A stretch of 64,000 nucleotides of DNA, taken from Gallionellaceae bacterium (GTDB lineage Bacteria; Pseudomonadota; Gammaproteobacteria; Burkholderiales; Thiobacillaceae). Location: positions 62,001 to 126,000 of the forward strand of contig JAQTLN010000011.1 of NCBI GenBank assembly GCA_028714875.1, read 5' to 3'. Both the position numbers and the translations under genes were made by a program. Each line of letters opens with the position of its first letter. The first letter of the stretch is position 1. Of the stretch, positions 1 to 64,000 are shown in pieces. Below the pieces are notes generated by a model. It saw only the letters and a list, made by a program, of their open reading frames with translations, was not told the origin of the DNA and made no database searches.

Positions 1-529
1 ACACGGCGGTCACGGTGTTGTCGTAGTTGAGCAGGGGCTCACCCATGCCCATCAACACCACGTTGGAGACGATGCGCTCCCCCTTGGGATCACGCCCCAT
101 CGCCTTGTTGGCCCACCACAACTGGCCGATGATTTCCGCCACCGACAAATTGCGATTGAAACCCTGCCGCCCGGTCGAACAGAAAGCGCACTCCAGGGCG
201 CAGCCCACCTGGGTGGAGACGCACAGGGTGCCGCGCTCGGCTTCCGGAATGAACACCGTCTCGACCCGATTTTGTGGGCCGACTTCCAGCAGCCATTTAC
301 GGGTGCCGTCGTCGGACACCTGCTCGTGGTGCAGCAACGGCGGCCGAATCTCGGCCACCTCGGGCAGCTTGGCGCGCAGTGACTTGGCCAGATCGGTCAT
401 CTGATCGAAGTCGTCGGCGCCGTATTGATGCAGCCAGTGCAGCACCTGGCGGGCGCGAAACGGCTTCTCGCCAAGGCTTTCAAAGAAAGCGACGAGTCCG
501 GGAAGGTCGAGATCGAGGAGGTTTTGCAC
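1..529 (-). CDS. rlmN: Dual-specificity 23S rRNA/tRNA A2503/A37 C2-methyltransferase RlmN, partial (N-terminal part)
   Basis: This radical SAM enzyme methylates C2 of A2503 in 23S rRNA and A37 in some tRNAs. The window cuts the gene, leaving about 176 N-terminal codons. The reverse strand reads [14 protein letters not shown], the CxxxCxxC cluster motif that binds the 4Fe-4S centre, and further on [15 protein letters not shown], the family's GEPL region that contacts SAM. The N-terminus contains [16 protein letters not shown], as expected for RlmN. I chose a GTG start at 527-529, because an in-frame stop lies about 40 bases upstream and no ATG lies between; no clear ribosome binding site is visible. 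It follows ndk on the same strand with a 54-base gap, a common neighbour pair. Identity is secure; the start is less so. Confidence 0.93.
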
Positions 530-583
530 GTGGGTGAGCGTTGAGATTGAGGGGCGAGGCGGTTGCGCTCACCCCTCTCCGAT

Positions 584-1012
584 TCAGCGACCCGAGTAAA
601 CGTTCATTTCCGGGAAGAAATAGGCCACTTCCACTTTCGCGGTCTCGGGGCCGTCGGAGCCGTGCACAGCGTTGGCGTCGATGCTCTCGGCAAAATCGGC
701 GCGTATGGTGCCGGCTTCCGCTTTCTTGGGATCGGTGGCGCCCATCAGCTCACGGTTTTTGGCGATGGCATCCTCGCCTTCCAGCGCCTGGATCATCACC
801 GGGCCGGAGGTCATGAAAGCGACCAGATCCTTGTAGAAAGGGCGATCCTTGTGCACGGCGTAGAAGCCGCCGGCTTCCTGCTCGGACAGCCAGGCCATGC
901 GCGCGGCGATGACCTTGAGGCCATTGCTCTCGAAACGGGAATAGATTTTGCCGATGACATTCTTGGCGACGGCATCGGGCTTGATGATGGACAGGGTGCG
1001 TTCAACGGCCAT
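584..1012 (-). CDS. ndk: Nucleoside diphosphate kinase
   Basis: Ndk transfers the terminal phosphate of ATP to nucleoside diphosphates through a phosphohistidine. The protein is 142 residues, the usual length. It begins [18 protein letters not shown] and contains NAVHGSDG, whose histidine is the catalytic phospho-acceptor, with the family's C-terminal [12 protein letters not shown]. The frame stays open upstream, but the extra residues do not resemble Ndk, so the start at 1012 is chosen on homology. It lies upstream of rlmN on the same strand and is divergent from the SPOR-domain gene. Confidence 0.97.
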
Positions 1013-1158
1013 GTTGCGGTGCTCCGGAGACAAAGTGGGGATTGAGAAAAAGAGAGGGAAAGCTTTGAAAAGACGTGAAAAAAGCGCGCGGAAGTTACCA
1101 TGAAACCCCCCTAAAATAAAGGCGGCGCGCCACCTCTGGGCGCGACAAGGAGTGTGCA

Positions 1159-1818
1159 ATGGCGGTGGAAAATAGCCCGATCGGCGGGTTGATGGAAAGT
1201 GACGATGTGCGGCGGCGCGCGCTGCTGCGCCTGGCCGTGGCGGGTGTGGTGACAACCGCCGCGCTGGCCGGCCTGTGGTGGCTGGATCAGGGCGCCAAGA
1301 AACCCGAAAAACCGGTTCCGGCGGCCCTGCCCACCCCCATCGTCACGGCGCCGCCGCAGGAAAGCGCGGCGCCGCAACCCGCGCCAGAGGAATCCGTTCC
1401 CGCCGCCCTGGAAGCTCCCGCCCCGGAACAGGGCCAACCGCTGCTCACCACCACGGCGAAGCCGCTGACCACGTCGGTGGCTTCCGAACCACCGCCACCG
1501 CCCAAGGTCAGCAACGCGCCCAAGATGCTGGGCACACCCAGCGCCGCGCCGCGTGCCACACAGCCGCCCGCCACACAGGCAGCCCCCCCCCCCGCTCCCT
1601 CGGGTGAACATTTCGTGGTGCAACTGGGTGTGTTCAGCAATCCGGAACGGGCCCGTGAACTGGTCAACCAATTGAGAAAACAAGGCATCCACGCCCATAT
1701 GGAAACGCGCGTACAACTGGGGCCGTTCGCCAACCAGGGCGAAGCGGAGAAAGCCCAGGCGCGCATGCGCAAACTGGGGCTGAGTGCGCTGGTTACTCCG
1801 GCCGCCGCCATGAAATGA
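1159..1818 (+). CDS. SPOR-domain membrane protein (DedD/FtsN-like)
   Basis: A 219-residue bitopic protein. An AAGGAG ribosome binding site lies about 8 bases before the ATG. Residues 1-20 are cytoplasmic and basic ([12 protein letters not shown]), followed by one membrane segment (about 22-41, [15 protein letters not shown]), a long Pro/Ala-rich periplasmic linker (about 45-145), and a C-terminal SPOR fold (about 150-215, [20 protein letters not shown]). SPOR domains bind denuded peptidoglycan at the septum, so a role in cell division or wall remodelling is inferred. A run of eleven C bases (1583-1593) inside the linker could slip and remove the SPOR domain. The last 26 bases overlap the convergent tilS. 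Confidence 0.85.
1583..1593 (+). repeat. Homopolymeric C11 tract inside the SPOR-domain gene
   Basis: Eleven consecutive C bases encode part of a poly-proline linker. Tracts this long are prone to strand slippage, which here would shift the frame before the SPOR domain. The current length keeps the frame open. Confidence 0.8.
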
Positions 1819-3202
1819 GCCAGCCGGCTTCCTCGGGGCCAACCTGAAACGCGGCATCGGCGCCGATCTCCGCCGCCCAGGCGAGGCGGCCCTCCAGGTA
1901 GATCAGCGGCAGGCACTCACGCAACCAAGGCGGCACGGCGGCTTCGCGCAGCAGGTTTTTCAGGGTGCGCGCGGGTCGCAGCGCCTCCGGCCGGAGTTTC
2001 TCGCCACCGGCGCGCAACCGCACCATCGCCCGCGCCGGCAAACGCACTCCCCGCCCCACGGCCGCGCTGAAATACAGCGTGCCGGCCGCCCCCAGATCCA
2101 GCTCGGCCTCGCCCCGCCAGTGCCATGTCCGGGCATCCACAGCCGGTGGGTTAACTTGAAACAAGCTTGTGCTGTAGCACCGGCGCCTCGCCGGCGAGGC
2201 GCCGGCGCTACAGCCGCCCAGTCGATCTTGGGGCGGCTTGGGCGTCGACTTGAGCCGCACCAGCACGACATGCCCCTGGAAACGCCGTAGCGTGGCCACG
2301 CCGAAATCGACCCTGGGTTGCGCGTCCTCGCGGGCATCCAGCATCTGCTCCAGGGCTACTCGCAGGCGTTCGCGCTGGACGGGGATGCCGCGCAGTTCCA
2401 GATAGTGGCGCAGCAGATTGCGCGCGCGCGCCGCGTCGAGTTCCTTCAGTCGGGTAACCGGCAATCCCTCCGGGCCGATGGCGGCGGCGCCGTCCTGGCG
2501 CGCCAGGACATCAAGCAGGGCGGCGCTTTCCGCGAATTGCGCGGCGGCTTGCGCCAGGGTGACGGCGGCCCCCGGGAACAGGTCTTCCAGGATCGGCATC
2601 AGGCGGTGACGGGCCGCGTTGCGGCGCAATGCGATATCGGCATTGCTCTCATCGTCCACCCAGGACCATCCCCGCGCGCGGGCATACGCCTCGATTTCCT
2701 CGCGCGGCACGTCGAGCAAGGGACGCAACAGTTTGAGTGAACCGAGAGCGCGCGCTTCCGGCATGGCCGCCAGGCCCTTCATGCCGGCGCCGCGCAGCAG
2801 TTGCAGCAGCACGGTTTCCGCCTGGTCGTCGCGCTGCTGCGCCAGCGCGAGGGCATCGACATCCAGCGCGGCGAACACCCGATAGCGCGCTTCCCGCGCG
2901 GCGGCTTCGAGCCCCTGGCCGGCGCGATGCACTTCGACCCGCTCTACCCGCAAAGGCACCTCCAGGTCGGCGCACTGCCGGCGGCAATGTGCCGCCCAGG
3001 CATCGGCTTGTGGGGAAAGGCCGTGATGCACATGCACGGCAAAGAGATGGAAAGCGAACTCGCCACGCAGGCCGGCGAACAGGTGGAGAAGCACCGTGGA
3101 ATCCAGCCCACCGGAGTAGCCGATGGCCAAGCGCTGGCCAGGAGGGTGGCGGCGGAGGAAACAGGCGACCCGCGCGGACAGGTCGTGGTGGCGCAAGCTC
3201 AT
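1793..3202 (-). CDS. tilS: tRNA(Ile)-lysidine synthase TilS with a repeat-encoded in-frame insertion
   Basis: TilS uses ATP and lysine to convert C34 of the CAU-anticodon isoleucine tRNA to lysidine. The N-terminal PP-loop ATPase motif is clear (SGGLDSTVLLHL, residues about 30-41), followed by VHVHHGLSPQADAWAAHC typical of the family and a C-terminal domain ending [16 protein letters not shown]. Length is 469 residues, slightly long for the family. The excess includes residues about 330-344 (GCSAGASPARRRCYS), encoded by a 44-base palindrome (2171-2214) in the linker before the C-terminal domain. TilS is normally essential, so the insertion should be tolerated. Its 3' end overlaps the convergent SPOR gene, and another palindrome lies between it and accA. 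Confidence 0.95.
   Translation of the reverse strand: MSLRHHDLSARVACFLRRHPPGQRLAIGYSGGLDSTVLLHLFAGLRGEFAFHLFAVHVHHGLSPQADAWAAHCRRQCADLEVPLRVERVEVHRAGQGLEAAAREARYRVFAALDVDALALAQQRDDQAETVLLQLLRGAGMKGLAAMPEARALGSLKLLRPLLDVPREEIEAYARARGWSWVDDESNADIALRRNAARHRLMPILEDLFPGAAVTLAQAAAQFAESAALLDVLARQDGAAAIGPEGLPVTRLKELDAARARNLLRHYLELRGIPVQRERLRVALEQMLDAREDAQPRVDFGVATLRRFQGHVVLVRLKSTPKPPQDRLGGCSAGASPARRRCYSTSLFQVNPPAVDARTWHWRGEAELDLGAAGTLYFSAAVGRGVRLPARAMVRLRAGGEKLRPEALRPARTLKNLLREAAVPPWLRECLPLIYLEGRLAWAAEIGADAAFQVGPEEAGWLISWRRPE
2171..2214. repeat. 44-bp near-perfect palindrome inside tilS (GTAGCGCCGGC family)
   Basis: Two 22-base arms beginning GCTGTAGC and ending GCTACAGC pair with a single mismatch and no loop. 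It shares the TGTAGCGCCGGC core with the copies at 3215-3248 and 50034-50104. It is read through in frame by tilS on the minus strand. Confidence 0.9.
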
Positions 3203-3214
3203 AACCTGAGCGCC

Positions 3215-3248
3215 CCTGTAGCGCCGGCAGGGATGCCGGCGCTACAGG
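3215..3248. repeat. 34-bp perfect inverted repeat between tilS and accA (GTAGCGCCGGC family)
   Basis: Arms of 14 bases, CCTGTAGCGCCGGC and its exact complement, flank a 6-base loop. It fills the intergenic space between the accA stop and the tilS start, so it would lie in the transcript if both genes are cotranscribed. Confidence 0.92.
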
Positions 3249-3251
3249 TGT

Positions 3252-4217
3252 TCAGGCGCGTGCTTCCTTGAATTTGCCGTACCCCATGAGCCGGGCGTAG
3301 CGGTCATTGAGCAGCGCATTGCGCGGACGCTCGCCGACCTCACGCAAGACTTCGGAGAGGCTGGCGCGCATGGATTCCATCATCGCCTCGGGGTCGCGGT
3401 GGGCGCCTCCGAGGGGCTCGCTGACGATGCGGTCGATCAGGCCCAGGGTCTTCAGGCGCGGCGCCGTGATGCCCAGGGATTCCGCCGCCAGCGCGGCCTT
3501 GTCGGCGCTCTTCCAGAGGATGGAGGCGCAGCCTTCCGGGGAAATCACGGAGTAGGTGGCGTATTGCAACATCATCACCACGTCACCGACGCCGATCGCC
3601 AGCGCGCCACCAGAGCCGCCCTCGCCGATGACCGTGCAGATCACCGGCGTCTTGAGCTCGGACATCACATAGAGATTGCGCGCGATGGCTTCAGACTGGC
3701 CGCGTTCCTCGGCGCCGATGCCGGGATAGGCGCCGGGCGTGTCGATGAAGGTGAGCACCGGCAGGTGGAATTTCTCGGCCAGACGCATCAAGCGCAGCGC
3801 TTTGCGATAGCCCTCCGGGCGCGGCATGCCGAAGTTGCGGTATTGCCGCTCCTTCACGTCACGACCTTTCTGGTGCCCGATCACCATCACCGGCTCGCCT
3901 TCGAAGCGGGCGACGCCACCGACGATGGCCGGGTCGTCGGCATAGGCGCGATCGCCATGCAGTTCTTCGAACTCGGTGAACAGGGCCTGGATGTAATCCA
4001 GGGTATAGGGGCGCTGCGAATGGCGGGCGACCTGCGAGACCTGCCAGGCATTGAGCTTGCCGTAGATCTGCTTGGTCAGCGCCGAGCTTTTCTTGCGCAG
4101 GCGGCCGATCTCCTCGGAGATGTCCAGCGACGAGTCGCCCTGTACCTCGGAGAGTTCCTCGATCTTGGCTTCAAGTTCAGCGACAGGCTGCTCGAAGTCG
4201 AGAAATGTAACTTTCAT
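3252..4217 (-). CDS. accA: Acetyl-CoA carboxylase carboxyltransferase alpha subunit
   Basis: AccA, with AccD, forms the carboxyltransferase half of acetyl-CoA carboxylase, which makes malonyl-CoA for fatty acid synthesis. The 321-residue length is typical. It begins [20 protein letters not shown] and contains the family's [25 protein letters not shown] and [15 protein letters not shown] motifs that form the oxyanion and CoA-binding sites. It lies downstream of slyD and upstream of tilS on the same strand, separated from slyD by a terminator-like hairpin. Confidence 0.98.
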
Positions 4218-4231
4218 GGGATTAACGCCTG

Positions 4232-4261
4232 AAAAAGGGCGGTCATATTACTAGACCGCCC
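4232..4261 (-). terminator. Rho-independent terminator downstream of slyD
   Basis: Read on the minus strand, the arms GGGCGGTC and GACCGCCC (4254-4261 and 4237-4244) enclose a 9-base loop and are followed by five T residues. It sits between the slyD stop and the accA start, so accA probably has its own promoter or depends on read-through. Confidence 0.75.
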
Positions 4262-4274
4262 ACTATGGGAACCA

Positions 4275-4760
4275 TCAGTGGTGATGCCCATGCGCGCCAT
4301 GCACATGGCCGTGTTCCACTTCCTCGGGCAGCGCGGCGCGAATGTCCTGTACCCGGCATTGCAGCCTGAGGCTTTGCCCGGACAGAGGATGGTTGCCATC
4401 CACCACCACCTGGCCTTCGGCCACGTCGGTCACGGTGTAGAGCATGGTGTGTTCGCCATCCTCGCTTGCCCCTTCCAGTTGCATGCCGATCTGGACTTCC
4501 TGGGGAAACAAATGGGCCGGTTCGACCCGCACCAGTTCGGCGTCGTATTCGCCGAAGGCATCTTCCGGCTCCAGCACGACATCGAGCTCGTCACCCGTGG
4601 CCTTGCCTTCCAGAGACTCTTCCACTTTGGGGAAGATGCCGTCATAACCACCGTGCAGGTAGACAGCGGGCGACTCCAGGGTCGCTTCTTCCAGCAACTC
4701 TCCGGACAGCGTGGTGAGCTGGTAAGTCAGGGTAACGACCGTATCCTTGCCGATTTTCAC
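4275..4760 (-). CDS. slyD: FKBP-type peptidyl-prolyl isomerase SlyD
   Basis: SlyD is a cytoplasmic prolyl isomerase and chaperone that also binds nickel. The 161-residue protein has the split FKBP domain (LTYQLTTLSGELLEEA, then the NHPLSGQSLRLQCRVQDI return strand) around an insert-in-flap chaperone domain (about 70-120). The tail GHVHGAHGHHH is a short histidine-rich metal-binding end, shorter than the tail of the Escherichia coli protein. It follows the peroxiredoxin gene with a one-base gap, so the two are probably cotranscribed. Confidence 0.93.
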   Translation of the reverse strand: MKIGKDTVVTLTYQLTTLSGELLEEATLESPAVYLHGGYDGIFPKVEESLEGKATGDELDVVLEPEDAFGEYDAELVRVEPAHLFPQEVQIGMQLEGASEDGEHTMLYTVTDVAEGQVVVDGNHPLSGQSLRLQCRVQDIRAALPEEVEHGHVHGAHGHHH

Positions 4761-4761
4761 T

Positions 4762-5238
4762 TCATAACTCCTTGACGAGATTGAGAATTTCCTCCGCGTG
4801 CCCCTTCGGGGTTACAGCGTGGAGCGCGTGACGGATGACCCCCGCCGCGTCGATGACAAAAGTGGAACGATCCACACCCACGCGCTGTACCCCGTCCACC
4901 TCGCGGGTAACCAGAACATCGTAGGCCTTGCAGGCGATACCTTCCTTGTCGGCCAGCAGCGGCACGGTAATACCGTGCTTTTCACGGAAGGCGCCATGAC
5001 GAATGCAATCGTCGCGGGAAATCCCGACCACGGCGCAACCCAGACGCGCGAAACGGGCTTCCCGGTCGCTGAACTCGATCGCTTCGGTGGTGCAGCCGGG
5101 CGTATCATCGCGCACGTAAAAAAACAGCACGAGCGGTTTTCCCCGGAAATCCGCCATTCTGGCGATGTTCATATCCGCATCGGGTAATTCAAAGTCGGGG
5201 GCTATTGCACCGACACTCGTACCTTCGTTCAGCATCAT
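4762..5238 (-). CDS. bcp: Peroxiredoxin of the Bcp/PrxQ type
   Basis: A cytoplasmic thiol peroxidase of 158 residues. The motif DDTPGCTTEAIEF holds the peroxidatic cysteine in the PrxQ pattern. The usual nearby resolving cysteine five residues later is absent (isoleucine there), so it may act as a one-cysteine enzyme or use another cysteine; Cys residues are also seen in GCAVVG, DDCIRH and GIACKAYD. The start is the first of two ATG codons in tandem (5236-5238), five bases after a GAGGAG ribosome binding site. An upstream in-frame extension of 73 codons is not supported by homology. It is divergent from the RoxA-type gene and probably cotranscribed with slyD. Confidence 0.9.
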   Translation of the reverse strand: MMLNEGTSVGAIAPDFELPDADMNIARMADFRGKPLVLFFYVRDDTPGCTTEAIEFSDREARFARLGCAVVGISRDDCIRHGAFREKHGITVPLLADKEGIACKAYDVLVTREVDGVQRVGVDRSTFVIDAAGVIRHALHAVTPKGHAEEILNLVKEL

Positions 5239-5282
5239 GCAAACTCCTCGAAATAGGCCGAAAGTATTATATGGGTAAACAT

Positions 5283-5292
5283 CCCCCCCCCC
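5283..5292 (+). repeat. C10 tract in the leader of the RoxA-type gene
   Basis: Ten consecutive C bases lie between a possible upstream start (ATG at 5271) and the preferred start (5325) of the oxygenase gene. If the upstream start is used, slippage would switch the frame; if not, the tract is in the 5' untranslated region. Confidence 0.75.
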
Positions 5293-5324
5293 GTTCCGCG
5301 CCAGTTTCCACTGGCACCTTTTCC

Positions 5325-6461
5325 ATGTCGGATTTTTCACTGGAGCAACTGCTGGGCGGCATCTCGCCGGAAACCTTCCTGGCCGAATACTGGCAGAAAA
5401 AACCCCTGCTGGTGCGCCAGGCCCTGCCGGGCTTCGGAGATTGGCTGGATCGCGCAAGCCTGTCCGAACTGGCGCTACGTGACGACGCGGAGAGCCGCCT
5501 GGTGCGCTTCATCCGTGGCCAGTGCCTGCTTGATCACGGCCCGTTCGAGGTCGACGACCTCGCCGGCCTGCCCAAGAAGAACTGGAGTCTGCTGGTTTCC
5601 GGGGTGAATCATTTCCTGCCGGAGGGCGACGCACTGCTGCATGCCTTTGATTTCATTCCTCTCGCCCGCCTGGATGACCTGATGGTCAGTTTCGCCCCGA
5701 CCGGCGGCGGTGTCGGCCCGCATTTCGACTCCTACGATGTCTTCCTGATCCAGGGCCAGGGGCGTCGCCGCTGGGAAATCAGCGCCCAGGATGATCTGGA
5801 AATCATGGATGGCGCGCCGCTGCGCATTCTCAAACACTTCCACCCCGAACAATCCTGGGAGCTGGAACCCGGCGACATGCTCTACCTGCCGCCGCAATAC
5901 GCCCATAACGGCGTGGCGCTCAACGATTGCATGACCTGGTCGGTGGGGTTCCGGGTTCCGACCGCCGAGGACATGGTCGGCAACTTTCTCAACTACTTGC
6001 AGGACAACCTGAAACCCGCCGGGCTATACAGCGACCCCGACCTGAAACGCCCACGCCACCCGGCGGAAATTCCCACCACCATGCTGGACCAGGTGGCAAC
6101 CATGCTGAAGGCGATCCACTGGGACAAGAAGCTGGTCGAAGACTTCCTGGGCGGCTACCTCTCGGAACCCAAGGCCCACATTTTCTTCGACCCGCCCGAG
6201 CGCCCGCTGAAGGCGGCGGCCTTCGCCAAAATAGTGGCCAAACAAGGCCTGCGCCTGGACCCGCGCAGCCAGCTCCTGTTTCGCGGGCATACCTTCTATA
6301 TGAATGGAGAGCGGCTGGACGCATCGCCGGAAGCCCTGGCCACCCTGCAAAGCCTGGCCGACCATCGCCAACTACCGCCCACTGTCCTCGTGGAGCCGCT
6401 GTTGCCGATACTGCTGGAGTGGTACAGCGCGGGTTACCTGTTGCCTGGCATGGCCCGCTGA
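5325..6461 (+). CDS. roxA: RoxA/YcfD-type ribosomal protein L16 arginine hydroxylase (JmjC/cupin)
   Basis: An Fe(II)/2-oxoglutarate oxygenase family that hydroxylates an arginine of ribosomal protein L16. The 378-residue protein begins MSDFSLEQLLGGISPETFL and continues EYWQKKPLLVRQALPG, the family signature. The iron ligands appear as HxD in GPHFDSYDVF (about residue 130) and the distal His in QYAHNGVAL. A C-terminal winged-helix-like region follows (about 210-370). The start at 5325 is chosen by family length; in-frame starts at 5205 and 5271 exist, and no strong ribosome binding site separates them. The gene is divergent from bcp. Confidence 0.9.
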   Translation: MSDFSLEQLLGGISPETFLAEYWQKKPLLVRQALPGFGDWLDRASLSELALRDDAESRLVRFIRGQCLLDHGPFEVDDLAGLPKKNWSLLVSGVNHFLPEGDALLHAFDFIPLARLDDLMVSFAPTGGGVGPHFDSYDVFLIQGQGRRRWEISAQDDLEIMDGAPLRILKHFHPEQSWELEPGDMLYLPPQYAHNGVALNDCMTWSVGFRVPTAEDMVGNFLNYLQDNLKPAGLYSDPDLKRPRHPAEIPTTMLDQVATMLKAIHWDKKLVEDFLGGYLSEPKAHIFFDPPERPLKAAAFAKIVAKQGLRLDPRSQLLFRGHTFYMNGERLDASPEALATLQSLADHRQLPPTVLVEPLLPILLEWYSAGYLLPGMAR

Positions 6462-6631
6462 ACTCGCCACGCGACGGCGGGAATAAATATTTATGAACTA
6501 AGTTGCACATATCTCTTCGACCCTCTAGCGGCTTGAGTTTTTTTTGCTAGAATCCGCGCGATCGGTCGGGGCGCAAGCTTCCCGGTTGATTAAATCTCCG
6601 TTGACCTTCTTTGTTTATTAGGAAACTCAAA

Positions 6632-6844
6632 ATGAAATATTCCGTCCTGCTCGCCGCCCTGCTCGCCTTCTCCCTGACCGCCTGTGGCAAGAAAGAAGAA
6701 GCCCCGGCTCCCGCTCCTGAAGTTGCCGCTCCGATGCCCGCTCCGGCTCCGGAAGCTGCCGCTCCCGCTCCGATGCCCGCCGATGCAGCCGCTCCCGCCG
6801 CCGCGCCCGCCGACGCAGCCGCTCCCGCCGCGCCCGCCAAGTAA
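6632..6844 (+). CDS. Small Ala/Pro-rich lipoprotein
   Basis: A 70-residue precursor with a lipoprotein signal peptide, MKYSVLLAALLAFSLTAC, whose cysteine 18 is the expected lipidation site. The mature part is a low-complexity string of Pro, Ala, Glu and Met with repeated PAPAPE and DAAAPAA units and a lysine-rich start (CGKKEEAP). An AGGA ribosome binding site lies about 9 bases before the ATG. A strong terminator follows. The function is unknown; small lipoproteins of this composition are common in betaproteobacteria. Confidence 0.8.
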   Translation: MKYSVLLAALLAFSLTACGKKEEAPAPAPEVAAPMPAPAPEAAAPAPMPADAAAPAAAPADAAAPAAPAK

Positions 6845-6862
6845 TTCGGCGCGCAAAGCAAG

Positions 6863-6891
6863 AAAAACCGGCCTTCGGGCCGGTTTTTTTT
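6863..6891 (+). terminator. Rho-independent terminator after the small lipoprotein gene
   Basis: The arms AACCGGCC and GGCCGGTT flank a TTCG tetraloop and are followed by a run of T bases. It lies 19 bases after the lipoprotein stop codon. Confidence 0.93.
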
Positions 6892-6921
6892 CGTCTATCG
6901 ATCATGCCGCCACAAGGGACA

Positions 6922-6969
6922 TGACGAAACAACAGCAATAGTTTTTATCAGATTGACTTGTTTTCGTCA
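6922..6969. promoter_or_regulatory. Inverted repeat upstream of the sigma-54 promoter, candidate activator site
   Basis: TGACGAAACAA (6922-6932) and TTGTTTTCGTCA (6958-6969) form an imperfect inverted repeat centred about 110 bases upstream of the sigma-54 element. Sigma-54 activators bind such distant palindromes. No direct evidence links this one to a regulator. Confidence 0.4.
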
Positions 6970-7052
6970 GTTCTGCCATTTAACCCATCAACGGACGCCA
7001 GGAACATCTCGACATAATGACCTAACCATATGATAGATATATAGATTTATCC

Positions 7053-7070
7053 TTGGCACGACAAATGCTA
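7053..7070 (+). promoter_or_regulatory. Sigma-54 (RpoN) -24/-12 promoter of the PEP-CTERM gene
   Basis: TTGGCACG is followed after four bases by ATGCT, giving the diagnostic GG-N10-GC spacing (GG at 7055-7056, GC at 7067-7068). The coding start is 35 bases further on, leaving room for a transcription start near 7080. Many PEP-CTERM genes are known to sit behind sigma-54 promoters controlled by the PrsK/PrsR pair. Confidence 0.8.
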
Positions 7071-7102
7071 AATGCTGTTCAGACACCCAACTGGAGAACA
7101 GC

Positions 7103-7933
7103 ATGAGCAACACCCTGATCCGCGCACTGGCCCTCGCCACCTTGCTCAGCGCAAGTAGCGCCCAGGCGTTCGTCATCGACGGCAATCTGAGTGACTGGGG
7201 TGTGCAACGCAATGGCAGCGCCACCGGCTGGACGCCCAACAGCAGCGCGTTCGCCTACAAGATCGAAGACCAGCATGACAGTTACCTGAACCCGGGCTAT
7301 GGCGGACAAGCCTATGACGCCGAGGCGATGTATGTGGCCTGGGATACCAGCTATCTCTACATCGGCATCGCCACCGGCCACAGCCCGTCGACCCCCAACA
7401 ATCCCACCGGAAACAGCTACGGCGCCGGCGACATCGCAATCGATTTTGGCATTAATGGCAGTTACGACTACGGCATCGAACTAACCGATAGCGCCAAGAA
7501 GGGAAAAGTTTATTCCAACGTCAATTGGGCGCTGGGCGTATGGCAGAGCAACGGTGCCTGGACCGGCTACTACGACCCCGACCTCGCGGCCAGCAGAGCA
7601 CTGGCCGATCCCGCACATCCCACTTCAATCCTGAGCGGCACGGTTGTCGGCACTGGAAACGTGGCCTACACCACCGTCGATCAGAACAATTACGGTGCCT
7701 GGACCACCGATCTGCATTACTTCTATGAAGTCGCCGTTCCCCTGTCCGCGTTTGGCACGGATTGGGCCGACGGCGCCAACTTCCGGGTGCATTGGTCGGA
7801 AAACTGCGCCAACGACAGCATCTGGGTCGATGCCACCGCCACCCATCGGGTACCGGAACCGGGGACACTCACCTTGCTGCCGCTGGGTATGTTGGGCCTG
7901 ATGGCTTTACGCCGGAACAAGGCTGCCGCGTAA
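7103..7933 (+). CDS. PEP-CTERM sorted exported protein with a CBM9-like domain
   Basis: A 276-residue secreted protein. Residues 1-22 are a signal peptide (ALALATLLSASSAQA). The body resembles CBM9-like carbohydrate-binding folds: FVIDGNLSDWGV at the start of the mature protein, then DAEAMYVAWDTSYLYIGIATG. The C-terminus is a classic PEP-CTERM sorting tag: VPEPGTL (about residues 251-257), a hydrophobic stretch and a basic end LRRNKAAA. Exosortase cleaves such tags and the products go to the cell surface or exopolysaccharide. No exosortase is in the window. It has its own sigma-54 promoter and terminator, so it is monocistronic. Confidence 0.88.
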   Translation: MSNTLIRALALATLLSASSAQAFVIDGNLSDWGVQRNGSATGWTPNSSAFAYKIEDQHDSYLNPGYGGQAYDAEAMYVAWDTSYLYIGIATGHSPSTPNNPTGNSYGAGDIAIDFGINGSYDYGIELTDSAKKGKVYSNVNWALGVWQSNGAWTGYYDPDLAASRALADPAHPTSILSGTVVGTGNVAYTTVDQNNYGAWTTDLHYFYEVAVPLSAFGTDWADGANFRVHWSENCANDSIWVDATATHRVPEPGTLTLLPLGMLGLMALRRNKAAA

Positions 7934-7951
7934 TCTCGACACGCGGCCCTG

Positions 7952-7986
7952 AAAAAATGCCGGACCCGCGGGTCCGGCATTTTTTT
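7952..7986. terminator. Bidirectional rho-independent terminator between convergent genes
   Basis: A perfect stem, ATGCCGGACCC pairing with GGGTCCGGCAT, is bordered by A residues on the left and T residues on the right. It can therefore stop both the PEP-CTERM transcript (plus) and the diheme cytochrome transcript (minus). Confidence 0.93.
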
Positions 7987-8013
7987 GTTTGTTATTGGGC
8001 CACCTCTTGCCCC

Positions 8014-8535
8014 CTACCGGGGGAGGCGTATTTCCCGTTCCCCGTAACGGCCTTCGTTGGCGCGCGGGTGGCAGGCAGCGCAATTGCCGGGGATGCCGAT
8101 GGCTTTGCGTTGCCAGTAAGACTTCGGCACTTCATCGTGCATGAACTTGAAGAACGCGGTTTCCGTGATGCGCTGTGGCGCGGTGTTGACCGGCACGGAG
8201 CCGGCGATACGACGCATGCGCATGTCGGCAAAAATGCCATCGGCGGCCATGTCCTCCAAGTCCTTGAGCAAGGCCAGGCGCACCGGTTCCAGCAAGATGA
8301 CATCCTCACCAAAATGGTTGCCGAGTTCCGCCAGCATCTTGCGCCAGGAGCGCGCCGGCAGCATGCCGGGCGCGTAGACGATATGGCAACTCCCACATTC
8401 ATTCACCAGCGCCCTGCCGCGCGGCAAGGGGAACACCGCATCGTCGTCGGACGCCGTATTGCCGATCCAGAGGGTAGCCAATCCCACCGATGCGCAAAGA
8501 ATGGCCAGACCTTTCCAGGTGATGCTGCTTGGCAT
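8014..8535 (-). CDS. Diheme cytochrome c (DHC family)
   Basis: A 173-residue exported electron carrier with an N-terminal hydrophobic signal/anchor (WKGLAILCASVGLATLW) and two CxxCH haem sites, NECGSCHIVY near residue 48 and GNCAACHPRAN near residue 152. The arrangement matches the diheme cytochrome c family found beside b561-type cytochromes. It lies 41 bases downstream of the b561 gene on the same strand, so the pair probably transfers electrons between the quinone pool and a periplasmic acceptor. Confidence 0.88.
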   Translation of the reverse strand: MPSSITWKGLAILCASVGLATLWIGNTASDDDAVFPLPRGRALVNECGSCHIVYAPGMLPARSWRKMLAELGNHFGEDVILLEPVRLALLKDLEDMAADGIFADMRMRRIAGSVPVNTAPQRITETAFFKFMHDEVPKSYWQRKAIGIPGNCAACHPRANEGRYGEREIRLPR

Positions 8536-8576
8536 GTCATTCCACCAAGGTCATGAAGGCTGCGAAATCGGACATG

Positions 8577-9191
8577 TCATTCCTCTTCCCGCTCAACCTT
8601 GCGGTACTGGAAGCCGCTCACCATCGCCTGTGCCAAAGGCACCCCATGGCGAATTTCATGCAGGATCAGCAGGGCGATGTGCACAACCACGAAGGCCAGC
8701 AGGCTGTGTGCCATCCAGGCGTGCGGCTCGCGAAACAAGTGCTTGAGGGTAACCTCGTGACCCAGCCAAAGGTAGAGCGGGCCGCTCCCCTGATCGATGG
8801 CCGCCAGCGCCAACCCGGTCACCACCATCGTGAGCATGGCTAGATAAAACAGCAGGTACAACGCCGTAGCCGCTACCGGCGGGCCCCAATCCGGGGCAGC
8901 GGAAGACAGTTCACGAGTCCGCAACATCCGCCACCATGCGCGTGGCCGCCACATGGCGGTGAAGCGGGCATGCACCGGCCCGACCAGACCCCAGGTAATG
9001 CGGGCAACCAGGCCCAGCACCAGGCCATAGCCGAGCAGAACATGAAAATGCCAGAGGCTGGCGGCGTCCGGCGTGTAACCCAGCCACTCGGCGACGTGCC
9101 CGCCGAGCAGTAAAAGGACAATGACCAGCGCATTCCAGGCGTGGATGCTCCTCAGAACGAAGTCGTAGACTTTTTCCCGCTCGAGGATCAT
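8577..9191 (-). CDS. Cytochrome b561-type membrane protein
   Basis: A protein of about 204 residues with four membrane segments and conserved haem-ligand histidines (SIHAWNALVIVLLL near the start, WHFHVLLGYG, and AHSLLAFVVVHIALLILHE near the end). This is the Ni/Fe-hydrogenase-b/b561-like family that passes electrons to a partner cytochrome c, here the diheme cytochrome immediately downstream. I prefer the ATG at 9191; an in-frame GTG at 9200 is the alternative and would add three residues. Confidence 0.87.
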   Translation of the reverse strand: MILEREKVYDFVLRSIHAWNALVIVLLLLGGHVAEWLGYTPDAASLWHFHVLLGYGLVLGLVARITWGLVGPVHARFTAMWRPRAWWRMLRTRELSSAAPDWGPPVAATALYLLFYLAMLTMVVTGLALAAIDQGSGPLYLWLGHEVTLKHLFREPHAWMAHSLLAFVVVHIALLILHEIRHGVPLAQAMVSGFQYRKVEREEE

Positions 9192-9450
9192 TTCCGTCAC
9201 CAGGGGAAAACGTTACCCGGCATTGCCGCGAGGCCGGGGGAGATGCCGCACGCCATCGCCCTTGATCGGAAAGGACGGCGCGCTGAGAGCCGAAAGAGCG
9301 AAGGCGATTGAATTCATGGGGAATTCTCGAAGAAAGCGGAGGAAGGTACGGCGTGGGCAAACATAATCTTTGAATCTACTTATATTGTCACTACCCAAAC
9401 CAACCAGGTTAGGGAATGCCCTCCAGCGGCAAGCGCTTGCATTACATGCG

Positions 9451-10905
9451 CTATCCCTCCGCCATGCAGACATATTTTGTTTCCAGATACGCCTCGATGC
9501 CCTCCTCACCCCCCTCGCGTCCAAGACCGGATTGCTTGACGCCACCGAAGGGCGCGACTTCCGTGGAAATCACGCCGGCATTGACTCCGACCATGCCGTA
9601 TTCCAGCGCTTCGGACACGCGCCATACGCGCGCCATGTCGCGCGCATAAAAATAGGCGGCCAGCCCGTATTCCGTAGCATTGGCGAGGCGAATCGCCTCG
9701 GCTTCATCGTGAAATCGAATCACGGGCGCCAGCGGCCCGAAAGTTTCTTCGCGGCAGACCCGCATCTCCGGCGTCGCGTCGGCCAGCACGGTGGGCTGAA
9801 AAAAGGCGCCACCCAGGGCATGGCGTTTGCCGCCGCAGACCACGCGGGCACCCTGCCCCACCGCTTCGCTGATGTGCGCTTCCACTTTCGTCACCGCCGC
9901 TTCGCTCACCATCGGTCCCTGGGTGACGCCCTCCTCCAGGCCATTGCCGACCTTCAGCCCGGATACCGCCTTCGCCAGGCGGGCGACGAATTCGTCATGA
10001 ATGCCGTCCTGCGCCATCAGGCGGTTGGCGCACACGCAGGTCTGGCCGGCGTTGCGGTATTTCGAGGCCAGCGCGCCCGCGACCGCCGCGTCGAGATCGG
10101 CATCATCGAACACGATGAAAGGCGCATTACCGCCCAGTTCCAGAGAAACGCTCTTCAAGGTGGCGGCGCATGCGGCCATCAACTGTTTGCCGGTTTCCGT
10201 GGAGCCGGTGAACGACAGTTTGCGCACCAGTGGATTGGCCACCAGTTCCGCGCCTATGGCTTCGGCATTCCCCGTCACCACGTTCACCACCCCGGGTGGA
10301 AAACCGGCTTCCTCCGCCAGCCGCGTCAAAGCCAGGGCGGTGAATGGCGTCTTCGAGGCCGGCTTCGCCACCACCGTGCAGCCGGCCGCGAGCGCCGCGC
10401 CCGCCTTGCGGGTGAGCATGGCGGCGGGAAAATTCCAGGGCGTGATCAGCGCCGCGACACCAATCGGCTGCTTCAGGGTCAACACCCGTCGCCCCGGCCA
10501 CGGAGAGGGAATCACCCGGCCATAGACGCGCCTGGCTTCTTCCGCGAACCACTCCAGAAACCCCGCCGCGTACACCACCTCGCCGCGCGCCTCGGCCAGT
10601 GGCTTGCCCTGCTCCAGGGTGATCAGGCGAGCCAGATCCTCACTGTTCGCCAGCATCAGCTCATGCCAACGCCGCAACAGGGCCGACCGCTCTTTCGCCA
10701 GACGCGCGCGCCATGCGGGCAGGGCGGCCTGAGCGGCGGCGATGGCGCGGGCCGTCTCCGCCCCGCCGAAATCGGGTACCTGGCCGAGTCGCTCGCCGGT
10801 AGCCGGGTTGCCGACCGCCAGGGTCGCGCCGTTATCCGCGCCCACCCAAGCGCCATCAAAATAGGCCTGCTGGCGGAAAAGATCGGGGGTATTGAGTCCG
10901 TGCAT
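9451..10905 (-). CDS. gabD: NAD(P)-dependent succinate-semialdehyde-type aldehyde dehydrogenase
   Basis: A 484-residue aldehyde dehydrogenase. Motifs include [14 protein letters not shown] (cofactor binding), [29 protein letters not shown] (catalytic glutamate) and [12 protein letters not shown] (catalytic cysteine). These patterns fit the GabD branch, which oxidises succinate semialdehyde to succinate. The start at 10905 follows a good GGAGG ribosome binding site. No GABA transaminase is adjacent, so the physiological aldehyde is uncertain. A roughly 100-base inverted repeat lies upstream. Confidence 0.9.
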
Positions 10906-10971
10906 GGTGTTTCCTCCAAACCAGTCATGATCCCAGGGAACGCCCCCACGCATGAAAAACCCGCCGCAGCC

Positions 10972-11069
10972 GTAGGTCAGGTTGCGACCTCATCGCTCCC
11001 TGACGGCCGTTCCGTCCATTTTCAAGCTTGATGGTGGGTCGTCAGGTAGCCTTCGGCAACCTGACCTAC
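10972..11069. repeat. 98-bp nested inverted repeat (GTAGGTCAGGTTG family), copy 1
   Basis: The outer arms GTAGGTCAGGTTG and CAACCTGACCTAC are perfect, with an inner pair built on CCTGACG and CGTCAGG. Related copies are at 47535-47628 and 60109-60210. This copy lies between the aldehyde dehydrogenase and the thioredoxin/HEAT gene. Confidence 0.9.
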
Positions 11070-11093
11070 ACCGGGCGCCACGAGACTTCCACA

Positions 11094-11711
11094 TTATTCC
11101 AAACCCTCTCGCGCAATCTCGCGCACGTCCGCGTCTTCATCACCCAGCCGCGCTTCCAGCCACGGCCGCGCCTCGGAACTGCCGCTCAGGCCGAGATAGT
11201 GGCAGGCATCGGCGCGCACCCGCGCATCGGCATGGCCGGACAGCTTGCCCAGATCCGGAACCAGGCCGTGCAAAGCCGCCGAACCGATGTACTCCTCGAA
11301 CACCACCCCAGCCCCCAGGCGCACATTGATGCTCGCCTCCGGGTTGCCGACGATGGGCAGCAGGGCGGCCAGGCGTGTCGTATCGGCCGCCACCAACGCC
11401 AGAACCTGAGCAAGGCCGCCGGTTTTCAGCAGATCGTGGAAGGCTTCGGCCATGCCATCCGGCTCGGATGCGCGCCGCGCCCAGATGGCCAGATCACCCA
11501 CCGCGCGCGCCCCGGGCAACTCGAACGGCCCCAGGCGCAGCCAGGGAACGGAACGAACCGCGTGCGTTTCGGCGGCCTCCGGGTGGATCTCGATGTTCAC
11601 CACCTCCAGGCGACCGATGCCACCGTGTTTCACCAAATCGGACAAACCGGCCAATACGGCGGGGCAGTGCGGGCAATGGCTGGAAATAAACAACAGGGCG
11701 TCGGCGGTCAT
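11094..11711 (-). CDS. Thioredoxin-fold protein fused to HEAT-like repeats
   Basis: A 205-residue protein. The N-terminus reads MTADALLFISSHCPHC, a glutaredoxin-like fold with a CPHC redox motif, followed by VPWLRLGPFEL with the cis-proline expected after it. The C-terminal half (about 125-205) holds HEAT-like helices: LHGLVPDLGKLSGHADARVR and YLGLSGSSEARPWLEARL. The fusion suggests a redox-active adaptor that docks on another protein, but the target is unknown. It is divergent from the Old Yellow Enzyme gene. Confidence 0.75.
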   Translation of the reverse strand: MTADALLFISSHCPHCPAVLAGLSDLVKHGGIGRLEVVNIEIHPEAAETHAVRSVPWLRLGPFELPGARAVGDLAIWARRASEPDGMAEAFHDLLKTGGLAQVLALVAADTTRLAALLPIVGNPEASINVRLGAGVVFEEYIGSAALHGLVPDLGKLSGHADARVRADACHYLGLSGSSEARPWLEARLGDEDADVREIAREGLE

Positions 11712-11768
11712 GGGCTGGCGGAGGAAGGGAAGCGCCGCTAGGCTAGCGCACCTCTGAAGGAGAACGCC

Positions 11769-12857
11769 ATGTCCGACATCAACCTGTTTACCCCGCTGGC
11801 CCTTGGCCCCCTCACCCTGCCCAACCGCCTGGCCATGGCGCCCTTGACGCGCAACCGCTCCACTCCCGAGGGTGTGCCCCATGCGCTCAACGTCGAGTAC
11901 TACCGGCAGCGCGCCGGCGCCGGGCTACTGATTACCGAGGCAACCTGCATCGCGCCGGAAGCGGTGGGTTATCCACTCACTCCCGGTATCTGGAGCGATG
12001 CCCAGGTGGCCGGCTGGCGGGCGGTCACCGAAGCCGTGCACCAGGAGGGCGGGCGCATCGTCTGCCAGCTCTGGCATGTCGGGCGCATCTCGCATCCCTC
12101 GTTGCAGCCGAATGGACAACTGCCGGTCGCGCCCTCGGCCATCGCCCCGGTCGGCGACGCGATCACCTTCCAGGGGCCGCAGCCCTTCGTCACGCCGCGC
12201 GCCCTGGAAACCAGCGAACTGCCGGGCATCGTCGCGCAATACCGCCATGCCGCCGCGCAAGCGAAAGCGGCCGGCTTCGACGGCATCGAAGTGCATGCCG
12301 CCAACGGCTACCTGATCGACGAATTCCTGCGCGACGGCAGCAACCAGCGCACGGATGCCTATGGCGGAGACGTCGACAACCGCGCCCGCCTGTTGCTGGA
12401 AGTGCTGGATGCGGTCTGTCCGGTATGGGGCGCGGATCGCGTCGGCGTGCGCCTGTCACCGATCCAGCCGTTCAACGACATGCGCGATTCCGACCCCAAG
12501 TGCACTTTCAGCCGCGTGGTGGAACTGCTCAACCGCTTCGGCCTGGCCTATCTGCACCTCACCGAGATGGGCAAGGACGCGCCGGGCGCCGCCGGCCCCC
12601 ACTTCGACCCACTGGAGCTGCGCGATGTTTGGCGCGGCGTGCTGATGACCAACGCCGGCTACGACCGAGATCGCGCCAATGCCCTGCTGGCGGCGGGTCG
12701 CGCCGATCTGGTCGCCTTCGGCGTGCCGTTCATCGCCAACCCCGACCTGCCCGCCCGCTACCTGGCCGGCGCCCCGCTCAACGCCCCCGACCCCGCCACC
12801 TTCTATGGCGGCGATGCCAAGGGCTACACCGATTACCCGTTCATGGACGCGGCATGA
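11769..12857 (+). CDS. nemA: Old Yellow Enzyme family NADH:flavin oxidoreductase (NemA-like)
   Basis: A 362-residue FMN enzyme that reduces activated alkenes such as N-ethylmaleimide. It begins DINLFTPLALGPLTLPNRLAMAPLTRNRS and contains QLWHVGRISHPSLQPNG and GIEVHAANGYLIDEFLRDG, the OYE catalytic and FMN-binding blocks. GAGGAGAACGCC-like spacing before the ATG gives a good start (AAGGAG at about 11757-11762). It overlaps the following hydrolase gene by four bases (ATGA), so the two are cotranscribed. Confidence 0.93.
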   Translation: MSDINLFTPLALGPLTLPNRLAMAPLTRNRSTPEGVPHALNVEYYRQRAGAGLLITEATCIAPEAVGYPLTPGIWSDAQVAGWRAVTEAVHQEGGRIVCQLWHVGRISHPSLQPNGQLPVAPSAIAPVGDAITFQGPQPFVTPRALETSELPGIVAQYRHAAAQAKAAGFDGIEVHAANGYLIDEFLRDGSNQRTDAYGGDVDNRARLLLEVLDAVCPVWGADRVGVRLSPIQPFNDMRDSDPKCTFSRVVELLNRFGLAYLHLTEMGKDAPGAAGPHFDPLELRDVWRGVLMTNAGYDRDRANALLAAGRADLVAFGVPFIANPDLPARYLAGAPLNAPDPATFYGGDAKGYTDYPFMDAA

Positions 12858-13492
12858 AATTCACCATTCTCCCGGTCACCCCCTACCAGCAGAATTGCTC
12901 GCTGATCTGGTGCGAAGCGACGCGCCAGGCGGCGCTGGTCGACCCCGGTGGCGATGTCGAAATGCTGATCACCGCCGTCGAGCGCGCCGGCGTCACCCTG
13001 ACCAAGCTGCTACTCACGCACGGCCATCTCGACCATGTCGGCGGCGCGCTGGAACTCTCGCGTCGACTTGGCCTGCCCATCGTCGGGCCACATCCGGGAG
13101 ATGCCTTTCTTCTCGACAACCTGCCGGCGCAGGCCGACATGTTTGGCTTCCCCCCCGCCGAGGCCTTCGCGCCCAAGGAATGGCTGCGCGACGGCGATAG
13201 CGTGGCTGTGGGCGACCTGGCGCTACAGGTCATCCACTGCCCCGGCCATACCCCGGGCCATGTCGTGCTGTTCGAGCCGAAAAGCCGCCACGCCTTCGTC
13301 GGCGACGTGCTGTTCAAAGGCAGCATCGGCCGCACCGACTTCCCACGCGGCAATTACGAAGATCTGATCGACTCGATACGGAACAAACTCTTCCCCCTGG
13401 GCGACGATGTGGCTTTCATTCCCGGCCACGGACCGATGAGCACGCTGGGATACGAGCGACGCACCAACCCATTCGTGGGGGAAGATGCCTGA
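12854..13492 (+). CDS. Metallo-beta-lactamase fold hydrolase (YcbL/glyoxalase II-like)
   Basis: A 212-residue protein with the binuclear zinc motif THGHLDHVGG (HxHxDH), then HCPGHTPGH and the FVGDVLFKGSIGRTDFP block that supplies the bridging aspartate. It ends with the PGHGPMSTLGYERRTNPF segment typical of the YcbL group. These enzymes hydrolyse S-acyl glutathione thioesters. The four-base overlap with the OYE gene suggests a shared detoxification role. Confidence 0.9.
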   Translation: MKFTILPVTPYQQNCSLIWCEATRQAALVDPGGDVEMLITAVERAGVTLTKLLLTHGHLDHVGGALELSRRLGLPIVGPHPGDAFLLDNLPAQADMFGFPPAEAFAPKEWLRDGDSVAVGDLALQVIHCPGHTPGHVVLFEPKSRHAFVGDVLFKGSIGRTDFPRGNYEDLIDSIRNKLFPLGDDVAFIPGHGPMSTLGYERRTNPFVGEDA

Positions 13493-13572
13493 TGCGCGTC
13501 ACTTGCCCCTTTTTTTCAATGGCTCAATTGGCGTTAGCTGTTGAGCCGAGTGAAAGAGCCTGGGAAAGCGGC

Positions 13573-13607
13573 CTCCCCCTTTCCAAAAGGGGGAAAGGGG
13601 GATTTTT
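13573..13607. repeat. CCCCCTTT/AAAGGGGG palindromic repeat, downstream of the hydrolase gene
   Basis: CTCCCCCTTT and AAAGGGGG arms are followed by a second AAAGGGGGATTT element, as in the copies at 59555, 62502 and nearby. This copy lies in the 151-base gap between two convergent genes. Confidence 0.75.
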
Positions 13608-13643
13608 ACAAGGCTCGCGACCGCGAGCGCCACGCCTCGCTTA

Positions 13644-15539
13644 TCACGGCAGGCAGGTTGCCGAGTGCACGGCCTGGCAATACTCCGGAACCCATTCGCG
13701 CAACTTGGCGCGTACTTCCGCGTCACTGGCCGACTCGCTCCGGGCAATCCAGTCCAGCATGACGGCCACGTCTTCGGCAACCGCGTCGCGCGCCCGCGCC
13801 ACCCGCAACTTGGGATGCGGCGTCGGCAAAGTTGATTCGGAATCCGCGAGCAATTCCTCGTAAAGCTTCTCGCCGGGCCGCAAGCCGCTGTATTCGATGC
13901 GTATTTCGTCTTCGCTTTTGCCCGATAACCGAATCATCAGGCGCGCCAGGTCCGCGATCTTCATTGGCTCGCCCATGTCGAGCACGAAAATTTCGCCGCC
14001 CTGCCCCATCAAACCGGCTTGCAAGACCAATTGAGCGGCTTCGGGAATGGACATGAAGAAGCGGGTGATCTCAGGGTGCGTTACGGTGATTGGCCCGCCC
14101 GCCTCGATCTGCTTCTGAAACTTGGGAATGACACTGCCGGAAGACCCCAGCACATTACCGAAACGCACGGAGATGAAACGGGTCTCTCCCCGCCCCCCCC
14201 GGGGGAGGGGCCGGGGGAGAGGGAAAGACGCAGGATTTGTCCCATCCCCTTGCATCGCCTGGCACACCATTTCCGCCAGCCGCTTCGACGCCCCCATGAC
14301 ATTGGTGGGATTCACCGCCTTGTCGGTGGAAATCATCACGAACTTGCCCACTCCCGCCTGCTTGGCCGCCTGAGCCACCACCCAGGTGCCCAGCACGTTG
14401 TTTTTCAACGCCTGGAGCGTATTCACCTGTTCCATCAACGGCACATGCTTGTAAGCCGCCGCATGAAACACCACGTCCGGGCGGTAATCCCGCATCACCT
14501 GGCCAACCCGCACCGCATCCTTCACATCGCCGATGACACAAGCCAACGGCTGTTCAGGGCAGCACTGGGCGAACTCCTGTTCCATACCATAGAGCGCGAA
14601 CTCCCCCTGCTCGAACAACACCAGCAAGCGCGGCTTGAAGTGCGCCAATTGCCGGCACAGTTCAGAGCCGATGGAGCCTCCCGCGCCGGTGACCATCACC
14701 ACCTTGTCGGTCAGCAGCTCATGCAAACCCTGGCTATCCAGTTTCACCGGCTCGCGCCCGAGTAAATCGTCCAGCTCGATCTTGCGCAAGGACGCAACCG
14801 ACACACGGCCCTGCATAAGGTCGTCCATGGAAGGCACGGTCAGAATATTGAGCCCGAGACCCGCGCACTGGTCGGCCAGTTGCGTGCGTACTTCGTGAGC
14901 GGCGGAGGGGAGTGCCAGGATGACATCGCGCACCCCGTTCTTATCCGCCCAACGCTTGACCTCCCGCGTCGTCCCCAATACGGGAATACCTTGAATCAGC
15001 CGCCCCCGCTTGCCCGGTGCGTCATCCAGCAGCCCCACGGGCTGATAACCTGAAGCCGTGCGGTTCAACTCACGCAAAAGAAAATCTGCCGCCGAACCGG
15101 CCCCGAGAATCAACACGGGTTTGGTTTCCACCAGCAATCCAGCGAAACGGTGGTCCTTCCAGGCACGGTAGGCAAAGCGGCTGCCACCCATGATGAGCAC
15201 CAGTAGTACAGGGTCCAGGATCAGCACGGAACGTGGCACCACGGCTTCCACCCGGAACAGGATCAGTGCCAACCCTGTCGCCACTGCCGCCACCCCAACC
15301 GCCTTCAAGATACGTTTGAGGTCGGGCAAGCTGGCAAAGCGCCAAATACCGCGATAAAGACCGAAGTACCAGAACAGCGCGGCTTGCAGCGGCACCACCC
15401 AGACCAGGGTGGATAAAGCCGCCGGCAGATATTCCGGCGGCAGGGAAAGATTGAAACGCAGCCAGTACGCGCCCAACCAGGCCAGCACGGAGGCGGAAAG
15501 GTCATGAAGAATGACCAGAAAAGAGCGACTAATAAGCAA
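13644..15539 (-). CDS. wbpM: WbpM-type UDP-N-acetylglucosamine 4,6-dehydratase, membrane-anchored
   Basis: A 631-residue long-form SDR. Four membrane segments occupy about residues 1-115, a first Rossmann-like region follows (VLILGAGSAADFLL), and the catalytic SDR begins at VMVTGAGGSIGSELCRQL (about 292-309). AYKHVPLME and the FRFGNVLGSSGSVIPKF-type block complete the family picture. WbpM makes the 4-keto-6-deoxy intermediate for QuiNAc, FucNAc and bacillosamine-type sugars. Residues about 438-452 (FPLPRPLPRGGRGE) are encoded by a palindromic repeat and are not expected in the family. It overlaps the wbpL-like gene by 11 bases. Confidence 0.93.
   Translation of the reverse strand: MLISRSFLVILHDLSASVLAWLGAYWLRFNLSLPPEYLPAALSTLVWVVPLQAALFWYFGLYRGIWRFASLPDLKRILKAVGVAAVATGLALILFRVEAVVPRSVLILDPVLLVLIMGGSRFAYRAWKDHRFAGLLVETKPVLILGAGSAADFLLRELNRTASGYQPVGLLDDAPGKRGRLIQGIPVLGTTREVKRWADKNGVRDVILALPSAAHEVRTQLADQCAGLGLNILTVPSMDDLMQGRVSVASLRKIELDDLLGREPVKLDSQGLHELLTDKVVMVTGAGGSIGSELCRQLAHFKPRLLVLFEQGEFALYGMEQEFAQCCPEQPLACVIGDVKDAVRVGQVMRDYRPDVVFHAAAYKHVPLMEQVNTLQALKNNVLGTWVVAQAAKQAGVGKFVMISTDKAVNPTNVMGASKRLAEMVCQAMQGDGTNPASFPLPRPLPRGGRGETRFISVRFGNVLGSSGSVIPKFQKQIEAGGPITVTHPEITRFFMSIPEAAQLVLQAGLMGQGGEIFVLDMGEPMKIADLARLMIRLSGKSEDEIRIEYSGLRPGEKLYEELLADSESTLPTPHPKLRVARARDAVAEDVAVMLDWIARSESASDAEVRAKLREWVPEYCQAVHSATCLP
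14184..14224. repeat. GC-rich palindromic repeat inside wbpM
   Basis: CTCTCCCC ... CCCCGGGGG ... GGGGGAGAG folds into a GC-only hairpin. Translated in frame on the minus strand, it gives FPLPRPLPRGGRGE, placed just before the conserved RFGNVLGS block. Confidence 0.85.
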
Positions 15540-16497
15540 GACCAGATTCCTTCCAGCGATGGTCTATCACAACAGCCAATGCAAAATAGAAAGCCGCCCA
15601 GAGCACAACAAAGGCGGACTGCCAATCGGGATGACGCACCAGCAACAGACCTGAAACACCGGCCAGGACCATCAGGCCGTATTCCGCCAGGGCCAGGCGG
15701 CGATGGCTCCAGCCCAAGCGCACCAGGCGCTGGTAATAATGGCTACGGTGCGCTTGCCAGACTTTCTCACCCCGCAACAGGCGCCGAAGCAAGGTCAGGC
15801 TGGCATCGACGATGAAAGGCGAAAACACCAGAAGCGGAAACGTGATGGGCCACAATCCTGTTGCCCAACCAGCCAGGCCCAGAGCAGCGGCAAGATACCC
15901 CAGGGGAATCGAACCGGCATCCCCCATGAACACCCGCGCTGGTGGAAAGTTGAATAGCAGAAAGCCTACTGCGGCGGCCGCAATAATCCATGCCAGAAAA
16001 GCAAACGACTCCGCGCCCCCAATCCAGGCCGCGATCCCATAACTGGCAAAACCAAACAGCGCCATGCCACCGGCCAGACCATCCGAACCATCCATGAAGT
16101 TGTACAAATTGGTCATCCAGACCAGAACCGGCAATAACAACCACCACGACCAACTTGGCAAATCTGGCAAGACATACAAGGCCACCCCGGCCGCAACAGC
16201 ATGGCCGGCAAACCGGACCTGAACCGACAAGCCCCGCAGATCATCAAGGAGGGACAGCGCACACAATCCCAGCGCGGCCAGTGTCAGAACGAATACCCCC
16301 TCGGGACGCAATAACAAAACACAGATCGCCAGGCCCGTCATGATGCCCAGACCACCAATGCGTGGCGTAGGGCGGACATGCAAGGAGCGATCATTGGGAT
16401 GATCCATCGGCAGCACCGCCTCGCGGCGCAGCAATAGATTCAATGCAAGCCAGCAAGAAACCAGCGCGAGGGCGGGAAGGAACCAAACTCCAGACAT
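15529..16497 (-). CDS. wbpL: WbpL-type undecaprenyl-phosphate N-acetylhexosamine-1-phosphate transferase
   Basis: A 322-residue polytopic enzyme of the MraY/WecA family that attaches the first sugar phosphate to undecaprenyl phosphate. Family motifs are DHPNDRSLHVRPTPRIGG, LSLLDDLRGL, NLYNFMDGSDGLAGG (metal-binding aspartates) and VFMGDAGSIPLGY, then HRSHYYQRLV. I start at 16497 because upstream residues are unrelated. It is sandwiched between WbpM-like and WbpV-like genes, the order known from Pseudomonas O-antigen loci. Confidence 0.92.
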   Translation of the reverse strand: MSGVWFLPALALVSCWLALNLLLRREAVLPMDHPNDRSLHVRPTPRIGGLGIMTGLAICVLLLRPEGVFVLTLAALGLCALSLLDDLRGLSVQVRFAGHAVAAGVALYVLPDLPSWSWWLLLPVLVWMTNLYNFMDGSDGLAGGMALFGFASYGIAAWIGGAESFAFLAWIIAAAAVGFLLFNFPPARVFMGDAGSIPLGYLAAALGLAGWATGLWPITFPLLVFSPFIVDASLTLLRRLLRGEKVWQAHRSHYYQRLVRLGWSHRRLALAEYGLMVLAGVSGLLLVRHPDWQSAFVVLWAAFYFALAVVIDHRWKESGLAY

Positions 16498-16526
16498 GGC
16501 GGCGACTCTAGCCCAGGGGGTACTAC

Positions 16527-17465
16527 TTAACCAATATGCTGGAGGAAATAGGCCACAGTCTGGCCTAGCCCATCCTCCATCGAAAATGGCGGTCGCCAAC
16601 CCAACTCCTGACGAATTTTCGAGCTATCCACGACCAGGGAACCCAACAGACGATCTATCTCCGCAGAACGACCGGACAACACCCCCGCCATACGTAACCA
16701 GAATGCAGGCACAGACAACAGGCGCGCGGGCCGATTCATGGCACGCGCCAAACGGCGAGCAAGATCGGCACTGGAGACATCCTCACCATCGGAAAGCAGA
16801 TAAGTCTTGCCGGCTGCGGCAGGGTGTTCCAGACACAGACGTATGGCATCCGTGAAATTACCCAGATAAAGCAGGCTGCGACGGTTCTCGACGCGCCCAA
16901 ACGGCAAGGGCCTACGCTTTTCCACCATACGCATCAAGCGGAGAAAGTTGGCGCCCACGCCGGGGCCATAGACCAGGGGTGGGCGCAAGATCACCACTTC
17001 CATCCCCGTTGCCGACTCGATTTCTCGCAAACCTTGTTCTGCTTCCCACTTGGAGATCGCATATGCATCCTGTGGCAACGCCAGATCCGACTCGCTGTAG
17101 GGCTGTTTCCGCCCCTCGCCATTCACCTTGATCGAACTGATGAAGACAAAACGCCTTACCCCGGCGACGGCGCACTGACGGGCCAGATTCAATGTGCCGT
17201 CGGTGTTGACGGAGCGAAACGCCGCGAGTGGATTTCCTTCCTTATCACTCATTACATGCACCCGTGCCGCAAGATGCACCGCTGTGTCGATCCCTCGTAG
17301 CGCAGGAGACCAATCGGTGTCGGGGCCAATTTGCCCAACTACACGTTCGTTGTGTATGGTTCGAGAGCAGCGCACAGCGGGAATCACGTCGTGATCCACA
17401 TGCGACAGTACTTCACATAAAGCCCCCCCCACAAAGCCGGAAGCACCCGTGACAAGAACACTCAT
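16527..17465 (-). CDS. WbpV-like NAD-dependent sugar epimerase/reductase
   Basis: A 312-residue extended SDR with GASGFVGGALCEVL (dinucleotide binding), AARVHVMSD, and a YAISKWEAEQ catalytic Tyr-Lys pair. With WbpM and WbpL homologues next to it, the likely role is reduction or epimerisation of the UDP-4-keto sugar to UDP-QuiNAc or UDP-FucNAc. Which of these is formed cannot be told from sequence alone. A run of eight C bases (17423-17430) encodes GlyGly near residue 12. It overlaps the upstream GT2 gene by four bases. Confidence 0.85.
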   Translation of the reverse strand: MSVLVTGASGFVGGALCEVLSHVDHDVIPAVRCSRTIHNERVVGQIGPDTDWSPALRGIDTAVHLAARVHVMSDKEGNPLAAFRSVNTDGTLNLARQCAVAGVRRFVFISSIKVNGEGRKQPYSESDLALPQDAYAISKWEAEQGLREIESATGMEVVILRPPLVYGPGVGANFLRLMRMVEKRRPLPFGRVENRRSLLYLGNFTDAIRLCLEHPAAAGKTYLLSDGEDVSSADLARRLARAMNRPARLLSVPAFWLRMAGVLSGRSAEIDRLLGSLVVDSSKIRQELGWRPPFSMEDGLGQTVAYFLQHIG

Positions 17466-18211
17466 GGATGCAGGAATTCCAGCATCTTGGCGGGATACTT
17501 AGAGAGCAGTTTCAGAAAGTTGGTGGGAATACCGTGTTCTCGACAAGCCCGCAGAACCTCCTTGTTAAGTAACAAGGTGTTGCGCCAGCCTCCTGTACTG
17601 ATGCCGCCGGTGCGCATTCTGACCAGCACCTCGGGCAAATAGTTGTAACGAAGGCCGGGCTTGGAGAATACCCGCGCGATCCACTCATAGTCTCCAGCGA
17701 TCCGGTATTCCCGGCTGAACATTCCGAATTGGTCGAACAATCTTCGACGCACAAACAGGGTCGGATGCGCGGGCATCCAGCCCCAACCTATGCGGTCTGG
17801 ACGAAATCGCGCTGAAGAATATCGCCGTACCACTCGCTGGGTATTTTTTGGGGATACGAAGGTAGCATCGGCATATAGCGCATCCAAACCCTCCTCTGCA
17901 AATGCAGCCGCGACCCGAGCCAGCACAGTGTCATTGGCATAAACGTCATCCGCGTTGAGGAAACCAACCACATCACCTGAGGCCAACGCAATACCCTTGT
18001 TCATCGCATCATATACACCGAGATCAGGCTCTGACACGACATGCGCCAGATAGGGGGCGTATCGATTTACAATGCTCATGGATCCATCCTGAGATGCCCC
18101 ATCGATCACGATGTGCTCTCGCTTGGCATGTGTCTGGGCGTGAACCGAGATCAGGGCATCCTCGATTGTCTTCTCTGCGTTGTACGTCGCGGTGATGATG
18201 GATATCTTCAT
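17462..18211 (-). CDS. Family 2 glycosyltransferase
   Basis: A 249-residue GT-A enzyme. It begins MKISIITATYNAEKTIEDAL and contains DGASQDGS and a DxD-like FLNADDVY (metal/nucleotide-sugar binding), with GVYDAMNKGIALASGD between them. It transfers a sugar from a nucleotide donor to a lipid-linked glycan on the cytoplasmic side; donor and acceptor are unknown. It is the first gene of the leftward wbpV-wbpL-wbpM run. Confidence 0.87.
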   Translation of the reverse strand: MKISIITATYNAEKTIEDALISVHAQTHAKREHIVIDGASQDGSMSIVNRYAPYLAHVVSEPDLGVYDAMNKGIALASGDVVGFLNADDVYANDTVLARVAAAFAEEGLDALYADATFVSPKNTQRVVRRYSSARFRPDRIGWGWMPAHPTLFVRRRLFDQFGMFSREYRIAGDYEWIARVFSKPGLRYNYLPEVLVRMRTGGISTGGWRNTLLLNKEVLRACREHGIPTNFLKLLSKYPAKMLEFLHP

Positions 18212-18338
18212 TAGTGAACCCTGGGGACAGGCCGGCTAGCTGTGGCTATTGTCGCATAGCACCCAAGACGATCACCCAACCCGCAAGCGCACTTGATCCG
18301 GTGTGCGTCGTTACCGCCCGTGATGGAAGACATGTCCC

Positions 18339-19436
18339 GTGAAAGTTGTGTTCGATCCACAGATTTTTTCGCTGCAGGAATATGGGGGCATTTCCCGTTA
18401 TTTTGCGGAACTTGCGTCGCACCTGCATGCCCTGGAAGGAACTCAAGTTGAGGTATGCAGCCCGTGGTACGCAAGCCGCTACTTGTCGGGCGTTCCTCAG
18501 GCCATCTTGAACGTGAGGGCAAGCATTCCCGCTCGTCGATACATTCGATATACCCGCCATCTGTTTACGGCGGCAAACATGGCACTGTTCAGGAAGCGGT
18601 TGACTACCCAAGCATTCGATATTGCCCACCACACCTATTACTGGCCGCTGCCTGACAGCCTCTCTGTGCACGCCAGAGTGACAACCATCCACGACATGAT
18701 CGATGAAACCATCGTCCCCAACCCCAGGAAATCCAGTCTGAAACGGCGATCCGTCCAGCAAGCGGATCACGTAATATGCGTCTCTGAGCACACTCGCAAA
18801 GCCCTACTTGAGTGCTATGACATTGCACCGGAAAAGGTCTCCGTTGTACACCTTGGGAAGCCTGCCCCCCCCCCTCTCCCTCCTGCCACACCGGATGAAC
18901 GCATAACACCCTATATTCTCTATATCGGAGAACGTGGGGGGTACAAGAATTTTGGCTGTCTCGCCCAAGCCTTTGCATCATCGGTGCGGCTCAGCCGGGA
19001 TTTTCAGTTGGTATGTTTCGGAGGCAAGCCGTTCTCGTCCGACGAAATTAAGTCATTTGCAGCGCTAGGTCTGGCATCGAACCAAGTACAACATTGCTCT
19101 GGGGACGATGACATGCTAATTGCGCTATATCGAGATGCGAGTCTGTTCGTATATCCATCACTTTATGAGGGCTTTGGCCTACCACCTTTGGAAGCCATGT
19201 CTATGGGAACCGCCGTTGCGTGCAGCGACGCCACATCCATTCCGGAAGTCGTCGGAAAAGCTGGTGAGTACTTCGACCCAACACGTATGGACTCCATCAT
19301 GCACGCAATGGAATCAGTACTTTATGCAGCAACGCGGCGGCAAGAACTCATCGCATTAGGACATGAACGATCTGCGCATTTCAGTTGGGACAGGTGCGCG
19401 CGAGAAACGCTCGACATATACAGGACGCTGACTTGA
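18339..19436 (+). CDS. Family 4 glycosyltransferase
   Basis: A 365-residue GT-B enzyme, starting with GTG. The N-terminus MKVVFDPQIFSLQEYGGISRYFAEL is the acceptor-binding domain. The C-terminal donor domain holds YILYIGERGGYKNFG, FVYPSLYEGFGLPPLEAMSMG (EX7E-type motif) and SIPEVVGKAGEYFDP. It starts the rightward arm of the cluster, 127 bases from the divergent GT2 gene. A C10 tract (18865-18874) lies in the linker between the two domains (PAPPPLPP). Confidence 0.88.
   Translation: MKVVFDPQIFSLQEYGGISRYFAELASHLHALEGTQVEVCSPWYASRYLSGVPQAILNVRASIPARRYIRYTRHLFTAANMALFRKRLTTQAFDIAHHTYYWPLPDSLSVHARVTTIHDMIDETIVPNPRKSSLKRRSVQQADHVICVSEHTRKALLECYDIAPEKVSVVHLGKPAPPPLPPATPDERITPYILYIGERGGYKNFGCLAQAFASSVRLSRDFQLVCFGGKPFSSDEIKSFAALGLASNQVQHCSGDDDMLIALYRDASLFVYPSLYEGFGLPPLEAMSMGTAVACSDATSIPEVVGKAGEYFDPTRMDSIMHAMESVLYAATRRQELIALGHERSAHFSWDRCARETLDIYRTLT
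18865..18874 (+). repeat. C10 tract inside the family 4 glycosyltransferase gene
   Basis: Ten consecutive C bases encode part of APPPLPP between the two glycosyltransferase lobes. Slippage here would truncate the enzyme before its donor-binding domain. Confidence 0.75.
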
Positions 19437-19454
19437 ACAGCGCAGGACACAGTT

Positions 19455-20477
19455 ATGGACCAGACACCGGAAAAAACCCTGAAAACCACTGAACTAACCG
19501 CCATCGTCGGTAGAGAGAAATTCGACCGGCTGGCAGATGTCGTCGGCCGCGAGGCATGGGAACAATATCGCAGCAGCTACGAGGCAGCCGCCAATCTTGA
19601 GGTAGTCACGAACTATCCGTTGCAGATTGATTTCGAGCTCAATGCCTCATGCAACCTCAAATGCCCCATGTGCCCCATCTCGGCTGAATCGCCCAAGGGC
19701 AAAGGAAAAAAGACCTGGTTCCCATTCGATCTTTACAAGGAAATCATCACTGATGGCGTAAAACGCGGCTTGTGCGTCGTCAAGCTCAACTACGTCAACG
19801 AACCCCTGATCCGCAAAGATCTGCCCGAATTCGTCAAACTTGCACGTGACATCGGCGTGCTTGATGTTTATTTCAGCACCAATGGCCTGCTGCTCGACGA
19901 CACCGCTTCGAGGCTCCTCATCCAGGCCGGCTTGACGCGCATCCAAGTGTCCCTGGATGCGCACACCACCGAGATTTATGACCAAGTTCGACCGGGCGGC
20001 GATCTGGAAAAAACTCGTGAGAACGTAGAGCATATGATGGCGCTCAGGCATGAAATGGACAGCATTACACCCCTGGTCCGAGTCAACTTCGTGCGCACCG
20101 AGCTCAACGAGCATGAACTGGAACCATTCGTGGCCCATTGGCAAGATCGGGCGGACATGATCGGTATCCAGGAATATGTAAAACCCCCCAAGGCCTCCGG
20201 AAATTTGGTCAGCCACACCACGGAATATAAGCGGCTGCGAGGCTTCCGCTGCTCCTTTCCATTCAAGCAACTGGTGGTCACAAATGAACGCAAGATTCTC
20301 CCCTGTTGCACTTTCTGGGGAGAACATCTCGTTCTGGGGCACTGCGAGGATGCAGATTCCATCATCACCGCTTGGAACAGCGAGAAAATGAAAGAATTGC
20401 GCCACATTCATTCCCAAGGCGAATACTGGCGGATTGAGCCTTGCCGTCAGTGCGTCGAGGGTGGTGTACTCGCCTGA
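19455..20477 (+). CDS. Radical SAM/SPASM-type protein of the glycan cluster
   Basis: A 340-residue protein. ELNASCNLKCPMCPIS gives the CxxxCxxC cluster ligands at residues 66, 70 and 73. The C-terminus has a cysteine-rich SPASM-like region (PCCTFWGE, HCED, EPCRQCVEGG) that should bind an auxiliary 4Fe-4S cluster. Related proteins modify peptides or act in sugar pathways; the substrate here is unknown. It is followed four bases later by the ABC exporter, so the two are translationally linked. Confidence 0.82.
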   Translation: MDQTPEKTLKTTELTAIVGREKFDRLADVVGREAWEQYRSSYEAAANLEVVTNYPLQIDFELNASCNLKCPMCPISAESPKGKGKKTWFPFDLYKEIITDGVKRGLCVVKLNYVNEPLIRKDLPEFVKLARDIGVLDVYFSTNGLLLDDTASRLLIQAGLTRIQVSLDAHTTEIYDQVRPGGDLEKTRENVEHMMALRHEMDSITPLVRVNFVRTELNEHELEPFVAHWQDRADMIGIQEYVKPPKASGNLVSHTTEYKRLRGFRCSFPFKQLVVTNERKILPCCTFWGEHLVLGHCEDADSIITAWNSEKMKELRHIHSQGEYWRIEPCRQCVEGGVLA

Positions 20478-20480
20478 TCT

Positions 20481-22220
20481 GTGACGACTTTCCGCCCGAA
20501 AATTCTGCGCCAGCTCGGAGACTTGCTCTCGCCAAGGGACAAGCTGATCCTGGCTGTACTGCTTCTGATGTCTGTGATCTTCGCCGGCGTAGAGACCGCC
20601 AGCATTTCACTGGTCATGCCGTTCATCACTCTGGCCACGGATCCCACCTCGGCACTCGAACAAGCGAATTATGCGAAGGTCTACCACCTGCTCGGCTTCG
20701 AATCCACACACCGATTCGTCATCGCCGTCGGATGCGTTCTGATTGTGTTCTACCTGTTACGAGCGGCCTACACCCTTACTTACACCTATGCCCTGAACCG
20801 GTTCACATGGGACCGCTACCACGACTTGGCGACCCGCCTTGTTTCCACCTATCTCGCTCTACCCTACCGGGAATTCACTCAACAAAACTCCTCCCAACTC
20901 GAAAAGAGCATCATCACCGAGGCGGCCTACCTGGCCCAGTTGATCGTATCCACCCTGCGCTTCATAGCCGAGGCGGCGGTCGCAGTGCTGCTCTACACCG
21001 TGCTGCTATTCGTCAATCTCCAGGTCACCCTGGTCATCACCATCCTGCTGGCTGTGAAGATCGGCGCCCTGACTTATCTCATCAAACGCATCACGACGCG
21101 GCAGGGGGTGTTGCGAGAACAGCATCAGTCCCGCTTCTACCACCTGCTCAACGATGCCTTCGGCAATTTCAAGCTGGTAAAACTCCTGTCCAGCGAGAAA
21201 CAGATAGTGCAGCAGGTATCCCAGGCCGCCTCCGGTTACTGCCGTTCCAACATCGTCAACACCACTGTCAGCCAACTCCCCCCCACCGTATTGGAAACGG
21301 TTGGACTATCCCTGCTGGTTGGCATCGTGCTCTACACCCTACTCACCAGCACGGATGGCCACCAGATCATCCCCATCATCTCCATGTATGCCCTGGCCCT
21401 ATACCGGATGATGCCGGCCGCGCACCGCATGTTGTATTACTACAACAATATTCTGTATTACCGGCGTTCGCTGGAGATAGTGCATAAGGAATTGACCCGG
21501 CCGATCCCCGCCGATGGGGACGATCCAGTCCAGTTCACCCGACAAGTGGCATTGGAAAACGTCGGATTCAACTATCCCGGGCGTGGGAGCGTGTTCGACA
21601 GCGTAAGTTTGACCATACGCAGGAATGAAAAAATCGCCATCATTGGCCCCTCCGGAAGTGGCAAATCCACCCTGCTCGATCTGCTTATCGGCATCCACGC
21701 CCCGGACCAGGGTCGGGTGCTGGTCGATGATATCGCGCTCACTCCCAGCAATGTGCGGGCTTGGCGGCGCGCCATCGGTTATATCCCACAGAACATTTAT
21801 TTATTCGACGGCAGCGTGGCCGAGAACGTGGCTTTCGGAAAAAACTACGATGAGGAGCGCATCGCCCTGGCCCTGACGCAGGCGAGAATTTACGACTTTC
21901 TCCAACTCCATGAAGGCATCCACACCCAGGTGGGTGAAGGCGGCGTAAAACTCTCCGGAGGGCAAAAACAGCGCATCGGCATCGCCCGGGCCTTGTATGG
22001 CGATCCCGAGATCCTGGTGCTGGACGAGGCCACTTCGGCCTTGGACCCCGCAACAGAGGCACAAATCATGTCGGAAATGCATGATCTGGTACGGGACAGG
22101 ACCTTGATCGTCGTTGCCCACCGTGCCTTATCTACGCAATATTTCGACCATATCTACCGGGTTGAAGCTGGGCAACTCCACACCACCACGGAACAATCTC
22201 CCGCCGCTCATCCCTGCTAA
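20481..22220 (+). CDS. Single-chain ABC exporter (MsbA/PglK-like flippase candidate)
   Basis: A 579-residue half-transporter with a GTG start. Six membrane segments occupy about residues 20-320, then a nucleotide-binding domain with Walker A GPSGSGKSTLLD, signature LSGGQKQRIGIARAL, Walker B ILVLDEATSALD and the switch histidine in IVVAHRALS. This architecture is used by lipid A flippases and by PglK, which flips lipid-linked oligosaccharides. In this cluster no Wzx flippase is seen, so it may supply that step. It lies between two radical SAM genes. Confidence 0.85.
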   Translation: MTTFRPKILRQLGDLLSPRDKLILAVLLLMSVIFAGVETASISLVMPFITLATDPTSALEQANYAKVYHLLGFESTHRFVIAVGCVLIVFYLLRAAYTLTYTYALNRFTWDRYHDLATRLVSTYLALPYREFTQQNSSQLEKSIITEAAYLAQLIVSTLRFIAEAAVAVLLYTVLLFVNLQVTLVITILLAVKIGALTYLIKRITTRQGVLREQHQSRFYHLLNDAFGNFKLVKLLSSEKQIVQQVSQAASGYCRSNIVNTTVSQLPPTVLETVGLSLLVGIVLYTLLTSTDGHQIIPIISMYALALYRMMPAAHRMLYYYNNILYYRRSLEIVHKELTRPIPADGDDPVQFTRQVALENVGFNYPGRGSVFDSVSLTIRRNEKIAIIGPSGSGKSTLLDLLIGIHAPDQGRVLVDDIALTPSNVRAWRRAIGYIPQNIYLFDGSVAENVAFGKNYDEERIALALTQARIYDFLQLHEGIHTQVGEGGVKLSGGQKQRIGIARALYGDPEILVLDEATSALDPATEAQIMSEMHDLVRDRTLIVVAHRALSTQYFDHIYRVEAGQLHTTTEQSPAAHPC

Positions 22221-22261
22221 GCCCTACCATTCTTCCGACACCGCCAAGCACACGACAATTC

Positions 22262-24304
22262 ATGACAGACATGCAAATCTGGCTCTGCGACCTTACCTAT
22301 ACGCAGCAGACCGTAGCCGCAGACACCATGCCCATGGCCATCGGCTGCATCGCAGAATACACGGAGAAACGTCTTGGTCTGACCACTCCCATTGTTTTGT
22401 TCAAATATCCAGAGGATCTCATTGAGGCGCTGGAAACCGGACCCCTGCCCCAGATATTGGGCTTCAGCAACTACTGCTGGAACCTGGGTCTGAGCAGCGA
22501 TATAGCTCGGGCGGTCAAAGATGTCGCGCCGCACACTGTCATCGTATTCGGCGGCCCTAACTACCCGCTTCCAGACGAAGAACGGGTAACTTTCCTGCTT
22601 GAACATCCGGAAATCGATTTCTACCTTGCCGGGGAAGGAGAGGCCGCTTTCGCTGATCTGGTAGAAGCACTCAGAATTAATCGCTTCGACACAAAGACAG
22701 TCAAGCAATCGGCGCTACCTTCCATACACTGCCTCGATGCTGACGGGGGGGGCAGCTTCCCGCCGAAGAGGGACCGACTGGTTGAGCTGGATGAAATCCC
22801 GTCTCCCTACACCAGTGGCCGCCTGGACAAGTTCTTCGACGGTAAATTAATGCCACTACTCCAAACCAACCGGGGCTGCCCCTTCAGCTGCACCTTCTGC
22901 GTGGAGGGGGACACCTATTACTCCAAGATCCGAAAATATTCCGCGGAGCGAATCCGTGCCGATGTTGATTACATCGGTAGTCACATGCACGCCATCCGCA
23001 GCGACCGTTCCCGTAATGACCTGTTCATCGCCGACTCCAATTTCGGCATGTATGCAGGCGACATAGACACCTGCCAGGCCTTGCGAAAAACGCGGGAAGA
23101 TTATCAATGGCCGGAATACATCAACGTCGCTACCGGCAAGAACAGCAAGGAGCGCGTCATCGAGGCGGCAGAACTCCTCGACGGCGCCTTGCGGTTGTCG
23201 GGCTCGGTACAAAGTCTGGATGCCAATGTACTGACTAACATTCGCCGCAAGAACATTTCCGTCGAGCAACTGGTCGAGCTTGGACTCCATTCCAACAGGA
23301 TCGGCGTCAACTCCTACAGCGAGATCATTCTTGGCCTGCCTGGCGACAGCAAGGTCGCGCACTACGACACCATCCGCCAGGTGATCGACGCCGGATTCAA
23401 CATCGTTCTGCCCTGGCAGTTGATGCTGATCAACGGCTCGGAACTCGCCACGCGCACTCACAAGCAGCTGTACCAGATGGATGTCCGCTATCGAATTCTG
23501 CCCCGCTGCTTCGGCAGTTACCCGCTTTTCGGCAAGACCATCAACAGCGCCGAGATCGAGGAGGTCTGCGTGGCCAATGCCACCCTGCCTTTCGAGGACT
23601 ACCTGGAATGCCGGCGCCTGAATCTGTTCGTCGCCATTTTCTACAACGACAGCATTTTCTCGGGCCTGCTTAAACTGTTCCGCCTGCTCGACATCTCCAT
23701 CTTCGACTGGATACTCCGGGTCATGGAACACAGCCGCCAAACGAGTCTCGAGGGCGTGGTGACCGAGTTCCTCCAGGCGACTCGGGACGAGTTATGGTCC
23801 TCGCGCGCCGAACTGGAAGCTTTCTGCCGTGACACCGAGACCATCCAGCGCTATGTCCGGGGGGAACTAGGCCGTAACAACCTGTACTACTTCCGCACCC
23901 TAGCGATCACCCAGCACATCGACACATTGAAAAGCATGGCATTGAACACGGCCCTGGCCATGCTTCAGGAGGCCGACCAGGATGACGCCGAACTTCGGCG
24001 CTTCGTAGGGGAGTTGCTGGAATACCATGCGCTGCGCATCCGGGACGTATTCACTGAGCCGGATCGCGCCCTAACCGGCACATTCAATTTCGACTTGCTC
24101 CGCTTCGACAAGGACAACACTGTCACGTCCTATGCCAGTGTGCGCGCCGACCACCCACGAACCTACCACTTCACATTGAACGAACAACAGCGTGATCTGA
24201 TCAGACGCAACCTGATCGTACACGGTAGCAATTCGGTGGGTATTGCCCGCATCCTCTCACGGGTATTCGTGAAGAAGTTGTACCGCCAAGTCGAAGAAGT
24301 CTGA
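22262..24304 (+). CDS. Cobalamin-type radical SAM protein
   Basis: A 680-residue protein of B12-binding radical SAM architecture. The N-terminus (about 1-140) resembles a B12-binding Rossmann domain (PQILGFSNYCWNLGLSSD, HTVIVFGGPNYP, FYLAGEGEAAFADLV), but the usual DxHxxG lower-ligand motif is not visible. The radical SAM core follows with TNRGCPFSCTFCVEGD (cysteines 206, 210, 213). The long C-terminal part (about 430-680) is helical and unassigned. Such enzymes methylate or rearrange unactivated carbons. The product is unknown, and one at this position in a glycan locus is uncommon. A G8 tract (22745-22752) encodes Gly162-164. Confidence 0.8.
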   Translation: MTDMQIWLCDLTYTQQTVAADTMPMAIGCIAEYTEKRLGLTTPIVLFKYPEDLIEALETGPLPQILGFSNYCWNLGLSSDIARAVKDVAPHTVIVFGGPNYPLPDEERVTFLLEHPEIDFYLAGEGEAAFADLVEALRINRFDTKTVKQSALPSIHCLDADGGGSFPPKRDRLVELDEIPSPYTSGRLDKFFDGKLMPLLQTNRGCPFSCTFCVEGDTYYSKIRKYSAERIRADVDYIGSHMHAIRSDRSRNDLFIADSNFGMYAGDIDTCQALRKTREDYQWPEYINVATGKNSKERVIEAAELLDGALRLSGSVQSLDANVLTNIRRKNISVEQLVELGLHSNRIGVNSYSEIILGLPGDSKVAHYDTIRQVIDAGFNIVLPWQLMLINGSELATRTHKQLYQMDVRYRILPRCFGSYPLFGKTINSAEIEEVCVANATLPFEDYLECRRLNLFVAIFYNDSIFSGLLKLFRLLDISIFDWILRVMEHSRQTSLEGVVTEFLQATRDELWSSRAELEAFCRDTETIQRYVRGELGRNNLYYFRTLAITQHIDTLKSMALNTALAMLQEADQDDAELRRFVGELLEYHALRIRDVFTEPDRALTGTFNFDLLRFDKDNTVTSYASVRADHPRTYHFTLNEQQRDLIRRNLIVHGSNSVGIARILSRVFVKKLYRQVEEV

Positions 24305-24487
24305 CGCAAAGGATATAAGACCCAACCCCATTACCTCCCAGGCAGAGCCTCTTCGGCAGTCACGGCTAATGAGTGGGGTACAGGCAACAGCCTACCAAAC
24401 TCTGGGAAGTCAGTCGGCGCGCGCCAACCGTATGGAATTCAAACAGATACGCAAGAAGAACGTAATAAATACAAATCATCACCGCAA

Positions 24488-25303
24488 CTACCGCACCTCC
24501 GCATCCGATGCGGGCATAGCGGTCATGATCAGCTGTTGGCGCAGCGCTTCAAAATCCCGCTGAGTCCGGGAGCGAAGCAATGCTCGTGCAAAGGGGAATG
24601 CCAGCACGCCCCAGCGCGAGGCCAGCACACGAAACAGGAAAGGAGAGACTGCCCTCCTGGTGAACAGGTGGAGGTCTCCGCCGTGCACATAGTGCATGCC
24701 CAGGCTTCTGGCCATTAGGTCCAAAGTGCGACGCTGATAAAAACTGATGTGTTGACCGCTTTCGAACGCGTAGTAATACCAGTCCGGTGACGGAGGTTCG
24801 CCCTCGAACAAGGTAGTGCTGAACAGCAGGCTGTCACACCCTGTTTCCTCGACGATGGCGGTGACAAATGCCATGGGTGAGGGCACATGTTCCAATACCT
24901 CCATAGCCGTGACCAGGGCGTATTCCTGTCCCGGTGCACGCTCGAACCCCTTGGCCAACAGGTTGGCGCAGTACTTATCCTGCCAGTGGAAATCGAAACC
25001 GATATCACGCATCAGGCGGGTGAACACACCATATCCGCCAGCGAAATCGAGATAGCGGGCACTGCGAGAAAAGAGAGCGGTAAGAATGCCAGTTACACGC
25101 AGGGCGTTGAGCACGTTTCGCCGCATCACCCCGGTGTCGATCTGGGCGATGGGATGCCTATATGCCTCATCCAACCAATCGGGTTGATCAGCAAACAACA
25201 GGCCACAGTTCTGACACAGGCTATAGCTTGCCGCCCGGCCGCCAAGCACCTTGGCGGTGAACACCGCTCGTGCTTCGTTACCGCAGAGCGGGCAAACACA
25301 CAT
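24488..25303 (-). CDS. Class I methyltransferase with N-terminal zinc ribbon
   Basis: A 271-residue SAM-dependent methyltransferase. The N-terminal CPLCGNEA ... CQNCGLLF is a four-cysteine zinc ribbon. The SAM motif I is degenerate (LDFAGGYGVFTRL), with AMEVLEHVPSP following. The layout matches sugar C- or O-methyltransferases of deoxysugar pathways. It is the only minus-strand gene in the rightward arm and has the same layout as the gene at 37488-38345. The 183 bases downstream, before the convergent radical SAM gene ends, hold nothing recognisable. Confidence 0.82.
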   Translation of the reverse strand: MCVCPLCGNEARAVFTAKVLGGRAASYSLCQNCGLLFADQPDWLDEAYRHPIAQIDTGVMRRNVLNALRVTGILTALFSRSARYLDFAGGYGVFTRLMRDIGFDFHWQDKYCANLLAKGFERAPGQEYALVTAMEVLEHVPSPMAFVTAIVEETGCDSLLFSTTLFEGEPPSPDWYYYAFESGQHISFYQRRTLDLMARSLGMHYVHGGDLHLFTRRAVSPFLFRVLASRWGVLAFPFARALLRSRTQRDFEALRQQLIMTAMPASDAEVR

Positions 25304-25410
25304 GCCATCCTCGACTCAAACAATTCATTACGTTGACCTCATCAGGTGGTAAAGGCGAAAATCAGCGTTTAATCGAATAATTCCAATTGGGTAGGATTGG
25401 CACTCTAGGC

Positions 25411-26832
25411 ATGAAAACCATCGCATTCCTCCCGCTGACCCGGACCAACTGGCCCATCATGGTCAGACTGGCCACCACAGTCAGGGACAGCGGGCAAGGC
25501 CATCCAGTCATCATTCTATCCAACCCGCTGATGAAGAGCCTGTCCCGCGACATGGGCAGCAACATCGAATCGGTAGAAATAGGTGAAATTTCCACCCCCA
25601 CCCCGCATGCCACTCATGATCTGCCGCCGGCAAGCGTCGTTGAAAGCTGCTTGCGTGCCGGACTGCAGGGCGTCAGACGCAGCCGAATGCTCACCCCACT
25701 CCTGTCTTGGCACAAGGGCCGGGCGATGCAAAGGCAGTTATGCATAGCGGAGAGTCTGCTGCGCAAACTCCAACCCACGGCCATCGTCGTATCCGGCGAT
25801 CGCAACACTGGCATTGAGCCCGCCATCCTGCGTGCCGCGCGCAAGCTCGAAATTCTGTCCATCATCCCACCCTCCGCCTTCTCCGCCACCCTGGAAGGTT
25901 TATTCATCGCGCGACGGCAAAATCCGGCCCATTTTGTGACGCATCGGGCAGACTTCAAGCGCCAATTTCCCAATCAATGGCGGCACGATCCTATGTCAGG
26001 AGAAGACATCTGCTTCTTCGGGGTGGCCACGACTCGTGCCTATGCCAGCCTCGGCATGCTTTCGGAAAACCCCTGGGTGCTGGGTGGCGGGCTCAGCGAC
26101 TGGATCCTGGTAGACAGTACGGATGTAAAGCAACGCTACATTGATTTGGGTGTTGATCCCGACAAGATTCTGGTCACGGGACACCCGGACCATGATGCCC
26201 TGTCACAAAACGAGCAGCGGAAGGCTGAAATACGCACTCTCCTTTATGACAAATACCAACTCGACCCGGCTAGGAAGCTGATCTTGCTCTGCTTGCCCAA
26301 CTGGGCCGAAGTCGGCCTGAAAAGCTGGGAATGGCATTGGCGTGAAAGCGAGATTTTGTGCCGCAACGCAGTTAAGCAGGATTGCAACGTCCTGCTCTCC
26401 CTGCATCCCAGCCAGGAACGAGCACGCTATATACATCTGGAAGATAGTTTCCGCCCTTTGCGTATTCTCGATGAGCGTCTCGCTATGGTCATGCCGGTGG
26501 CGGACATCTATCTCACCGGGCTAGCTTCCTCCACCATCCCCTGGGCGGTGTTGTCCTCTGTACCCACAGTGATTGCCGACCACTATCCAGAGAAGGATCG
26601 CATCCATGCTGGCCTGCCGGGTGTCCTTTATGTTCCCGAGGCTGATCAGTTGGCCAATACGCTCGCGCGCCTGGTCGGCGACGACACCTATTTCCAGGCA
26701 TTGAGACAGCGCCAACAGGAATCCGCAAATCGCTATGGCACCATCGATGGGCATGCCACCGAGCGAATCGTCCAGGCGCTGCTCAACTCAAGCTTCAGGA
26801 ATGGCGGAGAAAGGCTTGCCCATGCCGCGTAA
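25411..26832 (+). CDS. GT-B-like transferase of unknown specificity
   Basis: A 473-residue protein that I do not recognise at family level. It begins MKTIAFLPLTRTNWPIMVRLA. Residues about 130-160 read VVSGDRNTGIEPAILRAARK, and the C-terminal half has a Rossmann-like block (KILVTGHPDHDAL, LILLCLPNW, NVLLSLHPSQERARY) and a TGLASSTIPWAVLSSVPTV stretch. This recalls GT-B transferases of the polysialyl/CDP-glycerol type, where HP and SS motifs contact the nucleotide. A sugar or polyol phosphate transferase role is inferred. It overlaps neuC by 11 bases, which links it to the nonulosonic-acid genes. The start is ATG 25411; an upstream TTG is weaker. Confidence 0.6.
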   Translation: MKTIAFLPLTRTNWPIMVRLATTVRDSGQGHPVIILSNPLMKSLSRDMGSNIESVEIGEISTPTPHATHDLPPASVVESCLRAGLQGVRRSRMLTPLLSWHKGRAMQRQLCIAESLLRKLQPTAIVVSGDRNTGIEPAILRAARKLEILSIIPPSAFSATLEGLFIARRQNPAHFVTHRADFKRQFPNQWRHDPMSGEDICFFGVATTRAYASLGMLSENPWVLGGGLSDWILVDSTDVKQRYIDLGVDPDKILVTGHPDHDALSQNEQRKAEIRTLLYDKYQLDPARKLILLCLPNWAEVGLKSWEWHWRESEILCRNAVKQDCNVLLSLHPSQERARYIHLEDSFRPLRILDERLAMVMPVADIYLTGLASSTIPWAVLSSVPTVIADHYPEKDRIHAGLPGVLYVPEADQLANTLARLVGDDTYFQALRQRQQESANRYGTIDGHATERIVQALLNSSFRNGGERLAHAA

Positions 26833-27967
26833 AGTCATGGTACTGACCGGAAAACGTGGTGGTTTCGGCGCCATGAAGCCGATGCTGCGCTTGTTGCGCG
26901 ACGATCCCGCCTTCGAATTGCAACTGGTGGTCACGGACCAGCATCTCGATCCGCGTTTCGGCCGCACCATAACCGAGGTCGAACGGGAGTTTTCTATTGC
27001 CGCCGCCGTCGATATGGAACAGCGCGACGGTACGGCGGCGGGCCGGGCACGCGCTCTAGGCGTGTGCGCGACCCGCATGGCGGAAACTCTGGATGCTCTG
27101 AAACCCGACCTGTGTCTGCTGTACGGCGACCGGGGCGAAGTCCTGGCCAGCGCCATGGCCGCCACCGCAATGAGCATCCCCATCGGCCACATGCAGGGTG
27201 GAGATGTGTCCGGCTCGGTGGATGAGCAGGTCCGCCATGCGGTCACCAAGCTGGCGCATCTACATTTTCCGTCCACCCGGGAAAGCGCCGAACGCATCCT
27301 GAAGATGGGGGAGGAGCCCTGGCGGGTGGTGGTCACCGGCGATCATCACCTCGACCTGATCGTGGCCGGAGAGTACGCCGCCAAGTCCGAGGTCGCCGAA
27401 GCCACCGGCATTGATCCCGACCAGCCGGCGATCGTGCTGCTGCAACACTCCGAGACCACCGCCCCGGACCAGGCCTACCAGCAGATGGCCGAGACTCTGC
27501 TCGCGGTGCGCGACACCGGCATGCAAGTGGTCGTGGTCTACCCCTGTTCCGACGTAGGCTACGAAGGGATCGTGCAAGCCATCGAGGAATTTGCCACCGG
27601 CCCGCAATTCCGGGTCTTCAAGAATCTCGAAGCGCCGTTGTTCTGGGGTCTGCTGGCCACCGCCAGCATCATGGTGGGCAACAGTTCTGCAGGCATCATC
27701 GAAACCCCCTGCTTCCGTTTGCCCGCCATCAACATCGGCCGGCGCCAGGAAAACCGCCTGCATGCGGAAAACGTGATTCATGCGGAACACGACCGCAACA
27801 CCATCATGGCAGCCATTGACCATGCCCTCAACAATGAATCTTTTCGTGAGTCCACCCACATGTGCAGGCAGGTCTACGGTGATGGCACAGCGGGATGGCG
27901 GACGGTGGAGGCCATCCGCAACCTACCGTTGGACAACCGCCTACTCGTCAAACGCATGACCTACTGA
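26822..27967 (+). CDS. neuC: NeuC-like hydrolysing UDP-N-acetylglucosamine 2-epimerase
   Basis: A 381-residue GT-B fold epimerase that converts UDP-GlcNAc to ManNAc and UDP, the first sialic-acid step. Evidence: LTGKRGGFGAMKPMLRLL at the N-terminus, GDRGEVLASAMAATAMSIP, IGHMQGGDVSGSVDEQVRHA and, near the C-terminus, MVGNSSAGIIETPCFRLP and NIGRRQENR (uracil/phosphate binding). It could instead be LegG-type and act on UDP-diacetamido sugar. A GGAGAAAGG ribosome binding site precedes ATG 26822. The next gene is the cytidylyltransferase, one base downstream. Confidence 0.88.
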   Translation: MPRKVMVLTGKRGGFGAMKPMLRLLRDDPAFELQLVVTDQHLDPRFGRTITEVEREFSIAAAVDMEQRDGTAAGRARALGVCATRMAETLDALKPDLCLLYGDRGEVLASAMAATAMSIPIGHMQGGDVSGSVDEQVRHAVTKLAHLHFPSTRESAERILKMGEEPWRVVVTGDHHLDLIVAGEYAAKSEVAEATGIDPDQPAIVLLQHSETTAPDQAYQQMAETLLAVRDTGMQVVVVYPCSDVGYEGIVQAIEEFATGPQFRVFKNLEAPLFWGLLATASIMVGNSSAGIIETPCFRLPAINIGRRQENRLHAENVIHAEHDRNTIMAAIDHALNNESFRESTHMCRQVYGDGTAGWRTVEAIRNLPLDNRLLVKRMTY

Positions 27968-27968
27968 G

Positions 27969-28721
27969 ATGCCGATGACTGCTCCGCCCTCCCCCTTGCG
28001 TTCCTGGGCCTTCGTCCCAGCCCGTGGCGGCTCCAAGGCCATTCCACTGAAGAACCTGGCCGACCTGGGCGGCAGGCAGCTGATGGACTACTGCATAGAG
28101 GCCGCCAAAAGCAGCAGAATCTTCGAACGCATCATCTGCTCCACCGAGCATGCTGGCATTGCTGCCCGCGCGGTCGCACTTGGGATCGAACACGACCAAC
28201 GACCTCTGGAACTGTGCGGTGACGAAGTTTCCACCCGAGCGGTCATACTGGAGTTCCTGGAGCGACACCGGAACGAACTGCCAGACCTGTTGTTCATCGT
28301 CGAGCCCACCAGTCCCTTTCTGCGCCCTAAGGACATCGCAGCCCTGCTGGAACGGATGCAGGAGAATCCTGTCGCCGTGACCGGCCAGACCATCGCCCAG
28401 CCACCGCATACGCACCACGCATGGAACCAGCGCGAGATGCGCGACGGCCAGGTGCGCTTCATCTTCGAGGAACGCAAGAAGGTCTTTGCCAAGCAGAACA
28501 AGCCCGTACTCTACGTATTTGGCAACCTCATCGCCTGCCGTACAGCTGAACTGCTCGCTGGCGGTGACGTGTTCGCGGAACCCTCGGTAGGAGTGGAAAT
28601 CGACTGGCCCTACGACATCAACATCGACTATCCGAATGACCTCACTCTTGCCAATATCCTGCTAAAGGCCGGGCTGGTTAACCTGCCACACATGCACCGC
28701 AACAGCGTATGCGCAAGCTGA
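27969..28721 (+). CDS. neuA: CMP-nonulosonic acid cytidylyltransferase (NeuA-like), copy 1
   Basis: A 250-residue nucleotidyltransferase that activates a nonulosonic acid with CTP. It carries FVPARGGSKAIPLKNLADLGG (nucleotide-binding P-loop-like motif), VEPTSPFLRPKDI, and EIDWPYDINIDYPNDLTLA (metal-binding aspartates) near the end. Start ATG 27969 lies one base after the neuC stop; ATG 27975 is possible. It acts between NeuB and the sialyl-type transferases. A 91-base gap leads to the sulfoquinovose synthase gene. Confidence 0.87.
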   Translation: MPMTAPPSPLRSWAFVPARGGSKAIPLKNLADLGGRQLMDYCIEAAKSSRIFERIICSTEHAGIAARAVALGIEHDQRPLELCGDEVSTRAVILEFLERHRNELPDLLFIVEPTSPFLRPKDIAALLERMQENPVAVTGQTIAQPPHTHHAWNQREMRDGQVRFIFEERKKVFAKQNKPVLYVFGNLIACRTAELLAGGDVFAEPSVGVEIDWPYDINIDYPNDLTLANILLKAGLVNLPHMHRNSVCAS

Positions 28722-28812
28722 GATCGTTCTGTCAACCCCATACTGCTGAGCGATGCCACTTAAGACGCCGCAGCCATCTCAATTACCTAATTAAAGCAAT
28801 GGAGTTTCACTC

Positions 28813-29967
28813 ATGCGCATCCTGATTCTGGGTGGTGACGGCTATCTGGGCTGGCCGACCGCCATGTACCTGTCCAATCGTGGTCATGAAGTCGCGGTCG
28901 TCGACAACATGGTCAAACGCTTCTGGGAAGCCGAAATCGGGGTGCAGCCGCTCATCTCCGTGCGCCCTTTCCATTTGCGCGCCAAACGCTGGGAGAACCT
29001 CACCGGCAAGCGCATCCAGTTCTACACCTGCGACATCGCCAGTAATCACCGGCACATCTACAACATCTTCGAACAATTCCAGCCAGACACCGTCATCCAC
29101 TACGCGGAACAACCCTCGGCGCCGTTCTCCATGATCGACCGGGAGAAGTGTGTCACCACCCAGCAAAACAACGTGGTGGGCACCCTCAACATCATCTTCG
29201 CCATCCAGCATACCAACCCGGACATCCACCTCATCAAGCTCGGCACCATGGGCGAGTACGGCACGCCCAACATCGACATCGAGGAAGGCTGGCTGGATCT
29301 GGATCACAACGGACGCCACGACCGGGTGCTCTACCCCAAGAAACCTCATTCCTTCTACCACCTGTCCAAAGTCCACGATTCCGCCAATCTGGAATTCGTG
29401 TGCCGGGTGTGGGGAAGCCGGGTCACCGACCTCAACCAGGGCTGCGTCTATGGCATCGACACCGACGAAACAGCCATGCACCCTGAACTGAACACCAGTT
29501 TCCATTACGACGCCGTATTCGGCACGGTCATCAACCGCTTCGTCATTCAGGCAAGCCGCAACCTGCCCCTCACTGTCTATGGCAGCGGCACCCAGACCCG
29601 CGGTTATCTCAACATCCGCGACACCCTGCGTTGTGTAGAACTGGCCGCCCTCAACCCCGCGGAACGCGGCGAGTTCCGTGTATTCAACCAGTTCACAGAA
29701 CAATTTGACCTCAACACCCTGGCTAAGAATGTGCACTCAGCCGCCGCCGGTATGGGCCTGCCGGTCAACATCGACCACATCGCCAATCCACGTGTGGAAC
29801 AGGAGCAGCACTACTACAACGCCAAACATTCCGCGCTGCTTCAATTGGGCCTGGAGCCCCACCTGCTGACCCAGGAAGTGCTCGCCGGCATGCTGGAAAC
29901 CGCGCTGCTTCACAAGGACAACGTGGACGAATCCAAGATCATGCCCAACGTGAAGTGGAAGAGTTGA
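28813..29967 (+). CDS. sqdB: UDP-sulfoquinovose synthase (SqdB/SQD1 family)
   Basis: A 384-residue extended SDR. SQD1/SqdB enzymes join sulfite to UDP-glucose to give UDP-sulfoquinovose. Visible SQD1-type signatures are GGDGYLGWPTAMYLSNRG (residues 8-25), YAEQPSAPFSMIDR (97-110), GTMGEYGTPNIDIEEG (144-159) and FYHLSKVHDS (181-190), with Thr145, Tyr182 and Lys186 as the expected catalytic residues; also DLNQG (206-210) and FRVFNQFTEQF (288-298). No SQDG synthase (SqdX/SQD2/SqdD) is nearby, and the gene lies inside the sialic-acid-like operon, one base overlapping neuB. So a role in glycan rather than membrane lipid is inferred. Confidence 0.9.
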   Translation: MRILILGGDGYLGWPTAMYLSNRGHEVAVVDNMVKRFWEAEIGVQPLISVRPFHLRAKRWENLTGKRIQFYTCDIASNHRHIYNIFEQFQPDTVIHYAEQPSAPFSMIDREKCVTTQQNNVVGTLNIIFAIQHTNPDIHLIKLGTMGEYGTPNIDIEEGWLDLDHNGRHDRVLYPKKPHSFYHLSKVHDSANLEFVCRVWGSRVTDLNQGCVYGIDTDETAMHPELNTSFHYDAVFGTVINRFVIQASRNLPLTVYGSGTQTRGYLNIRDTLRCVELAALNPAERGEFRVFNQFTEQFDLNTLAKNVHSAAAGMGLPVNIDHIANPRVEQEQHYYNAKHSALLQLGLEPHLLTQEVLAGMLETALLHKDNVDESKIMPNVKWKS

Positions 29968-30992
29968 TGAATTTTCCCGCCAGCTTCAGCATAGCCGGCC
30001 GCGAAATTGGCCCGGGCGCACCTTGCCTGGTCATCGCCGAAGCTGGCGTCAACCATTTTGGCAGCATGGAGAAGGCCTTCCGACTGGTGGACATGGCCGT
30101 GGAGGCCGGGGCAGATGTGCTGAAGATCCAGCACTTCCACACCGATCGTCTGATCGGCAACTCGGCGGCCGACTGGCGCGATCGCATGCGTTCCAAGGAA
30201 CTCTCCGAAGTAGACGTGCGGCGTATCAAGGAATACTGCGACCAGAGCGGCATCCTATTCTTGTGCACTCCTCACGACGACTGGGCCTTGCGCTTCCTGA
30301 ACGAGGACATTGGCCTGCCCGCCTTCAAGATTGGCTCCGGCGAGGTGGAAAACTGGCCGTTCCTGGCCCAGGTCGCCCAATGCGGCAAACCGGTCATTCT
30401 GTCCACCGGCATGTACCGCCTGGGGCAGATCCGAGAGGCCATCCAGGTGCTGGCCGAAAATGGCTGCCCCGCTCTCTCCATCCTGCATTGCGTGACCAGT
30501 TACCCAGCCCCGCCGGAGGCCATCAACCTCAAGGTCATGGACGAGATACGCGCCTTCTTCCCGGGTCCGGTGGGCTATTCCGACCACACCGCGGGCACAG
30601 CAGTCCCTCTTGCTGCGGTGGCCCGGGGCGCGAACGTGCTGGAAAAGCACATCACCCTGGATCGCGACGTTCCCAATGCCCAAGATTGGAAAGTATCCTG
30701 CGACCCCTCGAATTTCGCCACCTTCGTTGCCCAGGTGAGGGAAATCGAGGCCGCACTGGGGAGCACCGAGAAGAACCTCGGCGAACTGGAGCAAAATGCC
30801 CTGCTTTGGGCACGCAAGAGCCTGCATGCGGCGAAACCAATCCCCGCCGGCTGCGCCATCGACCCAACCATGCTCGTGGCCCAGCGCCCCGGCAAGGGCA
30901 TCTCGCCCGCCCACCTCACCGCCATCGCCGGACACACCGCCAAAAGTGACATCCCCGCAGGCGCCATGATCGACTGGGACATGATTGCATGA
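29967..30992 (+). CDS. neuB: NeuB-type nonulosonic acid synthase with SAF domain, copy 1
   Basis: A 341-residue enzyme that condenses PEP with a ManNAc-type sugar. The TIM barrel (about 1-270) holds VIAEAGVNHFGSMEKA, PAFKIGSGEVENWPFL, KPVILSTGM and VGYSDHTAG, and the C-terminal SAF/antifreeze-like domain begins near KSLHAAKPIPAG (about 275-335). The start shares one base with the sqdB stop (TGATG), giving coupled translation. Its 3' end overlaps the methyltransferase by four bases. The exact nonulosonic acid (Neu5Ac-like or another) is not decided by sequence. Confidence 0.9.
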   Translation: MNFPASFSIAGREIGPGAPCLVIAEAGVNHFGSMEKAFRLVDMAVEAGADVLKIQHFHTDRLIGNSAADWRDRMRSKELSEVDVRRIKEYCDQSGILFLCTPHDDWALRFLNEDIGLPAFKIGSGEVENWPFLAQVAQCGKPVILSTGMYRLGQIREAIQVLAENGCPALSILHCVTSYPAPPEAINLKVMDEIRAFFPGPVGYSDHTAGTAVPLAAVARGANVLEKHITLDRDVPNAQDWKVSCDPSNFATFVAQVREIEAALGSTEKNLGELEQNALLWARKSLHAAKPIPAGCAIDPTMLVAQRPGKGISPAHLTAIAGHTAKSDIPAGAMIDWDMIA

Positions 30993-31927
30993 TCACCTGG
31001 GACATCGACGAAAGTCTCCTGAGCTCCCCCGCCATCACCAACCGGAACCTCTTCGCGCAGACGCTCGCCTCTCAATCCGCCGAGGTGATCATTACCCAGT
31101 ACGCAGGGCTGACACCCCAGCAGATCGAGCAGGAGTTCAGCGAGATCTTCGCGATTGTGCGCGACCTCGGCATCGATCTTCATGGTACGGGGCTGGAACT
31201 GGGCGCCGGCGTCGGTGTGTTGTCGGCAGTGGCGGTGAACTGCTGGCCGGATATCGAACAACTCTACGCGCTTGAGGTCGTGCCCAAAGTCATCGAATTG
31301 CTGCAACCGCAGACCGTGCGTCATATCGCCCCAGCAACGGCGGACAAGATACTCGGTGTGCTCGGCTCCTTCGACGACATGCGTGTGCCGGATGGGCATT
31401 TCGACTTCTGCATCGAATATGCCTCACTGCACCACAGCGACGACCTGCTGCGCACCCTGCGCGAGACCGCGCGGACACTCAAACCCGGGGCCCCCCTGAT
31501 CGCCATTGACCGCGCGCATTACGATGGCGTATCGGGCGAGCAACTCCGGTTCATGCTCGACGTTCACTACTCGGCGGAATGGAAGCGGCGCAACGGTTAT
31601 TCCGATGCCCCCTTGAGCCGTGCCCGGAACGGAGAACACGAGATTCGTATGCGCGAATGGCTGGCCGCATTCGCAGCCACAGGGTTCGAAGTCGTCCGCC
31701 GCGTCGAGCTGCGCCCCACTGGCTGGCGCCAGTTGCGTTACAAGACGGCCCTGATGCTGCCGTTCCGGCTACGCCGCACCCTCGGCCTCCATCCCTCACG
31801 GGTCCGTCCCGCCATCGCGGAACTCATCTGGCTGGCGGCAGGATTGCTTGGCTGGTCGGCAGGCTCCAACACCTATCTCCCGGCCGCCAAGGAGCACACG
31901 CTTTTCATCGCCCGGAAACGCCCATGA
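30989..31927 (+). CDS. Class I SAM-dependent methyltransferase
   Basis: A 312-residue methyltransferase with motif I GLELGAGVGVLSAVAV, an acidic end of strand 2 (LYALEVVPKV), and HFDFCIEYASLHHSDDLLRTLRE. It overlaps neuB by four bases at its start and the next gene by four bases at its end (ATGA both times), so it belongs to the nonulosonic/sulfoquinovose operon. A methyl group on the sugar is the simplest inference; the target is unknown. Confidence 0.8.
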   Translation: MITWDIDESLLSSPAITNRNLFAQTLASQSAEVIITQYAGLTPQQIEQEFSEIFAIVRDLGIDLHGTGLELGAGVGVLSAVAVNCWPDIEQLYALEVVPKVIELLQPQTVRHIAPATADKILGVLGSFDDMRVPDGHFDFCIEYASLHHSDDLLRTLRETARTLKPGAPLIAIDRAHYDGVSGEQLRFMLDVHYSAEWKRRNGYSDAPLSRARNGEHEIRMREWLAAFAATGFEVVRRVELRPTGWRQLRYKTALMLPFRLRRTLGLHPSRVRPAIAELIWLAAGLLGWSAGSNTYLPAAKEHTLFIARKRP

Positions 31928-33525
31928 GCAGGCTCATGATTCTGCCGGCCTTCGGCGTATGGCCGATGCTGGAGTTCGAGCTGGACATCGTCGAGCGGCG
32001 ACTTGCCGAGGGCCACGAGGTCGTCTGGCTGATGTGCGAGGGCAATGCCCCGTTTTGTCCGGCCAATCTGGCCCTGAAAAAACGGGTATGCATGGAATGC
32101 CGCTCCCGCACCCGGGCTGGCCTCAACTGGCTGAGCCACCACAAGAACCTCAAGGTTGGCAGCCTTTACGCCCTGGAGCCGGCCCAGTGTAGCGAAAGCG
32201 AAGACTGGGCCGGCAGGGCCGTGCTCGGCCCCAAACCCACGGCACCCGGTTTGCCAGCGGACCTGGCCGCCACCGACTGGTATGAATCGGCCTTTTCCAC
32301 TTTACAGACCACCTACAAGGAATTCCGCCCTGATCTGGCCATGCGAGAGCCCATGTTGCGGCAAATGATCCTGGACTTCTTCCAGTCCCATCTGGCCTTC
32401 CGCAATAACCTTGCGCGCCATGCCCCAGACGAAGTGTGGCTTTTCAACGGCCGCATCACCCGCTTCCGCCCCGCGTTGCGGGTCTGCCAGCGCGAATCGC
32501 GGCGAGTGTATGCCTATGAATATCCGTACCATGGATTCAAACGTTACGTCGTATTCGAAGGGCAATACCCACACGACTTTGGCTTCCGCTCTCGTGCCTG
32601 GAAACAACGTTTTGATTCCTATCCACTGCCCCTGGAAAAGAAACTGGCCATCGGCGATACCTGGTACCAGAGGCGTTTGTCCCGCATCCAGATTGGTTAT
32701 GAAAAAGTATTTTCCGTCTGGCAAACCGAGGGACTGCTGCCGCCGGACTGGAATAGGGAGCGCTACAACGTGGCGGTATTCAACAGTTCAGAGTGGGAAT
32801 CCGCGGGGGTACCAGAATCCCGACGCTGGAACTACGAAGACCAGTATTCGGCACTGGAACGCATCCTTCAGGACACCCAACACCTGCCCCACCTGCACTT
32901 CACCTTTCGCATTCACCCCCATATGGCCAAGAAGGACACGGAAAGCGCAGAGCGCTTCCTGACCCTGGCCCGCTTTCCCAACGTGACCGTCCTGCCTCCT
33001 GAATCGAAGTACGACACCTACGCCTTGGTCATGGCCAGCAACGTGGTGTTGACCTTCTACTCCCTGGTGGGGGTGGAAACGGCATGGCTGGGCAGGCAAG
33101 CCATCTGTCTCGGCCCGACGCCCTATCAGGATTTCGGCTGTGTCTATCTACCCCGCACCCACGAGGAACTGCTGGACACCCTGTCGCACCCGGAACAGAT
33201 GGCCGATCGCTTCCCGAGCATCGAGGCACGCAAGCGTGGGGCCCAGGAATTTGCCTTCGCCCGCATATTCGCTGGAACCAAACCACGCTATGTGGTCAAG
33301 CGCCACTACACCCGAGCGCTCATGCGACGGGACGGGGTAGCGACCGAGATCAAGGCGGGTTTTGCCATCCGTGCCCTGAACCGGGTGCTCTCGCTGCCGG
33401 CCTATACCGTCGAAGCCGTGCAGCGCATCCGCAAGGATGAGTTCCTGCGCAAGGAAATTGCCCAATCGCCCGGCCGCGCCGTGCTGCGTTTCATCCGCGA
33501 GCGGCTGATGGGCACCGTGCCTTGA
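31924..33525 (+). CDS. Large capsule/polysaccharide transferase-like protein of unknown specificity
   Basis: A 533-residue protein that I cannot name. It starts MSRLMILPAFGVWPMLEFELDIVERR (GT-B-like first strand and helix). A cysteine cluster follows (CEGNAPFCPANLALKKRVCMECRSR, four cysteines in about 22 residues). The C-terminal half has HFTFRIHPHMAKKDT, then VLTFYSLVGVETAWLGRQAIC, which resembles donor-binding regions of capsule transferases. A glycosyltransferase role is inferred, and it could use CMP-nonulosonate or UDP-sulfoquinovose. It is the last gene of the rightward operon and is convergent with the next gene at 12 bases. Confidence 0.55.
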   Translation: MSRLMILPAFGVWPMLEFELDIVERRLAEGHEVVWLMCEGNAPFCPANLALKKRVCMECRSRTRAGLNWLSHHKNLKVGSLYALEPAQCSESEDWAGRAVLGPKPTAPGLPADLAATDWYESAFSTLQTTYKEFRPDLAMREPMLRQMILDFFQSHLAFRNNLARHAPDEVWLFNGRITRFRPALRVCQRESRRVYAYEYPYHGFKRYVVFEGQYPHDFGFRSRAWKQRFDSYPLPLEKKLAIGDTWYQRRLSRIQIGYEKVFSVWQTEGLLPPDWNRERYNVAVFNSSEWESAGVPESRRWNYEDQYSALERILQDTQHLPHLHFTFRIHPHMAKKDTESAERFLTLARFPNVTVLPPESKYDTYALVMASNVVLTFYSLVGVETAWLGRQAICLGPTPYQDFGCVYLPRTHEELLDTLSHPEQMADRFPSIEARKRGAQEFAFARIFAGTKPRYVVKRHYTRALMRRDGVATEIKAGFAIRALNRVLSLPAYTVEAVQRIRKDEFLRKEIAQSPGRAVLRFIRERLMGTVP

Positions 33526-33537
33526 GCGACCGTCTCT

Positions 33538-34446
33538 TCAGCGCCGTCCTGGCCGCATCAGTTTCCGCACCACAGCCTGCGGACTAGGCAGATAGCTTCC
33601 CTTGAAAGTGTAGCGGTCGGCTTCCTGGTCGGGCAGGAGGGCCTGCGGATGAGCCAGCGGAAAAGCCAGCTCGCCCGCCACCATGTTGGCGGCGCTGGTC
33701 AGGTTGCGCGTGTGGTGCGCCTGCGCACCGAAACCGATATTGCTTACCAGATTGACCTGGGGAATCACGTTGACGCGGTGGTTGAGCCAGTTGGAGAACA
33801 ACCACTGGTAGTCCCAGGTATCGATCAGGCCAGCGTGGGTGCGATCGAGAATGCGCCGCCAGTAGGCGCGTTCCAGCGGACCCTCCAGGCTGTCCAGCAC
33901 CCTGGCTCGATAAGAGGGCCACAGGCTCATCGTCGCGTCGTAGCTTGCCCAGCGATCCCGCCAAGTCGCCCAACCCCAGATATGGCAGTAGCGCGAAAAG
34001 TAATAGCTTGCTTCGCCGCGATGCCGCCCGTACTGGAAGTTATCGCCCGAGATCATGCCCACGCGCTGATCATCGGCGTAACGATCGAGGAGCTCGCTGG
34101 CAAAACGGAAGAAACTAGCCGACGGGACACAGTCATCCTCCAGGATGATGCCGTGGGGCTCGTTCTCAAAGAACCAAGAGATGGCCCCGGAGATGGAATC
34201 CCGTGCACACAGGTGCTCATCGCGGAACAGGCGGTGCACGCTACAGGGCCAATCCACCGTATCGAACAGACGGCGCACGTCGGCACACTGCTCTGCCTCC
34301 TCCGGCCGGTCCGGACGGGGTGCGTTGCATGCCACGTAGAGTCGTTCCGGGCACGCGTCTCTCACCGCCGCAAGCACCTTTTGCGTGGTGTCTTCACGCC
34401 GATAGGCAATGATCAGAATGGGGGTGGAGAGCGACTGTTTGCTCAC
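33538..34446 (-). CDS. GT-A type glycosyltransferase
   Basis: A 302-residue protein. It begins SLSTPILIIAYRREDTTQKVL and contains an acidic, DxD-like ILEDDCVPSASFF (metal/nucleotide-sugar site), then ISGDNFQYGRH and HIWGWATWRDRW. This is the pattern of a family of sugar transferases found beside nucleotide-sugar genes. The start is a GTG at 34444-34446 that overlaps the stop of the cytidylyltransferase gene by four bases. Donor and acceptor are unknown. Confidence 0.75.
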   Translation of the reverse strand: MSKQSLSTPILIIAYRREDTTQKVLAAVRDACPERLYVACNAPRPDRPEEAEQCADVRRLFDTVDWPCSVHRLFRDEHLCARDSISGAISWFFENEPHGIILEDDCVPSASFFRFASELLDRYADDQRVGMISGDNFQYGRHRGEASYYFSRYCHIWGWATWRDRWASYDATMSLWPSYRARVLDSLEGPLERAYWRRILDRTHAGLIDTWDYQWLFSNWLNHRVNVIPQVNLVSNIGFGAQAHHTRNLTSAANMVAGELAFPLAHPQALLPDQEADRYTFKGSYLPSPQAVVRKLMRPGRR

Positions 34447-35213
34447 CACAGTTTCCAAGGCGCGTTTTCTTCGTTCCACAGTTGGTTCAGATGGTTGCGA
34501 TCACGCAGGGTATCCATGCAGTGCCAGAACCCGTGATGGCGGTAGGCGTGGAATTGGCCCTGGGCTGTCGCCATTTCCAGCGGCTCCCGCTCCAACACGG
34601 CATCATCGCCCGCGATCAAATCCAGGAATCCCGGTTCCAGCACGAAAAATCCGCCATTGATCCAATCTTCGGCAAATTCCGGTTTTTCCGAGAAACGCAT
34701 GACTTTATCCTCGCCGCTCAACTCCAACTTGCCATAACGGGACGTAGGATGAACGGCAGTCACCGTAGCCAGGCCACCATGGCCGCGATGGAAAGCATGT
34801 AGCGCGTTCAGATCAACATCGGACAGGCCGTCACCGTAGGTCACCATGAAGGCCTCCTCGTCCAGATAAGGCGCAAGTCGCCGAATACGCCCGCCGGTCA
34901 TGGTTTCTCCGCCCGTATCCACCAGCGTCACCCGCCAATCCAGAAACTCGCCGCCGTGGTAGGTGGCTTGGCCGGTCCCCAGATCCACAGTCATATTGGC
35001 ATTGCGCGCGTGGTAATTGAGGAAATAATCCTTGATCAGATGCCCCTTGTAGCCCAGCGCAATAATGAAATCCTTGAATCCCTGGGCTGCATACAGATGG
35101 AGGATGTGCCAAAGAATGGGACGGCCGCCAATTTCCACCAGTGGTTTTGGAATTTCCTGGGTTAGTTCCGCCAAGCGTGTTCCATACCCACCCGCGAGAA
35201 TCACAACTTTCAT
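34443..35213 (-). CDS. rfbF: Glucose-1-phosphate cytidylyltransferase
   Basis: A 256-residue RfbF-type enzyme that makes CDP-glucose from CTP and glucose-1-phosphate. It shows LAGGYGTRLAELTQEIPKPLVEIGG (nucleotide-binding motif), MVTYGDGLSDVDL, FSEKPEFAEDWINGGFFVLEP and FWHCMDTLRDRNHLNQLW. The usual partner, CDP-glucose 4,6-dehydratase RfbG, is not in the window, so CDP-glucose is either used directly or processed elsewhere. It lies between the glycosyltransferase and the polymerase-like gene on the minus strand. Confidence 0.93.
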   Translation of the reverse strand: MKVVILAGGYGTRLAELTQEIPKPLVEIGGRPILWHILHLYAAQGFKDFIIALGYKGHLIKDYFLNYHARNANMTVDLGTGQATYHGGEFLDWRVTLVDTGGETMTGGRIRRLAPYLDEEAFMVTYGDGLSDVDLNALHAFHRGHGGLATVTAVHPTSRYGKLELSGEDKVMRFSEKPEFAEDWINGGFFVLEPGFLDLIAGDDAVLEREPLEMATAQGQFHAYRHHGFWHCMDTLRDRNHLNQLWNEENAPWKLW

Positions 35214-35295
35214 ATCACACCATCAATATCAATAAAACAGGACGCTTCCAGTATCACTTCACTTTAAAGTCTCACATTACATGCGTACAACACAA

Positions 35296-36627
35296 TTAGT
35301 GGGCAATTACCGTGGCACACATCTGGCCAGCTTTGTTCGAATTACCCGCTTCAGGGCGTGTCTCTTTGAGGACCAAGGCATAACACAACCACATCACGAG
35401 GCAATTACTGAGACCTGTCACGACGAACCTGGGCTGAAGCAAACCCACGACAATTCCAACCAGTAACATGAAATGCAGACCACAGCCATCATATTTTCCC
35501 CGGTATTTGCAACTGAAAGGTAGCCAGACCAAAGCTAGAAGTGGCAGAAATGCTCCAATGCCAAGTTCACCCAGTATCTTTAGAAAGACGTTATGCACCA
35601 TCCAGGTTCTGCTGTCAGCCACCACATCAAAATGGCCTATGCCCTTGCCGACCAACAATGCCTGTGCATCAAGCGCCCCGACCGCGTTTATCAAGATACG
35701 AACTCGATGTGCTGAAACGCCATCAGCATATTCCACAGCCTCATCCACCCACTGTCGCTCGATTGGCTTGGATCGCAAATCAGGCTCCAGTTCACGAAAT
35801 ATTGAGATGTCTTCGTTCACTTTTGGCGTGATCGGTGAATTATGGCCAGTCGCCCACACCAAGACCAGCAGGTAGGCCAGTACGGCGAATTTGGTACCAG
35901 CACCATCCAGACGTCGTAGAGTGAAATAGAACATGACCGCAAGTGAAGCCAGCACACCGATGCGCCCGCCCGAATATATCTGGAGAACCAGCACAATGGA
36001 GGAAATCGCCAAGGCCAGGAAAAACCCACCCTGCTGCCGACCAGTCAGGAAATAGTTGAGAAAAACGATCTGCCACAACCATATCGAGAAGTTCACACGA
36101 TTCCCATTGAATCCCGAAGCGACTAGGTCGTTTATTTCCTGGTCACCGAGAAGGCAGCGAACAAGCACAAACAGGGCCATCAGATTGATTACTACCAAGC
36201 CTGCGCGCAGATAGCCCAAGAATCGATCCAGAGGAAAACGCTCGTCAACCACCTGGTGCACAAACAACCATATAAATGTAATGGAAAGCACGTTGTAGAT
36301 ATATTCTCCAAGCATATCCTGGCGGACGATGGCACTCCCCATGACAACCAGGGCCAGAAAACCGCAGGCGATAGAGAAACGACGATCTATTGAGAAGAAT
36401 TTTCCAACCAGCGCCAGAATTGCAAGTAGCCCCATGAGCGCCAGGTAATAAATGCGCTTGGAATAAACGATCCAGTCCGCCGAAATCGACATATAAGGGA
36501 TGGCATAAATCCCGCTAACGAGCAGAAGCACGGCAAGGCCCACGACCACTATCTGGTCCAGCATAGGTAACCAGTCACCATGTACCCGTGGCAACACCGT
36601 CCCCCCCCCGGTATTACTTTTAATCAT
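35296..36627 (-). CDS. O-antigen polymerase/ligase-type membrane protein (Wzy/WaaL/PglL superfamily)
   Basis: A 443-residue protein with roughly 11 membrane segments and one large periplasmic loop (about 265-320) that includes KPIERQWVDEAVEY. The C-terminal block LLVGKGIGHFDVV ... MVHNVFLKILGELGIG is the typical ligase/polymerase pattern before the last helices. It could polymerise repeat units, ligate them to lipid A core, or attach glycan to protein. Its base composition is clearly more AT-rich than neighbouring genes, a sign of transfer. A run of nine G bases on the coding strand lies just after the ATG; a downstream ATG could be the true start. Confidence 0.8.
   Translation of the reverse strand: MIKSNTGGGTVLPRVHGDWLPMLDQIVVVGLAVLLLVSGIYAIPYMSISADWIVYSKRIYYLALMGLLAILALVGKFFSIDRRFSIACGFLALVVMGSAIVRQDMLGEYIYNVLSITFIWLFVHQVVDERFPLDRFLGYLRAGLVVINLMALFVLVRCLLGDQEINDLVASGFNGNRVNFSIWLWQIVFLNYFLTGRQQGGFFLALAISSIVLVLQIYSGGRIGVLASLAVMFYFTLRRLDGAGTKFAVLAYLLVLVWATGHNSPITPKVNEDISIFRELEPDLRSKPIERQWVDEAVEYADGVSAHRVRILINAVGALDAQALLVGKGIGHFDVVADSRTWMVHNVFLKILGELGIGAFLPLLALVWLPFSCKYRGKYDGCGLHFMLLVGIVVGLLQPRFVVTGLSNCLVMWLCYALVLKETRPEAGNSNKAGQMCATVIAH
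36601..36609 (-). repeat. G9/C9 tract at the start of the polymerase/ligase-type gene
   Basis: Nine G bases on the coding strand encode Gly7-Gly9 of the protein if the first ATG is used. Length change would shift the frame at the very start. Confidence 0.7.
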
Positions 36628-36651
36628 TCGACACTATTAGCAAAGACTGGC

Positions 36652-37491
36652 TTACCAGACACTTCGCCCCCCATCCATGACGATGTTCTGCCCGTTCAAA
36701 TAGGAAGAGGCATCCGAGCAGAGGAACTGCACGGCCGCTCGATACTCCTCCCGGCTGGCCATGCGGCCCATCGGGATAAGGGCGGACAGACGCTGCACGA
36801 ATTCGTCGCCCTGACCATTGAACACCCCGCCGGGCGACAGGGCATTGGCGCGCACACCCTGATCGGTCCAGTAGGTGGCCAGGTAGCGGGTCAGTCCGAT
36901 CAGCCCCGCCTTGATGACCGAGTAGGTAACCGGCTTGACCGGTTGCATGTCCTCCGCCAGCCCCTCCTTGCGGTAGAGGCGCTGATCTGGCGAGAACACA
37001 GACAAGTCGGAAGCGATGTTGAGGATGACCCCCCCCTTGCCGTCGTGGGCCATCGCCGAGCCGAAGACCTGGCTGCACAGAAAGGCGCCGGTCAGGCCCA
37101 CCGCGACCTGGAGGTTCCACTGATCCAGTGGGAAGTGCTCCAGCCGTGAAGTTTCCATCATCCCCTGTTCACCCTTCACCTTGGGGTCAATGGCGGCATT
37201 GTTCACCAGGATGTCCACACGCTGGCTCCGCGTTTCGAGTTCGGCCGCCAGTGCCTGAATGTTGGCGGGGTTCGCCACATCCATGACCTGGCAGACGATA
37301 CGAGCCGCATCGGCGTCCTTGGTCAAGGTCGCCTTCGCCACTTCCAGGGCTGTCATAGATAAATCAGTCAGGATCACCGTGGCGCCGCTCTCAAGTAGCG
37401 CGGCGGCATGCTCCACACCAAGCAGTCCGGCAGCGCCGGTAATCAGGGCGGTCTTGCCGGTCAAGTCGAATTTGTTGAAGCGGTCTGTCAT
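36652..37491 (-). CDS. SDR oxidoreductase (PtmA-like)
   Basis: A 279-residue SDR with ALITGAAGLLGVEHAAALL (cofactor binding), LVNNAAIDPK and YSVIKAGLIGLTR (catalytic Tyr and Lys). The sequence resembles PtmA, a flagellin-glycosylation oxidoreductase near nonulosonic-acid genes in Campylobacter. Its substrate is not known. A run of eight C bases (37029-37036) is present in the gene. It follows the methyltransferase gene with a four-base overlap. Confidence 0.82.
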   Translation of the reverse strand: MTDRFNKFDLTGKTALITGAAGLLGVEHAAALLESGATVILTDLSMTALEVAKATLTKDADAARIVCQVMDVANPANIQALAAELETRSQRVDILVNNAAIDPKVKGEQGMMETSRLEHFPLDQWNLQVAVGLTGAFLCSQVFGSAMAHDGKGGVILNIASDLSVFSPDQRLYRKEGLAEDMQPVKPVTYSVIKAGLIGLTRYLATYWTDQGVRANALSPGGVFNGQGDEFVQRLSALIPMGRMASREEYRAAVQFLCSDASSYLNGQNIVMDGGRSVW

Positions 37492-38345
37492 GTGTTGATC
37501 CAGGCAATCAGGGTATCGCAGCGGCCTTGGGCGGCAAGCTGCGCGGCATAAGCCTCGGTAAGTGCGGGGGAGTCAAGGAAGGACCAGGCAGCGTGACCTC
37601 CCGGCCTTCCTTCGGCCAACCACATCAGATGATTGGCCAAGGGGTAGCGTTGATACTGGCTGACCGTGAATCGATCCCGCGTAATCCCCGCCTTTTCCAA
37701 CAACCGCGCCAAAGTGGCGGGGTTGTACAGGAACAGGTGTGGGCTCCAGTAGGTGAATTCGGAAAACGCCTTGCTTTGGTAAAGGCTGAGCAGCGCGTCA
37801 TCGGCATTGGGAACCTCGATAACAACCCGGCCGCCGGGCGCGGACTTGGCCAGCAACTCGCGCAGGAAAGGCAGGGGATCAGAGATGTGTTCGAGCACAT
37901 GGAACAGCGAAATGACGTCCTGGCTGGCATCAGCCACCGCAGCGAGCGAGGCCGCCATGTCCACTCCCGCCTTGGACAGCAAGGGGCGCCAACGTGCCTG
38001 GGGCTCCACCCCCGTAGCTTGCTTGCAGTGTTCGCGGGCCATCAGCAGGACACCACCGGCACCACAACCCACGTCGAGAAAGCTGCGGTTGCCGATCAAC
38101 GGACGCAACTGGCCGAATCTGCGTTCGTCATCTTGGCGGCATTCATTCAGATAAGAACGCCAATCCTGGGTAGCGTGATTCTCGTCGGTGTAATCCGTCT
38201 CATAAAAAGCGTCATGCACATGCGAAAAGCTCCCCAGAAAGACCAATCCGCAAGCGGTGCAACGCAAGATTGGAATCTCCGGCCTATCCCGTACTCGGCC
38301 GGGAACGGGCTCGAAAATTTCTCCACCGCAGAGGTAACAGGCCAT
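37488..38345 (-). CDS. Class I methyltransferase with N-terminal zinc ribbon
   Basis: A 285-residue protein. CYLCGGEIFEPV ... RCTACGLVFLGS forms a four-cysteine zinc ribbon, and FLDVGCGAGGVLLMARE is SAM motif I, followed by LFHVLEHISDPLPFLRELL. The layout matches the gene at 24488-25303 and known sugar C-methyltransferases. Start ATG 38345 is preferred over upstream in-frame residues that overlap the next SDR gene. It lies between two SDR genes of the long minus-strand operon. Confidence 0.83.
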   Translation of the reverse strand: MACYLCGGEIFEPVPGRVRDRPEIPILRCTACGLVFLGSFSHVHDAFYETDYTDENHATQDWRSYLNECRQDDERRFGQLRPLIGNRSFLDVGCGAGGVLLMAREHCKQATGVEPQARWRPLLSKAGVDMAASLAAVADASQDVISLFHVLEHISDPLPFLRELLAKSAPGGRVVIEVPNADDALLSLYQSKAFSEFTYWSPHLFLYNPATLARLLEKAGITRDRFTVSQYQRYPLANHLMWLAEGRPGGHAAWSFLDSPALTEAYAAQLAAQGRCDTLIAWINT

Positions 38346-38355
38346 CAACTTTCCT

Positions 38356-39117
38356 TCAGGAGCGGATCTGTCCGCCGTCCAGTACATAGACCCCGCCCGT
38401 GGCAAACCCCGAGCGCGCGGAAGCCAGCCAGGCAACCAGATCGGCGACTTCCGCCGGGGTGCCGAGTGACGCCAGCGCCACGTCGCGTTCCAGCATGGCG
38501 CGCACCGCGTCGGCATCCTCCGCCAGCTTGCGCGACCACACCGAGCCCTCGAACAGAATGTTACCCGGTGCCACGGCGTTGATACGCACGCCCAGTTTGC
38601 CCAGCGGCCGGGCGATACCACGCACATAAGCATTCAAGGCAGCCTTGGCCGCCGAGTAGGTCACCGGCGCGCCAGGCACCACTTCCATGCCGCAGATCGA
38701 CGACACGCACACAATCGCTCCCTTGCTGGCGGCCAGGGCATCACGCGCCGCCTCCACCATGTTGGTGGCACTCCACAGGTTGAGCAAGAATACCCGCTGC
38801 CACTCGTCGAACGATTCCTCGCCGGGGCGCACCGAGGCACCGCTGCCCACATTGCACACCAGCACATCGAGTTTGCCGAACGCGGCCAGAGTATCCGCAA
38901 CGATGCGTCTGGCCTCCTCGGGCCGGGTCACGTCGCCCACGACCTGGGCAAGGTTCTCGCCGCCCAAGGCGCGCGCCGTGTCATCGAGTTCCCTCACATT
39001 GCGGCCGTTGAGCGCGACCCGGCAGCCTTCACGCAGCAGGCCTTCGGCAATGGCGCGGCCGATGCCCCGGGAAGACCCTGTCACCAGCGCCGATTTGCCG
39101 TTCAGATCAAGCTGCAT
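38356..39117 (-). CDS. SDR oxidoreductase (FabG/PtmA-like)
   Basis: A 253-residue SDR with ALVTGSSRGIGRAIAEGL, VCNVGSGASVRPGEE, the catalytic serine in VSSICGMEVV and the Tyr-Lys pair in YSAAKAALNAYVRG. It ends with LDGGQIRS. The role is probably reduction or oxidation of a sugar intermediate; the substrate is unknown. It overlaps the TIM-barrel gene by 11 bases. Confidence 0.84.
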   Translation of the reverse strand: MQLDLNGKSALVTGSSRGIGRAIAEGLLREGCRVALNGRNVRELDDTARALGGENLAQVVGDVTRPEEARRIVADTLAAFGKLDVLVCNVGSGASVRPGEESFDEWQRVFLLNLWSATNMVEAARDALAASKGAIVCVSSICGMEVVPGAPVTYSAAKAALNAYVRGIARPLGKLGVRINAVAPGNILFEGSVWSRKLAEDADAVRAMLERDVALASLGTPAEVADLVAWLASARSGFATGGVYVLDGGQIRS

Positions 39118-39955
39118 GAGCAGGATAGCGCGACAGCCAGCCCTTGATCATGTCGCGGTAGCGGGACAAGGCTGCGGCATGATCGCCGTCGCCGGCGCGG
39201 GCGGTCTGCATGATGCAGTTGCCGCGATAGCCGATCCGGGCCAGATGTGCGAACACCGTCTCGAAATCGGCATTGCCGGTCCCCAACGGCACGGTCGTCC
39301 CGCCCAGCACACGATCCTTGACATGGACATTGACGATGCGCGCGCCATAAGCAGCGATCTCGGCGGCCGGATCGAAACCCAGGGCGGCGCTGTTGCCGAT
39401 GTCGTAGTTGATGCCGAACAAGGCGGGGTCGAGGCGGGCGATGAAACGCGCCAGCTCCTCAGGCCCGAAATCGGACTCGAACACCACTTGTAGCCGATGT
39501 TCCGCGAGGAAACCGGTCTGCTCTCCCAGGAAAGCGATCAGGGTGTCTTCCTGTTCGGCATTCTCCAGGCGGCCGTTGTCCACCAGCGGCACCACCATCA
39601 TGGTGATGCCCACGGCGACGCTGGCCTGGGCCACGGCAATGAAATCCCGCTCCAGAGCGATCCGTTCCGCCCCCGTCGCCTTCCAGAACGGCGCCTGCAT
39701 GAAGCAATCGCCGGTCAGCGAGGGAATGGCCAGCCCGTGCTTTCCGCACAGGGCGCGGATTTCCGCCTGGCCCTCGGAAGTCATCAGCGGATTCTCGTAC
39801 AGGCGCTCCTGGTCCAGCGTCCATTCCATGAGGCGGATGCCAAGCTGTTGCGCCTGGGGAAATTCCTCGCGCCAATACGGCCAGGGGAAGCACTGGATGC
39901 GGCCGTCAATGAGGGGCGACAGGCGGCCCTGCATGAAACCGATACGTGAGCTCAT
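39107..39955 (-). CDS. Sugar phosphate isomerase/epimerase-like TIM barrel protein
   Basis: A 282-residue protein of the AP-endonuclease 2/xylose isomerase-like fold. It begins SSRIGFMQGRLSPLIDGRIQ and contains FESDFGPEELARFIARL, GINYDIGNSAALGFD and IVNVHVKDRV, where acidic and histidine residues are the usual metal ligands. Such enzymes isomerise or epimerise sugars or related polyols. Start ATG 39955 is chosen on the four-base overlap with the methyltransferase gene. Confidence 0.83.
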   Translation of the reverse strand: MSSRIGFMQGRLSPLIDGRIQCFPWPYWREEFPQAQQLGIRLMEWTLDQERLYENPLMTSEGQAEIRALCGKHGLAIPSLTGDCFMQAPFWKATGAERIALERDFIAVAQASVAVGITMMVVPLVDNGRLENAEQEDTLIAFLGEQTGFLAEHRLQVVFESDFGPEELARFIARLDPALFGINYDIGNSAALGFDPAAEIAAYGARIVNVHVKDRVLGGTTVPLGTGNADFETVFAHLARIGYRGNCIMQTARAGDGDHAAALSRYRDMIKGWLSRYPAHAA

Positions 39956-40659
39956 TCCGCCGCCTCCGCGAGAGGGGCCATGGGTTTGGTGGCACTGGAC
40001 AGCAACATGATTTCCTTGGAAAAACGCACGAACTTGCTGTGCCGGCGCAGAAAGGACGGGGTCGCTATCCGGGCCAGTTCGGCCACGGGCAACAACCAGG
40101 GCCACTGCCACAGCACCGGCAGCTGGCGGAAGCGCTCGCAGCGTATCGCCACGAAGCCGTGGATGAGCTGGATGTCGCGCAGGGAGGACAGCATGAACGG
40201 CGTGCGGTGGGTGTAGTCCTCGAAGTAGATGCGGTAGTTGAACTCCCAGTCGGGACAGAGTGTGATCACCAGCCCGCCCGGTTTCAGCACCCGGTAGATT
40301 TCCCGCATCAGCTTCTCGGGGTTGTGAAAATGCTCGATCACCGACTTGGAGAACACCACATCGAACATCGCATCGTCAAACGGCAGGCCATCCTGCTCCA
40401 GATCGGCAATGCGCAGGTCCGCCTCGGGGCAGATCCTGGCAGCGGCATTTGAACGATCGACACCGAGGCCCTGGACGCCGCAACGCATGAAGCCGCGCAG
40501 GAATTCCCCGCGCCCGCAGCCGATGTCTAGCAGACTCTGTCCCTGACGAATCCCATAGCGCTGGGTCAGGTAGAGCGCGAGCTGGTCAGGGTAGGTAGTG
40601 AACGGGCGGTCCTGCTCGTTGTAGACGACGTCGACGTAGTCCCTCCTGGTTGTTGTCAT
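39952..40659 (-). CDS. Class I SAM-dependent methyltransferase
   Basis: A 235-residue methyltransferase. SLLDIGCGRGEFLRGFMRCG is motif I, followed by SKSVIEHFHNPEKLMREIYRVLKPGG. The start overlaps the VOC-family stop by four bases (ATGA). A Methyltransf_11-type enzyme in this setting most likely decorates a sugar. The C-terminal part (about 150-235) has hydrophobic, Trp-rich segments (FRQLPVLWQWPWLLP) that may associate with a membrane or lipid-linked substrate. Confidence 0.8.
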   Translation of the reverse strand: MTTTRRDYVDVVYNEQDRPFTTYPDQLALYLTQRYGIRQGQSLLDIGCGRGEFLRGFMRCGVQGLGVDRSNAAARICPEADLRIADLEQDGLPFDDAMFDVVFSKSVIEHFHNPEKLMREIYRVLKPGGLVITLCPDWEFNYRIYFEDYTHRTPFMLSSLRDIQLIHGFVAIRCERFRQLPVLWQWPWLLPVAELARIATPSFLRRHSKFVRFSKEIMLLSSATKPMAPLAEAAE

Positions 40660-41093
40660 GGCATCAGCACCTCCACCAGTTCCAACAACACCCCCTCCGG
40701 CCCCCGGCAATAGGTCACCTTGGCGTAGCCATCCGGCGAAATCTGGGGTGGAGCACTGAATGTCACCCCCGCCTCGGCCAGACGTTGGCAGGCCGCATCC
40801 AAGTCGTCCACGGTCAAAGCGATATGGGTAAAACCGGTGGAATAGGGTGTTCCAGTCCAGACAGGTTGATCCGGGTGCGTATGAAAATGCAGGAGTTCGA
40901 CCAGATTGCCGTCTGGCGCGGCCAGTTTGACCGTGGTGACCTTCACACCATCAAGGCCCATCATCGCGTCGATATGGGCACCGGATTCGTCCATGCGCTT
41001 GGTCACCTTGAAGCCAAGAAGATCGCACCAGAAACGCATTGCCGCCTCCAGGTCGGCGACCACGAGACCGGTGTGGCGAATATGGGTGATCAT
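40656..41093 (-). CDS. VOC (glyoxalase/bleomycin resistance) family protein
   Basis: A 145-residue two-repeat VOC protein: ITHIRHTGLVVADLEAAMRF and GFTHIALTVDDLDAACQR are the two beta-alpha-beta-beta-beta halves, with His and Glu residues (VELLHFHTHP, LLELVEV) that could bind metal. These folds catalyse isomerisation, epimerisation or C-C chemistry. It lies between the aminotransferase and a methyltransferase and may act on the same intermediate. Confidence 0.82.
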   Translation of the reverse strand: MITHIRHTGLVVADLEAAMRFWCDLLGFKVTKRMDESGAHIDAMMGLDGVKVTTVKLAAPDGNLVELLHFHTHPDQPVWTGTPYSTGFTHIALTVDDLDAACQRLAEAGVTFSAPPQISPDGYAKVTYCRGPEGVLLELVEVLMP

Positions 41094-42466
41094 TCCGCAG
41101 CCACTTCGGCGATGGCCTCACCAAGAACCGCCACGCCTTCGAGCAGAGCTTCGTCCGTAATGGTGAGAGGCGGGCCGATCTTGATGGATTCTCGCCCGGT
41201 GTGAACCACCAGCAGCCCCTTCTGCATACAGCGCTCTGCCACTCGGCTGGTGAAAGCGCCATCCGGCTTGCCGCTTCTGGGGTCGTGGATCAGCACGGCG
41301 GCAATCAGGCCGCGTCCCAACAGATGGGGGATGCGTCCAGGGAAGCGGTCCTGGAGACTGCGCAAGGCGTCGAACAACAGACAGCCCTTGCGCTCGGTCT
41401 CGGCGATCAAATCGCGTGATTCAATCTCCTCGATCACAGCCAGGCCGGCAGCGCACACCAGAGGATTGGCGGAGTGGGTGCTGCTCATATTGCCCACTTC
41501 CGGCAGATCCATAACCTCGGCCCGGCCCAGCACGCCGGAGAGCGGTACTCCGCCGCCCATACCCTTGCCGCAGCAAATCAGATCGGGTTCCACACCATAG
41601 TGCTGGAAACCAAAAGCCCGGCCGGTGCGCGCAAAGCCTGCCTGCATCTCGTCAAAAGCAAGGAGAATGCCGTGACGGCGGCACAACCGCTCGATGCTCT
41701 GGACGAAATCATCCGGATAAAACACCGCGCCCCAGCCCTGAAAAGTTTCCAGCATGAAACCGCAGACGTCCTGAGCCAGGTCGATACCCGCTGCTTCCAG
41801 CTTGTTCAGACCTTCGGCCAGGAACTCCTCGCCGGAACGGCCGTTGAGCGCCCAGGGATAAGGGAAAGGGATATGGTGGATGTCCGCGTCCTGGTAGCCG
41901 ATCCACTCCTTCTGGGCGAGGTTGCTGCTCATCATCTGGGCGCCGAGCGTGCGGCCATGCCAGTTGTTCTCGATACAGATAATGCCGCGCCGGCGCTTGC
42001 CGGTCTTCTGGCCGTGCATGCGCATGAGTTTCAGCGCCGCCTCGGTGGCCTCGGTGCCTGCCGAGAGCAGAAAGGCTTTCTCGAATGGCGGGCCGGCGAA
42101 AGCCACCAGTTTTTCCAGATAGCGCGCGCGGGACTCGTTGGCGTAGGCGTAACAACTATAGAGTGGCCTATCCAGGGCCGTCTTCATGGCCGTCGTGACA
42201 CGGATATTGGAATGCCCCACGTTAGCCACGAAGATGGTGGATGTGAAATCGATCCAGCGGTTACCGGCGCTATCGAAGACACTGAATTCCTCTGCCCGGT
42301 CCCACACCAAGGGCAACTGCCCCTGCATGGAACGGGACTCGCAGGCTTCCAGGCGTTCCAGGATTTCACGCGTACCGGGAACAGGAATGGCGGTCTGGAT
42401 CAGACGGTTCTCTGTTGTAACGAACGGGACAACCTTGGGTTCCCGCGAAAATTCATATCCCGACAT
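41090..42466 (-). CDS. Class III pyridoxal-phosphate aminotransferase
   Basis: A 458-residue enzyme of the GabT/ArgD/glutamate-1-semialdehyde mutase class. LLSAGTEATEAALKLMRMHG binds the cofactor phosphate, LAFDEMQAGFARTG holds the aspartate that contacts the pyridine ring, and CCGKGMGGGVPLSG contains the Schiff-base lysine. This class differs from the DegT/DnrJ aminotransferases usual in sugar loci, so the amino acceptor may be unusual. Start 42466; the 45 upstream in-frame codons lie in the neighbouring gene. Confidence 0.87.
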   Translation of the reverse strand: MSGYEFSREPKVVPFVTTENRLIQTAIPVPGTREILERLEACESRSMQGQLPLVWDRAEEFSVFDSAGNRWIDFTSTIFVANVGHSNIRVTTAMKTALDRPLYSCYAYANESRARYLEKLVAFAGPPFEKAFLLSAGTEATEAALKLMRMHGQKTGKRRRGIICIENNWHGRTLGAQMMSSNLAQKEWIGYQDADIHHIPFPYPWALNGRSGEEFLAEGLNKLEAAGIDLAQDVCGFMLETFQGWGAVFYPDDFVQSIERLCRRHGILLAFDEMQAGFARTGRAFGFQHYGVEPDLICCGKGMGGGVPLSGVLGRAEVMDLPEVGNMSSTHSANPLVCAAGLAVIEEIESRDLIAETERKGCLLFDALRSLQDRFPGRIPHLLGRGLIAAVLIHDPRSGKPDGAFTSRVAERCMQKGLLVVHTGRESIKIGPPLTITDEALLEGVAVLGEAIAEVAAE

Positions 42467-42476
42467 GGGAGCTATC

Positions 42477-43202
42477 TCACTCGAATAATTGGCTGATGAT
42501 TTGTGGATACCGGGCAGCCAGAAACTCCAGATGTGCGAAATCCTCTTCGGTATCCACTTCCACCACAGGCGGCGTGATGAACGGCATGACCCGGTCGCCA
42601 TGAATCAGACCGGCGCGCCGGATGAAGGCGGTGGACAGCACATCCACATAACCATTTGCCTGATAGGTAACCGGAAATTGCTGGCGGGCATTGTTGGCTG
42701 CGTCAAGGGCCGTGCTGTCACTACCAAGCCGCTTGAGGTGCCCGCCCGCAGCGATTTCGAAAGATTTGTAGGCTGATTCCGGCATTTCGTGGACCGAGCG
42801 CAAGGCGGTGGCTTCTGGCGTGGCCATGAATGCCCGCACCGCCACATCGATCAGGCGCGGTTCTCGCAGGGGCGTGGTAGGCCGCATGTGAACCACGAAT
42901 TCGGGTGTATCGCCGTGTTCCGCCAGCCAATCCAAGGCATGGACAATGAATTCATAATCTGTCGAACGGTCACCCGAGATTTCCGCCGGCCGTAAAAAGG
43001 GGGCCTCGGCACCAAGTCGCTGTGCCAGATCAGCATATTCGGGAGAGTCGGTGGAAACGATGACGCGCTCCACACTTGACGCCTTCTTGCAGGCCGCGAT
43101 AGTCCAGGCCAGCAAGGAATGGCCGGCCAAGCCTCGGATATTCTTATTAGGCACACCTTTCGAGCCGGCGCGCGCAGGAATGAGGGCAACGATTCTAGCC
43201 AT
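42477..43202 (-). CDS. CMP-nonulosonic acid cytidylyltransferase (NeuA-like), copy 2
   Basis: A 241-residue cytidylyltransferase with LIPARAGSKGVPNKNIRGLAG at the N-terminus, VHMRPTTPLREPRLIDVAV and VVEVDTEEDFAHLEFL near the end. It is clearly different from copy 1 at 27969 and is cotranscribed with the second NeuB homologue (8-base overlap). The pair suggests activation of a second nonulosonic acid. Confidence 0.86.
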   Translation of the reverse strand: MARIVALIPARAGSKGVPNKNIRGLAGHSLLAWTIAACKKASSVERVIVSTDSPEYADLAQRLGAEAPFLRPAEISGDRSTDYEFIVHALDWLAEHGDTPEFVVHMRPTTPLREPRLIDVAVRAFMATPEATALRSVHEMPESAYKSFEIAAGGHLKRLGSDSTALDAANNARQQFPVTYQANGYVDVLSTAFIRRAGLIHGDRVMPFITPPVVEVDTEEDFAHLEFLAARYPQIISQLFE

Positions 43203-44034
43203 CGACCTCGACCCGCAGCTTCTTGCGAACCGCGAGCTCCGCTGGCGTGATCTCCTTGATGCCAGTCCCCATCAAGGTCGGTACCTTGCGCACGGTTTCA
43301 ACAAAATCGCGCAACGCGTGGGTCTCGATCGAAGCCGCCTGATCCGACCCATACATGGCGCGATCCAGCGTGATGTGGCGTTCCAGCGAGGTCGCGCCCA
43401 GGGCCACGGCGGTCACGCAGACCTTGATCAGCGAGCTTTCATGGCCTGAATAGCCCACCTCGCAGCCGTAGCGCTGTTTCAGCATCGGAATGCAGCGCAG
43501 ATTGGCGTCTTCCTCGCGCATCGGGTAGGTGCTGTTGCAGTGCAGCAGCTCGTAAGGGCAGTTGGCCTGCGCGAACTGTTCTACGATGGCATCGATCTCC
43601 TCCAGGGTGGCCATGCCGGTGGAGATGAAGGTGCGCTTGCGCTCTTCCATGATCTCGCGCAGCAGGGGCTTGTGGCCGAGCATGGCGGAGGCGACCTTGT
43701 TGAAGGGCACATCGAAATCACGGATGAAATGCTGTGCATCCACGTCCCAGGCCGAGGCCGACCAGGCGATACCGAGTTCCTTGCAGTAGCGATCAATCTC
43801 CTGGTACTGCTCTCGGGTAAATTCAAGCCCCATCTTCTGCTCACGCTGCGTCGTGCCCCAGGGGCTTTCACGAGGACTATCGAGAAGCTCTTTGGTGTAG
43901 ACCTTCTCCACCGTGCGTTTCTGGAATTTCACCGCATCACAACCGGCATCCTTCGCCGCGTCGATCAATTGTTTTGCCAGATCCAGGCTGCCGTTATGGT
44001 TGATGCCGATCTCAGCAATGATGAACAAACTCAT
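43195..44034 (-). CDS. NeuB-type synthase without SAF domain, copy 2
   Basis: A 279-residue protein with the TIM-barrel NeuB core: FIIAEIGINHNGSLDLAKQ, DAVKFQKRTVEKVY, FNKVASAMLGHKPLL, TFISTGMATLEEIDA and VGYSGHESSL. The C-terminal SAF domain, present in copy 1 and most family members, is absent; the protein ends soon after the barrel. It is not a frameshift: the next gene starts inside the stop region. Short NeuB-like enzymes are known in KDN-type pathways, where a dedicated phosphatase acts next, and a KdsC-like phosphatase gene precedes it here with a 23-base overlap. Confidence 0.84.
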   Translation of the reverse strand: MSLFIIAEIGINHNGSLDLAKQLIDAAKDAGCDAVKFQKRTVEKVYTKELLDSPRESPWGTTQREQKMGLEFTREQYQEIDRYCKELGIAWSASAWDVDAQHFIRDFDVPFNKVASAMLGHKPLLREIMEERKRTFISTGMATLEEIDAIVEQFAQANCPYELLHCNSTYPMREEDANLRCIPMLKQRYGCEVGYSGHESSLIKVCVTAVALGATSLERHITLDRAMYGSDQAASIETHALRDFVETVRKVPTLMGTGIKEITPAELAVRKKLRVEVDG

Positions 44035-44575
44035 GGAGTTCCTCTAAGGTCATGGTGTCAATGGCCAGCAATTGTTCCACAAACGCCCTGATGAATCCCT
44101 CGCCACCCCGTTGTGGCAGGACTACCGAGGCACGGCGTCGGATGACTGGATGCGCATCTACGGGCGCGACGGAAAACCCCGCCGCCAGGGTAAGTGAGAG
44201 ATCATTCAAATCATTGCCCAGGAATACCAGGCCACCATAGGGGCTGGGGTCATCGGGCCGATTTTCCGCAAAATAGGCATCCATGAAGTCCTTCTTGCGG
44301 GCCACGCCGTGCTTGCATTCGAGTTTGAGTTTCCGTGCCCGAGCCAGAACAACGGGATTCGGCTCCTTGGACAGGATGAAGACATCCGCGCCAATCCGCC
44401 CCTGCTTGCGTGCATGGCGCAGAAAATCAATTCCCAGACCATCGCCCCGATCACAGCGCACGCTCTCGACGCCATCCTGATTGAGATAGACCTTGTTGTC
44501 GGTGAACACACCATCGAAATCAAACACGATGGTGTGTATCGAGGCCAATGCCGGCCAGGCAGGGGCGATGCTCAT
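44012..44575 (-). CDS. KdsC-like HAD phosphatase
   Basis: A 187-residue C0-type HAD hydrolase. Motif I is FDFDGVFTDNKVYL, motif II is ILSKEPNP, and motif III/IV is FLGNDLNDLSLT. Relatives dephosphorylate 3-deoxy-sugar acid phosphates such as Kdo-8-P or KDN-9-P. Placement between a GmhA-like isomerase and the short NeuB suggests it removes the phosphate from the NeuB product. The ATG overlaps the gmhA-like stop by four bases. Confidence 0.85.
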   Translation of the reverse strand: MSIAPAWPALASIHTIVFDFDGVFTDNKVYLNQDGVESVRCDRGDGLGIDFLRHARKQGRIGADVFILSKEPNPVVLARARKLKLECKHGVARKKDFMDAYFAENRPDDPSPYGGLVFLGNDLNDLSLTLAAGFSVAPVDAHPVIRRRASVVLPQRGGEGFIRAFVEQLLAIDTMTLEELHEFVHHC

Positions 44576-45144
44576 ATTCGAGCCACGTTGGCTTCCAGCA
44601 GATCACAGAGGATGTGCCCAACAGTGATGTGCATCTCCTGAATGCGCGCGGTGTCTCGTGACGGAATCACCAGAGAAAGATCGCACAGTGCCTTCAGTTT
44701 TCCACCATCACACCCAAGCAACCCGATGCAACGCACTCCCCTGGATTTGACGGCCTGCGCGGCACGCAGCACGTTTTCACTATTCCCCGAGGTGGAAATC
44801 AGCACCAGAACATCACCGGGGGCAGCCAGGGCTTCCACCTGTCGGCTGAATATATCGGAGAAGCCGTAATCATTACCCACGCAAGTCAGGATGGAGGTAT
44901 CTGTAGTCAACGCGATGGAAGCGATGGGCTGGCGCTCACGCTTGAAACGGCCGATCAATTCAGCCGCCAGATGCTGTGCATCGGCGGCGCTACCACCATT
45001 GCCGCACCACATGATCTTGCCGCCAGAAAGACTGCACTCGATCAATATCGTGGCTGCCGCCGCCACGTCAGGCATGAGGTCGCGGCGCACCAAGTCAAGT
45101 AGTCCCGCGTGCTCTTCCAATGCCCGCTCAATCACATCGATCAT
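44572..45144 (-). CDS. gmhA: GmhA-like phosphoheptose isomerase (SIS domain)
   Basis: A 190-residue SIS protein: MWCGNGGSAADAQHLAAELIGRF, TCVGNDYGFSDIFSRQ, LVLISTSGNSENVL and ARIQEMHITVGHILCDLLE. GmhA converts sedoheptulose-7-phosphate to D-glycero-D-manno-heptose-7-phosphate. No heptose kinase or guanylyl/adenylyltransferase is nearby, so it may instead act on another sugar phosphate for the second nonulosonic pathway. Start at 45144; upstream in-frame residues overlap the epimerase gene and are unrelated. Confidence 0.83.
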   Translation of the reverse strand: MIDVIERALEEHAGLLDLVRRDLMPDVAAAATILIECSLSGGKIMWCGNGGSAADAQHLAAELIGRFKRERQPIASIALTTDTSILTCVGNDYGFSDIFSRQVEALAAPGDVLVLISTSGNSENVLRAAQAVKSRGVRCIGLLGCDGGKLKALCDLSLVIPSRDTARIQEMHITVGHILCDLLEANVARI

Positions 45145-45148
45145 GGCA

Positions 45149-46156
45149 TTACTGCTTTGTGTACTCGCGATACCACCTCGCCCAATTCCCAATCCCCACC
45201 GCCAACTCCGTCTTCGGCTCGAATCCCACATCGCGTTTGAGATCGTCGACATTGGCGTAAGTCGCCACCACGTCGCCGGGCTGCATCGGCAGGAAGTTCT
45301 TTTTCGCTTCCTGACCGAGGGAGTCCTCGATGGTCTTGATGAAGGTCATCAGCTCCACCGGCTGGTGGTTACCGATGTTGTAGACGCGATAAGGCGCATA
45401 GCTGGTGCCGGGATCGGGCGCGTCGGTGGTGAAGTCCGGGTTGGGGGTGGCGATTTTATCCAGCACGCGCACCGTGCCTTCGGCGATGTCGTCGATGTAG
45501 GTGAAGTCACGCTGCATCTTGCCCATGTTGAACACGTCGATGGTGCGACCTTCCAGGATGGCGGAGGTGAACAGCCAGGGCGACATGTCGGGGCGGCCCC
45601 AAGGGCCGTAGACCGTGAAATAACGCAAACCCGTTGTCGGCAGGCTGTAGAGGTGGCTGTAGGTGTGCGCCATCAACTCATTGGCCTTCTTGCTGGCGGC
45701 GTAGAGGCTGACCGGGTGGTCGACGTTGTCATGCACCGAGAAGGGCATGTGGGTATTGGCGCCGTAGACGCTGGAACTGCTGGCGTAGACGAAGTGCTCG
45801 ACGCCGTTGTGGCGGCAGCCTTCTAGCAGGTTGCCGAAACCGACCAGGTTGGTCTGGATGTAGACGTAGGGGTTCTTCAGCGAGTAGCGCACGCCGGGCT
45901 GCGCGGCGAGGTTGATTACCTTGTTGAATTTCTCGGCGGCAAACAGGTCTTCCACCGTCACCCGGTCGGCTATGTCGCCGCGCACGAACTTGAAATTGGG
46001 GTAGGGCTTGAGCCGTTCCAAGCGCGCCAGCTTGAGCTTGGGATCGTAGTAGTCATTGAGGTTGTCGATGCCGACGACCTCATCACCACGCTTGAGAAGG
46101 ATTTGTGCGACATGCATGCCGATGAAACCTGCGGCGCCGGTGACGAGCACTTTCAT
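45149..46156 (-). CDS. UDP-glucuronate 4-epimerase-type SDR
   Basis: A 335-residue extended SDR that converts UDP-glucuronate to UDP-galacturonate. Motifs: VTGAAGFIGMHVAQILLKRG, AAQPGVRYSLKNPYVYIQTN, YASSSSVYGAN, YAASKKANEL (catalytic Tyr-Lys) and FTVYGPWGRPDM, typical of the LspL/CapI group. An AGGGA ribosome binding site lies 8 bases before ATG 46156; ATG 46165 is too close to it. It is the first gene of the long minus-strand operon. Confidence 0.92.
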   Translation of the reverse strand: MKVLVTGAAGFIGMHVAQILLKRGDEVVGIDNLNDYYDPKLKLARLERLKPYPNFKFVRGDIADRVTVEDLFAAEKFNKVINLAAQPGVRYSLKNPYVYIQTNLVGFGNLLEGCRHNGVEHFVYASSSSVYGANTHMPFSVHDNVDHPVSLYAASKKANELMAHTYSHLYSLPTTGLRYFTVYGPWGRPDMSPWLFTSAILEGRTIDVFNMGKMQRDFTYIDDIAEGTVRVLDKIATPNPDFTTDAPDPGTSYAPYRVYNIGNHQPVELMTFIKTIEDSLGQEAKKNFLPMQPGDVVATYANVDDLKRDVGFEPKTELAVGIGNWARWYREYTKQ

Positions 46157-46230
46157 TACGATCATCCCTGAAAAAAGCGCGCGGATTCTAACATGCCGCC
46201 CCCGCCATCCACATCGCTAGAATGCCGCCC

Positions 46231-47478
46231 ATGCGACTGTTCTATTCCCTGGTCTGGCTGTTTGTGTTGCCCCTGGCCTTCCTCCACCTACTGCGCCGCG
46301 CGTGGCGGCAGCCGGCGTATCTGCGGCACTGGAGCGAGCGACTGGGTTTCGCGCCCGGTGTACCAACTCGACAACCTTTGATCTGGCTGCATGCCGTGTC
46401 GGTGGGTGAAACCCGCGCCGCCGCGCCGCTGCTCAAGGCGCTCAAGGCGCGCCATCCCGACCACGCCATCCTGCTCACCCATACCACGCCGACCGGGCGG
46501 GAGACCGGCCGGGAGTTGTTCGGCGATTCGCTTATCCAGTGTTATTTGCCGTATGACTTCCCGCCTCTGGTCTGGCTGTTCCTGCGCCGCGCGCGGCCGG
46601 TCATGGGGGTGATCATGGAGACGGAAATCTGGCCCAATCTCTATGCCGTCTGCGCGCGGCGCGGCGTTCCGCTGTTTCTGGTCAATGCGCGGCTATCGGA
46701 GAAATCAGCGCGCGGCTATGCGCGTTTCCGCGCCCTGACGGCACCGGCATTACGCGGCCTGGCGGGCATCGCGGCGCAGACGGAGAGCGATGCGCGACGT
46801 CTGCGCGAACTGGGCGCCGTGGATGTGGCGGTCGGCGGCAACGTGAAGTTCGATGTGACGCCGCCGGCCGACACCCAGGCGCGGGCGCGCGCCTTGCGGG
46901 CCATGTTCGCGGGCCGCTTCGTGTTTCTCGCCGCCAGCACGCGCGAGGGCGAGGAAGCATTGATCCTAGACGCGCTCGATGGCGTGAACATTCCCGGCTT
47001 GCTGCTGGTGCTGGTACCGCGCCATCCACAACGCTTCGACGCGGTGGCAAGGCAGCTGGAAGAGCGAAACATGGCTTATGCGCGGCGCAGTACGAATCAG
47101 CCGTTGCAACCCACTACCCGCATCTTCCTCGGCGACAGCATGGGTGAACTGGCGGCTTATTACGCGGCGGCGGATCTCGCTTATGTCGGTGGCAGCCTGT
47201 TGCCGCTGGGCGGGCAGAACTTGATCGAAGCGGCGGCGGCGGGCTGCCCGGCCCTGATCGGGCCGCATACCTGGAATTTCGCGGAGGCGGCGGAACAGGC
47301 GGTAGCTTGCGGCGCGGCGCGTCGGGTGGTGAACGCGGAAGCACTGGCGGAAGCTGTGTCGGCGCTATTCCGCGACCCGGTCGCGCGCGAGCGGATGCGG
47401 GAGGCGGGTCTACGCTTCGCGGCGGCGAATCGGGGGGCGACGGAACGGGTGATGGAGATGCTGGAACGGTGCTTGTAA
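46231..47478 (+). CDS. waaA: Kdo transferase WaaA
   Basis: WaaA adds Kdo from CMP-Kdo to lipid IVA in lipopolysaccharide core synthesis. The 415-residue protein has an N-terminal membrane anchor (LFYSLVWLFVLPLAFLHLL), LIWLHAVSVGETRAAAPLL with the catalytic-region glutamate, ETEIWPNLYAVC, VFLAASTREGEE and GGSLLPLGGQNLIEAAAAG. ATG 46222 is an alternative start. It is divergent from the glycan operon and convergent with the TolC-family gene. Confidence 0.95.
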   Translation: MRLFYSLVWLFVLPLAFLHLLRRAWRQPAYLRHWSERLGFAPGVPTRQPLIWLHAVSVGETRAAAPLLKALKARHPDHAILLTHTTPTGRETGRELFGDSLIQCYLPYDFPPLVWLFLRRARPVMGVIMETEIWPNLYAVCARRGVPLFLVNARLSEKSARGYARFRALTAPALRGLAGIAAQTESDARRLRELGAVDVAVGGNVKFDVTPPADTQARARALRAMFAGRFVFLAASTREGEEALILDALDGVNIPGLLLVLVPRHPQRFDAVARQLEERNMAYARRSTNQPLQPTTRIFLGDSMGELAAYYAAADLAYVGGSLLPLGGQNLIEAAAAGCPALIGPHTWNFAEAAEQAVACGAARRVVNAEALAEAVSALFRDPVARERMREAGLRFAAANRGATERVMEMLERCL

Positions 47479-47534
47479 TCCCGGATTCCGCCGCGCCGCA
47501 TCCGAACTACGTCCCGCGCGCGGGAAACCCCGCT

Positions 47535-47628
47535 GTAGGTCAGGTTGCGGCGTTATCGCTACCTGACGATCCAACCTCACATATTCAGGACAATTGCCAG
47601 GTAGTCGCTACGCGCCAACCTGACCTAC
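47535..47628. repeat. 94-bp nested inverted repeat (GTAGGTCAGGTTG family), copy 2
   Basis: The outer arms GTAGGTCAGGTTG and CAACCTGACCTAC pair perfectly, with inner arms CTACCTGACGATCC and CCAGGTAG-type sequence. It lies between the convergent waaA and TolC-family genes. Confidence 0.92.
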
Positions 47629-47647
47629 ATGGGCTGAGCGGTCTGGA

Positions 47648-48961
47648 TTACTTCCGCGCTTCCCGCAGCAACGCGTCCAATGCTTTCAGGTCGACCTCGG
47701 TGAGGCCGCCGGCGGCGGCTTTCAGGGTCAGGCCGGCGATCAGGGACTGATAGCGGGCAGCGGCGAGATCTTTGCGGGTGGTGTAGAGCTGTTGCTGGGC
47801 GTTGAGCACGTCCACGCGGGTGCGCACACCAACTTCCAGGCCCAGCTTGGTCGACCTGAGCTGTGCTTCGCTGGAAACCAGGGCCTGCTCCAGTGCTTGC
47901 ACCTGGGCATTGCCGGAGAGCACGCCGAGATAGGCTTGGCGCGCGTCCAGGGTCGCCTGACGGCGGGCGTTATCAAGCTCGTGACGGGCTTTTTCCAGGT
48001 TGGCGGAAGCTTCCCGCACGCGCGAACTGGTGGCGCCGCCCTGGTAGAGGGGCAGGGCGAATTCCAGGCCGATAGTGCCGGTCTGCGTGGCCACATTGGA
48101 AAAACCTCCAAGCGCCTGGCCGCGGTTATCGCTGTAACTGGCTTTCAGGTCGAGGGTGGGCATATGGCCACCCTTTTGTTTGTCGACTTCACGCCGCGCG
48201 GCTTCCTGCGCGGTGCGGCCCAGCGCCACGGCGAGGCTGTCGGTTTCCGCCTGCTTGACCCAGGCGTCCATGCTGTTGGGCTCGGGCAGCCGCATCTTGG
48301 CTTGTTCATTGAGCAAGTCGAGTGTCGGCGCTTCCTGGTTGACGATTTTTTCCAGGGCGCGTTTTTTCACTTCCAGGTCGTTTTGCCCGGCAATTTCCTG
48401 CGCCGTGGTGAGGTCGTAACGCGCCTGCGCCTCATGGGTGTCGGTGATGGTGGCGGCTCCCACCTCGAAACTCTTGCGCGCCTGCGCCAGTTGCTCGGCA
48501 TAAGCCTGTTTCTGGGAGCGCGCGGTGGCGAGCACATCCTGGGCCTGCAACACGTCGAAATAGGCCTTGGCCACACGCAACTGTAAATCCTGTTCCGCCA
48601 CTTTCAGTTGCTGTTCCGCCTGTAACACCTGCAACTTGGCCTGCTCATAGGTTTCCAGGTTCTGTTTGCGGTAGAGCGGTTGTGTCAGGGAGAGGCTGTA
48701 GCCATAGGGGTCGGAGGATTTTGAATACGCCGCGATGCTGGATTGGGCATCGGTGTGATTGAAGTTGGCGGAGAGGCTGATCGTCGGCCGCAACAGGGCT
48801 TTGCCCTGCGGCAGCTTCTCCAGGCCAGCCTTGTAGGCTTCTTGCGCGGCGGCAAATACAGCGTCGTTGTCGCGGGCGAGTTGGTAGATCGAACTCAGAT
48901 TGGCGCCCCAGGCAACCTGGGTAACACAGGCCAGGGCAACGGTTAACAGGGTCAGGCGCAT
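47648..48961 (-). CDS. TolC-family outer membrane efflux protein
   Basis: A 437-residue protein with a signal peptide (LLTVALACVTQVAWGA) and two long helical repeats typical of the TolC family (SIYQLARDNDAVFAAAQEAY and LKASYSDNRGQALGGFSN ... GLEFALPLYQGGATSSRVREA). It forms the outer-membrane channel for type I secretion or RND pumps. It is the last gene of a pcm-rhodanese-tolC run, an order seen in other betaproteobacteria. Confidence 0.93.
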   Translation of the reverse strand: MRLTLLTVALACVTQVAWGANLSSIYQLARDNDAVFAAAQEAYKAGLEKLPQGKALLRPTISLSANFNHTDAQSSIAAYSKSSDPYGYSLSLTQPLYRKQNLETYEQAKLQVLQAEQQLKVAEQDLQLRVAKAYFDVLQAQDVLATARSQKQAYAEQLAQARKSFEVGAATITDTHEAQARYDLTTAQEIAGQNDLEVKKRALEKIVNQEAPTLDLLNEQAKMRLPEPNSMDAWVKQAETDSLAVALGRTAQEAARREVDKQKGGHMPTLDLKASYSDNRGQALGGFSNVATQTGTIGLEFALPLYQGGATSSRVREASANLEKARHELDNARRQATLDARQAYLGVLSGNAQVQALEQALVSSEAQLRSTKLGLEVGVRTRVDVLNAQQQLYTTRKDLAAARYQSLIAGLTLKAAAGGLTEVDLKALDALLREARK

Positions 48962-48973
48962 GATGGATTCAAC

Positions 48974-49297
48974 TCAGTAAGTGGGCATGGCGCGATCGAC
49001 TTCCTTGGCCCAGGCATCGACGCCGCCGGTCAGGTTGATCACATTGCTGAAGCCATTGGCTTCCAGGAAGCGCGCGACATGAAAGCTGCGCACGCCGTGA
49101 TGGCAGATCACCACCATCTCGCGTTGGGGGTCGAGCTCACCCAAGCGGGTCTGGAGGGTGCTCATGGGCAACAGCGTTGCCCCGTCGAGATGGCAGCGCT
49201 CGTATTCCCAACCTTCACGCACATCCAGAAGCAAGGGCTTGGGGCGCGCGGGATCGTCCAGCCAGGACTTGAGTTCAGCGGGGCGGAGTTGTTGCAT
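48974..49297 (-). CDS. Rhodanese-like domain protein
   Basis: A 107-residue single-domain rhodanese: LLLDVREGWEYERCHLDGATLLP, then the active-site loop VICHHGVRS with the catalytic cysteine, and NVINLTGGVDAWAKE. It may transfer sulfane sulfur. It starts three bases after the pcm stop, so it is cotranscribed with pcm. Confidence 0.92.
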   Translation of the reverse strand: MQQLRPAELKSWLDDPARPKPLLLDVREGWEYERCHLDGATLLPMSTLQTRLGELDPQREMVVICHHGVRSFHVARFLEANGFSNVINLTGGVDAWAKEVDRAMPTY

Positions 49298-49299
49298 GT

Positions 49300-49953
49300 T
49301 CAGAATACGAAACGTTCCGGCTCAGCCGCGTTCACCAGGCTTTTGCTGACCGTCTCGAAGATGGAATCGCTGTGGCAAATGCCGGGGGCCGTACAGGTGA
49401 CCAGGGTAGCCGCCATCGCCGGGCCTTCGCCAACGAGGGCGAACAGGCGGCCGCCGGGGTTGAGGCGCTTCAGATAAGCCTCGGGCAGCAGGGGAACTGA
49501 GCCGGTCAACACGATCACGTCGAAATGGCCGTCGATGATCCAGTCGCGGGCGCCATCGCCCAGGCGGGTCTGGATGTTGCTCAGGCCGTGCGCGTGAAAG
49601 CGTTTTTCCGCCTCCTCACGCAGATCCGCATGCAGTTCCACCGTGATGACCTGTTCCGCCTGGGCGGCCAGGAGCGCGGTGAAATAGCCGCTACCGGTAC
49701 CGATCTCCAGCACCCGGTCGGTAGATTTGACCTGGACGGCCTGCAACGCGCGCGCCTCGATCACCGGCGCCCACATGGTTTCGCCATGGCCCAGGGGAAT
49801 GCCCATATCGACGAAGGCCAGCGATTGATACAGCGCGGGGACGAAATCCTCGCGTTTCACCTTCAACAACAGATCGAGCACCTTGGGGTCCAGCACTTCC
49901 CAGGGGCGGATTTGCTGCTCGATCATGTTGAAACGTGCCTGTTCGTAATCCAT
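49300..49953 (-). CDS. pcm: Protein-L-isoaspartate O-methyltransferase
   Basis: A 217-residue SAM-dependent repair methyltransferase. Signature: RVLEIGTGSGYFTALLA (motif I), with MGIPLGHGETMWAPVIEARAL preceding it. ATG 49953 is preferred because a GGAG ribosome binding site lies 8 bases before it; an in-frame ATG at 49965 overlaps that site. Confidence 0.88.
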   Translation of the reverse strand: MDYEQARFNMIEQQIRPWEVLDPKVLDLLLKVKREDFVPALYQSLAFVDMGIPLGHGETMWAPVIEARALQAVQVKSTDRVLEIGTGSGYFTALLAAQAEQVITVELHADLREEAEKRFHAHGLSNIQTRLGDGARDWIIDGHFDVIVLTGSVPLLPEAYLKRLNPGGRLFALVGEGPAMAATLVTCTAPGICHSDSIFETVSKSLVNAAEPERFVF

Positions 49954-50033
49954 GTAAAGCTCCATAAACGTGAGACATCCGCAGCGATTGCCGGGCTACT
50001 TCGCGCTGACGTGAAACCAGCTGGCGCCTCAAC

Positions 50034-50104
50034 TGTAGCGTCGGCTTCCAGCCGGCTTCGTGCTTCGATCAGACTCACGATGCCGGCTGGAAGCCGGCGC
50101 TACA
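50034..50104. repeat. 71-bp inverted repeat (GTAGCGCCGGC family), overlapping the RND pump 3' end
   Basis: The arms TGTAGCGTCGGCTTCCAGCC and its complement (23 bases each, one mismatch) are separated by a 25-base loop. The right arm is read in frame as the last codons of the pump gene, giving CSAGFQPAS before its stop. Confidence 0.88.
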
Positions 50105-53100
50105 AGTGCGCGCGGGATTGTAACCCGCGCCCTCCGGGGGCCGCACCCGGAACCAGGCGGCGTACAGCGCCGGCAGGAACAGCAGGGTCAACAGGGTGGC
50201 GATGAACAGGCCGCCCATGATGGCGGTGGCCATCGGCCCCCAGAACACGCTGCGGGTAAGCGGAATCATCGCCAGGATCGCCGCCATCGCGGTCAGCATG
50301 ATCGGCCGGAAGCGGCGCACGGTGGCGCCGACGATGGCGTCCCAGGCGGCGTGGCCGGCGGCGATGTCCTGTTCGATCTGATCCACCAGAATCACCGAGT
50401 TGCGCATGATCATGCCGAACAGCGCGATCACCCCAAGCTGCGCGACGAAGCCAAACGGCGCATGGAACAACAGCAACGAGGCGGTGACGCCGATCATCCC
50501 CAGCGGCGCGGTGAGCAACACCAGCAAGGTGCGCTGGAAACTCTGCAACTGGATCATCAACAGCGTCACCACCACGATGATGGCCAGCGGAAACACGGTG
50601 CGGATGGAGTTCTCCGCGTGCCCCGACTTCTCCGCCGTGCCGCCGAGGTCGATGCGATAGCCGGGCGGCAGCTTCGCGCGGATGGCATCCAGCTTCGGGT
50701 TGATGGCCGAACTGACGGTGGGCGCCTGGATGCCTTCGCGCAGGTCGCAGCGCACCGTGATGGTGGGCAGGCGATCACGCCGCCAGATCAGCCCCTCCTC
50801 CAGTTCCGGCGTGAGGGTGGCGATCTGCGACAGCGGCACGAAGCGGCCATCGCGGGTATGCACCTGCAAGTCGGCGAGTTGCGACAGGCGATTGCGCTCC
50901 AGCCCTTCCGCCCGGCCCATCACGTCGATCAACTGGTCGCCCTCGCGGAACTGGGTGATGGCGACGCCGTTGAGCAGGTTGTTGACGATCCCCGACAGCT
51001 CCTGCGAGCTGATGCCCAGCGCCCGCGCTTTGTCCTGGTCGACATTCAGGCGCACCTGTTTGATGCGCTCGTTCCAGTCGAAATGCACGTCCTTGGCATA
51101 GGGGTGGGCGCGCATCACCGTCGCCACCTCGCCGGCAATGGCGCGCAGGGTGTCCGGGTCGTGGCCGCTCACACGGAACTGCACCGGGAAGCCCACCGGC
51201 GGGCCGTTTTCCAGCCGAAGCACGCGCCCGCGCAGGCCGGTGAACTCCCGGGCAAGACGCTGTTCCAGGCGCGCCTTCACCGCTTCGCGCGCCTTCAGAT
51301 CGGTGGTCATCAACACGAACTGGGCAAAGTTGTCGTTGGGCATCTGCGGGTCCAGCGGCAGGAAGAAGCGCACGCTGCCCATGCCCACATAAGCCGCGTA
51401 GTGGCTGATGCGGCCCTTGAGTTCCGGGTCGCTCGCGAGAATGGCCTCCACCCGCCGCACCTCGATGTCCGTGGCCTTGACCGAGGCCCCTTGCGGCAAC
51501 CACAGGTCGATCAGCAGTTCCGGGCGATTGGTGGTGGGGAAGAACTGTTTTTCCACGCCCTGTTTGAAGCCGACGATGGCCAGCACGAAAGTCGCCAGAG
51601 TCAGGCCGATCACTATCCAGCGATGCGCCACACACCAGTTCACCATGTGTTTGACGCGCCGATAGAACGGCGAGGCATAGGGGTCGCCGGCATGTTTCGC
51701 CGCCTTTGCCATCAACGCCTCGCGATTCAATAGACGAGAGCCCAGCCAGGGAATGAACAGCACCGCCGCCACCCAGGAGGTCAACAGGGCGATGCCCACC
51801 ACCGCGAAGATCGAGAAGGTGTATTCCCCCGCCGCGCTCCTGGCGAAGCCCACCGGCAGGAAGCCGGCGGCGGTGATCAGGGTGCCGGTGAGCATGGGGA
51901 AAGCGGTCGAGGTATAGGCGAAAGCCGCCGCCTTGGATTTCTCCCAGCCCTGCTCCATTTTCACCACCATCATTTCCACGGCGATGATGGCGTCGTCCAC
52001 CAGCAAGCCCAGGGCGATGATCAGCGCGCCCAGGGAAATGCGTTGCAAGTCGATGCCGGCCGGCTTCATCAAGAGAAAAGTCACCGCCAGCACCACGGGA
52101 ATCGACAGCGCCACCACCAGGCCGGTGCGCAGGCCAAGGAAGAGAAAGCTCACCGCCAGAACGATGGCGACCGCTTCCAGCAGGCTCTTCATGAATTCGT
52201 CGACGTTGCGCTTCACCACCGCCGGCTGATCGGCTACCTGGTGCAGTTCCAGGCCCACCGGCAATTCGCCGCGCAGGCGCGCGGTCGTGGCCTGGAGTTG
52301 CTCACCCAGATTCATCACATTGCCGCCCCGGGTCATCGACAGCGCCAGGCCGATGGCCTCCTTCCCGCGCCAGCGGAAATGCGCTTGCGGCGGATCTGCA
52401 TAGCCACGCCAGACTTTTGCCACGTCGCCCAGCTTGAACAGCTTGTCGCCGGCGCGGATGCCGATGGCGCGAATCGACTCCACGCTATCGAAACTGCCGG
52501 TCACATGGATGCGGACGCGGTCACTGGCGGTGTCGACGAAGCCGGATGGCGTCATCGCGTTCTGCGCTTGCAAGGTCTGCTGGATCAAGCGCGGGTCGAG
52601 GCCCAGGGTGGCGAGCTTGGCCGCCGACATCTCGATCCAGATGCGTTCGTCCTGCACGCCGACCAGTTCCACCTTGGCCACGTCCGGCACCCGGCGCAGT
52701 TCCTGGGCGATGCGCTCAGCCTGGCGGCGCAGTTCGGCCATCGTGTAGCCGTCGCCGGTCAGGGCGAAGACGTTGCCGAAGGCGTCGCCGAATTCATCGT
52801 TGGGAAACGGCCCGCGCACCCCTGCCGGGAGGCTGGCGCGAATGTCGTCGATCTTCTTGCGTACCTGATACCAGAGTTCCGGCACCTGTTTCGGCGGCGT
52901 GAAATCGCGCAATTCAATGAACACCAGCGACTCGCCCGGCTTGGAATAGCTGCGCACGTTGTCCAGGGATGGAAGTTCCTGGAGCTTCTTCTCGATGCGA
53001 TCGGTGACCTGCTGTTCCACCTCGCGCGCCGTTGCCCCCGGCCAGAAACTGCGCACCACCATGGTCTTGATGGTGAAGTCGGGGTCTTCCGAACGCCCCA

Positions 53101-53203
53101 GATTGAAATAAGCCAGGATGCCGCCCAAGGTCAGCACCAGCATGAAATAGGCGACCAGGCTGGGATGCTCCAGCGACCAGGTGGAGAGGTTGAAGGATTT
53201 CAT
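50075..53203 (-). CDS. RND-type efflux transporter inner membrane subunit
   Basis: A 1042-residue RND pump of the AcrB/HAE-type superfamily: an N-terminal segment SLVAYFMLVLTLGGILAYFNLG, two large periplasmic loops, and twelve predicted membrane segments. The LLVDDAIIAVEMMVVKME region (near residue 410) contains the proton-relay aspartates. The partner adaptor lies just upstream. Residues 1034-1042 (CSAGFQPAS) are encoded by a palindromic repeat and are unlikely to be part of the ancestral protein. Confidence 0.93.
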   Translation of the reverse strand: MKSFNLSTWSLEHPSLVAYFMLVLTLGGILAYFNLGRSEDPDFTIKTMVVRSFWPGATAREVEQQVTDRIEKKLQELPSLDNVRSYSKPGESLVFIELRDFTPPKQVPELWYQVRKKIDDIRASLPAGVRGPFPNDEFGDAFGNVFALTGDGYTMAELRRQAERIAQELRRVPDVAKVELVGVQDERIWIEMSAAKLATLGLDPRLIQQTLQAQNAMTPSGFVDTASDRVRIHVTGSFDSVESIRAIGIRAGDKLFKLGDVAKVWRGYADPPQAHFRWRGKEAIGLALSMTRGGNVMNLGEQLQATTARLRGELPVGLELHQVADQPAVVKRNVDEFMKSLLEAVAIVLAVSFLFLGLRTGLVVALSIPVVLAVTFLLMKPAGIDLQRISLGALIIALGLLVDDAIIAVEMMVVKMEQGWEKSKAAAFAYTSTAFPMLTGTLITAAGFLPVGFARSAAGEYTFSIFAVVGIALLTSWVAAVLFIPWLGSRLLNREALMAKAAKHAGDPYASPFYRRVKHMVNWCVAHRWIVIGLTLATFVLAIVGFKQGVEKQFFPTTNRPELLIDLWLPQGASVKATDIEVRRVEAILASDPELKGRISHYAAYVGMGSVRFFLPLDPQMPNDNFAQFVLMTTDLKAREAVKARLEQRLAREFTGLRGRVLRLENGPPVGFPVQFRVSGHDPDTLRAIAGEVATVMRAHPYAKDVHFDWNERIKQVRLNVDQDKARALGISSQELSGIVNNLLNGVAITQFREGDQLIDVMGRAEGLERNRLSQLADLQVHTRDGRFVPLSQIATLTPELEEGLIWRRDRLPTITVRCDLREGIQAPTVSSAINPKLDAIRAKLPPGYRIDLGGTAEKSGHAENSIRTVFPLAIIVVVTLLMIQLQSFQRTLLVLLTAPLGMIGVTASLLLFHAPFGFVAQLGVIALFGMIMRNSVILVDQIEQDIAAGHAAWDAIVGATVRRFRPIMLTAMAAILAMIPLTRSVFWGPMATAIMGGLFIATLLTLLFLPALYAAWFRVRPPEGAGYNPARTCSAGFQPAS

Positions 53204-53213
53204 GGCGCGGCGG

Positions 53214-53276
53214 CCTGTAGCGCAGGCTTCCAGCCTGCGTCTTCAAGGCATGCAGGCTGGAAGCCTGCGCTACAGG
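53214..53276. repeat. 63-bp perfect inverted repeat between adaptor and pump genes
   Basis: Two 25-base arms beginning CCTGTAGCGCAGGC match exactly, with a 13-base loop. It shares the CTGTAGCGC core with the family at 3215 and 50034. It lies in the leader of the pump gene within the operon. Confidence 0.95.
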
Positions 53277-53285
53277 GCGATGTGA

Positions 53286-54356
53286 TCATGGCCGTCCCCC
53301 TTCCGCCACCCGCACCGCCTCGCCCTCGACCAGCTTGTGCGCCCCGGCGGCGACGATGCGCTCGCCTTCGGCCAGGCCGCCGCTCACGGCGACGCCATCC
53401 TCGCGCCAGGCCGCCACCTGAATCGGGCGCAGATGCACATGGCCATCCGTGCTCAGCAGCCACACCGCCGGCTGCGTCCCTTGCTGGAACACGCTGCCCA
53501 GGGGAATCAAGGTCAGCGCGCCGCCGGCGGCGTTATTCAGCAAAACTCGCGCGGTCTGTCCCAGGCGCACCTCGGCATCGGCATTCAGGATGGAGACTTT
53601 CGCCGCGAAGGTGCGTGTCACCGGGTCGGCCTGCGGCGCCACTTCGCGCACCCGGCCGCGATAGTGTTTCTCCGGCGCCGCCCATAGCGAAACCGCCACT
53701 TCACCGGCCTTCGCCAACTCCGCCACGCGGTTCTCCGGCACGGCCACCAGCACCTCCTTCTCGCCGCTTTGCGCCACCCTCAGCACCGGCTGTCCCGCCG
53801 CTACCACTTGGCCGGCCTCGGCCAGTACGGCGGAAACCACCCCGGCGGCGTTCGCGCGCAATTCCGCGTAACCGCGCTGGTTGTTCGCCAGACCGGCCTG
53901 AGCGGCCAGCGCCCGGTATTTTTCCTCGGCGGACTTGAGCGTGGCTTCCTTGGCATCGAGCAATGCCTGACTGACGAACTGCTGAGCGCGCAGCTCGCGA
54001 TAGCGCTTTACCTCCGCCTGGGCATAGGCGCGCTCGGCGGCGGCGGCGGCAAGATTGGCCTCGGCGCCCGAGGAAGACAGCGTCAGATCGGCCGGATCGA
54101 GATGCGCCAGCACCTGGCCGGCGGCCACCTGGTCACCGACATCGACCGCGCGCGCCAGCAATTTGCCGCCGACCCGGAAAGCCAGGCTGATTTCATGGCG
54201 CGCCCGCACCTCGCCGGAATATTCGGCCTGGGCGACGGCGCTGCCGGCCCGCACCGTATGCGCCAACACTATCTTCACCTGCGCGGCGGGTGGCGCCGCT
54301 TTTTCACCACAGCCCGCCAGGGGCAACAACAACAGGGTCCAGAGCAGACGGTTCAT
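53286..54356 (-). CDS. RND periplasmic adaptor (membrane fusion protein), lipoprotein
   Basis: A 356-residue adaptor. The signal peptide ends in LLLLPLAGC, so it is a lipoprotein. EVRARHEISLAFRVGGKLLARAVDVGDQV is the biotinyl-lipoyl-like part, a coiled-coil hairpin follows (about 85-160), and a beta-barrel region ends near EGERIVAAGAHKLVEG. Start ATG 54356 follows GAGAGGA at good spacing. It is the second gene of a TetR-adaptor-pump operon. Confidence 0.92.
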   Translation of the reverse strand: MNRLLWTLLLLPLAGCGEKAAPPAAQVKIVLAHTVRAGSAVAQAEYSGEVRARHEISLAFRVGGKLLARAVDVGDQVAAGQVLAHLDPADLTLSSSGAEANLAAAAAERAYAQAEVKRYRELRAQQFVSQALLDAKEATLKSAEEKYRALAAQAGLANNQRGYAELRANAAGVVSAVLAEAGQVVAAGQPVLRVAQSGEKEVLVAVPENRVAELAKAGEVAVSLWAAPEKHYRGRVREVAPQADPVTRTFAAKVSILNADAEVRLGQTARVLLNNAAGGALTLIPLGSVFQQGTQPAVWLLSTDGHVHLRPIQVAAWREDGVAVSGGLAEGERIVAAGAHKLVEGEAVRVAEGGRP

Positions 54357-54369
54357 CAGAGTGTTCCTC

Positions 54370-55023
54370 TCAATCGGTCGTGCTATTCGTGGCTTGGGCG
54401 GCGATGCCCGCGAGCGACATATCGAGTGCCACGGCAAAGTAGCGTTCCATATCCAGCGGCGTCTCCTCCAGGGGCATGAAGGAATGTTTCCAGAACACCG
54501 CCATCATCATCGGCGCGACGAAGATGCGCACCGCCAAGTCGGCAGGCAGGCGGCGAAACTCGCCATTCGCCATGCCTTCCTCCATTACCTGCCGCATCAG
54601 CGCCCAATGTCTCTGGATCACGGCCTCCAGGAAGAAACGCGCCAGCTCGGGAAAATTACCAGCTTCGGACAACATCAACTTGGGAATGCCCGAAAGCGGC
54701 GACAGGGCGATGCCCCGCCACATGGCGTCGACCATCTTGATCAGCAATTCGCGGCTAGCCCCGCTGTGCTCTCGCGCCAGGGCCTCGACATTCTCCAGTT
54801 GCGGCACGATGGCGCTTTGCACCAGCGCCTTGAGCAGCTCCTCCTTGCCGGAGAAATAGAGATACACCGTGCCCTTCGACACCCCCGCCCGCTTCGCCAC
54901 CTCTTCCAGCCGCGCCGCCGCGAAGCCGCGCTCCACGAACACCGCCAGGGCCGCGTCGAGCAGTTCCTGAGGGCGCTCTTCGGCGCGGCGTTGCCAACGG
55001 GGGGAAGCTTCGACGTCCTGCAT
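54370..55023 (-). CDS. TetR-family transcriptional regulator
   Basis: A 217-residue regulator. The helix-turn-helix is at LEEVAKRAGVSKGTVYLYFSGKEEL (about 38-63), followed by a ligand-binding helical domain. It is the first gene of the pump operon, and a near-palindrome (55044-55061) lies about 20 bases before its start, so autorepression with induction by a pump substrate is inferred. Confidence 0.92.
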   Translation of the reverse strand: MQDVEASPRWQRRAEERPQELLDAALAVFVERGFAAARLEEVAKRAGVSKGTVYLYFSGKEELLKALVQSAIVPQLENVEALAREHSGASRELLIKMVDAMWRGIALSPLSGIPKLMLSEAGNFPELARFFLEAVIQRHWALMRQVMEEGMANGEFRRLPADLAVRIFVAPMMMAVFWKHSFMPLEETPLDMERYFAVALDMSLAGIAAQATNSTTD

Positions 55024-55043
55024 ACGGGCCTCTTGGTTAAAAG

Positions 55044-55061
55044 TTACTGACCAGTCGGTAA
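55044..55061. promoter_or_regulatory. Candidate TetR operator upstream of the pump operon
   Basis: TTACTGACCAGTCGGTAA is an 18-base near-palindrome (TTAC-GAC on the left pairs with GTC-GTAA on the right). It lies 21 bases upstream of the regulator start, the usual position for an autoregulatory TetR site. Confidence 0.7.
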
Positions 55062-55112
55062 TTTACCGGCGCCGCAATCAGCTTGTCCAGTGGAAAGGTG
55101 AACACTGCACAT

Positions 55113-55147
55113 AAAAGGAAACGGCCGGGCAAACCCGGCCGTTTTCC
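55113..55147 (-). terminator. Rho-independent terminator downstream of the psiF-like gene
   Basis: The arms AAACGGCCGGG and CCCGGCCGTTT pair perfectly around a four-base loop. On the minus strand the stem is followed by a T-rich tail (CCTTTTAT). It lies between the psiF-like stop and the pump operon. Confidence 0.85.
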
Positions 55148-55161
55148 GCGTTCCGCAATGC

Positions 55162-55488
55162 TTACTTGGCTTTCAAGCACTCGCTCATGAAGGCTTTGCG
55201 ATCCGGGCCCTTGAGTGCCTTCTCGCCGGCCTGCTTGTTGCAATCCTTCATGCGATTCTGTGGAGATGCCGGCGGGGTGGCGGCTGGCGCGTTGCCGCCG
55301 TGCATGCACTCACGCATGAAGTCGCGCCGTTCCGGGCCTTTCTTGCCGGCGGCTTCCTTGTTGCAGTCGGCCATGCGCTGTTGCGAGGTCGTGAGTTTCT
55401 TCCCGGCAGCGGGCGCCGGGTCGGCGGCCTGGACTGATCCGGCGAAAAGAAACAGGGCCGCGGCTAGGGTAACGAGGTTGATCTTCAT
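55162..55488 (-). CDS. PsiF-repeat exported protein
   Basis: A 108-residue secreted protein with a signal peptide (LVTLAAALFLFAGSVQA) and two PsiF repeats: QQRMADCNKEAAGK ... RRDFMRECMHG and QNRMKDCNKQAGEK ... RKAFMSECLKAK. Each repeat carries conserved cysteines that could form a disulfide. PsiF is phosphate-starvation inducible in Escherichia coli, but its function is unknown; no Pho box was identified here. Confidence 0.88.
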   Translation of the reverse strand: MKINLVTLAAALFLFAGSVQAADPAPAAGKKLTTSQQRMADCNKEAAGKKGPERRDFMRECMHGGNAPAATPPASPQNRMKDCNKQAGEKALKGPDRKAFMSECLKAK

Positions 55489-55513
55489 GAAATGCTCCTT
55501 GAATAAGTGAGAC

Positions 55514-56320
55514 TCAGTTAAACAGGCCTTTCAACAACTTGCTCTTGAGTTGATCCTCCACGCTTTCCTTCTTTTCCGGAGCTGGCGCGGGAGCGGGTTG
55601 TACGACAGGCGCCGGCTGAACGACCGGTGCCACGGGTACGGGTTGTGCGACCGGCGCCGGGTGCGCGGCGGTGGGCATGGGATAGGAAATGACTTTGGCT
55701 TTTTCCTCGGCGGCTTTCTTGGCGTTGAACGGCTGGCCGTCTTCACCCAGCTTGATACCTTCGATCAGCAAGGTGATGTCCACCTCGTTGCCGACCGGGC
55801 CGTTGACGGCGTATTTGGTGATGCCGAAATCGCTACGGTTGATATGGGTGGTGGCCTTGAAGCCGGCGCGCATGCCGCCCCAAGGGTCGGGTCCGATGCC
55901 GAGTATCTGGTACTCCAGGGTCACCGGCTTGGTGACGCCATGCAGAGTGAGATTGCCGGTCATCAAGCCCCTTTCGGCGGTGACCGGCGATACGCCGGTG
56001 GAGGCAAATTTCATGTCGGGGTAGTTGCGCGCATCGAGAAACTCATCGGTGAGGACATGCACGTCGCGCCGGATATGGCTGGAATTGAGGCTATAGATAC
56101 TGATCGTGGTATCCACCGAGGATTTCGCGAGGTTGGCGGTATCCAGCACCACCTTGCCCTTGATGTCGTGGAAAGTGCCGCTGGTGCGAGCGACCACGTG
56201 ACGCAATTCCCAGTTGGCGAAACTGTGGCTGTTGTCGATGCTGAAGGTTTCCGCTTCCGCGCGGGCGCCCGCGGAAAAAGCGATGGCGGTAACGAGGGTG
56301 GCTAGGGCGATCTGCTTCAT
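55514..56320 (-). CDS. YceI-family periplasmic protein with Pro/Ala-rich tail
   Basis: A 268-residue exported protein. Signal peptide ends ...FSAGARA, followed by a YceI lipocalin-like barrel (ETFSIDNSHSFANWELRHVV ... RSDFGITKYAVNGPVGNEVDITLLIEG), a fold that binds polyisoprenoids. After about residue 200 there is an unusual tail of repeated PVAP/QPAPVV units ending in a basic/acidic helix (KKESVEDQLKSKLLKGLFN). It is cotranscribed with psiF (gap 25 bases). Confidence 0.88.
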   Translation of the reverse strand: MKQIALATLVTAIAFSAGARAEAETFSIDNSHSFANWELRHVVARTSGTFHDIKGKVVLDTANLAKSSVDTTISIYSLNSSHIRRDVHVLTDEFLDARNYPDMKFASTGVSPVTAERGLMTGNLTLHGVTKPVTLEYQILGIGPDPWGGMRAGFKATTHINRSDFGITKYAVNGPVGNEVDITLLIEGIKLGEDGQPFNAKKAAEEKAKVISYPMPTAAHPAPVAQPVPVAPVVQPAPVVQPAPAPAPEKKESVEDQLKSKLLKGLFN

Positions 56321-56414
56321 GGGGGGTCTCCTCTTGTTGGCTGGCTGGCGTGAGTCGTTTTATAGCACTAACCTTGGCGCACTCATGTGACCGTCCACAC
56401 CGCGCCCCTCCGAA

Positions 56415-56840
56415 ATGACCCGTATCGACTTCTATTTCAACGCGCCCTCCAAAGCCGATGTGGCGCGCAAACTGGCGGCCAAGGCCTTCAATGCCGGCCA
56501 GCAGGTACTGGTCTATACCCGCGATGCGGCATTGGCCCAGGAACTGGACACGGCGTTCTGGACCGCGCAGCAGTTGTCATTTTTGCCGCATGTGCGTTGC
56601 GGCCATCCGCTCGCCCGGCAGACGCCCGTCCTGATCGGCGGCGACCCGGATGAGCTCGCCAGCGCGGACATCCTCATCAGCCTGGACGACGAACCACCCG
56701 AGTTCTTTGGCCGCTTTCAGCGCCTTCTGGAAGTCGTCAGCACCGAGCCGGGCGACCGGGAACGGGCACGCGAACGCTTCCGTTTCTTCAAAGGGCGCGG
56801 CTACGAACTGGCAACCCATGACCTGGCGGAAAAATCATGA
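56415..56840 (+). CDS. holC: DNA polymerase III chi subunit
   Basis: HolC is the clamp-loader accessory subunit that contacts single-strand binding protein. The 141-residue protein begins MTRIDFYFNAPSKADVARKLA and has KAFNAGQQVLVYTRD and FLPHVRCGHPLARQTPVLIG, typical of the chi family. It overlaps the next gene by four bases and lies upstream of valS, its usual neighbour. Confidence 0.92.
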   Translation: MTRIDFYFNAPSKADVARKLAAKAFNAGQQVLVYTRDAALAQELDTAFWTAQQLSFLPHVRCGHPLARQTPVLIGGDPDELASADILISLDDEPPEFFGRFQRLLEVVSTEPGDRERARERFRFFKGRGYELATHDLAEKS

Positions 56841-57247
56841 GCAAAAGCCGCGACCTGTTCGGCCAGATCGATGCCTTGTTCGAGAAGCGCGCCCTTGACG
56901 TGTTGATCGACAAGAGTCTGGAGCATGAGGATTTCCCGGTGCTAACCGAGGTGGTGGCGGGCAAGGAAGAACAAAGCGCCCAGGAACATGCCACGGAACG
57001 CCGCGCCAGCGACCGCCGCGAGTTGGATCGGCGCGATCAGGACCGCCGCCTGGGCGATCGCCGCCAGATCGGCCTCAGTGTCCCCCTCTCCCCTCGCCCA
57101 GCCGCCGCCAGCGAAGATTTCGAACACCTGGTCGCGGCGGTGGAGCAACGCCTCTCCGACCTGTTCATCCGCCAGCAGTTGCGCATGGAAGAAGCCGTGC
57201 GCAAGGTGATACGCGAAGAACTGGAGAAGGCCGCCAAGCCTTTATAA
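56837..57247 (+). CDS. Hypothetical protein with Arg/Asp-rich low-complexity segment
   Basis: A 136-residue protein that I do not recognise. It starts [20 protein letters not shown], has a central charged repeat ([17 protein letters not shown], about 53-69), and ends in a helical, coiled-coil-like region ([19 protein letters not shown]). It lies between holC and valS with a four-base overlap with holC. Whether it works in replication is unknown. Confidence 0.75.
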
Positions 57248-57320
57248 TCCGCCGCTTATTTCAATTTCAGAACGCGGGTGCGTGCCCATGCACCCGCGTT
57301 TGCTTTTACCGGACCGCCCC

Positions 57321-60092
57321 ATGGAACTCGCCAAATCCTTCGAACCCCACGAAATCGAAAAACGCTGGTACGCCCACTGGGAGGGCGAAGGCTTCTACGG
57401 CATGGGGACCGAGGAGAACAAACCCTTCTACGCCATCCTGCTGCCGCCGCCCAACGTCACCGGCACGCTGCACATGGGCCATGCCTTCCAGCACACCATC
57501 ATGGACGCGCTCACCCGCTACCACCGCATGGATGGCGACAACACCCTGTGGCAACCGGGCACCGACCACGCCGGCATCGCGACGCAAATCGTGGTGGAAC
57601 GCCAGCTCGACGCGCAGAAAGTCAGCCGCCACGACCTCGGCCGCGAGAAGTTCCTGGAAAAGGTGTGGGAATGGAAGGAGCACTCCGGCTCCACCATCAC
57701 CCGGCAGATGCGCCGCCTGGGCACCTCGCCCGACTGGTCGCGTGAACGTTTCACCATGGACGATGGACTGTCGACCGCCGTCACCGAAGTGTTCGTGCGC
57801 CTCTACAACGAGGGCCTGATCTATCGCGGCAAGCGCCTGGTGAACTGGGACCCGGTGCTGGGCACGGCCGTCTCCGACCTGGAAGTGGTGAGCAGCGAGG
57901 AAGACGGCTTCATCTGGGAAATCAACTATCCGCTGGAGGATGGCTCCGGCTTTTTGACGGTCGCCACTACCCGCCCGGAAACCCTGTTGGGCGACACCGC
58001 CGTCGCGGTACATCCCGAGGACGAGCGTTATCTGCATTTGATCGGCAAAACAGTGCGCCTGCCGGTGGCGGAACGCACCATTCCCATCATCGCCGACGAC
58101 TATGTCGACCGCGAATTCGGCACCGGCGTGGTGAAGATCACCCCCGCCCACGACTTCAACGACTGGCAGGTCGGCCAGCGCCACAAGCTCGCCGCCATCA
58201 GCGTGTTGACCCTGGACGCGAAGATCAACGAATTCGGGCCAACCGAATATCAGGGCCTGGACCGCTACGTCGCACGCCAGAAAATCCTCGATGAGTTACA
58301 GGCGAAAGGCCTGCTGGTCTCCGCCAAGCCGCACAAACTGCAAATCCCACGCGGCGACCGCACTCACGCCGTGATCGAACCCATGCTCACCGACCAGTGG
58401 TTCATGAGCATGGAAAGCCTCGCCAAGCGCGGCCTGGAAGTGGTCGACAACGGCGAGATGAAGTTCGTCCCGGAAAACTGGACCAGCACCTACCGGCAAT
58501 GGCTCAACAACATCCAGGACTGGTGCATCTCGCGGCAACTCTGGTGGGGCCACCGCATCCCCGCCTGGTACGACGAGGACGGCAACATCTACGTCGCCGC
58601 CACGGAAGCCGAGGCCAAACGCCAGGCGGGCGGGCGCGAAATCCGCCGCGACGAGGACGTGCTCGACACCTGGTTCTCCTCCGCCCTGTGGCCCTTCTCC
58701 ACCCTCGGCTGGCCGCAGGACACCTGGGAACTGAAGCACTACCTGCCTACCAGCGTGCTGGTCACCGGCTTCGACATCATCTTCTTCTGGGTGGCGCGCA
58801 TGGTCATGATGACCCTGCACTTCACCGACAAGGTGCCGTTCAAGGAGGTCTACGTCACCGGCCTGGTGCGTGACAGCCACGGCAACAAGATGAGCAAGTC
58901 CAAGGGCAACGTGCTCGACCCGATCGACCTGATCGACGGTATCGGCATCGACGACCTGGTCGCCAAGCGCACCAGCGGCCTGATGAACCCCAAGGACGCC
59001 GCCAAGATCGAAAAGGCCACCCGCAAGGAATTCGCCGAAGGTATCCAGAGCTTCGGCACCGATGCGCTACGCTTCACCTTCGCTTCGCTGGCCACCCACG
59101 GCCGCGACATCAAGTTCGACCTGCAACGCTGCGAGGGCTACCGCAACTTCTGCAACAAACTGTGGAACGCCACCCGCTTCGTGCTGATGAACTGCGAGGG
59201 GCAGGAGATCAAAGCGGGCGAACCGACCTTCGTCGACCGCTGGATACTCGGCCGCCTAAATGAAGCCACCAGCGCCGTGCGCGCCGGCTTCGACCAATAC
59301 CGCTTCGACATGGCCGCGCGCGCGGTCTACGAATTCGTCTGGGACGAGTACTGCGACTGGTACCTGGAACTGGCGAAGACACAAATCGCCGAGGGCGGCG
59401 AGCGCGCGGCGGCCACCCGCCACACCCTGCTCACCGTGCTGGAAAGCGTGCTGCGCCTCGCCCACCCCATCATCCCCTTCGTCACCGAGGAACTTTGGCA
59501 GGCGGTCGCGCCGCTGGCCGGGCAAATCCCTGATGAAGCCCCTACCCTTCGGTACCCCAGCCCCCCTTTGGGAAAGGGGGGGGCGTCGATCATGCTCGCC
59601 GCCTTCCCCAAGGCCGACCCCGCCCGCCAGGACACGGCAGCCGTCGCCGAGATGGCCAACCTCAAGGAACTCACCAACGCCGTGCGCAACCTGCGCGGCG
59701 AGATGAACATTTCCCCGGCGCTGAAGGTGCCGCTCTATCTGGAAGGCAACGCCCAGCAGGCCAATGCCTGCGCGCCCTACATGAAGTTGCTCGGACGCCT
59801 CTCGGAAGTGCATGTGGTTGAGAAACTGCCGGAAGGCGATGCCCCCGTCGCCATCGTCGGCGACTGGCGCTTGATGCTGCACATCGAGATCGACCGCGAC
59901 GCCGAAATCGCCCGCCTCGACAAGGAAATCGCCCGCCTCAGCAATGAGATCGCCAAAGCAACGGCCAAGTTGAGCAACGCCAGCTTCGTCGACCGCGCCC
60001 CGACCGCCGTGGTGGAACAGGAGAAGAAACGCCTCGCCGACTTCGAATCGACGCTGGAGAAGGTGCGGACGCAGCGGGTGAAGCTGGGCTGA
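57321..60092 (+). CDS. valS: Valyl-tRNA synthetase with a repeat-encoded insertion
   Basis: A 923-residue class I synthetase. The HIGH-type motif is [14 protein letters not shown], the editing domain follows ([21 protein letters not shown]), and NKMSKSKGN is the KMSKS loop. The tRNA-binding C-terminal domain ends in a coiled coil ([19 protein letters not shown]). Residues about 745-754 ([10 protein letters not shown]) are encoded by a CCCCCTTT/AAAGGGGG palindrome, inserted before [11 protein letters not shown] in the anticodon-binding domain. ATG 57321 is chosen on homology; upstream in-frame [13 protein letters not shown] is not supported. Confidence 0.96.
59555..59583. repeat. CCCCCTTT/AAAGGGGG palindrome inside valS
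   Basis: CCCCCCTTTGGGAAAGGGGG-type arms in coding frame. The same motif occurs at 13573 and three times at 62502-62672. Confidence 0.85.
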
Positions 60093-60108
60093 GAACGGTA
60101 ACACTCCC

Positions 60109-60210
60109 GTAGGTCAGGTTGCGGCTGTATCGCTACCTGACGATCCACCCTCAAACTTCCAGATTGATGGAACGCTCGTCAGGTAGTCGCTGCGCGCCAA
60201 CCTGACCTAC
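60109..60210. repeat. 102-bp nested inverted repeat (GTAGGTCAGGTTG family), copy 3
   Basis: The outer arms GTAGGTCAGGTTG and CAACCTGACCTAC and inner arms built on CTACCTGACGATCC and GTCAGGTAG match copies 1 and 2. It fills the gap between convergent valS and the GMC gene. Its right end supplies the TAG stop codon of the GMC gene. Confidence 0.93.
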
Positions 60211-61877
60211 AACTGCGCCGCGATCTTGTCCGCCACCCTCAACGCATTGGCGTAAATGGTCCAGGTATACGGCACGCTGCCGCCGGTGGGCATGAAGCTG
60301 GCGTCGGCGACGAACAGGTTGTCTACGCCATGCATGCGGCAATCCGGGTCGAGCACTGAAGACTTCGGGTCGCGACCGAAGCGGCAACCACCGGCGACCA
60401 GGTTGGTCGGCGGCGAATCGGAGACGCCCACGGTCACGTCTTTCGCGCCCAGTTCCCGCAGCACATTGGCACCGCGTTCGGCCAGATAGCGGCCAACTTT
60501 CAGGTCGTGCGGATGCGGCGCCAGGCGGACCCGCGCGACCGCCCTGCCCCACTTGTCTCTCACCTTGCGATCCAGCGCGACGAAGCCGTTGTCGGTGGGC
60601 AACCAGTCGCAGAAGGCTTCACAGTCGATGCGGCGCTCGCCGCGAATGGCGGCCTCCAGGCGACGCTTGAAGGCGCCCCCCCAGACCAGCTTGCCATCCT
60701 CGTCACGGCGTTCCGACAGGGCGCGCGAAACCACGTTGGGATGCCCCATGAGAAAGTCGAGCACGCCCCCTTTGATCCGCCCCAGTTCCGGGTCGTCGAT
60801 CACATACCAGTCGTGCAGGGTGCGGTTGACGAAGGGACCAACCACCCGCGCCTCCGCGCCGCGTTGCGGCCCGAGTTCGTCAAAGTCCAGACGGCCGTGG
60901 CTGACGCCGCCGGCGGAGAAGATCAGGTTGCGGCCTACCTGGCCGTAACGGTTGCCGAGGCCTTTCGGGTGGCGTGGCCCGGTGCTGGCGAGCAGCAGGC
61001 GGGAAGTCTCGATGGCCTGGCAGGCGACCACATACACCTTGCCACTCACCCGCTGTTTCTTCCCCGCCCGGTCGAAATATTCCACCGCCTTGACCCGCCC
61101 TTTCGCGTCGGAAAGCAGGCGGAACACCTGGCTGTGCGGGCGCACTTCGCAACGGCCACTGGCCACGGCGTCATCCAGCAACGCGGCGCGGGCACCGCCC
61201 TTGGCGCCGCTGGAACAGCCATAACTGCCGCAATAGCCAGAATACTCGCAGGCGCGCCGCTTGCCCTTGGGCCGTGACAGGACGGCGCGCGGCAGCGGCA
61301 GGGATCGGTAGCCGAGCTTGTCGCAGGCGCTATCGATCCACGCGGCAAGTGGGTGTTCGGCGGTAGGGGGATAAGGGAAATCCGGCGTCGAGCGCGGTTC
61401 CAGAAAAGGATGCTTTACCACCCGCCCGGAGACCCCGACCACGCGCTCCACTTCGCTGTAATACGGCTCCAGGTCTTCGTAGGCAATCGGCCAGTCGACC
61501 ACATTGGCGCCGGGAATCGGGCCGAATTCACTACGCAATCTGAAATCGACTGGCTTCAGGCGATGGAAGAAACCGGACATGAAATTGCTGGAACCGCCGA
61601 CGACATTGCCGTTCCAGAAATCCCAACCGGATTCGCTGGTGGAAGTGGCGCTCCAGCCGTCCCCATTGCGTTCCTCGATCACATGCCGCTCATCGCGCAG
61701 ATCCGGCGTGTAGACACTCCTGCGGCAGCAAGCCATCTCGTCCTTGAAATAATCGGCCTCGGTGAACCACGGCCCCTTCTCCAACACCAGCACCCGCTTG
61801 CCCGCCATCGCCAGGCGCCAGGCCACCGCCCCGCCACCGGCGCCGCTGCCGATGATGACGGCGTCGTAATCGGTCAT
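60207..61877 (-). CDS. GMC-family FAD oxidoreductase
   Basis: A 556-residue flavoprotein. YDAVIIGSGAGGGAVAWRL (FAD-binding), VVGGSSNFMSGFFHRL (GMC signature 1 region), GSYGCSSGAKGG and VADASFMPTGGSVPYTWT (C-terminal substrate/FAD block) are visible. It resembles the large subunit of gluconate dehydrogenase-like complexes that oxidise polyols or sugars. The adjacent Tat-signal gene resembles the small subunit. Its stop codon lies in the end of a palindromic repeat. No cytochrome subunit is in the window. Confidence 0.9.
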   Translation of the reverse strand: MTDYDAVIIGSGAGGGAVAWRLAMAGKRVLVLEKGPWFTEADYFKDEMACCRRSVYTPDLRDERHVIEERNGDGWSATSTSESGWDFWNGNVVGGSSNFMSGFFHRLKPVDFRLRSEFGPIPGANVVDWPIAYEDLEPYYSEVERVVGVSGRVVKHPFLEPRSTPDFPYPPTAEHPLAAWIDSACDKLGYRSLPLPRAVLSRPKGKRRACEYSGYCGSYGCSSGAKGGARAALLDDAVASGRCEVRPHSQVFRLLSDAKGRVKAVEYFDRAGKKQRVSGKVYVVACQAIETSRLLLASTGPRHPKGLGNRYGQVGRNLIFSAGGVSHGRLDFDELGPQRGAEARVVGPFVNRTLHDWYVIDDPELGRIKGGVLDFLMGHPNVVSRALSERRDEDGKLVWGGAFKRRLEAAIRGERRIDCEAFCDWLPTDNGFVALDRKVRDKWGRAVARVRLAPHPHDLKVGRYLAERGANVLRELGAKDVTVGVSDSPPTNLVAGGCRFGRDPKSSVLDPDCRMHGVDNLFVADASFMPTGGSVPYTWTIYANALRVADKIAAQL

Positions 61878-62464
61878 GTGCCGGTTCCCCTCGACGTAGG
61901 ATGTGGTGAGCTTGCTAACCGCATCGCGGTGTTTGATGCGGTTCCTTCGTCACCACATCCTACGAGCCTCTGTAGGGCTCGTGTCGGTCTCGGAAACCCC
62001 GCCTGATGCCCCAGCCACGCCCAGCCTATGCCCTCCGGATTGCCGCCATAGACCGGATCGGCCAGTAGCGCTTCGCAGATATAGAGCAACAGCGTGGAAA
62101 GCCAGTTTTCCCCCGGCCCGGAGTTCGCCACCTCGCGCAACACCTGTTCGCGCCGGATCGGATCGAGATCGACGAAAGAGGCCTTGTGGCGTTGCCGGCT
62201 GAGGTCTTCCAGCCAGTCGACGCCTTGCAGGATGAAACGCTGTTCGTCGCGGTCGCCGCGCGGATCGCCCAGCACCCCTTGCAGGTAGGACAGGGCGTTG
62301 ATTTCACGGGCACCGGGGGAACCGAGTTCGCTGGGAAACAGGTGATTCTGCACGGCGGCCAGAACCAGCCAGGAATTGGCGGTCGCCGCAAGCGTGCCGC
62401 CCGCGGTGAACAACGCGGCCAGACCACCGGCACTGGCCAGGAGAAAGGTGCGCCGGGTGAGCAA
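61874..62464 (-). CDS. Gluconate 2-dehydrogenase subunit 3-like Tat protein, termini altered by repeats
   Basis: A Tat-exported partner subunit. From a TTG start at 62464 it reads LTRRTFLLASAGGLAALF (twin-arginine signal), then NSWLVLAAVQNHLFPSELGSPG and VYGGNPEGIGWAWLGHQAGF, as in the small subunit of GMC-type dehydrogenases. No clear ribosome binding site supports TTG; the frame stays open through three palindromes to an ATG at 62701, so the true start may be upstream or lost. The C-terminal residues are encoded by another palindrome (61895-61964). The stop overlaps the GMC start by four bases. Confidence 0.72.
   Translation of the reverse strand: MLTRRTFLLASAGGLAALFTAGGTLAATANSWLVLAAVQNHLFPSELGSPGAREINALSYLQGVLGDPRGDRDEQRFILQGVDWLEDLSRQRHKASFVDLDPIRREQVLREVANSGPGENWLSTLLLYICEALLADPVYGGNPEGIGWAWLGHQAGFPRPTRALQRLVGCGDEGTASNTAMRLASSPHPTSRGTGT
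61895..61964. repeat. 70-bp nested inverted repeat (CGTAGGATGTGGTGA family)
   Basis: Outer arms of 15 bases, CGTAGGATGTGGTGA and TCACCACATCCTACG, are perfect; inner arms AACCGCATC and GATGCGGTT also pair. The sequence is read through by the Tat-signal protein gene as its C-terminus. Confidence 0.92.
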
Positions 62465-62501
62465 CGTGTGGCGCCATTCGTCCAGCGCGCCAGGTTTGGC
62501 T

Positions 62502-62672
62502 CCCCCCTTTTCCAAAGGGGGGCTGGGGGGGATTTCTACAACGGCAGCGCCAGTGGTCGCCTTGCAAATCCCCCCTGCCCCCCTTTGGTAAAGGGGGGTG
62601 GAGGCTTGCGAAGCGTCATCCGGCGCAACCGTCGTATACCCCCCCCCCCGCCCCCCTTTGATAAAGGGGGGA
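62502..62672. repeat. Three CCCCCTTT/AAAGGGGG palindromic units in tandem
   Basis: Units lie at about 62502-62534, 62566-62602 and 62639-62672. The first two are in opposite orientation, as in REPIN-like pairs; each contains CCCCCCTTT and AAAGGGGGG arms. They fill the 170 bases before the Tat-signal protein, in the same frame. The last unit includes a run of eleven C bases (62639-62649). Confidence 0.9.
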
Positions 62673-62687
62673 GTTAGGGACGCTCCA

Positions 62688-63533
62688 TCACGGAATCTCA
62701 TGTTCCAGCGTGTAGCTCGCCCCCGAATCCTGGCCCAGGGTTTTCACCAGCCAGGGCAGGGTCGCTTCCAGCAGCGCCGGCAGGGTCCAGGGCGGGTTGG
62801 CGATGTAGAGGCCGCTGCCGTGCATGCCGAAGCCATCCTTCAAGGGCGCGTGCACGGTCAGCGTGACATTAAGCCAGCCCGGCGGGCGCGCGGCTTTCAG
62901 GCGCGAGGGCAATTGGCGCGCGTCCGGCTTCTGCAACAGCGGGTACCAGACCATATAGGTACCGCCGACAAAACGCGTGAGGCCATCCTTGAGCGCTTCC
63001 ACGGTACGCGGGTAATCGCTCTTCACCTCGTAGGAAGGGTCGATCAACACCAGGGATCGCCGGGTCGGCGGCGGCAGCACCGATTTCAGGCCGGCATGGC
63101 CGTCTGTCGCCTCGATCCGCACCTGGCGGCCGGCCTCGCTGAAGGTGCTGGCGAGCAGACGATGATCGCTGCTGTGCAGTTCGAACAGGCGCAAACGGTC
63201 GTCGCGGCGAGCGCGTCGCAGCGCGCACCAGGGCGAGCCGGGGTAAAGGCGCAAACGCCCATCCGGATTGAGGCCGCGCACCAGTTCAACGTAGCTTGCC
63301 AACATCGGTGGTAAATCGGTGCGTTCCCATAAGCGGCCAATGCCGCTATCTAACTCGCCGGTCTTGCGCGCGTAATCGCCGTGCAGGTCATAGATACCCG
63401 CCCCGGCGTGCGTGTCGATATACCACCAGGGTTTGTCCTTCTGGTTGAGGTAGTCGAGTAGCGCGATCAGGACGGCGTGTTTGAGGACGTCGGCGTGGTT
63501 GCCGGCGTGGAAGGCGTGGCGGTAGCTGAGCAT
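62688..63533 (-). CDS. rlmJ: 23S rRNA A2030 N6-methyltransferase
   Basis: A 281-residue RlmJ protein, starting MLSYRHAFHAGNHADVLKHAVL, with THAGAGIYDLHGDYARKTGE (SAM-binding region), LVLIDPSYEVKSDYPR (catalytic DPPY-like motif seen as DPSY) and a C-terminal GSGLYIANPPWTL. ATG 63533 is preferred; the upstream 10 in-frame codons are not conserved in style. It is divergent from ylqF. Confidence 0.93.
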   Translation of the reverse strand: MLSYRHAFHAGNHADVLKHAVLIALLDYLNQKDKPWWYIDTHAGAGIYDLHGDYARKTGELDSGIGRLWERTDLPPMLASYVELVRGLNPDGRLRLYPGSPWCALRRARRDDRLRLFELHSSDHRLLASTFSEAGRQVRIEATDGHAGLKSVLPPPTRRSLVLIDPSYEVKSDYPRTVEALKDGLTRFVGGTYMVWYPLLQKPDARQLPSRLKAARPPGWLNVTLTVHAPLKDGFGMHGSGLYIANPPWTLPALLEATLPWLVKTLGQDSGASYTLEHEIP

Positions 63534-63681
63534 GGGAGCGAGGTTAGCACGGGGCGTTACCATGCGGCTTTGCCCCCCACGCTGGAACCGGCATGAACCC
63601 GAAAATCAACGAATTGCTGAAGCGCGAGGAAACCACGCCGCATGCGGGATAATCCCCGTCCTTTCCCGACGCGTTAATCCC

Positions 63682-64000
63682 ATGCCTATCCAGTGGTACC
63701 CCGGTCACATGACCTCCGCGCGCAAAAAGGCGGCGGAAACCATGGCCAATATCGACGTGGTGATCGAAGTCCTCGACGCGCGCCTGCCGGAAGCCAGCGG
63801 CAACCCGCTGATTACCGAACTGCGCAACTTCCGCCAGCGCCCCTGCCTGAAATTGCTGAACAAGGCCGACCTCGCCGACCCGGTCGCCACCAAGGCCTGG
63901 CTGGCCTTCTTCAACGCCCAGAAGAACGTCAAGGCGGTCGCGATCTCGGCCAAGAAAGCGAGCGATGTCGCCCGCCTGCCGGCGCTGTGCCAGTCGCTGG
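63682..64000 (+). CDS. ylqF: Ribosome biogenesis GTPase YlqF/RbgA, partial (N-terminal part)
   Basis: A circularly permuted GTPase needed for large ribosomal subunit assembly. About 106 N-terminal codons are inside the window. IQWYPGHMTSARKKAAETM and VVIEVLDARLPEASGNPLI are the family start, and KLLNKADLADP is the G4-type motif (NKxD) seen first because of the permutation. The window ends before the G1 motif. Confidence 0.92.
   Translation, partial: MPIQWYPGHMTSARKKAAETMANIDVVIEVLDARLPEASGNPLITELRNFRQRPCLKLLNKADLADPVATKAWLAFFNAQKNVKAVAISAKKASDVARLPALCQSL

Follow-up and report, generated by a model that had tools for sequence, protein, structure and literature searches.

Four consecutive genes in the window, by which we mean the whole 64,000-nucleotide stretch of DNA that was analysed, encode a NeuC-like 2-epimerase, a NeuA-like synthetase, an SqdB homologue and a NeuB-like synthase (Table 1). 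The neuC-neuA-sqdB-neuB order described in the initial annotation was borne out by the open reading frames (ORFs) and profile matches, and the reading of neuC from the ATG at 26822 agrees with the start given there. The one-base overlap of sqdB and neuB was also seen (sqdB stop TGA at 29965-29967, neuB ATG from 29967), and the three SqdB motifs already pointed out (GTMGEYGTPN, FYHLSKVHDS and FNQFTEQF) all lie in the 384-residue sqdB ORF. The NeuC ORF matched TIGR03568 with 367.5 bits (cutoff 235.9). The ORF at the NeuA position matched CTP_transf_3 and scored 86.9 bits with the PseF model, below the cutoff of 205.7. The NeuB ORF matched PF03102 (244 bits) and SAF, and its 334 bits with TIGR03569 were below the cutoff of 399.65. 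A UDP-GlcNAc 4,6-dehydratase or a 4-aminotransferase, the marks of the Leg and Pse pathways, was not found among the four module genes. Elsewhere in the window there are a PF02719 protein (13644-15539) and a class III aminotransferase (41090-42601).

Table 1. Genes of the module and neighboring candidates in the window.
Feature	Position	Strand	Basis or remark
ABC exporter-like gene	20481..22220	+	relatives near sqdB in other loci
B12-dependent radical SAM protein, KedN5-like	22262..24304	+	171.8 bits, below cutoff 700
GT-B-like protein, candidate glycosyltransferase	25387..26832	+	Epimerase_2 and Glyphos_transf matches; module membership uncertain
NeuC-like hydrolysing UDP-sugar 2-epimerase, RGG replacing usual RA[DE] motif	26822..27967	+	sequence
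NeuA/PseF-like CMP-nonulosonate synthetase	27969..28721	+	profile matches
SqdB/SQD1 homologue, Pro101 (EQPSAP / TSFHYD) subfamily	28813..29967	+	motifs, SQD1 match
NeuB-like nonulosonate synthase, sqdB-linked clade, PNAQDWKVSC	29967..30992	+	profiles, tree
Candidate transferase for activated sugar	31579..33525	+	BFO_1060-type glycosyltransferase model, weak match: 29.5 bits, cutoff 200

SqdB and SQD1 enzymes make the sulfur-bearing head of plant sulfolipids. The SqdB-like protein of the window, whose gene is single-copy in its genome (E 0.001), scored 508 bits (E 1e-151) against Arabidopsis SQD1 in an alignment that spans residues 2-383. It keeps the catalytic Thr145, Tyr182 and Lys186 as well as Met146, Glu148 and Tyr149, and all residues tested in archaeal Agl3 are kept, with Ser for Thr185, except Arg101, which is changed to Pro (Agl3 positions were mapped by motif, by us). 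Pro was found at position 101 in 38 of the 39 rows inside the window's SqdB clade, whereas 71 of the 72 SqdB rows outside it have Arg. Arg101 is essential in Agl3, whose R101A mutant is reported to be inactive (PMC4388408). The activity in that study was measured as the formation of UDP-glucose-5,6-ene without sulfite, and we take R101A to have been tested by the same assay. Since Arg101 is absent, the enzyme of the window probably does something other than simple UDP-sulfoquinovose synthesis. The initial annotation had allowed for either a surface glycan containing sulfoquinovose or a nonulosonic acid derived from it; the latter is close to the reading we favor, with the correction that the loss of Arg101 speaks against a standard UDP-sulfoquinovose synthase.

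Position 101 aligns with Lys84 of E. coli GalE, to which, by our own correspondence, Lys85 of Bifidobacterium GalE would be equivalent. The main chain of Lys85 touches O2/O3, and it is described as one of three residues that set the specificity for Glc versus GlcNAc (PMC6668579). Against a GlcNAc substrate, the HYYN stretch in the region of the GalE pocket residue Tyr299 is unchanged in the window's type, and against the use of sulfite, Arg101 might also help to bind it. The three SqdB motifs named above do not separate the Arg101 and Pro101 types. The window protein scored 438.4 bits with NCBIfam NF041015 (cutoff 575), and this shortfall was rejected as proof of a difference because all seven Arg-type SqdB tested were also below the cutoff (340-490 bits). 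Less favorably, once nine diagnostic columns had been taken out of the alignment, two changes on the tree were needed to account for the Pro101 rows, and four Chloroflexota/Bacillota rows fell outside.

The module recurs. Among 80 named genome loci, neuB or neuC was found nearby in 15 of the 27 with Pro101 (26) or Cys101 (1) and in none of the 53 with Arg (52) or Ser (1) at this position (Fisher p 2.6e-9, uncorrected for kinship and flank length). The other 12 of the 27 had neither gene in the flanking DNA examined, a point against the pathway proposed below. Loci compared around sqdB homologues carry L-numbers here (L009 belongs to the named strain Thalassospira lohafexi 139Z-12); their genes were called by homology seeding, and some were missed. 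Linked loci were found in Pseudomonadota, Prochlorococcus, one Syntrophaceae genome and two candidate-phylum genomes, and predicted-viral contigs also carry the gene set. In L196, one of these contigs, the order is neuC, 2-hydroxyacid dehydrogenase, neuA, sqdB and neuB; seven proteins flanking the set were compared with known families, and for six of them the match was to phage DNA metabolism or a related family. The 2-hydroxyacid dehydrogenase recurs, as in L024 and L116. Some loci have a PgaC-like synthase in place of the neu genes. On the other side, a PseB/FnlA-like dehydratase adjoins sqdB in L116 and, by similarity, in L114 and L120, which could mean another sugar. Two further genomes of the window's genus were sampled, and one of them lacks this sqdB. 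Of plasmid records, 20 matched, none with at least 60% identity, and sequenced phages gave no match at E 1e-40.

Several flanking genes also have relatives near other sqdB genes. The ABC exporter-like gene, a possible flippase of the glycan locus, has a close relative in L005 (91% identity) and more distant ones, at 23-29% identity, in the neighborhood of sqdB in L007, L009, L010, L011, L017, L024 and L061. Relatives of the radical SAM gene lie near Pro101-type sqdB in L005, L009, L010 and L017. The true start of the candidate transferase is probably near 31924, as judged from comparison with L005 13119, and counting this gene as part of the module is a guess. As to whether BFO_1060 is a known nonulosonate transferase, the term is absent from PMC6388019.

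The 15 sqdB-linked NeuB formed one clade (100/100) with none of the 44 unlinked rows of the tree inside. In the numbering of the 29955 ORF, the NeuB of the window has Trp74, Arg77, Lys81 and His107. All 15 linked NeuB have Arg77 (0 of 37 unlinked rows), Lys/Arg81 (Leu in 35 of 37) and His107 (Phe in 36 of 37). The ordinary ManNAc pocket with Phe112 and the Asn74 loop was not found in them; His was present in 15 of 15, and the loop reads WxxRxxx[KR]. Counterparts of the conserved catalytic and N-acetyl-placing residues Lys53, Gln55, Glu134, His215, Glu234, His236 and Arg314 and both the NeuB and SAF domains are present in the window's protein. Its Arg311 corresponds to Arg314 of N. meningitidis NeuB, a residue reported to position the N-acetyl group (PMC6795526), and is kept in all 13 linked rows with letters there. 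Of 398 sampled genomes of the phylum, 146 gave a NeuB match; apart from the window's own protein, the three most similar to it are all encoded beside a Pro101-type sqdB. Two observations point the other way. Arg77 also occurs outside the linked clade, in the NeuB of L061, L117, L120 and viral L199, whose genes lie near Pro101 sqdB with no NeuC seen near, and the viral NeuB have no alignable W-R-K loop, the complete ones also lacking the SAF domain.

The NeuC of these loci changed in coordination with NeuB. At the position of GNE Asp21, all 18 linked NeuC rows (17 loci) have Gly or Asn, whereas 35 of 36 unlinked rows have Asp or Glu; the R-A/S-D/E motif was replaced by RGG or RGN in all 18. The counterparts of the catalytic GNE residues Asp112, Arg113, Asp143 and Ser302 are each kept in 18 of 18. 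The linked NeuC fall in two separate clades. The lone unlinked NeuC without Asp/Glu (L190, with Asn) is the immediate neighbor of the second clade in the tree, so that Asn may have arisen there before the linkage to sqdB, another point against the pathway proposed below. At position 134, Glu or Gln was found in 17 of 18 linked rows and His in 23 of 36 unlinked ones.

We consider it reasonably probable, on the sequence evidence, that the four genes form one pathway to a sulfonated nonulosonic acid. What follows on its substrate, sulfite step, reaction order, end product and final destination is our inference. The SqdB-like enzyme would oxidize UDP-GlcNAc at C4, remove the C6 hydroxyl, add sulfite onto C6 and reduce C4 to give UDP-6-deoxy-6-sulfo-GlcNAc, the use of sulfite being predicted by homology. 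NeuC would release UDP with inversion at C2, giving 6-deoxy-6-sulfo-ManNAc. NeuB would then condense this sugar and PEP into a nine-carbon acid bearing the sulfonate on C9 (9-deoxy-9-sulfo-Neu5Ac or a close relative). This 9-sulfo-nonulosonic acid would be activated by NeuA to its CMP form, from which it could be transferred onto a surface glycan. The loss of the acid in NeuC and the new basic position in NeuB are what a substrate with one more negative charge would lead one to expect. Since SqdB lacks Arg101 and NeuB keeps Arg311, a sulfonated GlcNAc derivative is more likely than sulfoquinovose.

The main rival, which we regard as rather unlikely, is a single sulfur-free pathway. The Pro101 enzyme would here act as a UDP-GlcNAc 5,6-dehydratase or attach some other nucleophile to C6, and an unusual nonulosonic acid without sulfonate would be made by NeuC, NeuB and NeuA. 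UDP-GlcNAc 5,6-dehydratases (TunA and Pen) are known (PMC8987622), SQD1-type enzymes carry out this reaction on UDP-Glc when no sulfite is present, and Arg101 is lost; however, the other Agl3-tested residues are kept (Thr185 as Ser), and the NeuC and NeuB changes fit an extra negative charge. Queries with ATP sulfurylase, APS kinase and CysN gave hits in three of the compared loci only: in L015 and L016 sulfate-activation genes lie near the Pro101-type sqdB, and in L061 there is an APS kinase-like gene at a distance of 7 kb; these also argue for sulfur, although they could serve other ends.

It is improbable that two sugars are made for one glycan, UDP-sulfoquinovose by SqdB and ordinary sialic acid by NeuC, NeuB and NeuA, with a common polymer as the only reason for co-location. 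The overall similarity to SQD1 and the supply of UDP-sulfoquinovose for glycoconjugates by Agl3 (PMC4388408) would suit this, but Arg101 has been lost, NeuB and NeuC of the linked loci belong to specialised lineages, and the phage-like L196 set is surrounded by genes of DNA metabolism; the seven proteins tested around it, within 13.8 of 42 kb, include no further glycan gene. Still less probable is a UDP-Glc substrate leading to a sulfonated KDN-type acid without an N-acetyl group. The closest characterised family does convert UDP-Glc, but Arg101 is changed, the linked NeuB keep Arg311, and the mechanism of hydrolysing 2-epimerases is described as running via 2-acetamidoglucal (PMC4793188).

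A role of sqdB in sulfolipid (SQDG) synthesis, its operon position being incidental, is very improbable, since no close SqdX and no SqdD match were found and neu linkage was seen only in the Pro101 subfamily. The whole-genome search for such partners suggested in the initial annotation gave as its best SqdX match a GT4 with 32% identity, and its SqdD part was run without a positive control. A distant SqdX may be present in this genome, because the SqdX calls made next to other sqdB genes (nine, self-matches excluded) include two that are also only 31-33% identical (the other seven 48-66%); the GT4 beside the Arg101 sqdB of L112 is at 33%.

No report of a nonulosonic acid with a sulfonate, or of SqdB and NeuB genes clustered together, was found in the accessible text of open-licence PMC papers. 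Tentatively, there may be a further class of nonulosonic acid biosynthesis beside Neu, Leg and Pse, with a carbon-bound sulfonate introduced by an SqdB subfamily acting on UDP-GlcNAc, distributed over several phyla including Prochlorococcus and candidate-phylum bacteria and carried by phages; UDP-6-sulfo-HexNAc may also be polymerised directly in the loci with PgaC-like synthases and no neu genes. If the sulfonated pathway is correct, several bacterial phyla and phages would make surface sugars with a permanent C-S sulfonate via a defined gene set, sulfolipid chemistry would be joined to sialic acid chemistry, and a new organosulfur source would exist. Ordinary sialidases and lectins may miss such a strongly acidic sialic acid analogue. 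SqdB Pro101, NeuC RGG/RGN and NeuB WxxRxxx[KR] would serve as its gene marker, and the annotation as UDP-sulfoquinovose synthase may be wrong about the product for some genes.

Among known systems, the UDP-sulfoquinovose synthases (SQD1, SqdB and Agl3) share with the module enzyme the fold family, full-length similarity, the TMG and YxxxK motifs and the Agl3-tested residues except Arg101. Unlike them, it has Pro for this essential Arg and SFHYD for RxDYD, forms a separate clade, and its gene has neu neighbors, not sqdX or sqdD. TunA and Pen would share the first half-reaction on UDP-GlcNAc, but they use other active-site acid/base residues, and no sulfite step is described for them in PMC8987622. 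The N-acetylneuraminic acid pathway (NeuC/SiaA, NeuB/SiaC and NeuA) has the same enzyme families, catalytic residues and gene set, whereas the module has an additional UDP-sugar-modifying enzyme, a NeuC without the RA[DE] acid, and a NeuB with His for Phe112 and a shortened substrate loop carrying Trp, Arg and Lys/Arg. In the Leg and Pse pathways, UDP-GlcNAc is modified ahead of the 2-epimerase/hydrolase, followed by NeuB-type condensation and CMP activation. The module would share this logic of modifying UDP-GlcNAc first, but its four-gene set has no aminotransferase or acetyltransferase, and the Glu/Gln at position 134 of the linked NeuC (17 of 18) is described as fitting a 4-hydroxyl (PMC4793188).

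The initial annotation had described a four-gene set, neuC-neuA-sqdB-neuB, and re-examination of the sequence bore this out. The SqdB-like gene is present in one copy in the window's genome and is rare in the order, where 4 of 200 genomes matched at E 1e-80, the window's own among the 4. The module is also present in another genome of the same genus (G088, locus L002), and one of the two other same-genus genomes gave no match to the SqdB-like gene. The named locus L005 encodes an SqdB-like protein 95% identical to the one in the window. Named bacterial and archaeal genomes were scanned with the window protein, the best 80 loci of a longer list were taken, and neighboring genes were sought by tblastn with window proteins. 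In these 80 loci, neuB, neuC or neuA adjoin the closest sqdB relatives, and the neu-linked loci include Rhodobacterales, Rhodospirillales, Thalassospira, Sulfuritalea, two Prochlorococcus, a Syntrophaceae, a Parcubacteria and a Kaiserbacteria genome. The order neuC-neuA-sqdB-neuB was found in the window, L005, L008 and L013, and the order neuB-neuC-neuA-sqdB in L007, L009, L011 and L017. Among the best 80 loci, neuB or neuC was nearby in 15 of the 27 with Pro (26) or Cys (1) at SqdB residue 101, but in none of the 53 with Arg (52) or Ser (1); the p value (2.6e-9) serves as a guide only, because the loci are related and their flank lengths differ.

In a quick-search tree of 111 SqdB rows, all 20 rows with neu genes fell within one 39-row clade (SH-aLRT 98), separate from plant SQD1 and from cyanobacterial, Alicyclobacillus, actinobacterial, acidobacterial and most proteobacterial SqdB. 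The changes diagnostic of this subfamily are Arg101Pro, Arg229Ser, Asp231His and Asp39Glu. A control tree of 72 rows, built with nine diagnostic columns dropped, sampled 37 Pro101/Cys101 rows; 33 of them still grouped together (bootstrap 89, SH-aLRT 70), and the four outside the main group were Chloroflexota/Bacillota rows without neu genes. For the characterized enzyme Agl3, PMC4388408 gives the activity as UDP-glucose-5,6-ene formation without sulfite and the R101A mutant as inactive, which we take to refer to the same assay. Position 101 aligns with Lys84 of E. coli GalE, taken here to be the same residue as Lys85 of Bifidobacterium GalE; according to PMC6668579, Lys85 makes a main-chain contact with O2 and O3 and belongs to a trio of pocket residues to which the choice between Glc and GlcNAc is ascribed. 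By analogy, the sugar substrate of the Pro101 SqdB-like enzyme may have changed. Locus L024 holds a second SqdB paralogue (43% identical, with MPSAP and TRFDFD motifs) that is also without Arg101.

Linked NeuC, those beside sqdB (18 rows from 17 loci), split into two separate clades (100/97 and 97/88). In all 18, Ala20 of GNE is replaced by Gly and Asp21 by Gly or Asn. The 36 unlinked NeuC have Ala or Ser at the first site and, in 35, Asp or Glu at the second; the sole exception, L190 with Asn, branches immediately outside the second linked clade. According to PMC4793188, the adjacent GNE Arg19 stacks on uracil and touches the alpha-phosphate, and position 134 may bind the 4-hydroxyl; all but one of the 18 linked NeuC (17) carry Glu or Gln there. 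The catalytic residues of linked NeuC are unchanged. The strongest hint that the SqdB product is the substrate of NeuC is that two NeuC lineages with an sqdB neighbor both lack the same acid.

The 15 linked NeuB, whose source organisms carry five phylum names, formed one clade (100/100) that contained none of the 44 unlinked rows. All 15 have Trp74, Arg77, Lys or Arg81, and His107; at these positions the 37 unlinked NeuB have Gln/Leu/Ile, Met/Leu/Ile, Leu (35/37) and Phe (36/37), respectively. PNAQDWKVSC is found in most linked NeuB, and PGPDHxASL in most of the 37. The changes fall at the substrate site, because PMC6795526 counts Phe112, Phe288 and Asn74 among the ligand-lining residues of the N. 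meningitidis enzyme. Arg311, equivalent to Arg314 of that enzyme, is retained. The NeuB of L061, L117 and L120, near Pro101 sqdB and with no NeuC seen nearby, lie outside the linked clade; they have Arg77, as does that of viral L199, so of the two basic positions 81 alone is clade-specific. These four NeuB are possibly a second type recruited to the same substrate.

Predicted viral contigs, searched as a second collection, gave 11 sqdB loci (L193-L203). Eight carry the EQPSAP motif, and L203, cut before this site, was grouped with them by its TSFHYD motif, for a total of nine. The neu genes adjoin sqdB in seven of the nine; L199 has NeuB 7 kb from sqdB, and neu genes are absent near the EQPSAP-type sqdB of L201, as in L197 (EQR) and L198 (placed by TRLDYD). 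Independent cases are fewer, because the NeuB of L194 and L195 appear identical. RGG is present in all three viral NeuC found; six linked viral NeuB retain His107, the W-R-K loop fails to align, and no SAF domain is present in the complete ones. The L196 contig is phage-like: 6 of 7 tested flanking proteins match HTH, ribonucleotide reductase, exonuclease, Sak4, SSB or ParB/methyltransferase families, and its gene set looks like phage-borne nonulosonate synthesis. A phage collection of 50,697 records gave no match at E 1e-40.

A 2-hydroxyacid dehydrogenase gene lies near the module in L006, L024, L030, L042, L114 and L116 and in viral L193, L194, L196, L200 and L202, and is absent from the window. 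Sulfate activation genes occur near Pro101 sqdB in L015 (CysNC) and L016 (ATP sulfurylase and APS kinase), and L061 has an APS kinase-like gene. In four Pro101 loci that lack neu genes (L014, L123, L034 and L016), a GT2 gave its best match to the model of PgaC, the poly-GlcNAc synthase (120-134 bits, below the cutoff of 422), and L014 also has an HlyD-like gene. Such a GT2 might suit a UDP-GlcNAc-type product, a weak indication, and a sulfonated amino-sugar exopolysaccharide is possible in these loci. In a divergent Pro101 branch, a PseB/FnlA-like dehydratase gene adjoins sqdB in L116 and, by similarity to L116, is beside or near it in L114, L120 and other members. The KedN5-like protein of the window is possibly a C-methyltransferase. 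The window also holds a second nonulosonate-like set, unrelated to the module; its short NeuB is distantly related to that of the module, and its small ORF, HAD-like by eye, had no Pfam match at E 1e-6.

Coordinates of features in the window and in related loci
Feature	Location	Remarks
KedN5-like B12 radical SAM protein	window 22262-24304	relatives near module in L005, L009, L010, L017
Second nonulosonate-like set	window 41090-45252 (-)	GmhA-like isomerase, small ORF, short NeuB (279 aa), CMP transferase, class III aminotransferase
Second SqdB paralogue	L024 8856-10037	
2-hydroxyacid dehydrogenase	L116 11975-12952	
neuC, 2-hydroxyacid dehydrogenase, neuA, Pro101 sqdB, short neuB (231 aa)	L196 1963-6523	immediately ahead of ribonucleotide reductase

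In open-licence PMC papers, no published case of a sulfonated nonulosonic acid or of an SqdB-NeuB cluster was found. As judged from sequence comparisons, the module and a coordinated specialization of three of its enzymes are well supported. Because an SqdB homologue with intact catalytic residues adjoins a NeuC lacking the usual acid, and the adjoining NeuB shows a new basic position, the most economical reading is that the added group would be a sulfonate at C6 of GlcNAc, and hence at C9 of the nonulosonic acid.
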